Position numbers and translations under genes: made by a program. Shown here in pieces: positions 1 to 64,000 of a stretch of DNA of 64,000 nt; the first letter of the stretch is position 1, and every line of letters starts with the position of its first letter. This DNA comes from Hericium rajendrae. Lineage: Eukaryota; Basidiomycota; Agaricomycetes; Russulales; Hericiaceae. The notes beneath the pieces are model-generated. The model was not told where the DNA came from. It worked only from the letters and a program-made list of their open reading frames with translations, and did not search any database. The DNA lies in the NCBI GenBank assembly GCA_033439255.1, contig CM065878.1, positions 3,844,001 through 3,908,000 of the forward strand, read 5' to 3'.

Positions 1-2739
1 AGCATATCCCGCCGCAGTGTACGCGCCAGTAGCAGCGCTGCAAGTTCTTCCAAACCTTCCTCCAGTCGGCATCAACCATCCGCCAGCGTCCGCTCGTTGG
101 ATATCGCCGTCAAGTGCTCGTGGAGGGGCGGCTTCGGGCGCGATCAAGGCAAACGGCGTCCATACAAAGGCATCCGCTTCTGCTTCACATATTTCTCATA
201 CCGCTTCACCCTCCCTCACTTTCCCGTCTAATCCCAAACCTCCTTCAGTCCCAAATTATCTGTCACCCATCCACGCCCCGTCGATAAATCCCTCTTTTCC
301 TCTCGATCCTCGTTCCGGATATGAATTCGCCCCGTGGACGGATCTAACGGCGTCAAGTATCATTTTACGGCTGTGGGCCAAGGTCGGCCCTCTGTCAGCA
401 AACCTGAATGTCAAAGGCAAAGGTAAACAGACAGCTAGCATAGCGGAAGACTCCGATCCGCCATGGAAGCTTATGGAGGAATGGAGTATACTGTTATCCG
501 AGTTAATCCCGCTACCTGAACAGGTTAGTGAACGTCGGCGAGCTACACCTAATGACTTACCCTTACACACCCGATTCTTTTGACACAGTTAGCCGAACAT
601 CCGTGCCACCTCCCCCCAAACACCGTCCTCGTACACCTCTCTCCACCTGGGAAGACGTTCTATCTGCCTCCACCAATTAAGTCCGCGCTCTCCTCGCGCT
701 CTCCATCCCCGTCTGTCGGATATGTGTCCGAACCTGAAATTCGCGGCGCAGGGGAATTATTCACCCACTCATCCCTTACCGAGACTTCTGGCGATAACCA
801 TGGTGATCACGCCGCCAGGCCACCAGATAGTGTACAACGCCCGTCCCGGCTCAATCACGACATTACGCGGAGTGCGGGATGGCAAGATCTCGTCAAGTGC
901 GTTGCTGATATAGTCATGTATGTTGCGCTACTAGACTTATTTCCACAGGCTTGTTACCCTGCAATCTGCAATTGTGGACACTCAGCAGTCCCTTTCAAGG
1001 CGTCGTCTGTGAAATCGACAATCTCCTTGCCACAGATGAGACTACCGCCTTCGTAAGTCATCCCGTGCTGATGGAATCTTTAGCGATGTATTGACGTTCT
1101 AGCGGCGGGAAATTTCGGAACGAGAAGCAAGAGTCGCGCAGTATAGAGCTGATACGAATTCAGTCCGCAAGAACTCTGAATCTCGTAAGTATGGCCGTCC
1201 ATGTGTTTGGTCCAAGCGTCGCTTACTTGCATGCTAGTTTCCGCCCGTATCCTAGCCAAACGCGACTCATTGCGATGTCGAAGGAGTCGCTTGCGCAGGC
1301 GAGACAGCTGGAGAATGAGGCGGCATCATCACGGCAACTTCGAGAAGAAGAGATTGCGGAGGAGCGGTATGTTTCATACGGTCTTCTCACTGATCGTCTT
1401 GCTGACGCGCGGTGTCCGCGCAGGAGTCGCGTTCAGGACCTTCGCAATCGCATCCGCCCTGTGCGCATAACCCTCTTGTCCACACTCGCCTCAATATTTC
1501 CCATCGACCTTCTCTCGGGACCGGATCTCCTCTATACAATCTTACAAGTGCCGCTGCCTATACCCCTCGGCGCAACTGACCCAGCACCGCCGCTGAGCTT
1601 GCCATCTCACAAGGAGGTGACGGAGGACGCAGTGGCCACCGCCCTCGGATATGCTGCGCTTGTCGTGCAATTACTGGCGGTATACCTCAACAAAGCGCTC
1701 GTATATCCTATAACGTATGTCGGCAGCAGGAGCCTGATACGGGATGGGATCTCTGCGATGGTCGGCCCTCGGATGTAAGCTGGACGTTCGCCCACACCGT
1801 GCCTGACCTTACCTGCCTTTGACAGGTTTCCTCTGTTTTCCAAAGGCGTCGACACGTACCGCTTTGAATACGGCGTATTCCTACTAAATAAGGATATCGA
1901 ATTGGTATGTTGTTTAATTTTCCTTTGGGAAGATCTGAGGTCGGCTAATTTGTTTGCTCGCTTAGTTAATGTCAGACCGAAATCTACGGGCCCTGGACAT
2001 GCGCCATACTCTGCCGAACCTGAAGAACCTCTTACTCACACTCACCGACGGCGAAGGCGCGCAACTACTAACGTGAGTGTCGCAATCCAGAGCGTTTTTT
2101 AGGCGAGGTTTTGAAACTTCAAGCAGCACGTCGGTGTTGGCGTCACCTTTATCCTCCGCGTCCGGATTGGAGACGCCGAGTTCGCGTCCTTCGTCGCCTG
2201 TGCCTTCGACTTCTAAGACATCGCAGGAAGCCTCTGAGGCTTCTACGCCCAAGGCTTCTGCGCCTCCGGAGTCGCCCGCTGCGTCGTCGCTACGCAGCGC
2301 AATGACGTCTGCCCCGTCTTCCTCAAGCACAGGCGAGTCCTACGCCTCACTTGCGCTGATGTCCAAGCCGTTCTTCGGCCTCTCGGGCTTCCTCCGCTCG
2401 CGCTATCCGTCGAGCTCGCAGCAGCCGTCCGTGAAGGCCGTCCCGGAAGTGCCCGAGGGCGAGCACGAGAACGGGCGCGCTGCGCCTGACGATCCGCGCG
2501 AGGAAGACGCGGGCGGAAGCGAGGCTGGCGGCACGCGGGAGGCGGTCGCGGAAGACGAGGAGGAGGACATTGACTGCCGCACGGTGCGCGGACTTGTGCT
2601 CGACGATCCTGTGGAGGAGCACAAGGAGCTCGCGGACGGCGATGCCGTTGCGCCAGTTCAAGTGCACCATGAGGAGAAACGACTGGATGCTGCAGAGGCG
2701 TCGGAAAACCAGGCTGTCCCTCCTCAAGTCGCGACCTGA
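1..2739 (+). CDS. UVRAG/Vps38-like (Atg14-domain) protein, 5' partial
   Basis: Likely subunit of the Vps34 PI3-kinase complex II acting in endosome sorting and autophagy. The frame is open to the left edge, so the start lies outside the window. The visible protein begins with a Ser/Pro-rich stretch, then conserved blocks including LSSPFQGVVCEIDNLL, a coiled-coil stretch rich in Arg/Glu (about 1103-1440, motif SEREARVAQYRAD), and the UVRAG/Atg14-type core with IRPVRITLLSTLASIFPI, FSKGVDTYRFEYGVFLLN and RHTLPNLKNLLLTL. Introns lie near 523-589, 896-950, 1054-1102, 1186-1237, 1368-1423, 1776-1827, 1906-1965 and 2073-2126. The last is inferred because TGA at 2074 interrupts a frame that stays open to 2739; a 54-nt GTGAGT...CAG intron removes it. 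The tail is Ser/Pro-rich, then acidic. Family assignment is fairly sure; the N-terminal C2 region cannot be assessed. Confidence 0.75.
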
Positions 2740-4787
2740 CGCGCTGCTTGATTGCATGCATACGCCGTTGTTCCATGGAGACCGCTAGCACCCTGCCTAT
2801 CTACCTATCTATGCTCCATGTTGTATTTTTCAAGCGCTATTTTCCCCCCGCTGGAGCATTCGGATATCAGACGCTTTCGGCCGAGTGCGCGGAAGCTTTA
2901 TCGTGACAATAACGGAGGTGTCCTTTGCAGGACGTGGCGACCAGGAACACGGCAGCTGCCTGGATCAAGAGGGTCCTGCTTTAAATCGGTGGCGCACGAA
3001 GGACCACTCGATTATGCCTGCCCATTTAAAATCCGAATGGAATAAACACCGATCTCGCTTGTGTCTCAAGTGGCTCAAGTGGCCGCCGTGCTAACTCAAC
3101 GTTGACTGCAGGAAGAAAGTTAGTAGGCTGACTAGTGGACGTCGGCAAGCCAGAGCTATTACCTATAGCATGACACGTACTGCATACGAACATTCAACGT
3201 AGACTGGGCATGCAGATCACTTGCAGAACTTTGCGTACGACGAAATTGCGTACGACGGCGCGTCGCTGCAATAGATCTGCACTGGTAATATCGGCCCGTT
3301 GGCGGTAAGCGATCGTTAAGTGGGTACGCTCGAGGCGTACCTGTGCGGCAGTCCACGACGACTTGGCCATGGGCTGCCATGGGCCGAGAGCGCTTCTGCT
3401 TCCGAATCTAAAACCTAGATGCGAAAAATGCGCGAATTCGAAGATGCGAAGCCTCGCCTCACGTGCGGATATTTAATCAAACACGTGAAGGGATTTGATT
3501 TGTATTTTGTCGGATTCCTGGGCGAGCACTGCTCGGCGAGCGAGGATGTAGCCCTACCTGTGTGTACAGTGGGGCGGGGAGCGGGAGGTCCTGGAAGCAG
3601 GATGTATGTTATGCGAGAGCGAGATGCGTGCAGATTCAAAAGGAGTTAGCCCCGCATGCACGTGGTGCAGTGCGTCTGGCCCACGATCGGTAAATGACGA
3701 ACTGGTCTGGCGAGCGACGCGTAATTTGCAGATGGCTGCACTGCAAGGAACCCGGCGGGGTATCCAGCGAGCTGGTCGCGGATGCAGCCGAGCGAATCAA
3801 CAATGCCTGTTCGCCAAACCGTCTTGGATTATCATGCAAGCGAGCACGTCGATGTGAATCTCGGTGTCTTGCGCGACGGCGCCGTCCTACTAAATAAATT
3901 CTTCTTGTCGCAGAGGCTCGTTCGGCTTGTGGGGGAGGACGGAGACTTGAAGCGCTGAGCTGAACAGATACGTCATTTGATAATGAAGAATGATCATAAC
4001 GGTCGACATGGTGATGCCGTTTGAAGATGGCAGGAATTCTGACGGATGGATGACGGTATATTTTTGCAAGATGCAGGTATCGGAGCGGCTACGCAAGTGC
4101 GCAAACAATGAGGACATGATATGACATTTACACAAGAGAAACGCATTGCAGAGAACACATGGCAGATGAAGTAATCGGCATGGGGCGCGGACGCTGGTGC
4201 GCCGCGCACTCTGCTCTGTTCGCGCAGCTCACGCGAAGTCGCGCGAAAATGGAGGCGGCGAGAAGAACGGAATACGAGGCCGTAAGCAAAAGGTTAGCTA
4301 AGGTGAAGAGCTGAAGTAGCAAGGGGCAAGACGAAGAAGAAAACAAGAATAATTTACATAATGCCGTGAAATAAGCGGAGAGTGAAAAACGAGGGTAACC
4401 TCCGTGCCGTTTTAGAGTTCATCTGCCCACGCTACAAGCGAGGCCCCATATATTGCCCCGTCCTCCTCCCCGTCACCAGCCTGTCCTCCCAGTTGTGTTG
4501 GAGTTTCCTCAAAATTGGTACGTGTTTCCTGCGTGCTTTACATGGTTTCCAGTGTTGAAACCAGCACAGCCGCATTGTAACAACAGCTCTTTCTAGACGG
4601 GCTTAAAATCGGCTTGCAGGTCCGTCATTTGATCGCCTGCGTCTGCTCTCATTCACATCGCGTCTCTTCGCAGAATTACCCTTTGTTCAACTAGCCCTAC
4701 TCGCTTTATTCTCTTTCGCCATTTGTTCTGCTTCTCTTTTTCCACATCGCATCAAAAAAACATCTTTAATTCTCTGTTCTAACCACT
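2740..4787. other. Intergenic, no gene supported
   Basis: About 2 kb between the UVRAG-like stop and the PUF start. Only short overlapping ORFs without recognisable domains are present. The right end (about 4640-4770) is pyrimidine-rich and probably the PUF 5' leader and promoter; a CT-rich run with few purines is common in fungal core promoters of well-expressed genes. Confidence 0.5.
4640..4787 (+). promoter_or_regulatory. Pyrimidine-rich leader of the PUF gene
   Basis: A CT-rich tract (TCTCTTTCGCC, CTTCTCTTTTTCC) directly precedes the ATG at 4788. No clear TATA box was seen. Assigned by position and composition only. Confidence 0.35.
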
Positions 4788-7700
4788 ATGGCCGCCAATA
4801 TGGATGCTTCTACTTCACCTACTGATAACCGTTCCCCCTCGGACGGCAGAAAGCAGAGTCCGCCTGCTTTCTTGGATCTTGCTGACTCTGTGCGTCTCTC
4901 TTCTATCTTCTTAACTACCATCTGACATGTCCTTCAGGCTGCGAGGCTCGGAACTAATATGTCGGATATATCTGCTGTGAGTGGCATCGTCTGTACATTG
5001 GGACTTTTATTCACGGTTGGTAGCGCGTGGAGCTTAAGCGCATGGAACATGAACGTCAGCGTGCCCTCCATCGCAAAATATTCGAGGACCAGATGCGCGC
5101 TCTGGAGCAGCAGCAACAGCAAGAACTTCTTCAGTCTCCCTGTGGACGCCGTCGGTGGTTCCCTCCAGCATCTGGCAGTATCGGCGCCCACGACGCCACC
5201 GCGCCAGAATGCCGTCCTTAACCCGGAGGTGTCTCCCAACTTGCGATCCTCATTTGCCCACAATGGCGTAGACGTCGATATCCTTTCAAGGGCTGTCGGC
5301 TCTGCCGTGTCCGATAAGAGGAAATCCGTGACTTACGCGCCCGTCACTCATTCTCCCGACGTTCAGTCCAGCGCGACACTAGGCAATGGGCTGAACCACC
5401 AGGGGTTCGCTCGCGCCGGTGCGAAGAGCATGCCCGCTAGCAGGCGTACGTCTGCGAGTGAGCACGATGAGGAGCTCGCAAACCATCTACATGACTTGTC
5501 TCTCGTTGGTGAGAGGCACTCACCTCTTTCGAGGCACGATTCTCCCTTCATTCCGAGGGGCAACGGCATGCATGAGGACGCCAGTCAGCACTATGGCAAT
5601 GCCTATAATGCCGGGATGATGTTGGACGAGCAGTTAGATGAGGAAATGCACAGTGCGTATACTTCTTTCATGATGCACGATCGTTAATATAAATCTGCTT
5701 TGCAGATGCCATGCGCAATCTTCCAACTTCTGACGACGAAAATACCAAGGATCCCAGTTCAACAAAGTTTGTGGCGTCGTGCTATGTTGTGAGATTTCTT
5801 CTAACGTGATTGCAACAGCTGTCCTCTTCGTCTGCCGCTCTCGACCTTGCGCCACTGTCCCAGACACCCCCTCGTAACACCTTTGGTGCGCGCGCCGTCG
5901 ATGCCAAGGCGTCCGAGTGGCCACAGTTCACGGGGTCGCCTCGTCCAGAAGCGCTGGCAGCTCGCACCGATCGACGTACTGTCACGAATCCCGGTCTGTC
6001 TATCGCACCGGGCCACCCCGACATGAGCAATGGAAAGCTGCCAGGCACCGTGTCGGCTTCTGCGACACCGCAGATTCCTCAGCACCCTCAGGGCATGTCA
6101 CCTCTTGGTCAGGCGCCGGGCTCGCGTCGCGGTTCGCCTCCCAGTTTGTCGGACGGCCTGTCGATCACAACTCGCTCAGTGCCAGCAACGCCTCTTGCAG
6201 GCATCGGTAGCTCCGCCGCTGGCCATTTGATGAAGGCCCCCGGCACTCCAATCTCTCCTGACGTTGCCGGTCGTTTGACCTCGCAGGGCAGTCACTTTGG
6301 TGATAGCCCATTGAACACTGAACTGCAATCGTCGCTGTCGAGGGTCACGCCAAATCAGTATGACGGCAACATGAGTTACAACTCCATGCAGTCGTCCCTC
6401 GACGATTCCCTTCAAGTACGTTTACATACTTCCTTTTCCATCTGATGTCTGACTAACACTATAGCACCAGTATGGCGTCGAATCCGTCTATGGCATGGGT
6501 AGCAGCCTGAACGGTGGCTCAGACAATGGTCGCTACGACTCGTACGGATTCGACTCCAACCGCTCGGCCAATGGGCAAGGCCTCGGTAACGGGACTGGCT
6601 CCACGGCGCTGTACCATCACAATGGTTCCCGCTACGGGCTTGCTCTTGGTGGTCGTGCTGCTCCAGATGGCAAGATGAACGGCCTCCATGGTCCTAAGCA
6701 CAAGCGAGGGGACATCGATCGCGAGTGTAAGCGACTGGTCTCCATTGCGTACGCACGGATACTAAATATTTCATGCATATAGTCAACCGCTTTGCCGGCA
6801 CGCGTCTGGAGGACCTGGTTGGCGAAATCCCGAGTTTGTGCAAGGACCAACACGGCTGCAGATACCTGCAGAAGAAGCTGGAAGAGGGTGTCCCTGAGCA
6901 CCGCGACATGATTTTCCGCGAGACGTTTGGTCATTTCGCGGACTTGATGACGGGTCGGTCTTCCCTCTACAATGCCCAATCATGGTCAGCTGATTGGCGG
7001 AACAGATCCTTTCGGCAATTATCTTTGCCAGAAGCTGTTGGAGTACTCGACCGATGAGCAGCAACGTGATCTGCGAATCTGTTGCGCAGGACTTGGTGAA
7101 CATTTCGCTGAATATGCATGGCACTCGCGCTGTTCAGAAGATGATAGACTTCCTATCCACCCGCAGACAGGCACGTCAGATTCATGGTTCTTTTCGCCTT
7201 TGGCACTCACTGGGTGGCCGGGACACAGACTGATCATAGATACCATGGCCAGATTCATTCTATCATTGTTGCACTCAGCCTTCATGTTGTAGTGCTCATC
7301 AAGGACCTCAATGGTAACCATGTCATCCAGAAGTGCTTGAACAAGCTGGCGCCTGAAGATAACCAGGTACGCTTTGCTGTGACTTTTGATGTATCTGCCG
7401 GCTCATTGACATTTTCCCACAGTTCATCTACAATGCCGTCGCTGCGAATTGCGTTGAAGTCGCCACACACCGTCACGGCTGCTGCGTCTTGCAGCGCTGC
7501 ATCGACCATGCGTCAGATCATCAACGCATTCAGCTCGTCAATGAGATCACGTACAATGCGCTGACGCTGGTTCAGGACCCTTACGGCAACTATGTGTGTT
7601 GTATGACCGCACGTTCTCAAGCTCGTCTTCTGATCCATTTTTCCAGGTCGTTCAATACATCCTTGACTTGAACGACAATCGCTTTAGCGATGCTGTTATC

Positions 7701-8525
7701 CGTCAGTTCACTGGCAATGTCTGCGCCTTGTCTGTTCAGAAGTTCAGCTCCAACGTTATCGAGAAGGTTAGTTGGCTCGGCGGCCATGTCAAAAGTTGAT
7801 TATTGACCTTGATCGCTCCACCTAGTGCATCCGGGTTGCGGAACACACTACCCGGAAGATACTGATTGAGGAACTTCTGAACCGTACGAGGCTGGAGAAG
7901 CTGCTTCGTGATTCCTATGGAAACTACTGTGTCCAGGTTTGCATCTCTATCTTTTCACACGTGCCGTCATGCTGATCGTCTGTTTCAGACTGCTTTGGAT
8001 TACGCTGAGCCTACTCAGCGCGCGCTCCTCGTGGAAGGCATTCGTCCGGTTCTCCCCTTAATCCGGAACACCCCGTATGGCAAGCGTATCCAAAACAAGT
8101 TGCAGCGTGAGCAGATGGACCATTACGGTGGAGGCGGCGGTTACCATCACCAGCAGGCCCTTGTGAACATGGCGCTCGGCAATCAGGGCATGGGTCTCGG
8201 ACACCCCAACGGCGGACGCCACATCCAGGCTAATCCCTTGGCGGACGTTTACAACGGCCAGAATAATCTCTACCCCCTTCAGGGCCAGAACGGTGGGGGT
8301 CTTGGACAGTCTAGTCTTCACGCCCCCCTCCACAGTATGCAGCCGCACTCGATCGACGGGTACGTCCTCCAGGGCAACTCTAGTCACAATCAGAGCATCC
8401 CTTCGCATGCTGGTGGCTTCGCAAACGCCTCTGGCTTCGCTGGTGTTAACTCCTTCCCGAACATGGGCATGGCCGGGACTATGAGCGACCCTTACCAACG
8501 TGCCTCGTTCGGTTACGGAATGTAA
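4788..8525 (+). CDS. Pumilio-family (PUF) RNA-binding protein
   Basis: Cytoplasmic post-transcriptional regulator that binds UGUA-type elements in mRNA 3' UTRs through eight Puf repeats. The ATG at 4788 starts a low-complexity N-terminus; a conserved basidiomycete block RMEHERQRALHRKIFEDQM lies at about 5040-5100 and AVSAPTTPPR at about 5170. The Puf array runs from about 6782 to 8100 with repeat cores such as DQHGCRYLQKKL, DPFGNYLCQKLLEYS, MHGTRAVQKMIDFL, LNGNHVIQKCLNKL, HRHGCCVLQRCIDHA, DPYGNYVVQYIL, SVQKFSSNVIEK and DSYGNYCVQTALDYA. The tail is Gly/Asn/His-rich. At least eleven introns are needed. One (about 7171-7252) has no GT donor in the right phase and may be GC-AG. Two single-base frame slips (near 5130 and 7060) interrupt conserved blocks; see findings. 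Resembles the Puf3/4/5 class; the exact orthologue is not assigned. Confidence 0.9.
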
Positions 8526-9488
8526 ACCTCCGCTACTGGTCGTCTTTTCAACGGTATCTTCATCATCAAACATCAGTAAACCCATTTGCAGTATCTCCAT
8601 ACTCATTCCGCTCTTTTCCCATGTCGCTCTTTTCAAGATACCACGTAACTTAGTCTCGCCTCGACTCGACGCAATATCTCCCATGTTCATTATGCTATCC
8701 CGCGGCACCTGCGATCGGGAACCACTCGTCCTCTCGTATGGCAATACCTCATGGCGCATTTGTATTCAAACCCCCGCATTTTTTATCGTTGCTTCGTGCT
8801 TTCTGTTGAACTTCTGTGTGAACATTTTTCTTGGTTGCCACATTGTACAGCGTACTTTCAATCCACCACCTCCACCTCCAGTAGCTCATCTGTTTAATAA
8901 CTAGCTCGTCGCACCACTATTTGTTTGTCATTCTGTAGTTATCCCCATCAATCTGAAACCGTTGCTTAGAGTGTTTGATTTGATGTTGGAGTGACAACAC
9001 CTTTTGTAGGTGGAAGCTTCAGTACGGATGGTTACAAAATGGTCGTATTCTATCTGAAGTCGGCGATCTCCACCAAGGTGAGCGTCAAGCGTTCGTGGGC
9101 GAGTTTCAGCAAGTTTGGACTTCATTACGATAATGCCCATAAGAGCTTATGTACGTATACCTCACTGCACTCAATGACCTTTGGGGATCTTTGCAAAACA
9201 CCAGTGCATAATGTGGGCCCTTGACGTCTCCTCGGCCTTACTGCTGGCGAGGCACGGTAGTAGTGGCTTGGTTTAATCTACGAAATGCCATTACAGAAGA
9301 AATGCATTCACACTTTCAAGCGATTGGTCGCGGAAGGTCGCAAGTCGGCATGGTTTCATGGTGGGTGCGATATCATATCATAGTAGTCGCATACAGCTCA
9401 GAGCCCAGATGACGCGTGCGGGTGATGAAGATGGTGGAAAAGGTGGATAACAAATGCAAAACAAGTCAACTACGCGTTCTCGAAGTGT
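8526..9488. other. Spacer between convergent PUF and RPS29 genes
   Basis: Holds the 3' ends of the PUF gene (+) and the ribosomal protein gene (-). Short ORFs here show no family signal. No RNA gene was recognised. Confidence 0.45.
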
Positions 9489-9786
9489 TTACCGGTTCTG
9501 TGCATTCCAATTGTTCATCAGAAAGAGTCTGCGAATAGGAAAAAGATACGCACCTTGACGAAACCGATCGCAGCAGACTTTTCGCGGAAGCACTGACGGC
9601 AGAGGTCGAGGCCATACTTGCGGATGAGACCGGCTTGGTGGGCGCAGAGGCGGCTGCACGCAAACCAGCAGACGGTCAGTACCCCGCCAGACAACCATCG
9701 TCCAAAGATTGCAAGGAAACTCACCACTGACGGCTGCCCTTGCCGTACTTGCGTGGACGGGAGAACCAAACGGCGTCGTGGGTCAT
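9489..9786 (-). CDS. RPS29: 40S ribosomal protein S29 (uS14)
   Basis: Small zinc-binding protein of the 40S head. Three exons, 9786-9725, 9653-9554 and 9497-9489, give exactly 56 residues, the normal length for this family. It starts [20 protein letters not shown], continues with CRLC, then [20 protein letters not shown] and ends AAIGFVKNR. CRLC and CRQC form the C-x2-C...C-x2-C zinc site. The last exon is only 9 nt (Asn, Arg, stop), joined by a GTGCGT...CAG intron. Upstream, a GTACGT...CACAG intron at 9852-9799 may split the 5' UTR just before the ATG, as is common in ribosomal protein genes. Assignment is essentially certain. Confidence 0.97.
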
Positions 9787-10061
9787 TTTGAGGGATTACT
9801 GTGTCGACCGACTCTTGAGCTGAGCAGTATCAACGACTGGCGGTATACGTACCTTGCGCCCGTGAACGGTGGATATGGCGTTGACGATGTTTCCTTGCTG
9901 CGGTATACCGCCTGGGAGGCGCAGGAGGAGATTATGTAAACTATACAGCACAACATTTAGAGTTTGCTTCGCGGCAGTCCCCGAGCCGAATGCTGCCGCC
10001 CTCGCGTCAATACTCCTCACATTGATTCTTCATATTAAATTATTTGCGATATTCTTATATC
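9787..10061. promoter_or_regulatory. Divergent region: RPS29 promoter/5' UTR and tRNA upstream flank
   Basis: Lies between the RPS29 start (-) and tRNA-Lys (+). Contains the candidate 54-nt 5'-UTR intron (9799-9852) of RPS29 and an AT-rich stretch (10020-10060) directly before the tRNA. Confidence 0.5.
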
Positions 10062-10162
10062 GCCCGCCTAGCTCAATTGGTTAGAGCGTCAGACTCTTAA
10101 GGCGGGTCAATCACCTAATTAGCGCAATCTGAAGGCTGCGGGTTCGACTCCCTCGGTGGGCT
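10062..10162 (+). tRNA. tRNA-Lys (anticodon CTT) with a 27-nt intron
   Basis: Acceptor stem GCCCGCC pairs with GGTGGGC (one G-U). The D-arm GCTC/GAGC is present. The anticodon stem is TCAGA (10089-10093) with TCTGA (10128-10132), and the loop CT-CTT-AA carries anticodon CTT at 10096-10098. The loop is split after position 37 by an intron at about 10100-10126, the usual place for nuclear tRNA introns. T-arm GCGGG-TTCGACT-CCCTC has one mismatch, and the discriminator is T. Internal A-box (TAGCTCAATTGG) and B-box (GGTTCGACTCC) are recognisable. Confidence 0.9.
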
Positions 10163-10832
10163 AGTAATATTTTGTCTGATTTTCCCAGTTTTACCTGTTC
10201 CTGGTGTTGGTTTGTTTTCGTTTTCTTCTAGTAAATTGGTTGGCCATAGGAATCGACTTCACGTCCAAGCCGCCGACGTTTGTGACAGAACAGTTTGCCA
10301 GTTGCCTGCACTGATTCATGCTTGTCTGCATATTAAAAATGGATGGTGTTCTATGGCCAGTGGTCTTCGAAGGACCTACCGAACCAGCGGACGATGTAAG
10401 AAGCCTTTTAACGCCCCGATGCCGTTGACGGTGATACACGTCCCGGCATTGTTTATGGAAATATAAGTGCTAACGACATTCTTGTCTGCTCAATATCTAG
10501 TGGCGACAGTGCAGTACAATTGACCCCAGTGCGAGTACAATTGACCCCATAGCATCCCCGCCAAGGGGCTCATGGTGATCATGATTGGATGATAATTGAG
10601 GATCGCACATATTAGTCTTACCGATAGAATAATGACCCTCCGCCCTCCGCCGCCGGAGAGCGTCCAGTGGATGGTATTAAGGCAGAGTTGAGGATATTGA
10701 TTACGTCCGGAGGCGGGCGATTCTACTGTATTAGTAGTTGAACATGCGTCCGGATGCACAATGCAGAAAGCAGAAATTATACAAGCCCGGGCACCACGAT
10801 AATGAGATCATCAGCCACGCACTCGATATCCA
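10163..10832. other. Intergenic, contains a short direct repeat
   Basis: Between tRNA-Lys and the 3' end of the GYF gene. No gene supported. A 16-bp direct repeat is listed separately. Confidence 0.45.
10513..10549. repeat. Two direct copies of a 16-bp motif
   Basis: AGTACAATTGACCCCA occurs at 10513-10528 and again at 10534-10549 with a 5-bp spacer (period 21). Confidence 0.8.
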
Positions 10833-13800
10833 CTATGCCCGACCACCCTTCTTTTTCTTGTTCACGACCTTGAACCCACCCCACTCCGACTGCTGCGACG
10901 GCTTCGGCTGTGCCTTGAGCACATCCGCGATAGATGGCTGCTTGCCGGCGCCCTTTGCGAGATGCGGCGTCCGCTTTCCGCTTGGAGACAAACTCTTCCG
11001 CAAAGCGACGGCCGTCCAATGTCGTGCTATTTGCGTAGATAAGCTCCGAGATGATCTCCTTGGTCGTGGAATCGACATCAAGAGGAAATGTCAAAAGCAT
11101 TGACATGATTTCCTCAACTGTTAATCATCCAAAGAAAAATCAGTGTACGACTCATGTAACGTAGTCCAGAGACGTACAGTTAACAGAGCTATTGAGGCCC
11201 TTCAGTGAGTCGGTCAACCATTTCATGAAGTCGGTGGAAGGTGCGATTGGAGTCTCCTCGATCTTGGCTGCTGCGGGTGCGGCTTTAACTGCTGCTGGGA
11301 CGACAGGTCGTGCTGCGGGAGTAGCAGTCGTAGCCCGAACGGGAGCAGCTGCCGTGGTAGACGCAGAAGGCGTCACAGCAGGCCGTACAGCTGTAGTTGC
11401 GACAGGTGTCGACGACTTGCCATTGGACCCCACAGTAGTCCAAGCAACCCCTGCAGACTGTGAAGGTTGCGGAGACTATCGATTCTAATGTTAGATCGTA
11501 CGGAAATAGGAAGTGAGCCTGCGCCCACCTTGGTCGTAGTCTCTGCGTAAGCACGACGAGCTGCGGCTGCGGCAACAGTGTCCTTTGCGGCCAGCTTCTT
11601 ACGTCTCTCTTCCTCTTCTTGAATCTCCTTCATAGTCTTCTTCGTAGCTTGCGGCTTCGTGCCGTTTGTCCACACGGGCGCGGGGCTATTAGCGGCTACG
11701 GAAGTAGCAGGTGTCGAGGTCGCGGTGTCTTTGACCGTTGGGATACTACGCGATGAACCAACCTTCGATGTTGGAAGGCCCCAGGACGCAGTGAAGGATT
11801 GGGCCTCTTCTGCTGGGGTAGGAGCCGCACCCTGAGCAGCCCGAGTAGCGCGCTCCCGCTCCCGTTCAGCAGCCTTGCGAGCCTCTTGCTTCTTGGTCTC
11901 TGCCTCTTGGATCTCACGCAAGCTTGGAGTGGCGTTGGATACCTTTTTCTCCTCTTCCACCGTGACCGTTGACCAAACTGGCTTCGCTGGGACTGCGGAT
12001 GATGCGGTAGACGGGCTCTTCGCCTCCTGCGGTGGAGAAGGGGCAACTACGGGAGTAGGTGCGAGGCGAGTTGTCGAAGGCCGACGAGCTTTGCTTGGGG
12101 CTGGCGGTGTCGCATCAGGTGTTGGAAGAACAGGTGCCGTCTCCATCGGCGCCTGTTCAACAATGGGCTCGGTCGACTCAACAGGGCTGGGTTCGTCATG
12201 ATGCTTGTGCAAAGCCTCTTCTTGCTCCTGCTGCTGGTTGTGTTGACCAAGATTGTCAACCGTAAGACTGGTGGGCCCATGTGCGGGTCCCCAACCATCG
12301 TCGGCGATGCTTTGGGAGGCAGCGTGCCAAGGTGACTGTTCGTCAACTACAGAGGCAGGTATGGAGCCCTGAGTCGTCCGGGCCCATGAAGAGGACTGTG
12401 GGGGCACCGTTCTTACAGAGGTTGTGTTGCTGACAGTTGGAAAAACATTCTGGTCAAACGGTCCAGGTCCAGCTGCAGGCCGTCTCGGAACGTTGTCATC
12501 ATTGACACCCCAACGGGACTGCGTAGCCGACCTTGGCTGCAGGACTGTGGGCTGCTTTCACGTGTATTGTGGGCTGTCCAGATGAGGGGCCTAACGATGT
12601 CACAATGGGAGGAACTTGGGCTGGGGCTTGTGGAGAGGCATACTGCATTGACGGCGACTGCGAGTAAGCTTGACTGAGGGCTGGCGTAGCGTAAGGTGAT
12701 GGGTTCTGCAGGCTGTTCGTATATTCTCCAAGCACTGCGCCCCCGGGATGATCGCGTTTCTCTTCATGTAGGAAAGAATCGCGAGTACCCAAACGAGAAA
12801 GATCGCGCTGATTAACTGCGCCAATGTTACCACCAAAGGGACCACCATAACCATCGTTCTGCGGACGGCCGTTAGCAAAACCTCTTGAAAGAGCCGCTTG
12901 GGACGCAAATGTAGGATCCACCCCAGGGATAGTACTCGGAGTGAAAGGACCTGTGGAATCAATTAAGTCCATTCGTCCGGCCGTCCCAGCAGGCCAAAGG
13001 TTCTGACTGGGATGAGTCTGGGAACCGAGGCCGAAACCATCGATGGAAGGGGTCCCAACGGCAGGCGCATTGCTAAATCCAGATCGCACGGCAAATGCAT
13101 CGTAGGGCGAGTCATTGAAGCCTGCTCTCCTTGGGGCCGAAAAGGTAGGGGGTTCTGCCATGAAAGTACCATTCCTCGAGCCACCCGGGGAACCACTGAC
13201 AGGGAAGACATGCCCACCAACGCGACCAGCTAATGCAGCGGGGTCGGGAGACTCACCGAATCTCCCAACACCAAACGACGAGGACGGAGAGTTGGACGCA
13301 GTGGAACCGGAAGCAAAATACGAGTCCAGAGCCGCAGTATGTATGGATCGCAAAGGAACTGGCTGATATGGCGCAGTGAAGCTGCTAGCTGCGGCAGCGC
13401 TATCCAGTGACGGCTCAGTTGGACGAGAAAGGCCTGGGGGTGCTTGATCTCGGACGACAGGACTCAAGAACAGCTTTTCTCCACTGGCTCGACGGGCAAG
13501 CTCGCCCACGGATGTCCAGTCATGATCCAGGTGAGTCCGTTTCATCAGCAGATCAGCGCTGAAATAGCCACCGTCATACCACTTCTGCATGATATCAGCA
13601 CGGAAAGGCCCTTGTAAAATCAAGTCAGTAGATATATCAGACATGAGGTCGTGGATAGACGTACCTTGTATCTGACCTTGCGGGTCCAAGTAAGACCATT
13701 CGACAGTAGCCAAGTCAACGATGCCCGGTGGTGGCTGGGTAACGTCCGGGACTTGACCTGACTGCCCTCCCCCAGTCGTCCTAGGATTCTGACCTGAAGC

Positions 13801-14835
13801 AAGAGTGGCAGGAACAAGAACGTCGTTGCCGCCTGGATGAGTCCCGTCCTTCAGCGAAAGATTATCCATTGGCAGCCGTCACACCTGAAGCCCTTAAAGC
13901 GTTTCCGACGCTAGGGTTCTGACCACGGCCGTCGTCAGTGCTGTGCTCTTCTTCTTCCTCCCTGATTTCGTGGCCCTTATCATAAGGCTCAGGCTCGCCG
14001 TCGCCGCGCGAATAAGTTCCCGCCTTTGATCCACTCTCAGATCTCTTCCTCCTAGACGTCCAAGATTCTCCTGCATTGAGGACTCCGTCGAAGCCTGGGG
14101 TCAACGGTCCACGCGAGCGGGGAGAAGACAAGCCACCATCGCGCGACGAGTTGACGGCGTTTTGTGTGGTTGAGAGCGATAGTTTGCGAGGCATAGTCAA
14201 CGGTGGTTGGTCTGGGAGGTCCATGTAAGCACGCGGAAAGAAACATAGACGGGAGAGGACGATACCTGATCCCTCTCTCCGCCTTCCTATGAGGTTTCCG
14301 AACCTCTCCCTCATCGGACTTCCCGTCCCAGACTGGTCGCGCATAAGCTTGTTTCGTTCCGCAGATTGCGTGGCAAGAGGCGAAGACAAGTAGTCGCTGG
14401 ACTGGCGCCGTCGGACCTCCGAGTTAAGGGGGCCGGCGAAAAGCTGCAAGATGGAGGTCGGCCAAATTTTCCACACACATAAACGCGACTCAGCCGCACC
14501 TTCTTCTCTGCCTCGTCCCATTCTTTCATAGCAATGGGATCATTGCCAACTTCGCGCACCACCCCTTCCCATCTTTCAACTTCCAGTCCGAGTCCGCTCT
14601 GTCCCCCACGTTCTTTGTAAATCCTGAGAAGGTCCTCCTTAGAATACCTGAAGGGGTTGACAATGTCGAGCTTCTCCTGAGGCATATTCGAGTTCGGCGT
14701 GACGAGAGAGGAGTAAGACGACATCCCGGGAGACGCTTGACTAATTGAAGGAGGCGGAGATGGGGGGTTTTGTGGGCGCGAGGAATGCTTGGGGCGCATC
14801 CACTCGGGACCGAAGTGCATTGTGGTGGCAGTCAT
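10833..14835 (-). CDS. GYF-domain protein (SMY2/GIGYF-like)
   Basis: Adaptor that binds proline-rich ligands; the family acts in mRNA repression and ER-Golgi traffic. The start at 14835 (MTATTMHFGPEWMR) is the usual basidiomycete N-terminus of this family. An acidic Ser-rich region follows, then the GYF domain at about 13730-13530: W-S-Y, then GPFRADIMQKWYDGGYF, matching the W-x-Y...GPF-x4-M-x2-W-x3-GYF signature, split by an intron. The long middle part is Pro/Ser/Gly-rich; a coiled coil with EEEKK, KKQEARKAAERERER and IQEEEERRKK lies about 12000-11590. The C-terminal block contains FMKWLTDSLKGLNSSVN and ends GGFKVVNKKKKGGRA. A 52-nt intron at 13884-13833 removes TAA and joins the N-terminal frame to the GYF frame. 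Frame slips near 12532 and 10952 are described under findings. Confidence 0.88.
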
Positions 14836-15126
14836 TGTGCTAGGTTACTTGAAGGGGATTGTAAGCAAAGAATGCTAGATGATGTTGTCGCGGTGTGGGC
14901 GCAAGCTGGGGAGGGTAGATCTTCTCTGAGCGAGCGAGCTTCAGATTTGGTGGCAAGTGACCAGCGGCAAGCGCGATTATATTCCGCATTAGGGCAGGCA
15001 ATTAGCCACTCCGCAAAAAAAAACAAAGCTCTTTCGGCATGTATGAACAAATGCCCTTTTGAAATCAATGTAAACTACATTAAAAGATGCTTTGGACATT
15101 ATCTACGCCGTATATGCCTCCTCTCA

Positions 15127-17615
15127 TTATGTGGATGCTACTCGCCATTTACTGATGGGTAACGCTGACAAATCAAAGGCATCAGACAAGCCGACGAGAA
15201 AGTTAACAGAGAAAACATACCTTGCAGCTTACGAGCGGTCGGGATGATATATGCAATAAGGAATATGAGTCCGAATGTCATGCATAGCCCTGATACGATG
15301 AAGTAGCCATCACGCTCGGTAATGCATGTTCCCCCGAGCTCAGAACAATGAGCCTTCCCCTGGTCTGAAACGCACTCCGCAGCTTTATAGACGCGTCAGG
15401 TGCCAATGGAGCGAAGTCAAACGATAGAGAAACCAACCTTTGACACTCAAGGATTCGCCAGATTCGTCCACCTCACACGTTGCGATGCTGAAATAGTCCA
15501 CACCTTCAAGATGGTCAGACCATAGGTACTGCCACCAGTCCATAAGACTCGCCTTTCAATACAAAAAACTTAGGCCAGGTTCCCCCAAGGTTGGTGAAGG
15601 TATTAAGGAGCTGCCGAAGGATAATCAGACAAAGACCTTGAGATGTGGAAACAAACAACTGACGGTCATGTAGGTACCTCCGATGAGGGGGTCCGAGATC
15701 GTGGTGTGAAAAGCGGATATGCCGACAAACTGTATAGTGCTGTAGCTTTGTCAGACTTTGCATCAATGACAATCAGAAGACATTGACCTGGAGAAAGATG
15801 CCAACACAGTCTGGATGACCAAGAACACGAAAAACCCAGTTGATATCGGTGAAGAGGGGAAATTATAGACGATGAGAGTTGCAACCAAGGCGAAGAGCAA
15901 TCTTGGCCAGAATGCCAGAAGCCAGGGACGTAAAGGTTGTCCACCTCTCGACCAGCTGGCTGCCAACCATCCTCCTACCATTTGAAATGGAAAATCAATG
16001 AGGACTGCGACGGCCATGTCCTCTTTCCCAAGGCCTTTCTCCACAAGTTTCAAGGACGTGACGGCATCCGTAGCCGCAAATCCGACCTTTGCGAAGAGAT
16101 GTAGAAGAAGTATTGACTGAACATCTAGAAAGCTCGACTTAACATTATACGAAGAGATCGTGAACGAAGAATTTACGTCTCAGCTTCATAATGCTCCAAA
16201 TTGTCTTATAAACGCTTGTCACATTCATGTCTTTCTCCTCCAAGATCTCTTTTCGCTGAAGAACTGTTTTAGATTGCGCAGAGACAGTGATGAAGATCCC
16301 TCACCTCCTTCTGGAAGAATACCAACCATAAAGTGACTCCGTAGCATATCAAACTCCAAAAACGCAGATATGTGCGCAAAGACAAGTGTGGTATGCCCCA
16401 TTTCTCACTTAGAAATGGATCAGTATAGATTGAAGCGTAGCAATATCGATGTAATGGCTGACCTGAACGCTTCACTGTTTAATGCAAGGAAAACGGTGAA
16501 CGACATAAAGAAGCCGGTGTTGAGGCCGATCGTTTGACATGTCGAAGCATAAGAAAGATTTTCTTGCGATAGCAATGTGAGAGCCCAGCCTACACGGGCA
16601 CGTGTCAAAGCCTATCTATGAGGGAAATTGCTGTATCACTGACCATCAACGGCAATATCTATGATATCGGTAAGCTCAATAACAACACAGCGATGCAGAA
16701 AAAGAAACAGGCTTACCTTGTGTGGCCGCGAATAGTACAAGCGAAGTGAAGACAACTGTCAGAGTGTAGACATAATCTGCTGGCTGTGATGCTAAGTCAG
16801 TCCTGTCTACAGAGCGAAGACAGTATGTGACCGACATTCTCCATGAGCTTGTCGACATTGAAGGATATCCACAGCATCAGTGTCCCAATAATAAATTGCA
16901 TCGGTATAATCCATGACTTCCTACGGCCAATCGAGGGAATGAATTTTGAATCCACTATTGGTGACCATAAGAGCTTCAGCGAATAAGGATAGCCTGATAG
17001 GGCGAATATAGCAAGTTGGGAATAAGATAGATGCTCTCGCAGAAGGAATGGCACGGATCCTGTGCTGCGTCAGTAAACGTTCTTAGCCCTCCGATCGGAT
17101 TCACTCACCCAAGGCCAAGCCGATCTGCACCGCCGGCACAAGAGCTCAGCCTGCGACATGTGAGATACCAAGCTAAATACGTACAGGGACCCCTGAATTA
17201 AATCTAGAATTTCCTAAATATTGGTGACGTGTCATATGTGGGATAACAGGGAGAACATACAGAGGACGGACAAAAGGACCATAGCTCTCTTGTCTTCAGA
17301 CGTGAGCTGCGCCTTGCCATCCTTCTCGCCCGTCGCATCGCCATCGGCCTCATCTACATCAAGTCTCGCTTGTCGTCTCTGTCCTTCGTCGAGAAGAGAC
17401 AGTTCCACCTCGTCCATGCTCGCGTCGCCTCCGTTCGGCCACTCGCTGGGACGAGAGGACCGAGGCGTACGAGGAGAAACCTGTATGCTGTCAAGCGAGG
17501 TTGATACAGCGGGGCGACGGCTACCCGGCGCCATATGCTTCTCGCTTTCGTCTGCAGGAGCCTTACGCCGCTGTCTTGCTTGTTTCGACTGCTGATTTGC
17601 CTGACGCGCCTTCAT
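15127..17615 (-). CDS. Acetyl-CoA transporter, SLC33A1/Acatn family (MFS-like)
   Basis: Multi-pass membrane protein; the family moves acetyl-CoA into the ER/Golgi lumen for protein and glycan acetylation. The start at 17615 gives a hydrophilic cytosolic N-terminus of about 115 residues ending TSEDKRAMVLLSVLC, then membrane segments in many small exons. Family blocks visible: PFLLREHLSYSQLAIFALSG, YPYSLKLLWSPIVDSKF, GRRKSWIIPMQ, ENLSYASTCQTIGLNTGFF, RFWSLICYGVTLWLVFFQKE, KVGFAATDAVTSLKLVEKGL, FPFQMVGGWLAASWS, NLGGTWPKFFVLK and, near the end, ITERDGYFIVSGLCMTFG. A last intron (donor near 15214) joins to ALPISKWRVAST and the stop at 15127, the typical C-terminus of this family. About twelve exons; individual boundaries were not all verified. 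Confidence 0.88.
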
Positions 17616-18068
17616 TCAAAGCGGTAATGTGGCAGTGGAGGTTAAAGGAACTGGTCTGTGTTGCCACGCAGACAGTTCTGAAGGGGTTTCAAAGGAGGGA
17701 TAGAGAAATAAGTGTACAGGCTTGACTGCGCGTAAGGAAAGGTGTGTGCTGGGCGTCAAATGGGTGACGGACGGACAACTGGCCATCCGCGCTCAAAGGC
17801 GGAGTGATTCAGGTAGAGTCCCACGTGACTCAATATATGTGCTTCTGAATCTCAGGTTGCCAGCAACTTGTCAGTGATCTGGACTCAAGTAATAGGGCAG
17901 GACCATCGCAAGGGAATACTTGTTCATTGTGAAGTTCAAAGTCAAATACACAGAACGACCGTTCGAAATGTACAACGAAATCTGGCTCGAAACAGCAGGC
18001 GCTTAACAAGTGACGGTATCAGACTCAGTACTTAAAAAGGAGCCTAAGACGCGCTGAATGTGGGGAAT
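17616..18068. other. Spacer between two minus-strand genes
   Basis: Contains the promoter of the acetyl-CoA transporter gene and the 3' end region of the GH127-like gene. No ORF with family signal was seen. Confidence 0.4.
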
Positions 18069-21000
18069 TCACCAATACGGAGCTTCGTAGACTGGAAAGA
18101 TGACCAAATCATTATATTTCCGCTCGGTAAACAAGAAGAAACCGCTCACGCCGAAAGGCCACAGGGTGATGTTCGTCGGCGCTCCAGTGCATGATGGTGA
18201 CTGAGGCGGTGATGAGGCAAATGTGCTGCCGGCTACCGGCCAATCAATCAGACAAGCAGTTGCGGATATCTTGAACGGAGGCAAGCCAGAGTCGAAAATC
18301 GGAGAAGGTAATGCACCGGACGCGGGCGTGTCGTCGCTGAACCTCAAGGAAGACGGATCGATGGCGTATTGCCAGTCGGTTGTGGGTTCGAATTGCAAGT
18401 CCACTGCACGGCTCTCTTGCGAATTTCGAGTCAGGACAGTTTGATTCCTCGGAATGTCGAATGCATAGTGTAGAGGGCCGCGATGCACGGCAATTGAACC
18501 ATGAGGGCGAGATTCTTAGGGTGGATAATATATATGGCACGGATATTGCCCAAAACACAGATGCACTTGCCTGTCGTAATCTCCGCAGGAAGATTCAAAA
18601 CAAATTTCGTCATACCAGCGCTAGCCTTGACAGCTTGCAAACCGTTCTGAGGCGAAACAGGTTGTGCCGAGCCTCCGTTGACCGTAATTGTGCCGTTAGT
18701 GACCCAGCTTGGGATGCGCACGTAATAAGTGAACGCTTTTTCCGCCGTAATTGTCGTGGTGAGTGTATCGCCGAACGGGTAAAGCGTGTCCACACTTGCG
18801 GAAACAGAGTTTCCTGTATGGTCGCGGGGAGCTCCAGACGAAAACCGGAATCGTTTTTGGCAGGCGCTCACCTCCCGCAAGTGTCGTTTGAGTACTGAAT
18901 GGCCCGAGATACAGATGAACAAGCGACTCTTGGTCTGGTGTTGTCAAGAAGGAGTTCGAGATGAATTTTGGCCAGCCTTGTGGGTGATTGACAGTGCAGC
19001 ATCTTTCAAAGAGGTCAACGATGATCACACATTTCACTGTTCAAAGCCACTCACGGATAATTAGGTTCCAGGCCGAAAACATTCGAGTAAGGCCTTTCAA
19101 AGCAGGAATAAGCACATAGCCGGACGGGTGCGAGATATTACATACCCGTCTTCGGGGAACGGGTTCCTGCGAACAGTTTAGCAACATACCGGTGTTAACT
19201 CGCATTTGGAAACTTACGGAGTCATATTCTGCGCAGCAATCTGGTTTTGCTCCTGTAGGTATTGTCGGGACCACATGTCTGTAACAGTCTGGTCACCGAC
19301 TGTTGCCTACAGCAGTTGTACTGTATCAACTAACCTCCAGTAACTGTGGCTGGAAGTGCATTGTACGTGATCCTTTCGACCTGTTAAGAGGTGTAGATAT
19401 TCAGTTGGACAGAATTCGACCGGAATGAATACAAAAAGCAAACCCGGTCCGCGAATTTAGGATCCCCGATAACTTGGTAGAGATATGATCCACTAAAAAA
19501 GTCGCATTACTATTGATGTAGGAAATGCCACAAGCAAATACTGACGAGAACATGGTTTCCTGAGTGATATGATCCGTGAGCTTGTGGGCTGATTTGATAG
19601 ACTCGTTCACATACCACAACCAAGCATAGTTCCGTTCTAAAAATATGTCAGCTAGTGCACACCATGCAGTAAAATCGTATTCACCCTCGAACGGCTTCAA
19701 GTCCTGCGAGATATTCATCTGCAGCATAGATACCCGACGGGCGCCCATGATATTTGAAAAGAAGATCCCATCCTTGGCTTGCCCTGTCAAGGTCTATAGC
19801 AGAAGGCTGTCAACAAGAACAATGGATTACGAACGAGATGAATTACCAGATTGATTGTGCGTGAATCTATATGTTGCTGGCAATGCCTTCAGACCCTCAG
19901 CCATATTGACACCGTGCCAGGTCAGGACGGGGAAAGGATTTTCAAGATGTTCGACTGGTCCAGTCGGAAAGTACTTTATGCCAGGTGAACGGAGTCGTCA
20001 GACGTTATGGGTTGAAGTGGTCTACCTGTGCATCAAAGACGGACTCCCAGGGATCCCCAGTCCACTTTAGCATCTTCATCGTATCGATAAGGAGGTCTTC
20101 TTGACCATTAGGATGGAGGTCATACAACCTGTAAAAATCACGCTGATTTTAACTGCTTATATCCTGCTCGTGCCTGCTAAAACATACCATTGCAATGTAA
20201 TGACGAAATCCTCCCAGCGCGTTTCGGTCCAGTCCTCCAGACCTTCTCCGTTGTGCAGCATCGTATTGGCCAAAGAGACGAACTTGTAGAAAGCCGTGAC
20301 GACACGGTCAGTCAATGATGGATCCGCCTCGACCATCTGGATGGCTCCAAAGAAGAAAGGATATCTACACGGCGGATAAGTGGTTGGTAAGGCCGAAATG
20401 AAGTCCGCTGCCCACCTGCCCCAGAGGTACCTTGGCTTCGTGGTGTTCACTTCTGGGCCCAACCATCCGGTTTCATCCTGGTGATCGAGAACATAATCGA
20501 GGAACTGCTGCGTTTGAGACTTGATGGTAGTGTCATTGATGAGGACACCGTTGGGTACCATGCCGTTCTAGTATCGATTCTCATTGAGCATCGCAAAAAA
20601 TCGCAAACTCTTATGCGCTTACAAACCAGTAACTTCCAGCTGTAAGGCATATGGTCAGCCCTTATCGACTGACGAATGAATGTCAATTGAATACCTTCTT
20701 CCAAGTTCGAATAGTACGAATCTCCTCCTACCCAGTCACTTTGCGCGACACTGGAACAACGGCTGAGAAATGCAGCCCGCTAAATCATGGCGAGACAACA
20801 TACTAGTCGTAGAACTGATGCTCATGGCCGGCAAGACCATTCGTCTGGACCATCAACTAGATTTGAGCGTCAGTTGTGGCGGCCTAATGGGTAAGAGAAT
20901 GAGAGATACTTGATCATGCAACCACCCACTCGGTGTGATAGCACCCAGAGGTAGGCTCAAAAACTTTTTCGGAGCCACTGGGAGTGTGATTAGAGGCGTG

Positions 21001-21091
21001 AAGACGTCACACAAAATATGGACCTACAGCCGCTCTGAGCGTTCGTCACGCCGGATACGACAACTAACGCAAAGGATGTGAGAATGAGCAT
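18069..21091 (-). CDS. Secreted GH127/DUF1680-like glycoside hydrolase
   Basis: Predicted secreted (alpha/alpha)6-barrel glycosidase; the GH127 family includes beta-L-arabinofuranosidases, but the fungal branch is little characterised, so the substrate is left open. The start at 21091 gives a signal peptide MLILTSFALVVVSGVTNAQS. Then come KKFLSLPLGAITPSGWL, NGLAGHEHQFYDY, WVGGDSYYSNLEE, FLDYVLDHQDETGWLGPEV, GEGLEDWTETRWEDFV, DLHPNGQEDLLIDTMKML, TWHGVNMAEGLK and LEPNYPCCTVNHPQGWPKF. The Cys-Cys pair in the last block fits the zinc-thiolate site of GH127. A beta-rich C-terminus (RIPSWVTNGTITVNG) ends EAPYW. About thirteen exons. The intron at 18570-18515 has a GC donor (GCAAGT...AAG). No frame break was found at the joints checked. 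Confidence 0.85.
18515..18570 (-). other. GC-AG intron of the GH127-like gene
   Basis: Splicing GACAG/GCAAGT...CTAAG/AATCT keeps the frame and restores the conserved block ITTESRPHGSIAVHRGPL. No GT donor in the correct phase is available, so a GC-AG intron of 56 nt is the best model. Confidence 0.75.
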
Positions 21092-22628
21092 CTTGGGATG
21101 AAGGCGTTAATCAAGCTATGACCGCTCGGTCTCGCCATTTGTACCAGCTGCAAGATCTGCCTCGACTTGGCTTCGTTGGAAGACCTCCGCTATAAAACCT
21201 CATGACAGAAACAAAAACGGCAATGAGAGCTGTCATGAGACGGGAAGCTATGGGCTACGGAGGCCGATAAGTGGATTCCATCGTTAGAAGGCAGGAACAA
21301 ATGGGATCTCGTACTATGCTCTAGGCATTCTAGTAATAAGAATAAGCTCTATCTTCCCCGTATCTAGGACCAAAGCACATGGTCGTAGAGCAATGCTATC
21401 GGCACACCACTCCCCTCGTGTGATGATGAAGACGAGAAGGAATCTCCCGTGAGGGAACCGGTGACGCATACATTGTCCGTGGATCGCTCGACCATGCGAG
21501 CGGTCCGGATGGGAAGATGTGGTGTCGCGGGATGACCTTGACTATCGGAAAACGGAAGAGACATATTGAAGAAGATTGTCCGGCAGACTTGTAGCCTGCA
21601 AACTGAGTGCGTCCGAATCGTGAGCACCATGAAGGTCATGCATGAGAATAATCGTATTAGAACATTCTGGCGGCTTAGGTCTACAACGTACGATGGTGGA
21701 GAAAAGGCTGATAAACGTCAATACGCGACAGGAGGCCCATGTGAGTCTGGTTCGAAGACATTCAAGGACATGACCATTGTTGTCGTTCGTCTCGGGGAGA
21801 GATAGGAAGAATGGCAGGAAGAACAGATAGTACATCGGTGTTGTGGGCAAGCTTATTTCGGTTCCCGGCGCGCGCTCCCGAGTCCTTCTCGGACTCAATT
21901 GCTTCTGGCAACCAACGTCTATGTCAGTTATCACAGCCAGTCCATCAAAATGAAAGGTATGACGTGGCTCATTGTAATATCTCAGGCGTAAGAATCAGTT
22001 TGCTATGGGCCTGGCAGTGGGAGCATTGCGTCGTCCCACAGCTTGCGGCGAGTCATCTTCTGTCGTCTTTGCATCGTCTCGCGCCGAATTAGCCTGCAGA
22101 TAACAGGCTTTTCTTTGGATGGCAGATGGCAGATCCTTGGTTCAGTGCCTTTCCAGCTTTGGTGTATCTCAGGCCGTCCATAGCCTATGCCTCACGTTTG
22201 CATCGTGTTCCACCTGGGATTCGACATGCTGGTGCTCATTACTTCTACAACTGTATGAAGAATTGCAAAGTCGGGGTGGTGTGTGATCTTTTCCAGATGC
22301 GTAGGTGATCTTTCACCCCACTGTGCAATTGTTTTCAGATGCTGTTGGCTCGTTCACCTTCAGCATCTGGATCTTCCGCATCAAGCCTGCCAAGCCTGCC
22401 TTTGGCAGGCTTGTCCTTGATATATTTGATATGCATATGGAGGTTGCGAGGTTGTGGATGTGCGAGAAAGGCTTTGGCGAGGCGTCTCATCAAGTATATG
22501 TATAACGTCACTCGTCGCATATTCGTGGATAATCGCACAGTCGGACACTTCGGAACGAAATCTACCATGTGGAAGGGCTATGGCAGAAACTAGATCAGCT
22601 TGTGAACAACCTTGGGGAGATCAGAGCC
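21092..22628. other. Intergenic, contains a 10-bp hairpin
   Basis: Upstream of the GH127-like gene and downstream of the OPT gene, both on the minus strand. Several ORFs of 60-130 codons overlap on both strands without recognisable domains. One perfect hairpin is listed separately. Confidence 0.4.
22391..22413. repeat. Perfect inverted repeat (10-bp stem, 3-nt loop)
   Basis: CAAGCCTGCC-TTT-GGCAGGCTTG; a further half-copy (AAGCCTGCC) directly precedes it. About 215 bp downstream of the OPT stop codon would be upstream in window coordinates, so this hairpin (right-hand neighbour 22629) lies in the 3' flank of the OPT gene and could aid 3'-end formation, but function is unknown. Confidence 0.6.
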
Positions 22629-25600
22629 TTACCCGAAGGTCGCACCGGGTGCAAGCGGCCGAACAGGAGTGCCTGCGTTATCAGCCCCCGTGAACGGCAC
22701 CTGTATAACGTCAGAGACTATGAAGGAACAAATGAAAGGTGAACTCTCACAGTATTCCCCCACCAGGTCAGAATGTTAGTTGTTCCGATCTGAGCAATGC
22801 CCGTTAGCGTGAGCTAAGTCACAATATGGAAGGACTGAACAGTTCCATTCTTAGGGAATTGCAGGCTGATTGTCGGATAAGACTGTCAGTTCTGTCCAGG
22901 TCTTGAAAAAAAAAGAAGTGACGTACCAGAAGAATATGATGAGGATCGAGACAGCTGTCCCCGAATCCAAAGCCGCCGAAAGAACGTCTAGATTCGAGCA
23001 AAGAGGTGAGCGACACCGCCTCTGGCCATTTCAATATGGCACTTACAATTGTACTTCGTCCACCACGAGAAGTGACGTCTGTCGGGATCTCTCAGCTCAC
23101 GGCCGGAGTCGTAGAAAATTAAACCACTACCTTCTGATTGCATATTGGAAGATAAACCCGACAATGCTGAAAACGAGTGTGAGCGAAAACATCGGCGCGG
23201 AAGAGGGTGGACATACGCCCACGGCACGTAGTTCAGCGCGGTGGCCGGAGGGATAAGACCTGTGCCGTTGAAAATGACGGGGCTAAAACCCTATCAATGA
23301 GGTTGCCGATCTCGAGACGTTGCAGATTAACATACAAGCTGAATAGCAGTCAGTTTAGTAAGTCATTGGGAAGCAATCATTGATCAAGCGTACTTGATAT
23401 ATTTGAAGAAGCTGTTAGGCCACTTCTTCGTGATCGCCCACGGGACGACAGGAGCAATTGTCCCGACGAGGAAGAAGAACAGCAGAGCTGTACATCCTCA
23501 TGAGTACATTTGCCTTCTGCGTATGAGTTAAAACTCACGACTAGGAGATACACACAGGTTAGTGAATCTTTCAATATGAAAACAAAAAGATGTCACGACT
23601 CACTAGTACGTCTGTCCCTTGGAGAACTGAAGACCAGGACCTATGACACCTGGAGAAAAACAAGCTCGAACTTAAATTGATGACAGGATGACGTTACAAG
23701 GCCGACGTACCCCAAATGATGGATGCCGTGCCGAATACTTCGGTGCTGGGACAAATAAACCTGAAGAACGCATCGGAGACTACTCTGAGCTGGCGTAGAG
23801 TGGAGACGTACCCATCCTTCTGCGTCGGTGAACATAGGTCGCTATTACAAGGATCAATTATTAGACACATCCTTGTCGCAATGCATATAACACGCACGGA
23901 ATGTTGGTGAACATCCACGCCTGGACACCCAACTGGACAGTTCCAGCCACGACCGTCGCAACGATCTGAGACCAGAACATTGGCTTCGGCGCAATCTTCA
24001 TGTAGTGCCCAAGCTTGAAGTCTGACGTGAAAGTCAAGGCTTGCGCCATTGTCTGCTCATCCCATCAGTATGTTTCAAGTACGCTGGACACGCTAAATGA
24101 CTAACGATATAGCCCCAGGTCTTGAACATCATCATGGCAACCGGGCGGCCGGGCAATGCGTATCTGCAGCCAACCTGCATTCAGACCACGCCCTAACATA
24201 CAGGAATAATAATGCGCACCCAATGATGAGCTCCGTGATCACGCTAGTGCGCAGTTAGACAAGTACAATTGTCGATAAGCTTCGGTCTCTTACTTCAATC
24301 CGACCTGCTGGTTCGTGATGGCCTGGATCATACCAACAGGTATGACATAGGTGAAGGCTACAAAGCAAAGGTCGTCAATAATCCTTCACAGGGCACGAAA
24401 TCAAGTCGGAAATTGCTCTTACAAATGACAAGACCCAGAACAAACGCCCAGACGGGCATTTGGGTCGGCCACACCTCAATGCTGATGACACCGAACACAA
24501 ACATTGAGATGAAGATGATGGCATACCACCAGTCAGGCACTGTGGTGGTCGGCATCAGACATCTGGATGCAACAGCAAGTAAGGAGAGCGCCTGCCTTGT
24601 TGGTACCGAGCCATGAGCCGGGCGTGAATGTCGGGTTGTTCATGCAATGCACGCCGAGACTGGACCCAGATCTGCTTGCGGAAGTAGAGTAATGCATGCA
24701 TGAGGGTAGCTGTGATGGAGGCAAAGGACAGTCTGGAAGAAGATATATAAGTCAGAAGATCCAAAGGCACATTGTCTTTCAAATACATGCGTACCCATAT
24801 GACATGGCGAAGGTTGTTCTGATAAATGGCGTCAGTCTGTAACTGTTTGACTGGCTTCAAGATACCCACGAGAGGAACAGAGGGCTGTATGCCTTGTATG
24901 CCTCGATATTCAGTGTTGAGTCCTCATTGAGAATGCGCGTGACATTGTAGGCTTGCATCTGGTTGTCGTAAGACGTCCGAGATGATATCCTATCCAAGCG
25001 ATCTATCGTTAGAGATATGATACGAAAATATTGCGACCCTGGTACTCACGGCATGAACTCGCTGAACCATGTGTTGGTGAACTAGATTTACATGAGAGGC
25101 TTGCCCATGTCGCGGAGCGAGGGATACCCACATAGAGCGCAGGCGTGACAATCCCTGAAAAAATCAGTGCTTAGAAACTGGTCTCATAAGTATCGCTATC
25201 ATCACACTCACAGAAGAAAATCACGAAGCCCGCAAAGATATTGGCCTCAGCCCACCCTGTCGTATACGCATACTGGGGTAAGATGCATTGAGGGATCGTA
25301 TAGGAAACGTCGTACAAGGCGTGGCAAGAGGAGAGCCGATGTAGCTGAGATGTTGAACACATGAGCGTCGGCCATCTAGCGAGGATACATAGCACGCACG
25401 CAATCTGACTCCAGTCAAAGGTGACTACGGACATGCCCTGTTTATAGCATCATATATCAGCGCTATGGAAGAAAAGCCATATTTTTATTCGTTTACCAGG
25501 CCGTGAACATAACTGCATCGGGACAGATTGTCAGAAGTTTTCACAGATAAGAAAGCTGTGGACATACCCGAACAGCTGGGAGATGGCTGAGAACAAGGGT

Positions 25601-26879
25601 CAGACTATTGGTTGGAAGAGCCGCAGAGTATCTGCTTACTGGTATTCTCCGGACGAATCCAAGTGACCCACGAGAAGAAGGACAAGGCTTGGACTACGCC
25701 GAGGTTCAGCAGTCAGCATCCTATTCTTAGATTCAATAAATTTGGATACTTACAGATATAGCCCGGGAAGAAGTCTGGTTTTGAACGGTCAGCCGACTCC
25801 CGAGAGGTAAGTAGATGACATGAACGTACACCAGCAAAAGGTCGCGAGGAACGCGTACAAGAAAAACCGCTCTCGGCTGATACCCCCGCGGTTACCAATG
25901 CCGGAGTATTGCTGGGAGTGCAACGTGTTGAATAGAGCACAGTTCACCAGGTTGGCGGGCCAGATCATGGACGGCGGGGAAACGAGGAACCGCTTTGCAA
26001 TGCCACCAATGGAGAAACCGATGAGCTGGGTGGACATCACCACCATCCACTGGTCTGTGATGAACATAAGTAACACGTCAGAGGAAAAGAGTAATGACTT
26101 ACAGATAAAGTTGTAGTTCTGATTATAATACACTCGTTGCACGGCTACGATGTCGGTCTGTTGGCGGGAGCGTAAATCTTTGTTCATTTACGACTTCTCA
26201 AACTGGCAACACGAACCGCATAGGCTGATCCAGCGCCAACGGACGCCATGATCTGCGAAAGGCTTAGAAGCGCACTTGAATTCCAAAGAATGGATCTTAC
26301 CGTAACAAGGACGTGCTCCTTCACTGTAAACGGACCCGGATTCAAAGAGTGACCAAAAATCCTCCAGCGAGGCATATAAGCAGCCCAAGCCCGGCCAACC
26401 GGGAAACTGAGCAACTGGGCAACGATTCCTGTAATATTGACGGAGGGAAAGCGGAAGAAGAAGAATTGGTTCAAGCCGGGGATGACGATGGCCCAAGCGA
26501 TGCCGATGACCCATGTCCGAATCGTAGACACGGGTATTTCCGGGTCATCTGTGTTGGCGACGGCGGAGCGCACCTCGGGATATGGAGACTCATCGTCGAG
26601 ATCGATGAGGTGGGACTTGTCCAGGTTCGGGTCGTCGAACTGGGCGCCAGTGATCTCCTGCAGAGGTGTTAGACTAAGTCTCGATCATCGCATGCCTATC
26701 ACTTACAGCTATGACCTCCGCTATTGTCGAATATCAGTACTTTGAGGGGAAGATAACGGACGGGAGGACACACCCTTGTTTATGCCATAACCGAGCTCGG
26801 AATCGGCCTTCTCATCTCGCAGAGATGCGCTTTCCTTGCGTTCAGAGTCGACAGAGATGGGCGAAATGGGTTCCGCCAT
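22629..26879 (-). CDS. OPT-family small oligopeptide transporter
   Basis: Proton-coupled multi-pass transporter of tetra/pentapeptides and related substrates, at plasma or internal membranes. The start at 26879 (MAEPISPISVDSERKESASL) leads into EITGAQFDDPNLDKSHLIDL and the OPT N-terminal signature region DDPEIPVSTIRTWVIGI, then NQFFFFRFPSVNITGIVAQL and FPVGRAWAAYMPR. Further blocks: FSIGGIAKRFLVSPPSMIWP, YSGIGNRGGISRERFF, FDWSQIA, LTPALYV, EVWPTQMPVWAFVLGLVIC, NQQVGLKVITELIIGYALPG, KLGHYMKIAPKPMFWSQIVA, FGTASIIWGVIGPG, FSPVIFNGTGLIPPATALNY, RRRWFNFWSKYNYVTSAALD. It ends in NILTWWGNTV...GADNAGTPVRPLAPGATFG. Roughly twenty exons, many very short, typical of fungal OPT genes; not every boundary was resolved. 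Confidence 0.9.
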
Positions 26880-28134
26880 GGTGACACCTGGAACCTCTCA
26901 AACCTATTGACGTGCTTAAATGACAAAAGCTCGCTGTAGGAGCGCACAGATCCAAATGCACTCCACGTTAGTTCTCGTACCTGAGAAGCATGGACGATAA
27001 CGGCTTCAATATGGGGCTCCCAAGAATGAGTGATGAGGTTGCACGGTCGAGGAAGTGAAGGAGATAACTTGAAATAGAACGGCCATTTCGTATCGCACGA
27101 GTATCATATGTCGGTGGCCCTGGAGGAGCACGTTGCGGTTCACAGGCTTGGTGAGATGGACAAACCGAGAAATGTATAGCCATCCCACGCTAGCAGTCAT
27201 AATCTACGTTAATTACTTGGCATGTTTGATTTTTCATCCACAAGTTTGCGCTGCGAAAGAATGGACAAAATGAATCCCGAAGGGTAAGCATGATAGCGGT
27301 CAATTATCAAGATGAGACATACTTGGTCCACCGTTGGGGATTGAGAGACTCTGAGTGAGTTACAGTAATAGAAATGAAAGCTACTCTGGACGCCATGCTC
27401 CGAGCTGTGATCATTGGCGGAACCATGAGATCGCTGGCATAATCCTTTGGGTTCAAGCCAAGAACGACGAAGCGACCTGCCACCAAAGGAGATAGACTAG
27501 TCCCACGACAGAACATATTGGTAGATATAGAGTAGCCAAATGATAAGTGACCACTGTTGCAAAATCCGGAGTGGAGCGTATTGCTTCAACGTCGAAGATA
27601 GGCGCTTCTCGTGAGCAACATGCCCACGAAAGCATGTGGTCCAATTAGATGCACAGCAATCAGCGATCGCCATGCATCTTCCCGGCTTCCGAAACACGAA
27701 GGAGTATCTGAATAGTCGACCTCGTCGACTTCGAAGTGGATGAGCTGTGAGTTTGCATGCGAAGGGAACGAAAGAGAGAACTGAGAAGGAGCTAAAGATC
27801 GAAAAGGAAATCAAACACGAGCACGTGACGAGCGACGGGGAGCACGGGAGCGGTCTTCCCCACGCGCGTGGGTCTCTTCTTCCCTCTTCCACCGGCCGCC
27901 AGCAGTTCGTGAGCTCGTTGTGCCCAAAGTGACCCTCCTTTCACGCGTTATCAAACGATCTATAGAAAAGTTCAGGTGCCGGATCCAGTTCGACGTGCTA
28001 ACCCGGGTTTCAAGGCTATAGGCATGCGCAAGGGTCAGGTCAATCGAGAAACAACTGTCGCGACCTAGCTCTCATCTTATCCTCCATTAAGAAATCTCCA
28101 CCAAACTTCCCTCTTGAAAGATCCGTCGAACGTC
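26880..28134. promoter_or_regulatory. Divergent intergenic region between OPT and GT25 genes
   Basis: 1.25 kb between two divergently transcribed starts, so both promoters must lie here. No conserved ORF was seen; short ORFs (for example 27497-27892 minus) lack family features. No clear regulatory motif can be named. Confidence 0.4.
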
Positions 28135-29555
28135 ATGCTACCCCGAATTTTCCGTGTTTTGCGCTTAGCGTCCGTTTCGCCCAGCCAATCTCATTCAAGG
28201 CATCTGGTCGCCTTCCTCATAGCCACGCCGCTCGCTATCTGCCTCTTCGTGGCCCTTGTGCTCTCACAACCTCCACTTGTGCTCTATCTCGCCTTCATCA
28301 CCCCATTCTGGCTTGAGAATGCCGCGCGAGGCACTATCATCAACTCCTCTGGACCTTCGTCGAGTTCCGTCTTTCCTTTGACGCCATCTGCAACAGCTGC
28401 ATCAGATGGTTCTCCAGCGAATGCCGAGAATACCTCTAGCGCACTCGGAATAGCATCCAGGGTCTATGTCATCTCGCTTCCAGAACGCACTGATCGCCGG
28501 CAGCAAATGGACTACCTGGGAGCTGCCCTCGGCCTGGAGTGGTCCTACGTCGACGCCTTCAATTCCAGCAACCCGGCCATCACTGCTATCTCTCGCCAAG
28601 TCCGTCTGCTGCGCCAGAATGTCGCCTCTGCCTCCAGGTCCGCGACACTTCCTGACGCTGCTTACGATGGGATGCACACACCTGTGTTTCATTGGCCTGA
28701 CGACATCGCCGTCTTAGCTCGCGAGCACGGCCCCCTCCTACCCGCCGGGGCCGATCTGTGGACCCCTCGGCCAGTGTCTCCGAATAGAATCGACCAGCTC
28801 GAGCCCGTCTCCATGAAGGAACGTCCGCGCCCAGGCATGCGCGCGAAGCAGCTCGAGCTCGCATGTACGCAAGATAACAAGCTCCTCGCGCACTTCTCTG
28901 CGCGCCTGCCCCCGCACCGGATTTTGACGGCCGCAAAAATCGCATGCTGGCACTCGCACATGCAGGTCATCCGCGAGATCGTTAACAGCGATGACGACGC
29001 GCCCGCCGCTATCGTGCTCGAGGACGACATCGACATGGAGCGGGACATACAGGCTCGGCTCGAGGCGCTCTGGCCTGCCCTGCCGGCAGACTGGGACATC
29101 GTATATCTAGGTACGAAGTCTTGAATTCAGCATGGTCAAGCGCTCGAATCACAGTAAAACAAATAGGTCATTGCTGGTCCGACGAAGCGCAACACCCTGC
29201 CATACACACCGTGTCCCCGGCCTTCGACGGCTCAACGGACCAGGCCCCTCGCCACGGCGCGTCATCCCTCCATCCGTCCGCAGCGCCGAAGTGCACGCAC
29301 GCATACGCGCTGTCCCGCGTCGGCGCCCGCCGCGTATTGCTCCATCTGCGGCACGCGCCATTCGCGTACTCGCGCGCAGTCGACCAGGCGCTCGCATGGT
29401 TGGTGCGCAGCGGGCGGTTGCGCGCATACAGCGTGGTGCCGCCTGTTCGTGTGCAGCGGAAGGTCGTCGACAGCGATGTCATGCCCGGACGGGGAAGCCT
29501 GTGGAAGGAGAAAGTTGATGAATGGAGTCTTTGGGTAAACAGAGAGATAAAGTAG
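28135..29555 (+). CDS. Glycosyltransferase family 25 type II membrane protein
   Basis: Two exons (28135-29110 and 29167-29555; 56-nt intron GTACGA...TAG) encode 454 residues. A cytosolic N-terminus is followed by a signal-anchor helix at residues about 23-60 (FLIATPLAICLFVALVL). The GT25 domain begins at VYVISLPERTDRRQQM (residues about 112-128), contains KIACWHSHMQVIREI and the LEDDIDM metal/nucleotide-sugar motif, then DWDIVYLGHCW across the splice site. The C-terminal part has KCTHAYALSRVGARRVLLHL, a conserved GT25 block. Expected location is the Golgi lumen. Donor and acceptor sugars are unknown; bacterial relatives add galactose to LPS and animal relatives modify collagen, neither of which need apply here. 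ATG 28135 is the first in frame after upstream in-frame codons lacking ATG. Confidence 0.88.
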
Positions 29556-29700
29556 ATTGTGGGCACAGCGATGTCGAATGTTCAACGGGAATATAAATAT
29601 CTATTCAACGAAAAGTTGGATAAAGATGATGGGGTTGTACAACATGCGGAATACAAAGCAGAAGATGTAAAACAAGACGTGACAAAGTGAAACGCGAAGG
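29556..29700. terminator. Convergent 3' region of GT25 and APC11 genes
   Basis: 145 bp between the GT25 stop (+) and the APC11 stop (-). AT-rich (AATATAAATATC near 29590), as expected for overlapping fungal polyadenylation regions. Assigned by position only. Confidence 0.35.
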
Positions 29701-30108
29701 TCAACTGCCATTCGGCGCGACCTTCCTCTCCGCCGTCACTGCAAACCCAATCAGCGCCCCATCACCCGATCCCAAAAGACACGATGAACGCACCCCACGG
29801 CCGCCGGTCCATCGGACACTGCTGCTTCGACGACGCGGTCCCAATCCACTTCAGCAAACAGTGCATATGGAAAACATGCGTGCACTCCCCCCAAACTGCG
29901 CCCGTCAGCACCACGCGCGTACCCAAAGCAAAGCACGAGACTCACTCAGCGGACAGTCGTCGCCGGGGACCTTGCACGACGGGCAACAGCCCTCGTATGG
30001 CACGCGGCAGATCCCGCAGACGTCCTCGTCCTCGTCGCTCTCGTCCTGCCGGCCTGTGTCCCATTGCCATTGCGCGATTGCGTGCCACTGCTTGACTTTG
30101 ACCTTCAT
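29701..30108 (-). CDS. APC11: Anaphase-promoting complex subunit 11 (RING-H2)
   Basis: Catalytic RING subunit of the APC/C E3 ligase, which recruits the E2 for cyclin and securin ubiquitination. Three exons, 30108-29946, 29895-29794 and 29738-29701, give 100 residues. It starts MKVKVKQWHAIAQWQWD, with an acidic insert before CGICRVPYEGCCPSCKVPG and DDCPLIWGECTHVFHMHC, then LLKWIGTASSKQQCPMDRRP and the tail WVTAERKVAPNGS. All RING-H2 zinc ligands are present, including the extra APC11 cysteines. The acidic insert (DESDEDED) is within family variation. Assignment is essentially certain. Confidence 0.96.
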
Positions 30109-30818
30109 GATGTCCAGAGTCGGTTTTCGGGAAGGAGACGGGGAACAGCTGAGACAGTGGGCTCTCGAATGGGCGGACTTGGAAAGGGCGGTTGACTTGT
30201 TGAGCGTGACAAACTGCGACGCGTCGTGTGTTTGCATCTATGTACGCGACGGTCTGCGCGACACGCGATCGGCTTCGATATGAGAAAAACGTGGGACGTT
30301 CCGTTCCGTGGCTCCGAGCCGAGGTCATTTACAAACGCGGACCCACGATCCACAACGACCACGCCGAGAGTGAAAAGAGAACGAGAACTAGCTTCCAATA
30401 TATATTCGGGAGATATGCGGTAATAATACATGTATCGTATAGGCTTCTTTCCCCAAGCCAAAGTCTCCAGGATACCGAATGCGGACCCTCCGACACCTGT
30501 CCATAGTACAACCCAAACAACACCACCCCGACAGAAGATGCACATATTAACACCGCGAGCACGTAAACGACAAAACAAGAAGAACTGATGTACAGGAGCG
30601 AACACGACGACGGGGAATATTTATATACCTAATGCGCGGCAGTCCAACATAGTGGGATATGGATATGGCAGATCGACCGATCAGGCTTCGAGATTCGTAC
30701 AGGCAGCTCTTGCTGCATTATAAACAAAATTCTGAGATGTGAGTAACGCGTTGGGACGGGCTGGCTGGCTGGCTTGAGTTGTGACATGGATGCCAGGTCA
30801 TGCACACGCCAAAGGTAA
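30109..30818. other. Intergenic between APC11 and PSP1-domain genes
   Basis: Holds the APC11 promoter and the PSP1 gene 3' flank. No further gene supported. Confidence 0.4.
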
Positions 30819-33045
30819 TTATTGGTCATAGCCAGGCCCTTGCAAGGAGGCCATCCAGATTCGCGTTTTGTACAGCCTGGAAATAGAACGAGTCCGTGAG
30901 CATATTGTCAGAATAAAGACAGCGGACGGCTTACCGGAAGAGCTCGCGAACCAATTCGCGGAAATCGATTCTCTTTTCGGCAATGAAATAGAACGTTAAT
31001 TTACGCCGGTCCCTGTACACCACGTCAGCGTATTGCTCTAGTACACGAAGGTGTTGCACGTACCATTGGTACTCGGCATCGATGACCTCCATCGGCAGCT
31101 TCTTCTGCCTGACCTTGGACTGGCACAGTTGAAGCGCCTTCATTTCGTCTTGGATCTTCGTCACCAGCAGCCTGCCAAATCATCAGTTATATAATCCCTC
31201 AGAACGACCAAGTCACTCACTGCGTATCCTGCGCTCCCGCCTTGCCATAAATCATCTTCGGATTAATCTCCTTCTTTGCCCCCGCGCTAGGCGGGCCCGT
31301 CGTCCCGCCTGGGCTTACTGGCGCATCGCCTCCCGCGCGCGCAAGTTGCTGCCGCTGGAACGCCTCCACCTCCGCCAGCGTGATCGTGTCGTTCACGACC
31401 TTGCCGAGGTCCTTCCCGCGGTCCGCCTCGACGATCACGAGGTCGCCGACGCGGATGTCAAGCGCGAGGTCCGTCGCATAGAACAGGTCCGTGCGCCCCG
31501 CCTTGAACTCGACGATGTACAGCGGGCACGAGGCCGGCACCGCGTGCAGCGGTACGCCCTTACCGAGCTCGCTCAGGTTCGCAGACGCGCCCGACTCGGA
31601 CGGTCGCCGCTGTGCAGATGATGCGAACATGCCTTGCATGCTGCGACCGCTCGTGGGCGAGATCGGTGAGGTGAGGCCCACACCGCGTCCGTAGGAGGCG
31701 GGGACACCGTCGTGCGTCTGGATGGCGATGTATTGAATACCCTGGCCGGGGATGAACCGCGCGGCGAGGTTTGACGGATGCTGTTGTTGCTGGGAGACGA
31801 AGTCTTGCGGCTGGTTGAATCCGGAACTCTCGCCGGAGGAAACTCCGCCTTCGCTGGGTGATCCGAAGCCCTGCCGCGGTGCAAAGCCGCCGCCTGGAAT
31901 CGACAGGTTGAGCGGCTGGTAGGGCGAAAGGCGTTCTGCGGTGGGCGGGCTGCGCGAGAGGGGCGCGTAGATGGGCAGAGACGACGGCTGGCTCGGCGGC
32001 ATGTTTGATGACGTTGGTCCGGGACCATCCCTGCTCAAGCTCATCAGGTTGAGGTCGCTCGCAAGATCTTCGTCCGTGAGAAGAAGCCCTCCACGACCAT
32101 ATGACGATCCAGGGAAGATGGTTGGGCGCGTGGGCTCGTCGGTATCGAGTCCCGGGGCATTGAATCCGACGATTCCGCGGCGTGGTTGAACAACGCTGAC
32201 ACTGTGCCGCCGGCTTGTCGTCCCGCTCCCGCCACCACCGTTCTCATCCCGCGGCGGGTTCATGCCCGACCAGAGTTCGCGAAACGCGGAACCGTCATCG
32301 AGGAGGATCTGCCCGACGTCGCGCATGAACGGGCTCATATTCGACGCATCCACTTGCTGGCGGCTGCGCGAGTAGCCATTGCCCATCGGAGCGCCTGTCG
32401 GCGATGACGAGAAGTTGGACGGAGATCGCCCCGTGGCACCAAGGACCCATACCGGCTTCCGCCTGGAGGTTTGATCTCGCCGTAGCGCGAGCCCGGGATA
32501 CTCTGTGGATTCGAGCCGAGGCTCGAGTCGCCCCAAGGAGGCAAGCCAGACGACAGCGGGCTGCCTATAGGCTGCGGACGCGACGTCGTCGCGAGCGACT
32601 GAGACCGACTGCGCGTGAGATCCGCCGCGTAACTTCGCCCGCGCGCCGGGAGCGACGGTGGGACGTAACGCTCGTCATACGTGTCGGAGAGCGCCTCGGA
32701 CTCATCATCCTCGAATGTGGATGTGAACGCCCGGCCTTCATGTAGCGAGGAGAGCGACCCCTGAAGTCCCGGTGCCGTCGCGGAGAACGAGGAGCTGCGG
32801 GTCGGGATGGTGGGTAGAGCGCCAGTGAAGCGCTGGCTGGCCCAGGGCGAGCTGCCGCGCCCGAGATTCGGGGAGAGACCAGGCTGAGGCGGGAGGAAGT
32901 TCTGCCCGGATGTGCGTGGGGGCTGGCTCGCAGCCCTCTCCCTCAGAGATTGAGGCCCGGAGTCGGAGCCATGGCCGGAGACGAATCGATTCCTGCGATC
33001 CGCGTCATCCGGCTGCTGCATACCATTCGTATTGGATTGAGACAT
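30819..33045 (-). CDS. PSP1-domain protein
   Basis: The PSP1 C-terminal domain is named after yeast Psp1, a suppressor of DNA polymerase alpha mutations linked to P-body/mRNA roles; molecular function is unclear. The start at 33045 (MSQSNTNGMQQPDDADRRNR) begins a long Ser/Pro/Gly-rich region with GSRYGSL, then MSPFMRDVGQILLDDGSAF. The domain starts around YIVEFKAGRTDLFYATDLAL (about 31530) and continues IRVGDLVIVEADRGKDLGKV. Two introns then join KALQLCQSKVRQKKLPMEV to DAEYQWDRRKLTFYFIAEKR, and a third leads to LFRLYKTRIWMASLQGPGYD and the stop. The order and the basic RDRRKLTFYF block are diagnostic. One single-base frame slip lies near 32445. Confidence 0.88.
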
Positions 33046-34212
33046 TGCAAGCAGTGTGCCCAGGTTGAGGATGTGCTGAAGGTTCTGTACGGCCGCCAGC
33101 TTTGCGTCGCGTGGGTGTGTCAGAAATTATTGAAGGACGTGAAAAGCGGGTCGTTTCGGATATTTCTCGGCCGAGTGTTTTGCGTTAGGGCAAGAGGTCG
33201 TGGGTACAATCTGGGAGGCTGTGAGTGGATAGAGTTGCGAAGAATGAAGAACGATGGACGCGCACATTACACTTGTGTCGCGGGAGCGCAGAAATGCAGG
33301 TCGTAAAGTCGTGGGCCGAATCTTGTGACCCTATGAGTCAGACGGACAGTCGGTGCGGCTCTAAGCTGCAGAAAGCAATAAGAAAACGAGTAAGAGAGTC
33401 TACTGGGTGATTGGAAGACGACAGCAAGCAGGTCTATGAGGGTAGAAGCGAAGAGGAGCAGATGAGGATGAGTGGGGGACGAGAGCAAGCCATGGGAGCA
33501 GCGGCGCTTGACCGAGACCAGCTGATCGTGCCTCGTCCTCGGCTCAAGCTCCTTTCCCCACTGCTTTCGCTTCCGCCACCCATCACATGTCCCCCGCTCG
33601 TGTGCTTCACTCCCGACGCCCGACACCGCCCCGACGTCCTCGTCGTCGTCAGATATCCCCGTGAGCTCAGCCGCATGACAATCACAGAGCGCGCTCCACC
33701 ACGCGCACAGGCCATCTGACCTCAGTTCTTCATTCATGAAGAACATCAAGCTATTCGTACCCTATTCTCGCAGCCCTGCCAGTCACTGCGAAGCGAAGCA
33801 TCCGGAAGCAATCCTCATGTCTACAGTCGTTACGGTAAATAGCACGCCGTTTGAATCAACATATAGTATGCTGTACAGCCCATATGCCTCCGAGCGAGTC
33901 CATCTAAGCCTGACGTCAATCAGCCCCTAATCACGCGCCGAGATCCGTTCCCCAACATGCGTCGGATGTCGTCCGCCGCGTCGACGCGGCGTGCGACGTG
34001 CGCGAGACATCCACCCCTGTGGTACTGCAGTCGACATAGCGGACACGGCCCAGCCAACTGGTGACCTCGAGGTCCGCGCTCACCGAGCGCGAAGATCACC
34101 GGTCCGAAGCAGCACAGCCGGCAACACCCCGACACCTGGAAGCGAGCGCAAACCCGTCCTTCCCATTGGACCCGCGGAGCCAAATGGCAGTCGATCATCG
34201 GTGCGGGGACGC
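33046..34212. other. Intergenic between PSP1 and Rgp1-like genes
   Basis: About 1.2 kb containing the PSP1-gene promoter and the Rgp1 gene 3' flank. ORFs up to 160 codons (33267-33749 minus) overlap others and show no family signal. Confidence 0.4.
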
Positions 34213-37202
34213 CTAGACATCAAAGACGACGTCCATTGCTCGGAACGCAGTGTTCCCCGGCCAGACCTTCACCGGCACCTCGCACTCCACCGTCTCGATC
34301 CGCACCGGCTGCCAGCCCTCCTCTCCCGCTCCGAGGTCCACCTCGCCCTCGCCCAGGCTTGCCGCGTCCTCTCCCTCCGACGCCTCGTCCCCATCGTGAA
34401 ATCCGCCTTCCCCAGGTCCGAGAAACGTGCTCGAAAACAGCGCTGACCAAAGCGCGGCGCAACCGGCGGGCTCGGCGGCGCGGGCGGCGTCTTCGGCTCG
34501 GGCCGCTCGAGCGGCGCGATGCCCGCCGTAGGCACCCATGCGCTGCCCCACTCGCCTCGCGGTCCGTCGCGCACGAGCTGCTTCATGCGTGCACTGTCCG
34601 CGACCGCGACGAGCAGGGACAGGCGCACCTTCCACTCGAGGCCGCCCAAGGGCGGCTCGCCCAGCGAGATTTGGAAGGCAGGTGACGCGTCGGACGGGAT
34701 GTCGAGCGTGAAGGTCGTGCGGAGCGCGGAGACGACGAAGGAGGAGTGGTATTCGGCGTGCACGCGGCGCATGTGGCGTGCATCGGATGCGGAGGACAGG
34801 GATGCGGGAAGCGATTCGTGTGCCTCGAGCATGGCGGAGAGCTGCGCAGAGTGAATTCAGTAATTGTAGTTGAGAGTAAGAAGATGCCCCACCTTGAGCA
34901 CCCTTGCCCGACTGTCTCGTTCATTCAGCTCCACGACGCCTACACGGTCTCACCGAGCCGATACGCCGCCTTCATGAACGTAAGCACCGCAACCTTCACT
35001 CCGTCCTTGTTCACATCGTATGAAATCTTCTTCGGCACGCGCGTCAAGATCTCGACCGCTTCCCGGCACCCCTTCAGTGTGCCCTCGCTCTCGCGGTCCT
35101 GATCTTCGTGGAGAGGCGATGGTGATGGTGATGACGAACCATTTTGCTTCTCACTGTGCAGCTGTTCGGCTGATGCGAGCAGACGGCGGCCATATGTCCG
35201 CAAACTGCCAACGGATCCCTGAAAGGAGCTGCAGAAACTTTCGTAGCAAGTCAAGTTCAGCATCCGGTTTATCTAGGCGCAGACGGACAGAACACTCACA
35301 TGCAGGAGTCGGCGCCCGTCTCTTCATTGTGCCATTCAGCGCTTTGCTGATATCCTCCGTTACCTTCGCCTGTGGTCTATTGAAGCTGGCCATGGCCGGC
35401 ATCAACAAATTATAGGGTAACTGCGGCTTGTCGACTAGCACCAACGCGTGAGCCCAGCCTCTTGACAACGAAACGCCAGACGTACCGGGAAACATGGTTA
35501 TATACCCGAATTGGCACCTTCATAACCCGGCTATTGCTGTTCGCCCCGCTCGGCGTCGCAGGCCCCTGGTTCGCACCCGCGCGACACGTCCCCACGGACA
35601 GCTGGTACGAGAAGCGGAGCGTGCGGCCCTTATACGTCGGGGGGAGGTACGACGGCAGATTGACCGCATACGCATCTGCACACGCAATCAGCTCACACCC
35701 CGAGAAACCTGAGAAAACACGCACACGTCCGCGACTCGCCCGGCCCGAGCGTGAGATCGACCGCGAGCATCGCCGGCGGGATCTCGAACACGGGCAGCGG
35801 TGTCTCCGGGTCCCACTCCTCCTCGGGCATCCCAAGCCCCAGCCCCACGCCTGACGCTGCACCCGCATCCGGCGCGAAGAACGACGCGACGTACGACGGC
35901 GCGCGCGCCTTGTGCCCGCGCACGAACCCGCCCGGCCCGTGCGGCGGCGCGGGCGACAGCAGCGAGAACAGGCTCGCGGACAGCGAGGAACTGCGTGCAT
36001 GCGATTGCCGGCGCGGGCGTGGGGTCTCGATCGCCGCGCCGCCGTCGAGCGAGGACGTGATGTCCATGCTGCCGCCGCCGCGCGGGTAGCGTTTCGCGAC
36101 GCGCGTGCGGAGGGCCGCGAGCGCGGGCGAACGCGCCGGCGGACTGCGGGGGCGCGAGCGCGAGCGTGCCGGTGAACTGGACATACGCGTAGAGCACGAG
36201 CTCGGTGAGCGGCGGAGGGAAGGTGGAGGAGAACGCGCTGCGTGGGGGCAGCGGTGTCGTGCCGTTTGGCGGTGGGCCGTGTCCGAGGCCGAGTTGGGAG
36301 GGATGCCGTGGCGCAGGTGGCGGCGGCGGGGGAGGAGCGCGTGGTGGGTAGGAATGTGATGCGGATTTAGCTGCGGAGCCCGTGGTGAAGGGTGCGGGCG
36401 TCGGGACTGGGGAGGGAAAGTTGGGCGTAGGAGGTATGGGAGATGATCCGGATTCGGCGATGGGGTCGAGGGAAACCGCGAAGGTCGTGGTGGAGGCGGA
36501 GGCGCTTTGGGGTATGGGCGACGTGACTAGGGGCGGGACACCCTGTGAACCGTCGAAAACGGACTGTTTGCGAGCGTGCGGATGATTTGCTGGGAGGACT
36601 GGCGTACGCGCGAGGGGCGAGGAAATGCGGGGAGAGGAGGGCGCTGTGGAATGTTATATGTCGGACAGGGCATGGTGAGCTGTAATTTTGTGGGGACGTA
36701 CTTAATATTCGTCCATCGTCGTTTCGTTGCACGGCGCTGAGCACTTTGCTTCCTGCCCCGCTGCGCAGTTGTTCATCGAGGTCATGAGGCGATAATACAT
36801 GTACAGACAGTGACTTCCCGCCGAAACGCTTCTTCATGTCCTTGCTCAGCTCAGGGAGCTCGTCCGCGCCCTTCGGTGGTGAAAGGCGTGAGCGTCCAAT
36901 GAGCCCCTTCTTTGTCGGTGCATCTTTCACCACAGCAGACTTCGAACTGATGTAGACGCAGCGCGAAGGAGACCAGGAGAAGTAGGCGGACGCGCGAGTG
37001 GTGCTGAGCTGACGGAGTGGGCACTGCGCTTGTGTGTCTGCGACGGGCGCTGAGAAGATGGGGATTGCGGGGTGCGTATGTTGGTGATGGTGACAGTTAC
37101 AGAGAGGGGTTCGCCAGCGAAGAAGGAGGACTGGGAAGGAGTGACGACGACACGGAGGGCGGTATCTATGTCGGCCTGCGTGGATGGCCCAGGTGCGGAC
37201 AT
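34213..37202 (-). CDS. Rgp1-like protein (Rab6/Ypt6 GEF subunit)
   Basis: Rgp1 partners with Ric1 as exchange factor for Rab6/Ypt6 at the Golgi. The start at 37202 gives the family N-terminus LRVVVTPSQSSFFAGEPLSV; DMKKRFGGKSLSVHVLSPHD follows. A Ser/Pro-rich linker leads to ELVLYAYVQFTGTLALAPP, then GGGSMDITSSLDGG, EWDPETPLPVFEIPPAMLAV and LPPTYKGRTLRFSYQLSVGT. Further blocks: SNSRVMKVPIRVYNHV, SYDVNKDGVKVAVLTFMKAA, YRLGETV...GVVELNERDSRARVLK and MLEAHESLP. It ends WQPVRIETVECEVPVKVWPG followed by NTAFRAMDVVFDV. At least eight exons. Codon use is very GC-rich (third-position C/G) compared with neighbouring genes. Two frame slips, near 36135 and 34455, interrupt conserved coding sequence. The frame is also open upstream to 37310, see findings. 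Confidence 0.87.
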
Positions 37203-37851
37203 TTTTGCTTCCTGGTATCTAAAGAAAATAGAGGAGGAGATAGAGGAGAGTATGAGTCCCACAAGACCGATTGCAAGTACAAGAGATGATATGATCTGAT
37301 AAGTAAACAAACAGGACCGGGGGAACTGGTGGTGACTCGGAACCGAGGTGTTGCGGTGGGACCGAGGGAGGATAACCGGATTTCGGGTTGTTCACAGAGT
37401 GCCGGTAGGAAAGATCACGATTGGGGAAAGCATTTCCAACGCTGAGCAGAGCAGTCGAGGAAATGAACGGGCGACGTGGCGGTATGTGCTCAACTCGCTC
37501 AAAGCAGTTCACAACTCATTCAGGTCCTGGAACTTCGGCTAATCTTGCGCAAGAATTCGCTCACGACCATATGTCTCTGATCTCGTTGGCTCTCGACAAA
37601 CTTATCAGAAGGAACGCATTGACAGGAGAACATCTTTGTCAACGTATCATGCTGCACGTCTTCCCAGAGGTCCAAATATTGTCTTGCGCAGATGTTGGAT
37701 ATCTGAGACATGATGCTGACGTGGTTTGTGTACCAAGAACTTTGGATCCTAACAACCGCTGTGGCGCGTCTCCATTTCAAATTCATTATCCTCCCCGCGC
37801 CGCGCAAGCTTGTTCCAACACTTGCCCGATCCCCGATACCTTCAGCACAAT
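37203..37851. promoter_or_regulatory. Divergent region between Rgp1-like and CSN7 genes
   Basis: 650 bp between two divergent starts. The 5' UTRs and promoters of both genes must lie here. A long overlapping plus-strand ORF crosses it into CSN7 exon 1 but is in a different frame from CSN7 and is not supported. Confidence 0.45.
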
Positions 37852-38982
37852 ATGGATCTCGGAACGCATCTGGCGGCGAAACTCGAGCCGTTTGTGCTCA
37901 TGTCCAAGTCTGCGAAGGGAGCTGCAGCGGCAAAGCTGGTCCAGGACGCCACTTCTGCCCCGGGCGTGTACGTATTTGGTGAACTCCTTGAGTTGCCGAA
38001 TATCCAGGAGGTACGTTGCGGCATTTCGTTTCTTAGTGAATGATATACATCGTATTGCATATAGCTTGCACAGAGCGAGCAGCACGCGTCATTCTATTCA
38101 TTGCTTCAGCTTTCTCGTACAAGACATATTCAGACTATCTCCGTTGAGTCCATTGAACGCGATGTCCTCTCGCCCAGGCTCACATCCTCTGAAATCAGAA
38201 CACAAGGATGCGTTACCCCAACTATCCCCAAACCAAATCACAAAGCTCAAGCACCTCTCGCTCGTCTCTTTCGCGATGGAGCGCCGGGTCCGTTCATTCT
38301 GTTCTCCCATATTGTACATAATTAACAACGTCACGAAATCTGGATTTAAAGATACTCCCCTACACCGATCTTCTCCAAGCCCTGCAAATATCGACGATCC
38401 GCGAGCTCGAAGACCTCATCATCGACGCCATCTACCTCGACATCATCCGCGGGAAGCTCGACCAGAAGGAGCAGCAGTTCGAGGTCGAATACACCATGGG
38501 TCGGGACGTCGAGCCTGACAAGATCTCGGCGCTCCTCCAATCTCTCCAGGACTGGTGCGTCTCTTCCTGCATCCTGCACTACTCACTTTTATCATCCTTC
38601 TGATGCAGGTCACAAATAACCTCGACCGTCCTTACCGCGCTTGACAGCAAGCTGGTGTACCTGACTTCTCAGTCCGCCGCGAATGCTGCCGAGGATGCAG
38701 AGCACCAGCGCCTGCTTACCGCCGCGCTCAAGGAGGTCACCGAGAAGCAGAAGGAGAGCAAGGCCGCGGCGAAGCGCGGCGGGGCAGGCGCGCGCAAGGA
38801 CCGCGAGCGCGAGGACGACAGCATGGACGTGGATGATCCGCCCGCCGAGAGCAAGGGGAAGAATCGCAAGTACGTGGCTTTATCCATTGGTCGCCGGCGA
38901 ATCTTTGTGCTGAGGGACGACTGCGTAGAGCACCGCAGGAGATCTCGTCCAAGCCCGCAGCTCGAAACGCAATCGGTTCTAG
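37852..38982 (+). CDS. CSN7: COP9 signalosome subunit 7 (PCI domain)
   Basis: Scaffold subunit of the COP9 signalosome, which removes Nedd8 from cullins. The start at 37852 ([20 protein letters not shown]) leads to [56 protein letters not shown] and the winged-helix part of the PCI domain, [20 protein letters not shown] then [20 protein letters not shown]. The C-terminal helix carries [20 protein letters not shown] and a basic/acidic tail with [11 protein letters not shown]. Introns near 38011-38069, 38132-38194, 38278-38342, 38553-38608 and 38870-38930. The end is uncertain: one frame runs [11 protein letters not shown] then on to about 39126, while a one-base shift ends ...SSKRNRF at 38982, which looks like a family C-terminus. 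The shorter end is given. Confidence 0.85.
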
Positions 38983-39476
38983 ATGCCTCAACAGCGTCTC
39001 GCGATGTCATCATACCGATCTCCGCATTTTTGCTGTCGTACATTTGCCGTCCTTTCTCTCTAGCATTTTTTGTACGTTTACACATTTGCCACATCAAATA
39101 CAGTTCACATGATCTCCTGCACCTTTAAGAGTCGACGATCGATGGTAAGGGCACATTTATAGACTGGTGACCGTCTCTCTCGTACACAATGACGGACGAG
39201 TCGAGTATTACACACACTGCACGGAATCCGAAAACTTGGTGTTATAAGGACTCATATGCACAAATGCCGGTCAATTTCAATTCATCTCAACGAGCTCGTG
39301 CTTTTGGGAAGCTGCATATGTATACGACTGTAAGTCGGGCCTTACTTAAGTACCTAGTACGGGCTTACGCTGCGTATTTACGCGAGTTCGAGTCCTGACA
39401 ATCACAAGACACTGAATTACAAGATGAAGCAAGCCATCCAACAAACATCTACATTTGGCTGAAGAAGTAGCATATT
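38983..39476. other. Convergent 3' spacer, CSN7 and kinase-like gene
   Basis: No gene supported. An RNA-gene-like GTTCGAGTCC at about 39385 was considered and rejected as a tRNA. Confidence 0.4.
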
Positions 39477-40650
39477 CTATCTCTCATATCCATAACAATT
39501 CGAAATGAGATGAATATATTCAGATTTGAGGTTCGTCTTGTGAGGAGCTGTGAAATCAACGAGACGCCACTTGTGGATCTTCTTCGTGTTCGGAGATGGT
39601 GAGCCTGGAAGTCCTGGGGGCACATCCGGGGCGCGCAAAACATTCTGTCTTCTGCCCTGCCAGTCATCTTCGATCGAGAATTGTGCGACGTCGAGGTACA
39701 AATCCAAGATATCTTTCCTATTGCGCAACATCAGTGGGCAGAAAACTTGAGAACAGGAAAACAACTCACTTGTCTTCGTCACTGATCGGTTTCTCGGAGG
39801 GCAATTCATCTCCCAGACGTTCCAAAACCAGAACACAAAGTCGATCTGGGTGATGTATAAACTCCTTCAAAATGGGGGGTAACTTGTTGAATTCACCCCG
39901 ACTGAGTGTAAATCCGACGTCGTCAGCTGCTTCATCATCTGGGTCCTTGCTGTCGAATTCTTTAGTCCAGGGACGTGGTTCAATATATCCGCCAAGATCG
40001 ACTTGGAACAGACCGTAACACCTCGGGATAGCAACACCTTGGATGGATTCCATCTCATCGTAGACCCATGCTTCTTTCATAAGTTTGTTGCCCTGCCACC
40101 GACGTGCCATCTTAAGTACTAGAGGTGAAAGTTGGACGTTGGAGTCGGACAACTCCGCGTTATCAGCACCGAAAACAACAGCGTCTCTGCCATTACTGAT
40201 GGCGTCACGGATAGAGCAGGATAATATCAGGTTGTCGGCCTTCGGAAGGGCGGAAGGGCGGCGTGCAGGAGCACCATCCGGTCGAATATGAGGCCCTTCG
40301 TCAAATTGGAAAGGTGCAACGAGGTCTTCGGAATAGCGAGACGCTTGAGACAGATAGGACCTTCTCCGGGTACTAACCCGTCGATGACGAGGGTGCTTAT
40401 TGCATTCTGTAACTATACCAGTTGGTGTAAGCACGTATCTACCATGAATCGGCCAGAAGCATAACCGTACCAGAGGCAGTAGCATGGTTTTGATGATTTG
40501 CTGTAGAGTGCTCTGAGTTGCGCGTCCGGCTGTCAGCGACTGCTGGCAAGTCGTGTTGAGCTCGGTTAGTGATCTGGTTGTCGTAAAGCAACGTGGCGAA
40601 CAGGTGGAGCATGCTCTCTCAAGCTGTAAGAGGCTCAAGCATCTGTTCAT
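39477..40650 (-). CDS. Protein-kinase-like protein with degenerate catalytic loop
   Basis: Two exons. Exon 1 (40650 to about 39773) has a basic N-terminus, then a kinase N-lobe-like part: LVLKMARRWQGNKLMKEAWV (possible VAIK-type Lys), EMESIQGVAIPRCYGLF and the hinge-like LCVLVLERLGDELP. A 53-nt GTGAGT...TAG intron follows. Exon 2 has DLYLDVAQFSIEDDWQGRRQ with NVLRAP where HxD-x4-N is expected, then KWRLVDF in place of DFG. It resembles the small kinase-like proteins widespread in Agaricomycetes. The catalytic His is absent and the spacing to Asn is two residues longer than usual, so activity is doubtful. Function unknown. Confidence 0.7.
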
Positions 40651-40806
40651 TTGTTCAGGTTCAGATTATGAAGAGATCACGAAGACGAGTAAATTATAAG
40701 ATAATGGATGCAGCGAATTGAAGAACTTGTCTCAGTCTAAGCATGTTCATGCTCGCTGTCTGTGACTTTACATATATTCTGATGAAGCCACTTCAGGCAT
40801 CAGTAT

Positions 40807-42115
40807 TTATCCAAACCTTCCTCCTTGCGTTATATCTCTACTTACTTCCTCCGTGATGTGTACCGCATAGGGAACCGTGTAGCCAGACGATGCCGAGGCA
40901 CCTCTCACGTGAAGCGAGGGGCTAGCACACGGCAACGCAGTACTGCGGCGTGACATCTCCATTGGAAATTGCAACTGTGGGATCGTCTGAGACTTGAGGG
41001 TGCGTTTGTACCGCAGATACCGGACTTGCAGGATGAGGAGGCAGAATACGATGCCCTGTAGGAAAAGGATCATCGTCATTCGATACAGTATGGCGAACGC
41101 CAGAGAGAAATAGATAGAACTGACGACATGCGGAACAATCGCATCGATAATGATGAGGACACTGAACGATGACAACGTGTAAGTGAGCATGAATGCGACG
41201 ACGGCAGCAGTCCATAGAGCTCCGCTCTCGATGATGGCCATAAGCGCAGGGTGAGTACTGAGAGAGACCGCATGCGTGGTTCTGGTCTTGTAAATCTTCC
41301 TCGAAATCACGGCTAGACATATCGGTTCGGAATGAGAAATCTCGTGCATTTGTTGAGAATCACTTGCCTGTGCAATGGACATTGACATATAGGGTCAAGC
41401 AGGCACAGGTGGTGACCCAAACGTTTCCAAAATTGAATGCCGATGCACCGCCCTGAATGGAACCAGCGATGGCAGTGATGGCATATACTATGAAAAAAAA
41501 AAGGACATGGATAAGCTCAAGTGGTATCAGAACGACAGCAGCCTACCAAGAATGCCGAGGACGGGCGGAAGAGTTGGCAAGCTACGTCTGTCAGAGACAA
41601 GCCATAGCCGCCAAACCTGCTGAGAACTAAGTTTCTGTATATTCCAGTGTTGAAATGGAGGTCACATTGATGCAGTCACCAAGAACGACTTGAAAGTTCA
41701 TTATTGCCCCTCTGGCGAGGAACATCGGGTCTTTGTAGGACAACTTGGCGTAGAAAATGTCAGCGCCCTCTGTCCAGAAGAATGCTCTGAAGACATCTGT
41801 TGCACTCAAGGCTATGTGCTACCGTGGTCAGAACAGTAAGTTACTAAATGGCTTAATTGACTATTCTTAAAACTCACAGTCAACGCGACGCAGAACATTA
41901 GGGCCAGTCCAGCTGGCAAAACTTTTGCGGACCGCGCAGCTTGAGGATCCTCAACGCGCAAGAGGACGACTAATGTTATCAACGCTAGGACTGAAAAACT
42001 TCCTGAAATAAAGACGAGTTGATAGCATGAATAGAAAAATGTCGGCGAACGTACCAAACAAGAGGAACTCGAAGCACAGAGCGAGCAACTCGCTTTTGGT
42101 GAAAGTGATTGCCAT
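40807..42115 (-). CDS. Seven-TM-like membrane protein, copy A of a tandem family
   Basis: Multi-exon gene encoding about seven hydrophobic segments, resembling Agaricomycete membrane proteins of unknown function (DUF6534-like; name uncertain). The start at 42115 gives MAITFTKSELLALCFEFLLF. Then SFSVLALITLVVLLRVEDPQ, LPAGLALMFCVALTV, AFFWTEGADIFYAKLSYKDP, RGAIMNFQVVLGDCINVWRL, LPTLPPVLGIL, a segment with GSIQGGASAFNFGNVWVTTC, then IYKTRTTHAVSLSTHPALMA, IIESGALWTAAVVAFMLTYT, LSSFSVLIIIDAIVPHV and ILQVRYLRYKRTLKSQTIPQ. The C-terminal tail is Ser-rich and hydrophilic, ending DITQGGRFG. Copies B and C lie just upstream in the same orientation with the same exon order. Confidence 0.7.
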
Positions 42116-43278
42116 AATTGTCAGCCGTACATCTTTAGTTCTGCTTTAATGTGCCTCGTGAGTCGAGATGCCATCAGTATCTGTTGTGGTTGTCCCGGAT
42201 GGGTACTGTCCACTCGGGTTTCACGGCATCGCAGGGAGCTCTGAAACATAGAGATGGCCATCTTATCAATCAGATTGTCATGGCACTCACATATTTAGGT
42301 GTCATGCGCTTGGTTTGGATATTTGAGACAGCGGTATTGACGAGCATAGGATCCACAGCTGCTACGCCATGCACCAATCTTATCCCAGCCTCGTATCACT
42401 TCCCGAGCTGTTCGTGTCTCCTACGGATGTTGATAAAACTCGTAACTGACCGAAGATCGACCACACCTTGTCGTCGGCTGTCCTTGCTGCGCCTCACGGA
42501 CAAGATGGTCGCGACGTGCTCTTCTCGTTCGCTTCATCTTTCGCAGTTGTCTTGCTCTCCCGAGCCGAGTGTCTGGAGAGCTCAACGTGCAAGGCAGCGA
42601 CGCCGTGCAGGGACCATAGCACTGCGCTGAGCGTACTTCTTTGCGTCACACCGTCAAGCACGAGGCTGGCGACCGCGTCGCGTGTGCGCCGGAACGTCCA
42701 ATCCATGATGATGCAGTCCTAGCGTTGCAGGCACCATCCGTGGTCCCGTGATCCCCATGCTGTCGTCATCGTAGGGTACGTCCATGCTAGAAGATGATAG
42801 GCATAATAAGGATGTGTTCATGGAGGCCACGCCGAACGAATCCAAATCGAATATGTCGGACATGCTCGAGGGTCCGAGCTCTTCGCGGAGGTTTCGGAGG
42901 AAATAAGGGGCAAGTCTAGGGATAGTGGCATCAATATTCGAACTCATAGTGCAGAGATAGCGATGATGATTGTGGCTCTGATATCCCAAGGACTCAGCGT
43001 GAAGATACTTCAAAAAACAGAGCTGTTGAGCAGCTGTCTTATGGAGGGATGGGCGCAATTTCGTCGAAAATGTTTCTCTACGTGATAGCACATACATAAG
43101 ATACATCAAAGGCTTGAAACAAGCAAGTCGAGGACCAGAGACATATGCAGGAATTCGGAAGGATGATGTGGAAGATGCCAAAGACGTGCACGTTAGCGCC
43201 CACGACAAGTCCATAACGCCGACGGCAATGTCCGGTGGACAGTTCGACGATTCGACCACGTAACAACGCCGCATTTCC
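42116..43278. other. Spacer between copies A and B, with duplicated 5' flank and an orphan ORF
   Basis: About 42120-42470 (upstream of copy A) is similar to 44700-45085 (upstream of copy B), for example TCAGATTGTCATGGCACTCAC versus the same words with changes, and a shared AAAGATCGACCACA-type end. The rest contains a minus-strand ORF (42654-43274) whose internal part reads IPRLAPYFLRNLREEL and is Ser/Asp-rich after that; it has no recognised domain and may be the tail of a lost membrane-protein gene. Confidence 0.5.
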
Positions 43279-44681
43279 TCAAGATCGTGAATCTTCCTTG
43301 ACCACTCGCTGTACTATACAGAACTTCAGATCGCCTGAAGCCAGTTGGTATATCAATATCCAGACATTTATTGGTCCTTGTAATACAGCTCCATTCCCTT
43401 CGTTGGGTGCACCGTCAGCGGCAATGTATGACCAGATAAGTGCCGGTGTACTTCTCGCAAGCGAAGGGCTATGAAGCAATGCAGTACTGCAGTGTGAAAT
43501 GTCCGCTGGCAATTGCAAGTCCTGGATTGTCTGAGATTTGAGCGTGCGTTTGTATCGCAGATACCGCATTTGAAGTATGACGAGGCAGAAAACAATGCCC
43601 TGTGCATGAAGGAAGATTAGTCGTCGCTCGACACGGTGCGGAGGGCATCAAAAAGACATAGATAAGACTTACGACGTACGGAACAATCGCATCGATCACG
43701 ACGAGGACACCAAGCGAGGACAAGGAATAAGTTAGCATGAATGCAATGACAGCAGCAGTCCATAGCGCTCCGCTCTCGATGATAGCCATAACAGCAGGTT
43801 GAGTGCTGAGGGAGATCGCGTGCGTGGTACGAGCCAGGTATATCTTACTCGAAATCACGACTGTAAGGAATCGTAAGCAACGGGATAGCTTACATAGTCA
43901 CAGTATCAGGCAGGAGCCACTTGCCTGTGCAATGGACATTGACATACAGGGTCAAACCGGCGCAGGCTATAATCCATGCGTTTCCGAAATCGAATGCATC
44001 TACACCAGCGTAGAAGCATCCAGTGACAGCAGTGATGATATATGCTATTAAGGTGCCACGGCGTGAATTAGCTCGAATGTGATATCACAGCGACGATGGC
44101 GTACCGAGAATTCCGAGCATGGGTGCAAGAATGGGTAAGCGACGTCTGTCAGAGATGACCCACAAACGCCAAACCTGTGAGAACGTAAGTTTTTGTCTAA
44201 TTCAGCATAAATAGCGAAGTCACATTAATGCAATCGCCGAGGATAACTTGAAAATTCATTATCGCTCCTCTGACGAAGAAAAGTGTGTTCTTCTCAGTGA
44301 CATAGAATATGTCGGCACCCTCCGGCGAGAATAATGCTCTGAAGACACCTGTGGCACTCAAAAATATGTGCTATCATGGTGCCACAAGGCATTAAGCTGC
44401 TGAATCGCTCGGTTGACTGTTGACTGCTGATTGGACTCACAGTGAAGGCAACGCAAAGCATGAGGACCAGTCCGGCTGGCAAAATCTTCGCTGATCGTGT
44501 AGCTTGAGGTCCTCAATGCGTAGTAGGACAGTTATGGTGATCACAGCCAGGACCGAAAAGATTCCTGGATTAGAGACAAGTCGACAGAATGTAGTATGGA
44601 AGTCTGCGAGGGCAACGTACCGAAAAACAGGAACTCGAAGCACAGAGCGAGGAGTTCTCCTTTAGCGAAAATCATCGCCAT
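43279..44681 (-). CDS. Seven-TM-like membrane protein, copy B (frame-disrupted)
   Basis: Paralogue of copy A with the same exon order. The start at 44681 gives MAMIFAKGELLALCFEFLFF. Shared blocks: GIFSVLAVITITVLLRIED, LPAGLVLMLCVAFTV, FRALFSPEGADIFYV, RGAIMNFQVILGDCIN, RTTHAISLSTQPAVMAIIES, LTYSLSSLGVLVVIDAIVPY and MRYLRYKRTLKSQTIQDLQL. The tail after LARSTPALIWSYIAADG differs from copy A and runs to 43279. Compared with copy A, one base is missing near 44508: A has GAT-CCT-CAA, B has GAC-CTC-AAG, so the frame changes inside a conserved block and returns sense only in another frame. Whether this is a real mutation or a sequence error is open. Function unknown. Confidence 0.65.
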
Positions 44682-45536
44682 GTTGTCTTGATCTTACTAT
44701 AGGCATATGTTGTTTCTGCTTTTATATTTCACGGGATGTAGGGCATCATCGGGATGTGTTCCAATGATTGTAGCTTATGTCTGTAGAAATGCCCATGATC
44801 TTCGAAGAACCTTGGTGCTCGAGTGCATAAGACCGAGACTGGAAATGCAGAGATGTCATGGCATGGTGAACATCACATCAGATTGTCACTGCACTCACAG
44901 ACTTGCATGCCACATGGTTGGTAAAGACCATGGGCAGACGTCGTACGACCGTTGACTGTTTGGCAGGAGTGATGCACAGTCGCTATGCCACGCACCAATC
45001 GCATCCCAATCCCATATCACCTCCCGCGCTGTTGCATCTTCTGCATGTCGATAGGGTGATTCGCGGGTTGATCAAAGATCGACCACATAAGAGTATCAAG
45101 GGGAAACTTCCACCGAATGTCTTTAACCGATCTGTTTGTCACCTGGGCTATGTTTCTCGTGCTCAGCCGCCGAACCTTCCCTTCGTTCCTCCCCATCTTT
45201 AACCCCGTTCCCTGACGGAAGTTCAAGATGGCCATCGTGGTGTTTGTGCGGACGTTTCTAACATCAAATATGGTAAAGCCGACATTGGTTGGTGCTGTAT
45301 TCGCCCTGGAAGTTTGTATTCAGGATGTGAAGAATCATGAGCAACAGAATTTACTAAAACCACCTACACGCAACTATGGTACATTAATTGCACTCGCTTC
45401 AAAGCGACTCGGCATCACATGTTCATTTTTTTTCTCTGCAATTCGGTCTTAACCGTTGCCCACGTATCCTGCCAGCAGGTCCAGACATGGAATATGACCC
45501 ACACACGTAGTGAAGTACTACCCGGTTTCGCACTAG
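44682..45536. other. Spacer between copies B and C
   Basis: The left half (about 44700-45085) is the 5' flank of copy B and is similar to the flank of copy A. The right half has only short ORFs without family signal and contains the 3' flank of copy C. Confidence 0.45.
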
Positions 45537-46651
45537 CTACGCGAGCGTTGTCTGATCCTTCATGGCACGCGTATAGCGCATATAGCGTAGATGAAGAACG
45601 ATGAGGCAAAAAATGACGCCCTAGGGATGGATCATCGTTAGTAACTGCAGTCTGAAGGATGCACAAGATGAACTGACAACATAAGGAACGGCCGCATCCA
45701 GTATGACGAGAACAGAAAATGAAGAAGCTAGATAAGTCACCATAAAGACAACAACAACAGCAGTCCACAACGCTCCACTCTCAATGATGACAATGAGTGC
45801 GGGGGAGTTACTTGAAGCGATTGCATGTATGGATCTGGTCTTATATATCGTCCATGAAATCACGGCTCCATGGAAGTCAGCGATAGATGCTGATGATATG
45901 AGAATTCGTCTCACCTGTGCAATGGAGATTTACATACATGGTCAAAACAGCGCAGGCTGTGATCCAAGAGTTGCCCAATCCGAATGGGTCACTACTCTTT
46001 CCCAGAGAACCACCAAGGACGGTGACAATATATCCTGTCACAATGCGCATGATTCAATTGATAAAATCATCGCTACGACACTGGCTTACCAACAATCCCA
46101 AGCACGGGAGGAACAACGGGCAGGCGGCGTTTATTGGATATGATCCACAGGCGCCAAACCTGACAAAAGTACCTGTTGTCTGAGCAGTTGCTCAAGATAC
46201 AAATACTACAACTCACATTGATGCAATCGCCGGTGATGACTTGAATGTTCATAATCGAACCTCTAGCGAGGAAGAGCGCATCGACACCAGAACGCTTGCC
46301 ATAATACTTCTCAGCGCCTTCTGATGAGAAGAATGCGAAGAAATCTTCTGTTGTGCTCAGGAGCACATGCTGCAACGCGAAGATAAATAAAGTGTCATGA
46401 TCAGCTGTTGGAAGATATTTACTGTCAAGGAGAGGCCGAGCATGAGAGCCAGACCGACAGGTAAGAGCTTGGATGAATTTGCACGGCCTTCAGTGCGCAA
46501 TAGAATGATTAACACGCCAACAGCAAGTATGACGAAAATTCCTGGGACAGAGGTCAACCGATAGCGAAGTGAGAATGACGAGAAGCGTACCAAAAAAGAA
46601 GATTTCAAAGCACAAAGCGAGCAGCTCAGCTTGAGCGACAGTTATAGACAT
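45537..46651 (-). CDS. Seven-TM-like membrane protein, copy C
   Basis: More diverged paralogue of copies A and B. The start at 46651 gives MSITVAQAELLALCFEIFFF. Shared blocks: FVILAVGVLIILLRTEGRAN, LLPVGLALMLGLSLTV, FFAFFSSEGAEKYYGKRS, ARGSIMNIQVITGDCINVWR, RLPVVPPVLGIV, WTIYKTRSIHAIASSNSPAL, IIESGALWTAVVVVFMVTYL and SFSVLVILDAAVPYV. The last exon reads GVIFCLIVLHLRYMRYTRAM then KDQTTLA and stops at 45537, so the hydrophilic C-terminal tail of A and B is absent. Its 5' flank shows no similarity to those of A and B. Function unknown. Confidence 0.68.
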
Positions 46652-50093
<3,442 letters not shown>

Positions 50094-50319
50094 AGCTTAG
50101 CAAGGCGCTTGGCTACGGATAAGGATGATCATTTGCATTCACTAAATTTGGTTCTTGACATCATGTCATGATAATAATTGTGCTACAAAGTCTATGGGAT
50201 GCCGAACCGAACCGACTACAGTGAAGTGCCAACTAATCTATACAACATTCTGATACAATACATAAGGGTGAAGTTCGAAACAATCTTAGGAAATGAGAAT
50301 GGCATATCTTCGGAACATA
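50094..50319. terminator. Convergent 3' region of EARS2 and UBR1
   Basis: 226 bp between two converging stop codons, AT-rich (for example GATAATAATTG near 50170). Polyadenylation regions of both genes are expected here; assigned by position. Confidence 0.35.
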
Positions 50320-53300
50320 TCAAAGTGTCTCCCAGCCTCCGCTGTCCACAGTGCTTTCGAGCCGCCGAGCTACCAATGTTGGAATCCCATGACTGAGCCA
50401 CGTCTTACGAACTTCTTCCCATCTTGCAGGATGCAAGAACTGACGACGTCCTCGCCTGATACAAACAAACATCGATGAGTTTATAGATCGATAAACGCCA
50501 GAAAACAGAGCTTACCGCATGGCGATATCAACTTCCCCGTGAACATCTAGGTAAGGCGATTGCGCGAATGTGCCGCTGCCTGCATGCAAGTAGAGCAATG
50601 AACATCGCTTGACCAGGAAGTACATTCCAATCACACCCCCGCATCTGTCAAAGATAGCCGTCATAAATGCGCTGTGGACATTAAGATGGATAAAGGAATA
50701 ACGTACTCCCGAGTATGCATATTGCATTCCCCTTTGTCGCCATGCTCCTTGTCTACACAGCAATGGCTCTGGAAACATACAGTCGTTCCGCAGATGAGAC
50801 AGATAGCGGCATCCAGGGGCACCGTCTTGCAGCGCTGACAAGTGAGCGCCTTGTCCTTATCGCCAAACAAGGAATCCAACAGGATGGGAAGCCGTGCAAT
50901 TCGGTAAATTGTGGGGCTTTCCAGGACGATGCCGCAGTTGAGTTGAGAGGCCACATGGGAATGCCCGTAATGCGAGCACCAACCAGCGAGCGACGTCTGC
51001 AACGTATCTTGATTGGGAAGATCTGCGAGTGGAGGGATCCCCAACATCGTCAAGAGACGGGAATACTCGCAGTCGTCACTGTCTAGCGGTGTGGGGAAAG
51101 CCGATGGCAGCACGGAACGACACAAGATTGCCGCCCTGCGAAGGAATGGCAATGTGAAGTTGTACATGAGTTTCTCGACACGGGCCTCTCCATACGTGGA
51201 AAAGACAATTTCTGATGCGTGCTCGACAACAGGCGAGTGACGGACAACGGACGTGAAGAACATACGGACATCGCCAAAGATGTTCTCGTACGTGCGTTGT
51301 GGAGGGGTCTGCACCGGCCAGCTCCGAGTCTTGTTGAGGACATAAATCAGCCCGATCACTGTGCGAGCCAGACATGCGTAGTAGGTGAGGGTAAGAACGT
51401 GCCGCAGCATGTCTGGGGCGATAGCCGCTGTCTCCACGAGAATCGTGAATGGATCTCGTAAGAGCAGAGGATATGACACGGGATTGAGCGTCGAAAGACT
51501 CCATTCGGGCAGGAGACGCTTGATAATTGCCTGCCGTAAAGCCTCGCGTCCCTCGTCGGGTCTTCCTTTGAACGGGACGCCCGCCAGCTTGCTCAGACAA
51601 GTAACCAATCCCCGAATCATCCTGACCTGAGAATCTGTCAGATTGTCTGCAACGGTAGAGTCTGGCGCTCCTGAACCCCTTTGGGCAACTTCCAAACACG
51701 AGATCGTGTAGCCAACCAAATCCTCGGGGAGATAAAGCCCTGCCCCGCGCTCGGTAGGCTCAGGCTCAGGCCGATCGCGAAGGTGCCTCGACTGCTGTGA
51801 TATGGCTCTGGCGATGTTCATGACGCTGTCCACCATCTTATGCATGTCCCACTCCGACCATTTATCCGTCGACCGGAAAAACGACACATAGCCAGAGTCC
51901 TGCGCACCCCAAAAACAAGCTCGCCGGTACCGTTCCTGACTAGCAATGAGTCCAAAGAGGATTGGACTTCGATTTGAGAATGCTGATGCCAGCTGCCCGT
52001 GTCCAGTCGGCGAAGGGGAGGGTATTGAGAGGTGTGTCCACAGGGTGAGAAACAGGTAAGATGACATTGCCTAGACTCTTGCAGAGTGGGCAAATGAATT
52101 CCTTCCGAGGAATACTTTCTGGGTGGTTCCTAGTTGCCTGAGTGCGATGACGTTGCCGGATGGAAACGTTGTACACGTTGAAACATTCGAGGTGCATGAG
52201 GTGGCTGCAGATGGAGGTGTACAAACCAAAACGAGTATTGCCAGGGGCGATAACTTCGAAGCTGTTCTTTTCCGACTTCGCTTCCTTAAGATCTTCCTGG
52301 CAAGGAGGAAATTTCCAAGTCCCAGAGGGCGACTGGGGGCGGTCTAAAGAGTAAGGCGTCATCAAAACATCGTTCATGAATGTGCCACTATTGTCTTGAT
52401 GGCGCCGTAAGAACCTGCTGGGCTGTAGCAAACCAAGGGCACCAAAAGGTTTTGAAGCATTGAGTTCCTCTTGGCAAACAATGCAAGGTCCGAAGGAAGC
52501 TGGTTCCTCGATATCTCCCATCTCCTCGTCCTCACCATCTATATCATCAAAATTGAGAGAAAAGCTGGCTTGTTGGGCCTTCATCTTCTTCAAGATTGCC
52601 TCCTTTCTCGCTTCTGCTGCCTTCTTCTTTGCGTCCTCTATATCCATCGATCTATCTGCCTCGGGAATGACACGTCTTGACTGGACTTCAAGAGGAATGT
52701 ACTTTTCCAGCTCGTTCAAGATCCATTGGCATCGGGCCTTGTATGGGCGATAAGTCTCATGGTGTTCTAACGCGCAAAGAATGTCGACCAAATTCTTATC
52801 ATCGTCGAAGGTTTTGACAATAGTGAGCTGACTAAAGACGGTCGGGCGTTCGACAAGAGCCAGCATGATAAGATGCAGAGCTTGATCCAATATAGCCTCG
52901 CCTGAAGGTGGTGACGATCCGCTAGACTGGGTCAGGAGGAGGATGGTGTAGATGGCGTTAAATATGATCTGCAGGAGGACCTCTGACTCGAAAGCGGCGG
53001 AAAGGTTGATAAACGGACCACCAGGTATCTTTAATGGCTGAGGCACAATGACCGGATCCGCTACTCCATTCTTCTTCATGTGATTGAGAAGGATAGTTTC
53101 GACCTCCTCACGCTTGTTGCGAGTGTAGTGGTAATAGAAAGGATTGACCTCGCCATAAACCTCGGGTTTGAGCTCGTACAGGCCTGTGTCAGCAGTTGAC
53201 TCTGGTGGCCGGAAATTTGCGACCTCCTTCAGAACGCGCTCGAAACATGAGTCCTCCACAAGGCGCTCTGCGACTCGCTTGACGAGATCGGTGAATGTAC

Positions 53301-56192
53301 AAGGGCCAACAGCAAGTGCGTGAACGAGCTCTCTCCGCACAGATTCTGGGATCGATGCCTTCGACGCATTCGCGGTCTCGCTGAGGATGGTGATCATGAC
53401 GTAGAGGAGTTCTTCGACCATGCTCGTCAGCTGAGAGCCCTCATACATAGGATGGGATATCGCGCCCGAGAAGAACCCAAGCAGTTGAAAGCGATCCAGA
53501 ATGCCGACGAAAACCAGATTAGGATCAAGGATGATGAGACTCGTCTGGAGAATATAAAGGTCTTGATCATAGCAAAGCTCTCGCAGCATATAGTCGCGAT
53601 AATGCAGGAGTTGCCCGCGGATGGCGAAGCCATTGCGGACCCAGAGTCCGGTGCGAATCTGGGCGATCATCGCAAGAGCTAATAATTGGTCAGCAACCAG
53701 TATTAGTTCGAATATGAAAGGGCCCACTTCGAAGAGGAAAATCAATGATGGTGAGGACAGCCTTTTCACTTGCATTGCGCAAGAGAATATCCCTAATGCT
53801 CCGGAGTCCAAGTTCACTGAGCGAACGCTCACTCAGAATATCGATGTGCTTGAACAGCTCTGCCAGAAGCCACTGCAGTGAATGGTGGAAACTGACCCAG
53901 CCTTCCAAGACATTGAAGTCGATCGTGGAATACCCCACATTACCGAACTCGACGTTATGGAAGGCGATGGGCAAAAACTTCTGCTTGTCCAGCCTGTCGT
54001 CCGCTAGAGTGCACGTCATCAAGATGTAATGCACAACCGTGGTGATGGCAGCGACCAGCTCGGCAGGCGAGGCATAGGCGAATGCACCGCCGTACACCTT
54101 GATGACCCTAGACAGTGAAAGTGTGACATTGAAGACGCTGATCCAGCCATCGGTCTCGAACTCGACGTGGCTAGTCGCCGCGCGTTTGTTCGGGTTTACG
54201 CACATGAAGAGCTGGCATGTCTGCGCGAACTGGGCAATGAACTCGTGTTTGTGTGCGATTAGCCGCTGAACAGGCTCGTTGTGGCAAAGATACCGTAAAT
54301 CGCTGAAGACTGGCATGAACCGTTTAGAGCGGAAGGGATCACTGTCGACATCGAGCTCGGCGTGAGGATCTGGAGGATACTGGATACGCTTGCCCGAGAT
54401 TTGATTCGTGAAGAAAGCGGTGATGATGTGAAGGAGACGCGCCACGATATCATAGTGCTTCACGATATGCAAGGCGATTGAAGGGACGGTGAACAGCTGG
54501 AGAGCAAAGTATTTGATCGATGTTTCTGCTTCTCGATCACTGAGCAGGTAGATGTCGATAATTCGGGGGTAGACAGTAGCAAAATGAGAGGCTAGATTGC
54601 ATCTTAGTGTTCGATTGAAGCATAGCACGAGGTAGGACGAACTCACCGACAGCTGTCTTATGTGTATGACTCAGATTCAAGATGGACGCATATATCTCCT
54701 TCAAACTCAGTCGAGGTTTCTTCCATAGCTTTGCATGATACAAGAAAAGCCAATCGATCCGCGCAGAGTTGGGAACTTCGGCGTATATGCTTGCAGCATC
54801 AGGCGGTGCATTTGTCCATCCGCCAGCCCGCTTACGGGGCATGAGAAGCTCTTGCGCAATGACCTCGCGAATGATCACCGCGTCAGTGCTCAGTCGACTG
54901 CGAGTGAGGTCCAGAAGCCACTCGATAATGACGGCCACAACCTGCTCCCGGAACGTGTCGTAGGCCCGTCGAACCGTTACTCCCAGCTCGATTTGACCAA
55001 TTGTTTGGGCAATCTCCAGAAGGCGAGGGATGCTAGAACTCATCTCAATCACTTCTCGACCTTGCGAGTCGATTATATCGGCAATTTGTGAAGCCTCGTC
55101 CTGAGTGCGACCGGTGGTATTGATTAGAAGCTGGATTACCTCGCTAAATGAGTGTTTCTCGTCATTCCACAGGACAACACAGTATTGGTCTTTCATCATA
55201 GGATCTGCGGAGGGTTGTAGCCGTAGATCGGCCTCGTTGGCTGGGACGTTGGTGTCATCCGGAGAATAATCCAAAGTGTCAATGATGAAATCAAGCGCAT
55301 AGGCCACGGTCTTGTTCATAGTTTCTCGTAATTCTGGGGGGACTGAGACACGGTGAGGATAATCTCGGACCAGCGGGAGATCCCGACCCCAAAGAGATGC
55401 GGGGACATTATCAAATGCGGCGTCACGAGGCTTCAGTGTCGGCAGCATGCCTGACATTGAATCGAGAGCAGGAGGATGGAAGGGGCAATTGATCGGCTGA
55501 CGCCAGGCTTCGACATCTCCACAATCACAGCAGCCGCCAGATTGCTGAGCAATGAAGAAGCTCACGTTGTGGTCGAAATGATCTTGAGCACGGAAACATC
55601 GCGAGCAGAGGACACAGCTATCGTCGAGTGCGCAGTCCCTGAAACCCTAGTCAAGCAGACGACACAACACAAACGCATGGACTTACTTGCAGCGGAAACA
55701 ACTCTCACCCTTCTTAAATATATGTCCGCATGGCTTCCCTGGTATCGGTGACTCCTCATTCGCAGCTCCCGCAAAGTTGAGTCGCGTCTGTACCTCGCTC
55801 AGTGTAGCGTGCAATGGGAGGCTCGAGTTGGAATTCGGCAAGAAGAGGTGTGCATAAGAGCTCCAGAATGAATCATACAGCTCAGACAAAATCTCGGCTC
55901 TCGTAGCGGACGTGAACACGTATTTCCTAGAACCGGGCATTGTCTCGAGAGCTGGGCGAAGGCGAGCAACTGGATCTGTTGGTCGATCCCTCGGATTCGT
56001 GGAGGCCAGAGACTTGAAGGCAAGGAAAGATGACAGGCCAGCCATTTCTGCACACACCTCGGCTCCTCTGTATGTTCCAAATGGGCTTGAAGGAGAGCAG
56101 GAAGGGATGTAGGCTGGGGTGGGCGGAAGATTGTACAACTGCAAGTTGAGAGGAGAGTGACCGCGATGACCAATGTGGCGCGTCGCGTCCAT
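50320..56192 (-). CDS. UBR1: UBR1-type E3 ubiquitin ligase (N-recognin)
   Basis: Large RING E3 of the N-degron pathway that binds destabilising N-terminal residues and targets proteins for proteasomal degradation. The start at 56192 (MDATRHIGHRGHSPLNLQLY). The UBR box begins CGHIFKKGESCFRCK and continues across an intron as DCALDDSCVLCSRCFRAQDH, then SGGCCDCGDVEAWRQPI. The ClpS-like domain is at DQYCVVLWNDEKHSFSEVIQ (about 55195). A helical middle contains FVINPNKRAATSHVEFETDG-type blocks. The RING-like region is CIVCQEELNASKPFGAL ... CSHLMHLECFNVY ... FICPLCKSLGNVILPVSH. The C-terminal UBR1 domain ends with RRGRRQFLHPARWEEVRKTW. Introns are few (near 55680, 54650, 53700, 50700, 50515). Two single-base slips at 51907-51962 interrupt conserved sequence. 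The EARS2 gene is tail-to-tail and TRS33 is head-to-head. Confidence 0.93.
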
Positions 56193-56301
56193 GTCGCGCG
56201 CAGAGCGCCCGTCAGATCACTCACCTTCATCTCAACTTCACAACACGCCTGTTCTCAATCATAACAGATCAACTCTTATTTTTGACGCAAATTTCGCCAC
56301 C
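56193..56301. promoter_or_regulatory. Compact bidirectional promoter of UBR1 and TRS33
   Basis: Only 109 bp separate the divergent ATGs, so the core promoters and leaders of both genes overlap here. No TATA box is obvious. The TRS33 ATG has a good context (CGCCACCATGA). Confidence 0.6.
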
Positions 56302-57240
56302 ATGAACCCGTCATCATCGTCTTCAGGCGTATCCTTAGCCTTACTCGCCGATTCACCCCCGCGCATGATGGACGGCGCGGCGATGGACTACTTTCTCATG
56401 GAACTCGTCCAGACTGTCCGGCATTCGTCAAAGGTAGCTACTGCCCGAGCTAAAAAGGTTGAACGAGAAATGATAGAGGCTGGACTGCTACCATCGCCAC
56501 CTCCAGTTCCACCGGCACTAAAGAAGAAAGACCCACAGCAACGGGATTCAATGCAGCGAGACTCCATGGGTAGCGGAAGCGGCAGTTCACTAGCGAACGC
56601 AAATGCTGCCAAAGGCCCAGCGGATGAGGAGGAGGAAGAGGTCAGAACACGCTTAGAAGCTATTGGATTGCATGTCGGTGCGAACATCTCAGAACGGCAA
56701 GTTGCCTCGCATCACGAAGGTGCCTATGTTCTCATTGCGTTCGCAGACTATGCCATGATCGGCCAGGATTTTCGGACACTTTGGATACCATTAAGTTCAT
56801 CTGCAAGGATTTATGGTCGACTTGTTGGGACAAGCAGGTAGATAATCTAAGGACAAATCATCGGGTAGGATCTTCATCATGTCCGTGGCTACAGCATGTT
56901 TAGGCGCGATGTAGGGTGTGTACGTTCTGCAGGATAATACTTTCAAGCCGATCGCACGGTTGTCTTCTTGGGATGGACGGGCTGATGCGGCACGACGAGC
57001 GAAGCTAGTAGGTGCTTTTTTTGTCCTCGAGATGAAGTCTGTCTGAAACCCGTCCAGTACGTTGCAATGCCGGCGGGCATCATTCGAGGAACATTGTTAC
57101 GGCTAGGCATCCAAGCTGTGATCGTTCCCGAAATCAACTTACCTCAATGTGCGCGCTGAAACAATGATTGTCACGGTTCCGCTGCATCTTACACTTCTCT
57201 TACAGGTACTTTCCAGGTCAAACTTCCCAAAGGCACCTGA
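56302..57240 (+). CDS. TRS33: TRAPP complex subunit Trs33/TRAPPC6 (Bet3 fold)
   Basis: Small core subunit of the TRAPP vesicle-tethering complexes, which activate Rab1/Ypt1 at the Golgi. Five exons, 56302-56696, 56747-56864, 56915-57007, 57058-57148 and 57206-57240, give 243 residues. Blocks: MDYFLMELVQTVRHSSKVAT, KKVEREMIEAGLLPSPPP, a Ser/Gln-rich acidic insert, RLEAIGLHVGANISERLCHD, RPGFSDTLDTIKFICKDLWS, TCWDKQVDNLRTNHRGVYVL, QDNTFKPIARLSSWDGRADA and MPAGIIRGTLLRLGIQA, ending CTFQVKLPKGT. Intron 1 (56697-56746) uses a GC donor, GCAAGT. No frame break. The ATG at 56302 is chosen because the upstream part of the frame overlaps the UBR1 start. Confidence 0.93.
56697..56746 (+). other. GC-AG intron of TRS33
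   Basis: Donor CG/GCAAGT and acceptor TTCGCAG/ACTA, 50 nt. Removing it restores ISERLCHDRPGF, a conserved TRAPPC6 block; no GT donor in phase exists nearby. Confidence 0.85.
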
Positions 57241-60110
57241 GCCTCCGCCGCCAATGGCCTTCAATGATTGGCCCTGTGCGAGTTCCAACTCGCCAACCGT
57301 TTCTGAGGTGCATTGAGCGGTCGGATCTCGGTGCTATGGCTCAGACCGTAGTTCCGGTCAGAATTACGGACATGTTGCTACCGCACTGCCATTCCATTTA
57401 CTGATGATTCAGTGTAATTTGAAGTTACTTCAAGCCGCCTCGTAGTGCTGCCACCTCCGACCATGTGGGGAAATGGTATATCACTCGAGCGTGGTGTCAG
57501 ATCGTGTCTTCCGATGTGGGAAGGATTTGCATTTCAAACGATGCTGTGACATGCATCGATATCAGCAGACAAAAAAATTGTGACTGAAACTTGCAAAGTG
57601 CGCAGTCAAATTATTCAGATATGAGGCATCGTCTACGTCCCAACAGAAAACATCTGATCTACATGAGGATTGCATTGAAAACACTGCCGAGCTAAGACAT
57701 CGGATCTCAACTCATGGAGAACTCGACTTCTAAATGTGTCTACGAAAGGCCGGGCATGCAATGCAGGCCATGTCAAATATCCACGTATCTACTGACACTC
57801 GGCAAAGCGTAAAGGGCCCCGTTTGAAGATTTCGAAGCAACTGGTCTTCACTGATGGAAATCTTTTGAGAACCTTGGCTACGCGTGCGCTTTGCGCTCAT
57901 CCTGTTAGTTTAGGGCACAGGACTCGCGCAAGTCCCCATGCAGCGCCGCGGAGCAACCTGCAGAACGTTGTTCAGCGTCATGAAAGACATGATCCAACCA
58001 TTGAACCGTGAACGAAGTGATGGAGAACCTGAAAATGTGATGCAGTATCATCGGCGTATGACAAAAGACAATACATATGCGGTTCAGACGCTGTTCATGG
58101 CATACAAGAACCTAACGCTCGAAGTCCGGGACCAAGTCAGAAGCAGGAGAACCTTTCAAACTTCCAGTCAGGGTCCACAGGTCCGTCCCTGCCAACACAC
58201 TTGTCAAGCACAAGATACCCATTTCTAATGCCTCCGATGCTTCCATCTTCTACTAATACAAGCGAACGTCGGGGATGCAGAGCTGCAAAAGCCGAGGTGC
58301 TCGATGGGGTTCAACCTGGTGGGGTACAGCATCCCCACGGCGAGACATGCCCTGAACCATAGACTTTGTTTCACAGGTTCGTGGCCCCTTCGCGATGATC
58401 TCACGATAATGCCTCTGCATGAAGATGAGTTCTGTCAAACTTCGGCGCCTCCGGTGGCAATCCGGTGGTGACCAACAAGCGGAGGCATGATACTCCAGAA
58501 ACGGCGCTTCGCCGCCTGGCTCGCTCCCAGCCTCCAGGCCCTTCCTGAATACGACTCCTAAGGCTGTGGTCATCAGGTCCCTCCAGGGCTTCCTGGAGAT
58601 GCACGTATCAAATGTCGTGCATGTCATGCGAGTCATGCGTCGCTCGCGTGGCATTTCCGCTTATCCGAGCCCATCGACTCCGAAGGGTTGATGAATGCCG
58701 TGGCATCAGCCCTGCAACTTGAATCTGAATCTGGAAGATCATGCGGGAAATGTCCATGATATAGATCGCACTGCAAATCTTTGATGCACTTGCCGTTACA
58801 CATGTCATGATCTTCCACAATTTACAGACGATCTTCCTTGGCGACTTCGACCCGGACTCATCGACACGAGTCTTGGAGACTACGGCCTTGCGTCAAATCG
58901 GACGCCGCCGTGCTCTTCACAGACACCCCGTGGTCGTCGCCGGTCCAGGCAGGAAGCGTCATATGACAAAGCGTGCGCCTGAGGCCGATGGCAGAAGGCA
59001 GACGTCAATTAGTAGATGTGTACACGACTAGTACAGATTTGTCTCCCAAAACCTTAGTTTTACTATATGGCGCATACGAACTACGCTTATTAGAAGCCGG
59101 CGCGAGTTTACCCTATTGCCAGCGATCCGTGATTTGGATGTGATTTTTCTCCCCTGTAAATTATGAGACACGGCGTCGTCCAGTACCTGCTCCGGATCTG
59201 TTCAACCTGTTGCTACTAAGTTATCACCGGCTCGAAGAACTGTCGAGGCCAGTCAAAATTGAGAAGCGCCGCGCAGGACTTGTGGATTGAGGTCTATCAA
59301 GGCGCGTCCGAGATGGCGGCGCCGGCAATATGGCTGAATTCGATGTCCCCAGGCCAAAACACTAGGTTCAAATAATGCCATGCATATCACCAGAGAATCT
59401 CCAGTTACTTATGGCCAGCGAAGGCGTCGCATGAATCCGAAACTATTCGATAACGAGAAAAACGTCATTCTTCATGCTGAATTTCATGTGACTTGGCGAA
59501 AGGCAAACATCCAAGCAGAACGGAAAAGGGTACCAGGTCCACGATGAATTTGGCTGTCGAGCGTCCGTCCAATCTTCCTGGTCCTCCGAAAAAAAAAAGA
59601 CTGTTCAACAAGCCGACCTGGGTGCCTTGAAGACGCCCACCGATGCTACCGAAATGCCCGCAGCCTACCCTTGATCACAAGAAAGCAATCTGCCGTGGCT
59701 ATTGTGATTCGCAATAATGGTCTGCCAAACTTCGCCCGAATCGTCCTGCAACAGAAATGGAATCTGAGACCTGAGGTACGGATGCACATCGATGACGACT
59801 GGAACGACCGGCGGAGAACCCGCCGCTGCAGCGCTTACCGCGAGTTCTTCACGAAAAATTGACCCAATTGAGCGATATCGATGGTGCCAGAGCCGACTCG
59901 AATTCGGAATCCCGGTGGGCGTTGAGAAGCGTGCGCATGGGTAGGTAGCCGCCAATGATACTCTCTTTGACCAGAGCCGAAAGCCTAAGAACCATATGCG
60001 ACCCGACTAGGTGAACAAAGGGCCCGAGAGGATCTGCGTCAGGGACATCGAAGATCTTTTAATGAGATCCCCAGACAGCAGAAGTATGACTTCGGACGTA
60101 CCAGTCTACG
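57241..60110. other. Gene-poor stretch without supported genes
   Basis: Nearly 2.9 kb with only short overlapping ORFs on both strands (largest 58253-58654 minus, 133 codons) and no recognised domain, RNA gene or clear repeat. Could be old, decayed mobile DNA or simply spacer. The composition is ordinary until about 60.1 kb. Confidence 0.4.
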
Positions 60111-60936
60111 GTCCTGTCCGGAACCCTACACGAGGTGCTGACCCCCCTCCGTCCCGGACCTCGGGAACCCCACGGACAATGCCGCGGCGGCCCGGCGAAG
60201 GCGCGAAGGGCAGGAGGAGGACGTGGCGGCGGGCGTCCGGGAGAGGGTGAGCGCGCGCGCCCGACGTGCGGTAGCCATCAGTAGATAGCATTGAAATGCA
60301 GACGGCGAGGGCGCGTCCTCGAGGCCCACCAGAGCGCGAGAGTGAGGCAAGGGAAGAGAGAGGGACCTGCCAGCGAAGCGAAGCGCGCTAGAGCGTGCTG
60401 GGGGACCTCGGCAAGGCGTGAGGCGCCCAGGAACGGTGCGCAAAGGGAGCGCCAGCGAGAGGACTGTTGTTCTCCCACCAGGACTGTCAATCGTCCGGCA
60501 GGTAGGGAGTTTCGTGCCCCCTCCCTCTCGCGCTCTGCCAGCAGCAAAACCGGGCGCAAAGCCCGAACGACCGTCTTCAATGACAGTCCCAACGACAGTC
60601 CCTCCTGCACGGACGAGGATGACCAATCGGAGGGACGTGCCCCGGGGCCCATGTCCGCCTCCACCTGCCCGCCTCCCTTCCTCCCCCCCCCACCCACTGT
60701 TCACCACCACTGCACCATTGCTGACGAGCCGCCGTGCACGGCCGCCACTGCTGTCTCCAGTGCCGCCACCATCACCACCCACCAGCGGCTCTTCCTGCCG
60801 GACCTGTCTGCCATCACGGCGCACACCATCGCGTCGACGATATCAGCGGCGCTCGCCTTGCCTTCTGCGAGCCTTTCGCTCGCCGACGCACATTTCCCGT
60901 CGTTCCTCTGTGTTCTCACCGAAGGCCCTCAACACC
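60111..60936. other. GC-rich leader region of the right-hand accessory block
   Basis: A sharp rise in GC content begins near 60110 (CCCCCCTCCGTCCCGG, GCCGCGGCGGCCCGGC). Open frames on both strands (60126-60824 minus; 60291 and 60418 plus) are low-complexity Pro/Arg/Ser translations typical of GC-rich non-coding DNA, so no gene is called. Probably the 5' flank of the PIN-like gene. Confidence 0.45.
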
Positions 60937-62772
60937 ATGGTTCTCAGCGGTGTGTGGAAGGCATGTGCCATGCTGAGGCTCCATGCCGCATCCTCAGCAC
61001 AACATTGCTGACTTTCCACCTCTTTTTCTTTCCAGGATGTACAGGATTCCGTGCAGCAGTCGACGCTCGAGGCGCTCGCGGCTGCGAAATACCCCATCAG
61101 CGCAACGGGCGGGCACCCCACGTTCGTCCTTGGCGTGAATGCCAGGTGAGCGAGCTGCTGTACATCATCTGTCTGAACGTGCCGGGCTGACGATTTTTTT
61201 TCTTGCATGCGACAGCGGCTGGGTCCACGAATGCAGAGTGTACCAGCCCACGATTACACATGCGGCTCTGGCCCCGGAGCTCGAGGTGCTCTTCACGCGC
61301 CTCGCACAGCTCCTTCACGCCCCCGTTGTGCCGCTAATCGTGTTTGACAGACCGTCCATGCCCAAGGACAGGCGCGCCAAGATCACTACCCGGTTCACGG
61401 GCCCGCTCGAGCGCGGCTTGCGACAGCTCGTCGTCGCCTTCGGGTTTCCGTACTACATGGTGCGTGTATACTCTGCAAAGCCGGGCCACCGCCCCGCTCC
61501 GCTCTGCTGATGCCCGTGCTGCAGGCCCCCGGCGATGCAGATGCCGAGCTCGCAAGGCTCAACATCGACGGCGTTGTAGATGCCGTTGCCAGCCACGACG
61601 GGCGCGCTGTGCTCTTCGGCGCACAGTCCGTCGTCTGCAGGTGGGTCCCCCGCTCTCGCTCACAGTGTGTGCCGTAGGGTCCAGATACTGATGGCGGTGA
61701 TCTTTCGCCGGCTGTTTTTTTTTTTTTTTTTGCCCGCGACGCACTTCCTGTCACCTGTCAGCCCCGACCCTGGCCAGTCGAGCGGCACAGAGATTGTCGT
61801 GTACGACGTGCCACGTATGTCGGGAGGCGGACAGCCGTCGCTGTCGCAGGGGGGACTCTTGCTGCAGTCCCTCTTGCGCGAAGCCCACCTCTACCATGTG
61901 GGTACACGTGCACCGTTTTTTCTGTGTCTGCTGCTGACGTCTACTTGTACAATGCCAAAACAGCGCGGCATGCGCAGGGTCCCTGATTCCTTAGCGAGCA
62001 TGTTGGCACACAGTGGTCTTGGGGATGCCTTACTGGATGCAGCACGGGGCGGGGGCGGGAACGCGTCACAGTGTCAACCATGCTCCCTTGCCGCCTGGTG
62101 CGATGCCCTTCGCCACATTCTACGCGGCAATTCGCAGGGCTTCCTTGACAGGCCACATCGTGCCTTGGCTGAGTCCATCCCAGACTCATTCCCTGATCCT
62201 AGTGCGCTTGAGCTCTATGCTCGACCGCTCACTTCTTGGTCAAACGGGGGGACAGCCCCCGACTCTGATGCCATATCCCTCCGACGCCCCGATCTGAAGA
62301 TGCTCACGCTGCGGTGCGAGCAGCTCTTTGGCTGGGAGACGGCCGAGGACATGTCCCGCCACTTCCGGCCCTTTGTCTGGCCGGGCATGTTCCTTCGGGA
62401 GCTCCAGATCCACGTATGTATCGTTGGCATCATTGCACGGTGACCTGCGGTACTCACAGTCTGCAACAGGATCATTTGCAGCCCGGGGCTGCACCACCAG
62501 CCGCCGTCCAGATCTCCGCATGCTGGAGCGGCAGCAGTGGCGACAAGCTCCGCATTCTGTACGACCCGAGCCGATACGTGGACATCAGCACCATGGCGCT
62601 GCGACGGCTCTGGCCAAAGACGTCTCAGCCTCCGAGCTCGGATCGAGACATGCAGGATGTGAGTGAGATGGGTGGGCTGCCTGCCGTCGAAGGGATCAAA
62701 GGGATCTGGGTAGCAGCGGCGTTGCTCGAGCGCTCGTGTCCCGCGCTCGTCGAAGCCTTCAAGGCACCGTAG
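60937..62772 (+). CDS. PIN/XPG (FEN1/GEN1-like) domain protein with degenerate active site
   Basis: Relative of structure-specific 5' nucleases. The start at 60937 (MVLSGVW) mirrors the MGVxGLW start of the family, followed by an intron with possible GC donor (60961-61035). Next TLEALAAAKYPISATGGHPT, FVLGVNASGWVHEC (family GIDAS, the metal-binding Asp is Asn here), LAQLLHAPVVPLIVFDRPSM, the I-region AFGFPYYMAPGDADAELARL then GVVDAVASHDGRAVLFGAQS (GEAEAE becomes GDADAE, and the SDDSD-type pair becomes SHDGR). The later GGDY block is not present. C-terminal part contains LKMLTLRCEQLFGWETAEDM and IKGIWVAAALLERSCPALVE. Six or seven introns, one with an 18-T run. Probably not an active nuclease of the usual type; similar PIN-like genes are common in mushrooms. 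Confidence 0.75.
61715..61732 (+). repeat. Poly-T run in an intron of the PIN-like gene
   Basis: About 18 T in a row upstream of the acceptor; may simply be an extended polypyrimidine tract. The length is prone to sequencing error. Confidence 0.7.
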
Positions 62773-62806
62773 CTTCTGTCCCGACTCTCGCTCCGCTCCA
62801 TCTCGT

Positions 62807-62893
62807 ATCTGTAGCCCCATTTATTTTGTGTATCTGTAGCCCCATTTATTTTGTGTATCTGTAGCGCCTGTAAAGGCCTTTTGTGTATCTCTC
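62807..62893. repeat. Short tandem repeat between the PIN-like and recombinase genes
   Basis: TGTATCTGTAGCCCCATTTA plus TTTTG, a unit of about 25 bp, occurs twice and is followed by two diverged partial copies (TGTATCTGTAGCGCC, TGTATCTCTCTCTG). It lies in the 245-bp gap between the converging stop codons. Confidence 0.75.
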
Positions 62894-63018
62894 TCTGTAG
62901 CATGCAATATGATGTACATGACTCATTCCTCGGGCAACAGGGTGCTTGCTACGACAAAGACGAAACATAAAATTCTAAGGGCCAAAATAAGAGTGAAGAC
63001 AGAATGCGGGCAGTGAAA

Positions 63019-64000
63019 CTATGCACAGAGGCATGTCCGCCCACATGCCGTGCACAGATCACCTGTCTGCTTGTTCGGATTGAAGAAATCTTCATGCTCG
63101 ACTGCTTGGTCTGTCCATGAGAGCAGGTACTTGAAGATGGTGCCCGTATCCTGGTTGTCTGACCAACCGCCCCAGTCGCAGATCTTCCGGATTGGCCAGC
63201 GCAAGGTGGTCGACAGGTACTGACAGCCGCCTCGACGAAATGAGTGTGTTCCGTACATCCGCGGGTCAAGATTAATGTCCGTCATGTTGTTTCGAAAGCA
63301 CTCGAGGAATGACTCGGATGACTGGAATTCCAAGGTCAGCACACAGCCGAGGCTACTCGACTCGATATGAGCCCGGGCTCGCTCACCATTTGCTGGCTCG
63401 GGCTGTCGCTGAAGCGACCCGACTTCACTTTCTTGCGAAAGACGAATCCGGTCAGGGAGCCGCGCTCATTGCAAGCTATCCATCGCGAGATGGCCTCGAC
63501 TGGGTCTAGCCACGGCCTCTCTTTGTTGTGGTAGAGGACGAATGGAGCGATGCCTGGATGTGATTCGGTCGAGCAGTCAGCTTCGAGTGTGCTGAGAGAG
63601 AGAATAGAGAAGACGCACCGCCGGTCTGATGTGTTTTCCGGTACGGAATCGTGACTCGGAGGCGCTCGGCACCCGTGGAGTCGCCGCAGCTCTCGAATGT
63701 GAGCCAATGCCATTCAAACCTCAGCACCTCATCAAAGCGGAGAAGGCATATGAATGCGAGAACGTAGATCGCATTCAGCATGATGTGTATGTCACGCCCA
63801 GCCCATTCCTCGGGATGTGCTGCCTTGTGCTTCCGCGATGGGCCTGCGTAGCTGTCCTGTCGAAAGTTCATGTTGTACTCGTAGAGCTGGCGAATCGTGT
63901 CTTCAGTAATGGCACGTGCACTTTGCACAACTTCGCCTCCCCTCGCCTGCAGCATAGTAAAAATGTCACCGGATTGTTTTCATCAGCTTTGGCTGCCGAG
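63019..64000 (-). CDS. Tyrosine recombinase (Crypton-like DNA transposon/integrase family), 5' partial
   Basis: DNA breaking-rejoining enzyme; the gene enters from the right edge. Exons: about 63950-63620, 63560-63390 and 63320-63019. Order of catalytic parts: first Arg in ICLLRFDEVLRFEW, Lys in TIPYRKTHQTGG, then APFVLYHNKERPWLDPVEAI, the HxxR box in YGTHSFRRGGCQYL, the Trp/His position in KICDWGGWS and the nucleophile Tyr in TIFKYLLSW. All catalytic residues expected for the family are present and frames join cleanly. The C-terminus is Cys-rich (CTACGRTCLCA), possibly zinc-binding. Converges with the PIN-like gene. The N-terminal part, which would carry a DNA-binding domain, is outside the window. 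Crypton is the nearest class I can name; the exact family is not proven. Confidence 0.82.

Follow-up and report, generated by a model that had tools for sequence, protein, structure and literature searches.

The right end of a 64,000-nucleotide stretch of the Hericium rajendrae genome (C1:3844001-3908000, the window) carries a tyrosine recombinase gene (TR) beside a PIN/XPG-like gene (PIN), which raises the question of whether the two belong to a mobile element and how such an element would move. Eukaryotic tyrosine-recombinase transposons are known mostly as small Cryptons, and their movement has hardly been studied. A sequence-only reading of the window had proposed that the pair travels together in an element whose right end lies outside the window, and had called for extension to the right. 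Own-genome searches covered the 46.8-Mb assembly (19 contigs), and the extension located both a third gene, T, and the right end at C1:3913021. The locus is probably a DNA transposon, about 8.9 kb long and moved by TR through an AGAAGT core, and we give this reading a probability of roughly 0.78.

The element at this locus, copy A, is 8,942 bp long (C1:3904080-3913021) and contains PIN (+), TR (-) and T (+). The window cuts it: the element runs from window position 60080 to 5 kb beyond the window end. Its left edge is marked by the direct repeat AGAAGT at window 60080..60085 and its right edge by a second AGAAGT at C1:3913022-3913027; the start proposed in the sequence-only reading, 60111, lay close, 31 bp inside the left end. 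PIN occupies window 60937-62772 and encodes 460 aa in seven exons (60937-60960, 61036-61145, 61216-61459, 61525-61640, 61762-61897, 61964-62413 and 62470-62772), with GT-AG introns save for the first, which is GC-AG. TR encodes 481 aa in six exons and runs on the minus strand from an ATG at 64812, outside the window, to a stop at 63019. Exons 6, 5 and 4 are inside the window (63019-63321, 63387-63553 and 63619-63946) and exons 3-1 are outside it (C1:3908031-3908812). The multi-exon PIN gene and TR are tail to tail, as had been noticed, with a gap of 246 bp rather than the 245 bp claimed. T also lies outside the window (C1:3909063-3911032), is head to head with TR and encodes 533 aa in six exons. 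The reading frames of the copy A genes look intact. The GC content per kilobase is 65, 61, 58 and 55% across window 60001-64000 and 49-54% across 57001-60000, which bears out the claim of a GC-rich pair unlike the DNA to its left as far as the adjacent sequence goes. The claim fails for window 31001-37000, which is just as GC-rich (56-66%), so GC content alone marks nothing special at the element.

TR has R286, K320, H407-x-x-R410, W434 and Y446, which we take to be the catalytic residues; the full set had been recognized from the window, and it is invariant in copy B, a second copy of the element described below. The Pfam Phage_integrase match (E=0.0012) is under the curated cut-off, and both copies score below it. 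A search of solved structures with TR returned nothing convincing (best E 0.59). GCR1_C had no Pfam match at E<=1 in the six proteins scanned, and DUF3435 was not among the Pfam matches at E<=1. Profiles of TR and T met 48 and 64 pattern stretches in viral_contigs, the TR profile met 148 in genome_contigs, and none of these was a relative; a 20-base left-end pattern was likewise absent from viral_contigs. These are prokaryote and virus collections, and misses in them say little.

Copy B lies on C11 (at C11:286232), is 8,911 bp long and has PIN, TR and T in identical order and strands. The TR exon query gave five matches in the genome (seven candidates scored), with 84% identity on C11 and 36-45% at three other places. 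The PIN exon query gave four, with 59% on C11 and 37-39% at two others, and the T exon query gave two, the second being on C11 at 56%. C11 is the sole further place in the genome with close matches to TR, PIN and T together. The idea that the pair travels together therefore holds insofar as both places with a close TR have PIN tail to tail with it and the genes appear co-mobile, but the travelling unit is a trio with T and not a pair. Between the full gene models of copies A and B, identity is 68.5% for TR (479 sites), 54.1% for PIN (399 sites) and 57.4% for T (509 sites). The Nei-Gojobori dN/dS values are 0.12 for TR, 0.26 for PIN and 0.19 for T, with dS near saturation (1.83, 1.43 and 2.15, respectively). 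The uncorrected pN/pS is the cautious measure, and it is 0.28 (bootstrap bounds 0.24-0.34) for TR, 0.45 (0.39-0.52) for PIN and 0.44 (0.38-0.50) for T. These ratios point to purifying selection on each of the three genes. TR and T are open in copy B, and PIN is frameshifted in its last exon, which may mean either that PIN is dispensable or that copy B is decaying.

DNA homology between the copies is confined to the element. A blastn comparison of 20 kb by 26 kb aligned copy A coordinates 4095-12976 in 12 pieces, and a translated comparison gave nothing beyond the element except isolated short pieces, none above about 34 bits, and no collinear run. Within the element, blastn gave no match to copy B in the 1.9-kb non-coding stretch that precedes the right end (A 11033-12913), and the last 65 bp align at 82%.

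Copy B sits inside an ORF, the first ORF of a Ngaro-like retrotransposon, and joining its flanks at one AGAAGT restores a single continuous reading frame. A protein query made from the joined ORF had nine matches: the two flanks of copy B and seven other places with 36-63% identity. The alignment runs through the site in all seven, and the element is absent. The closest three paralogues (on C6, C10 and C12) have an equal number of codons around the site, for example NQPQEVVFQAAR versus NQPSALVFQAAR. The frames of the host retrotransposon match an RNase H-like domain (E=0.022) and a tyrosine recombinase (E=0.0011), both below the Pfam cut-offs, and the host has split direct repeats, arranged presumably as in Ngaro. 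Because copy B interrupts this ORF and the paralogous sites are uninterrupted, copy B must have moved after the retrotransposon had inserted. One repeat pair of the host has 6 differences and one gap in 302 positions and the other has 6 differences in 154, about 2.6% overall. If they were identical at insertion, copy B would have arrived later still than its host, and long after the split between copies A and B. Copy B is thus a unit that has moved, as opposed to an old paralogue that stayed where it arose. An empty site, which the sequence-only reading had asked for, is thus represented by the paralogous sites for copy B. For copy A the joined flanks matched no other place in the same genome. 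That reading had also allowed that the genes might rarely be neighbors elsewhere and might lack boundary repeats or an empty site; within this genome they adjoin at both close-TR places, between direct repeats, and one of the two insertions has uninterrupted counterparts.

The same data bear on whether the trio is instead an immobile host cluster, either domesticated or anciently duplicated. A copy number of two, the high divergence between A and B and the purifying selection on the genes would all suit such a cluster. It would not be expected to interrupt the ORF of a retrotransposon with 12 differences in 456 repeat positions, a divergence far below that between A and B, or to have flanks without homology between the two copies, and we consider this explanation very unlikely for the trio as a whole. 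Copy A taken alone may still be such a cluster. The evidence for mobility comes from two copies in one genome; mobility is well supported for copy B and extends to copy A by analogy.

The ends of the two copies were compared to define the sequence at which recombination may occur. Copy A is flanked by AGAAGT on both sides and copy B by AGATGT on the left and AGAAGT on the right, one mismatch among four edges, and the boundary direct repeats that had been suggested as a check are these 6-mers. On the right side, the A-B alignment stops just past AGAAGT in both copies. On the left side, blastn homology to copy B begins 15 bp inside the copy A edge, and the conserved left terminal sequence (window 60080..60175) shows 84% identity with copy B in its 81-bp part from 60095 to 60175. 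The left edge is also marked by a match of the first 50 bp of copy A to C2:1183125-1183174 (86%), which starts exactly at the AGAAGT base. This match is more plausibly the relic of an end, lying inside a tandem duplication. An attB-like reading of it was set aside because the right flank of copy A does not continue the match. No tRNA or RNA gene turned up as an insertion target in the six sources scanned, with ARAGORN in its bacterial setting.

Short motifs recur near both ends. At the right end, GGACCGTC is set 11 bp inward from the core. At the left end, its mirror image is set 21 bp inward from the core in both copies, as GACGGTCC in copy B and as the near-mirror TACGGTCC in copy A (window 60107..60114, -). 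The 10-bp offset between the left and right motifs is about one helical turn. Further subterminal repeats of copy A span window 60481..60601, with GGACTGTC at 60481 and GACAGTCC at 60582 and 60594. RGACYGTC occurs six times in the terminal regions of copy A and five times in those of copy B, against Markov expectations of 0.22 and 0.28, and the observed number was reached in 0 of 5000 simulations for either copy; the motif and the region lengths were picked after the positions had been seen, and the counts are a description, not a test.

The common 6-bp core fits integration by a tyrosine recombinase. A 6-mer common to two independent insertions, with one mismatch, suggests core-dependent recombination by TR, since the target duplication of another transposase should vary by site. 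This typical feature of tyrosine recombinase cores weighs against the proposal that an unrecognized transposase moves the element and that TR is only a resolvase. What room that proposal has comes from T, which has no known domain beyond a weak SAP match: Pfam returned no match with the whole protein, the N-terminal piece matches SAP in copy B below threshold (E=0.011) and has no such match in copy A, and solved structures gave nothing convincing (best E 0.62). We regard an unrecognized transposase as most improbable.

PIN resembles the GEN1/XPG nucleases by its XPG_I matches, which are above the cut-off in both copies (E=2.7e-9 in A and 2.3e-9 in B), and by an XPG_N match in copy B only (E=4.7e-5). 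Its best solved relatives are 5cnq/5co8 (E=1.5e-22 for 5cnq) and 6grb (E=2.1e-22), with the label 'Nuclease-like protein'; we take these to be Chaetomium GEN1, a Holliday-junction resolvase. The active-site motifs were compared with those of two other GEN1-like genes, taken from the six other XPG_I places in the genome. In these two genes the motifs are GIDAS, APGEAEAE, SDDVD and GGDY, with the active-site acids kept. Both copies of PIN have GVNAS for GIDAS and an R in place of the last acid of SDDVD. In copy A the GGDY aspartate is also replaced by H; copy B keeps this aspartate (AAD). Two active-site acids are thus gone from both copies of PIN, and a third from copy A alone. In this respect, and in its location inside a transposon, PIN differs from the GEN1/Yen1 proteins that it otherwise resembles. 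The earlier description of the gene as degenerate applies to the active site and not to the copy A reading frame, which is intact. Taken with the purifying selection, the loss of these acids suggests that the PIN protein may bind rather than cut, as would the DNA-structure-binding partner proposed in the sequence-only reading. A PIN whose active site is rearranged but still cuts, and which resolves the recombination junction as a nuclease, would account for the XPG_I scores and for the several acids that remain: the FD of FDRP/FDGL, the leading acid of SDDVD, the acidic APGDADAE (A) or APGDAEAE (B), where D replaces the first E in both copies and also the second in copy A, and the AAD aspartate of copy B. 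Such a nuclease is unlikely given the replacements in GVNAS and SDDVD in both copies and in GGD in copy A at positions where the two other GEN1-like genes keep every acid.

These observations are consistent with a mechanism in which TR would recombine the two AGAAGT copies and release a circle, which TR would then insert at a further AGAAGT. The subterminal RGACYGTC repeats would be binding sites for T and perhaps for TR as well. PIN, as a GEN1-family protein minus active-site acids, would bind or shape the four-way junction made by TR without cutting it. What T and PIN do is considerably less certain than the transposon itself. More broadly, and tentatively, a class of eukaryotic tyrosine-recombinase transposon may have recruited a GEN1-family resolvase and switched off its cutting so that, with a SAP-like protein, it holds or steers the Holliday junction of TR; we give this somewhat less than even odds. 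It is also possible, though doubtful, that PIN, and perhaps T, is passenger cargo and that TR alone moves the element as in single-gene Cryptons, with PIN having some other use for host or element, for example DNA repair after excision. The frameshift near the end of copy B PIN would fit a passenger, as would three more distant TR loci, where the best PIN match in the 9 kb examined has E=0.44. A passenger would be less expected to be kept at the same place in both copies under purifying selection, or to have two active-site acids replaced identically in both, as expected of a changed function that is kept by the element. XPG_I exons matched at eight places in the genome (nine exon matches). 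Two of these adjoin a TR, both with T, and two further places had no TR match in 9 kb each, giving four of eight neighborhoods examined. With defined ends, a 6-bp core and a junction-making enzyme paired with a protein of a junction-binding family, accessory control of such elements would become directly testable, and the elements might account for a share of the GEN1-like and recombinase genes scattered in fungal genomes.

The element was compared with known systems. Starships are fungal tyrosine-recombinase DNA elements that carry other genes; this element differs from them in being small, in lacking a DUF3435 match and in having TR in the center rather than as the first gene. It resembles Ngaro and DIRS in its tyrosine recombinase, and a Ngaro-like element is the insertion site of copy B, but its three proteins have no reverse transcriptase or RNase H match and self-comparison of A and B reveals no split repeats of its own. 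It resembles Cryptons in the wide sense by a tyrosine recombinase with R, K, HxxR, W/H and Y, with a Pfam match below the curated cut-off, and by having 6-bp flanking direct repeats (one mismatch in B) without terminal inverted or long direct repeats. It differs from them in its three genes and subterminal repeats, and from CryptonF in the lack of GCR1_C. By Pfam it would be neither a CryptonF nor a Starship. In the sections of PMC3212892 consulted, 4- to 6-bp direct repeats are proposed as the recombination substrate of Cryptons in a circle model, and some oomycete Cryptons have an added C48 peptidase; those sections tell of none with a GEN1-like or SAP-like gene (PMC3212892). The element is closest in its working to Cryptons, yet it lacks GCR1_C and has two extra genes. 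The literature searched held no description of a TR-PIN-T trio, which papers beyond that set may describe.

The three more distant TR loci (C2:1928933, C6:3127389 and C3:1708447) form a second element family. Beside each TR, and convergent with it, is a partner gene of a single family or what is left of one, and the N-terminal piece of the partner matches SAP at E=0.0015 and 0.023 in the two loci scanned, below the cut-off. This family resembles the element in pairing TR with one neighbor gene that has a weak SAP-like N-terminus, and it differs in that the neighbor is convergent with TR, whereas T is head to head, and in the lack of a PIN match. Homology between T and the partner is not supported, since their C-termini were not alignable (hhalign probability 0.3%, from very shallow alignments). 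In the C6 copy of this TR a stop interrupts the HxxR motif, and the C2 and C6 loci have short conserved ends in common that are about 6 kb apart.

Copy B of the three-gene tyrosine recombinase (TR) transposon sits within the first ORF of an Ngaro-like retrotransposon with split direct repeats (C11:285592-299762; loci L016-L018, L047 and L048). The paired repeats of this retrotransposon show 12 differences over 456 positions. The left end of copy A has a 50-bp match on another contig (C2:1183125-1183174; L028 and L033), and the first base of this match falls exactly at AGAAGT, the 6-bp direct repeat that marks the element edges. The surrounding C2 region is tandemly duplicated, and the other unit carries a second match to the copy A left end of 34 bp. 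Copy A also contains a 100-bp direct repeat (period 97 bp, 99% identity; C1:3911702-3911898; L002:4902-5098), located between its gene T and its right end.

Further GEN1-like genes were located at C2:3205402 (L023), C18:169624 (L022) and C14:875167 (L053). The C2 and C18 genes keep the active-site motifs, and TR matches were absent from the 9 kb around each of these two.

A second TR element family is present at three loci, C2:1924001-1933000 (L019), C6:3123001-3132000 (L020) and C3:1704001-1713000 (L021), and these 9-kb stretches contained no PIN match. The partner gene is convergent with the TR gene and gave a weak SAP match in the two loci scanned. The C2 and C6 elements have common ends that carry mirrored GGGACAC/GTGTCCC and are spaced ~6 kb apart.
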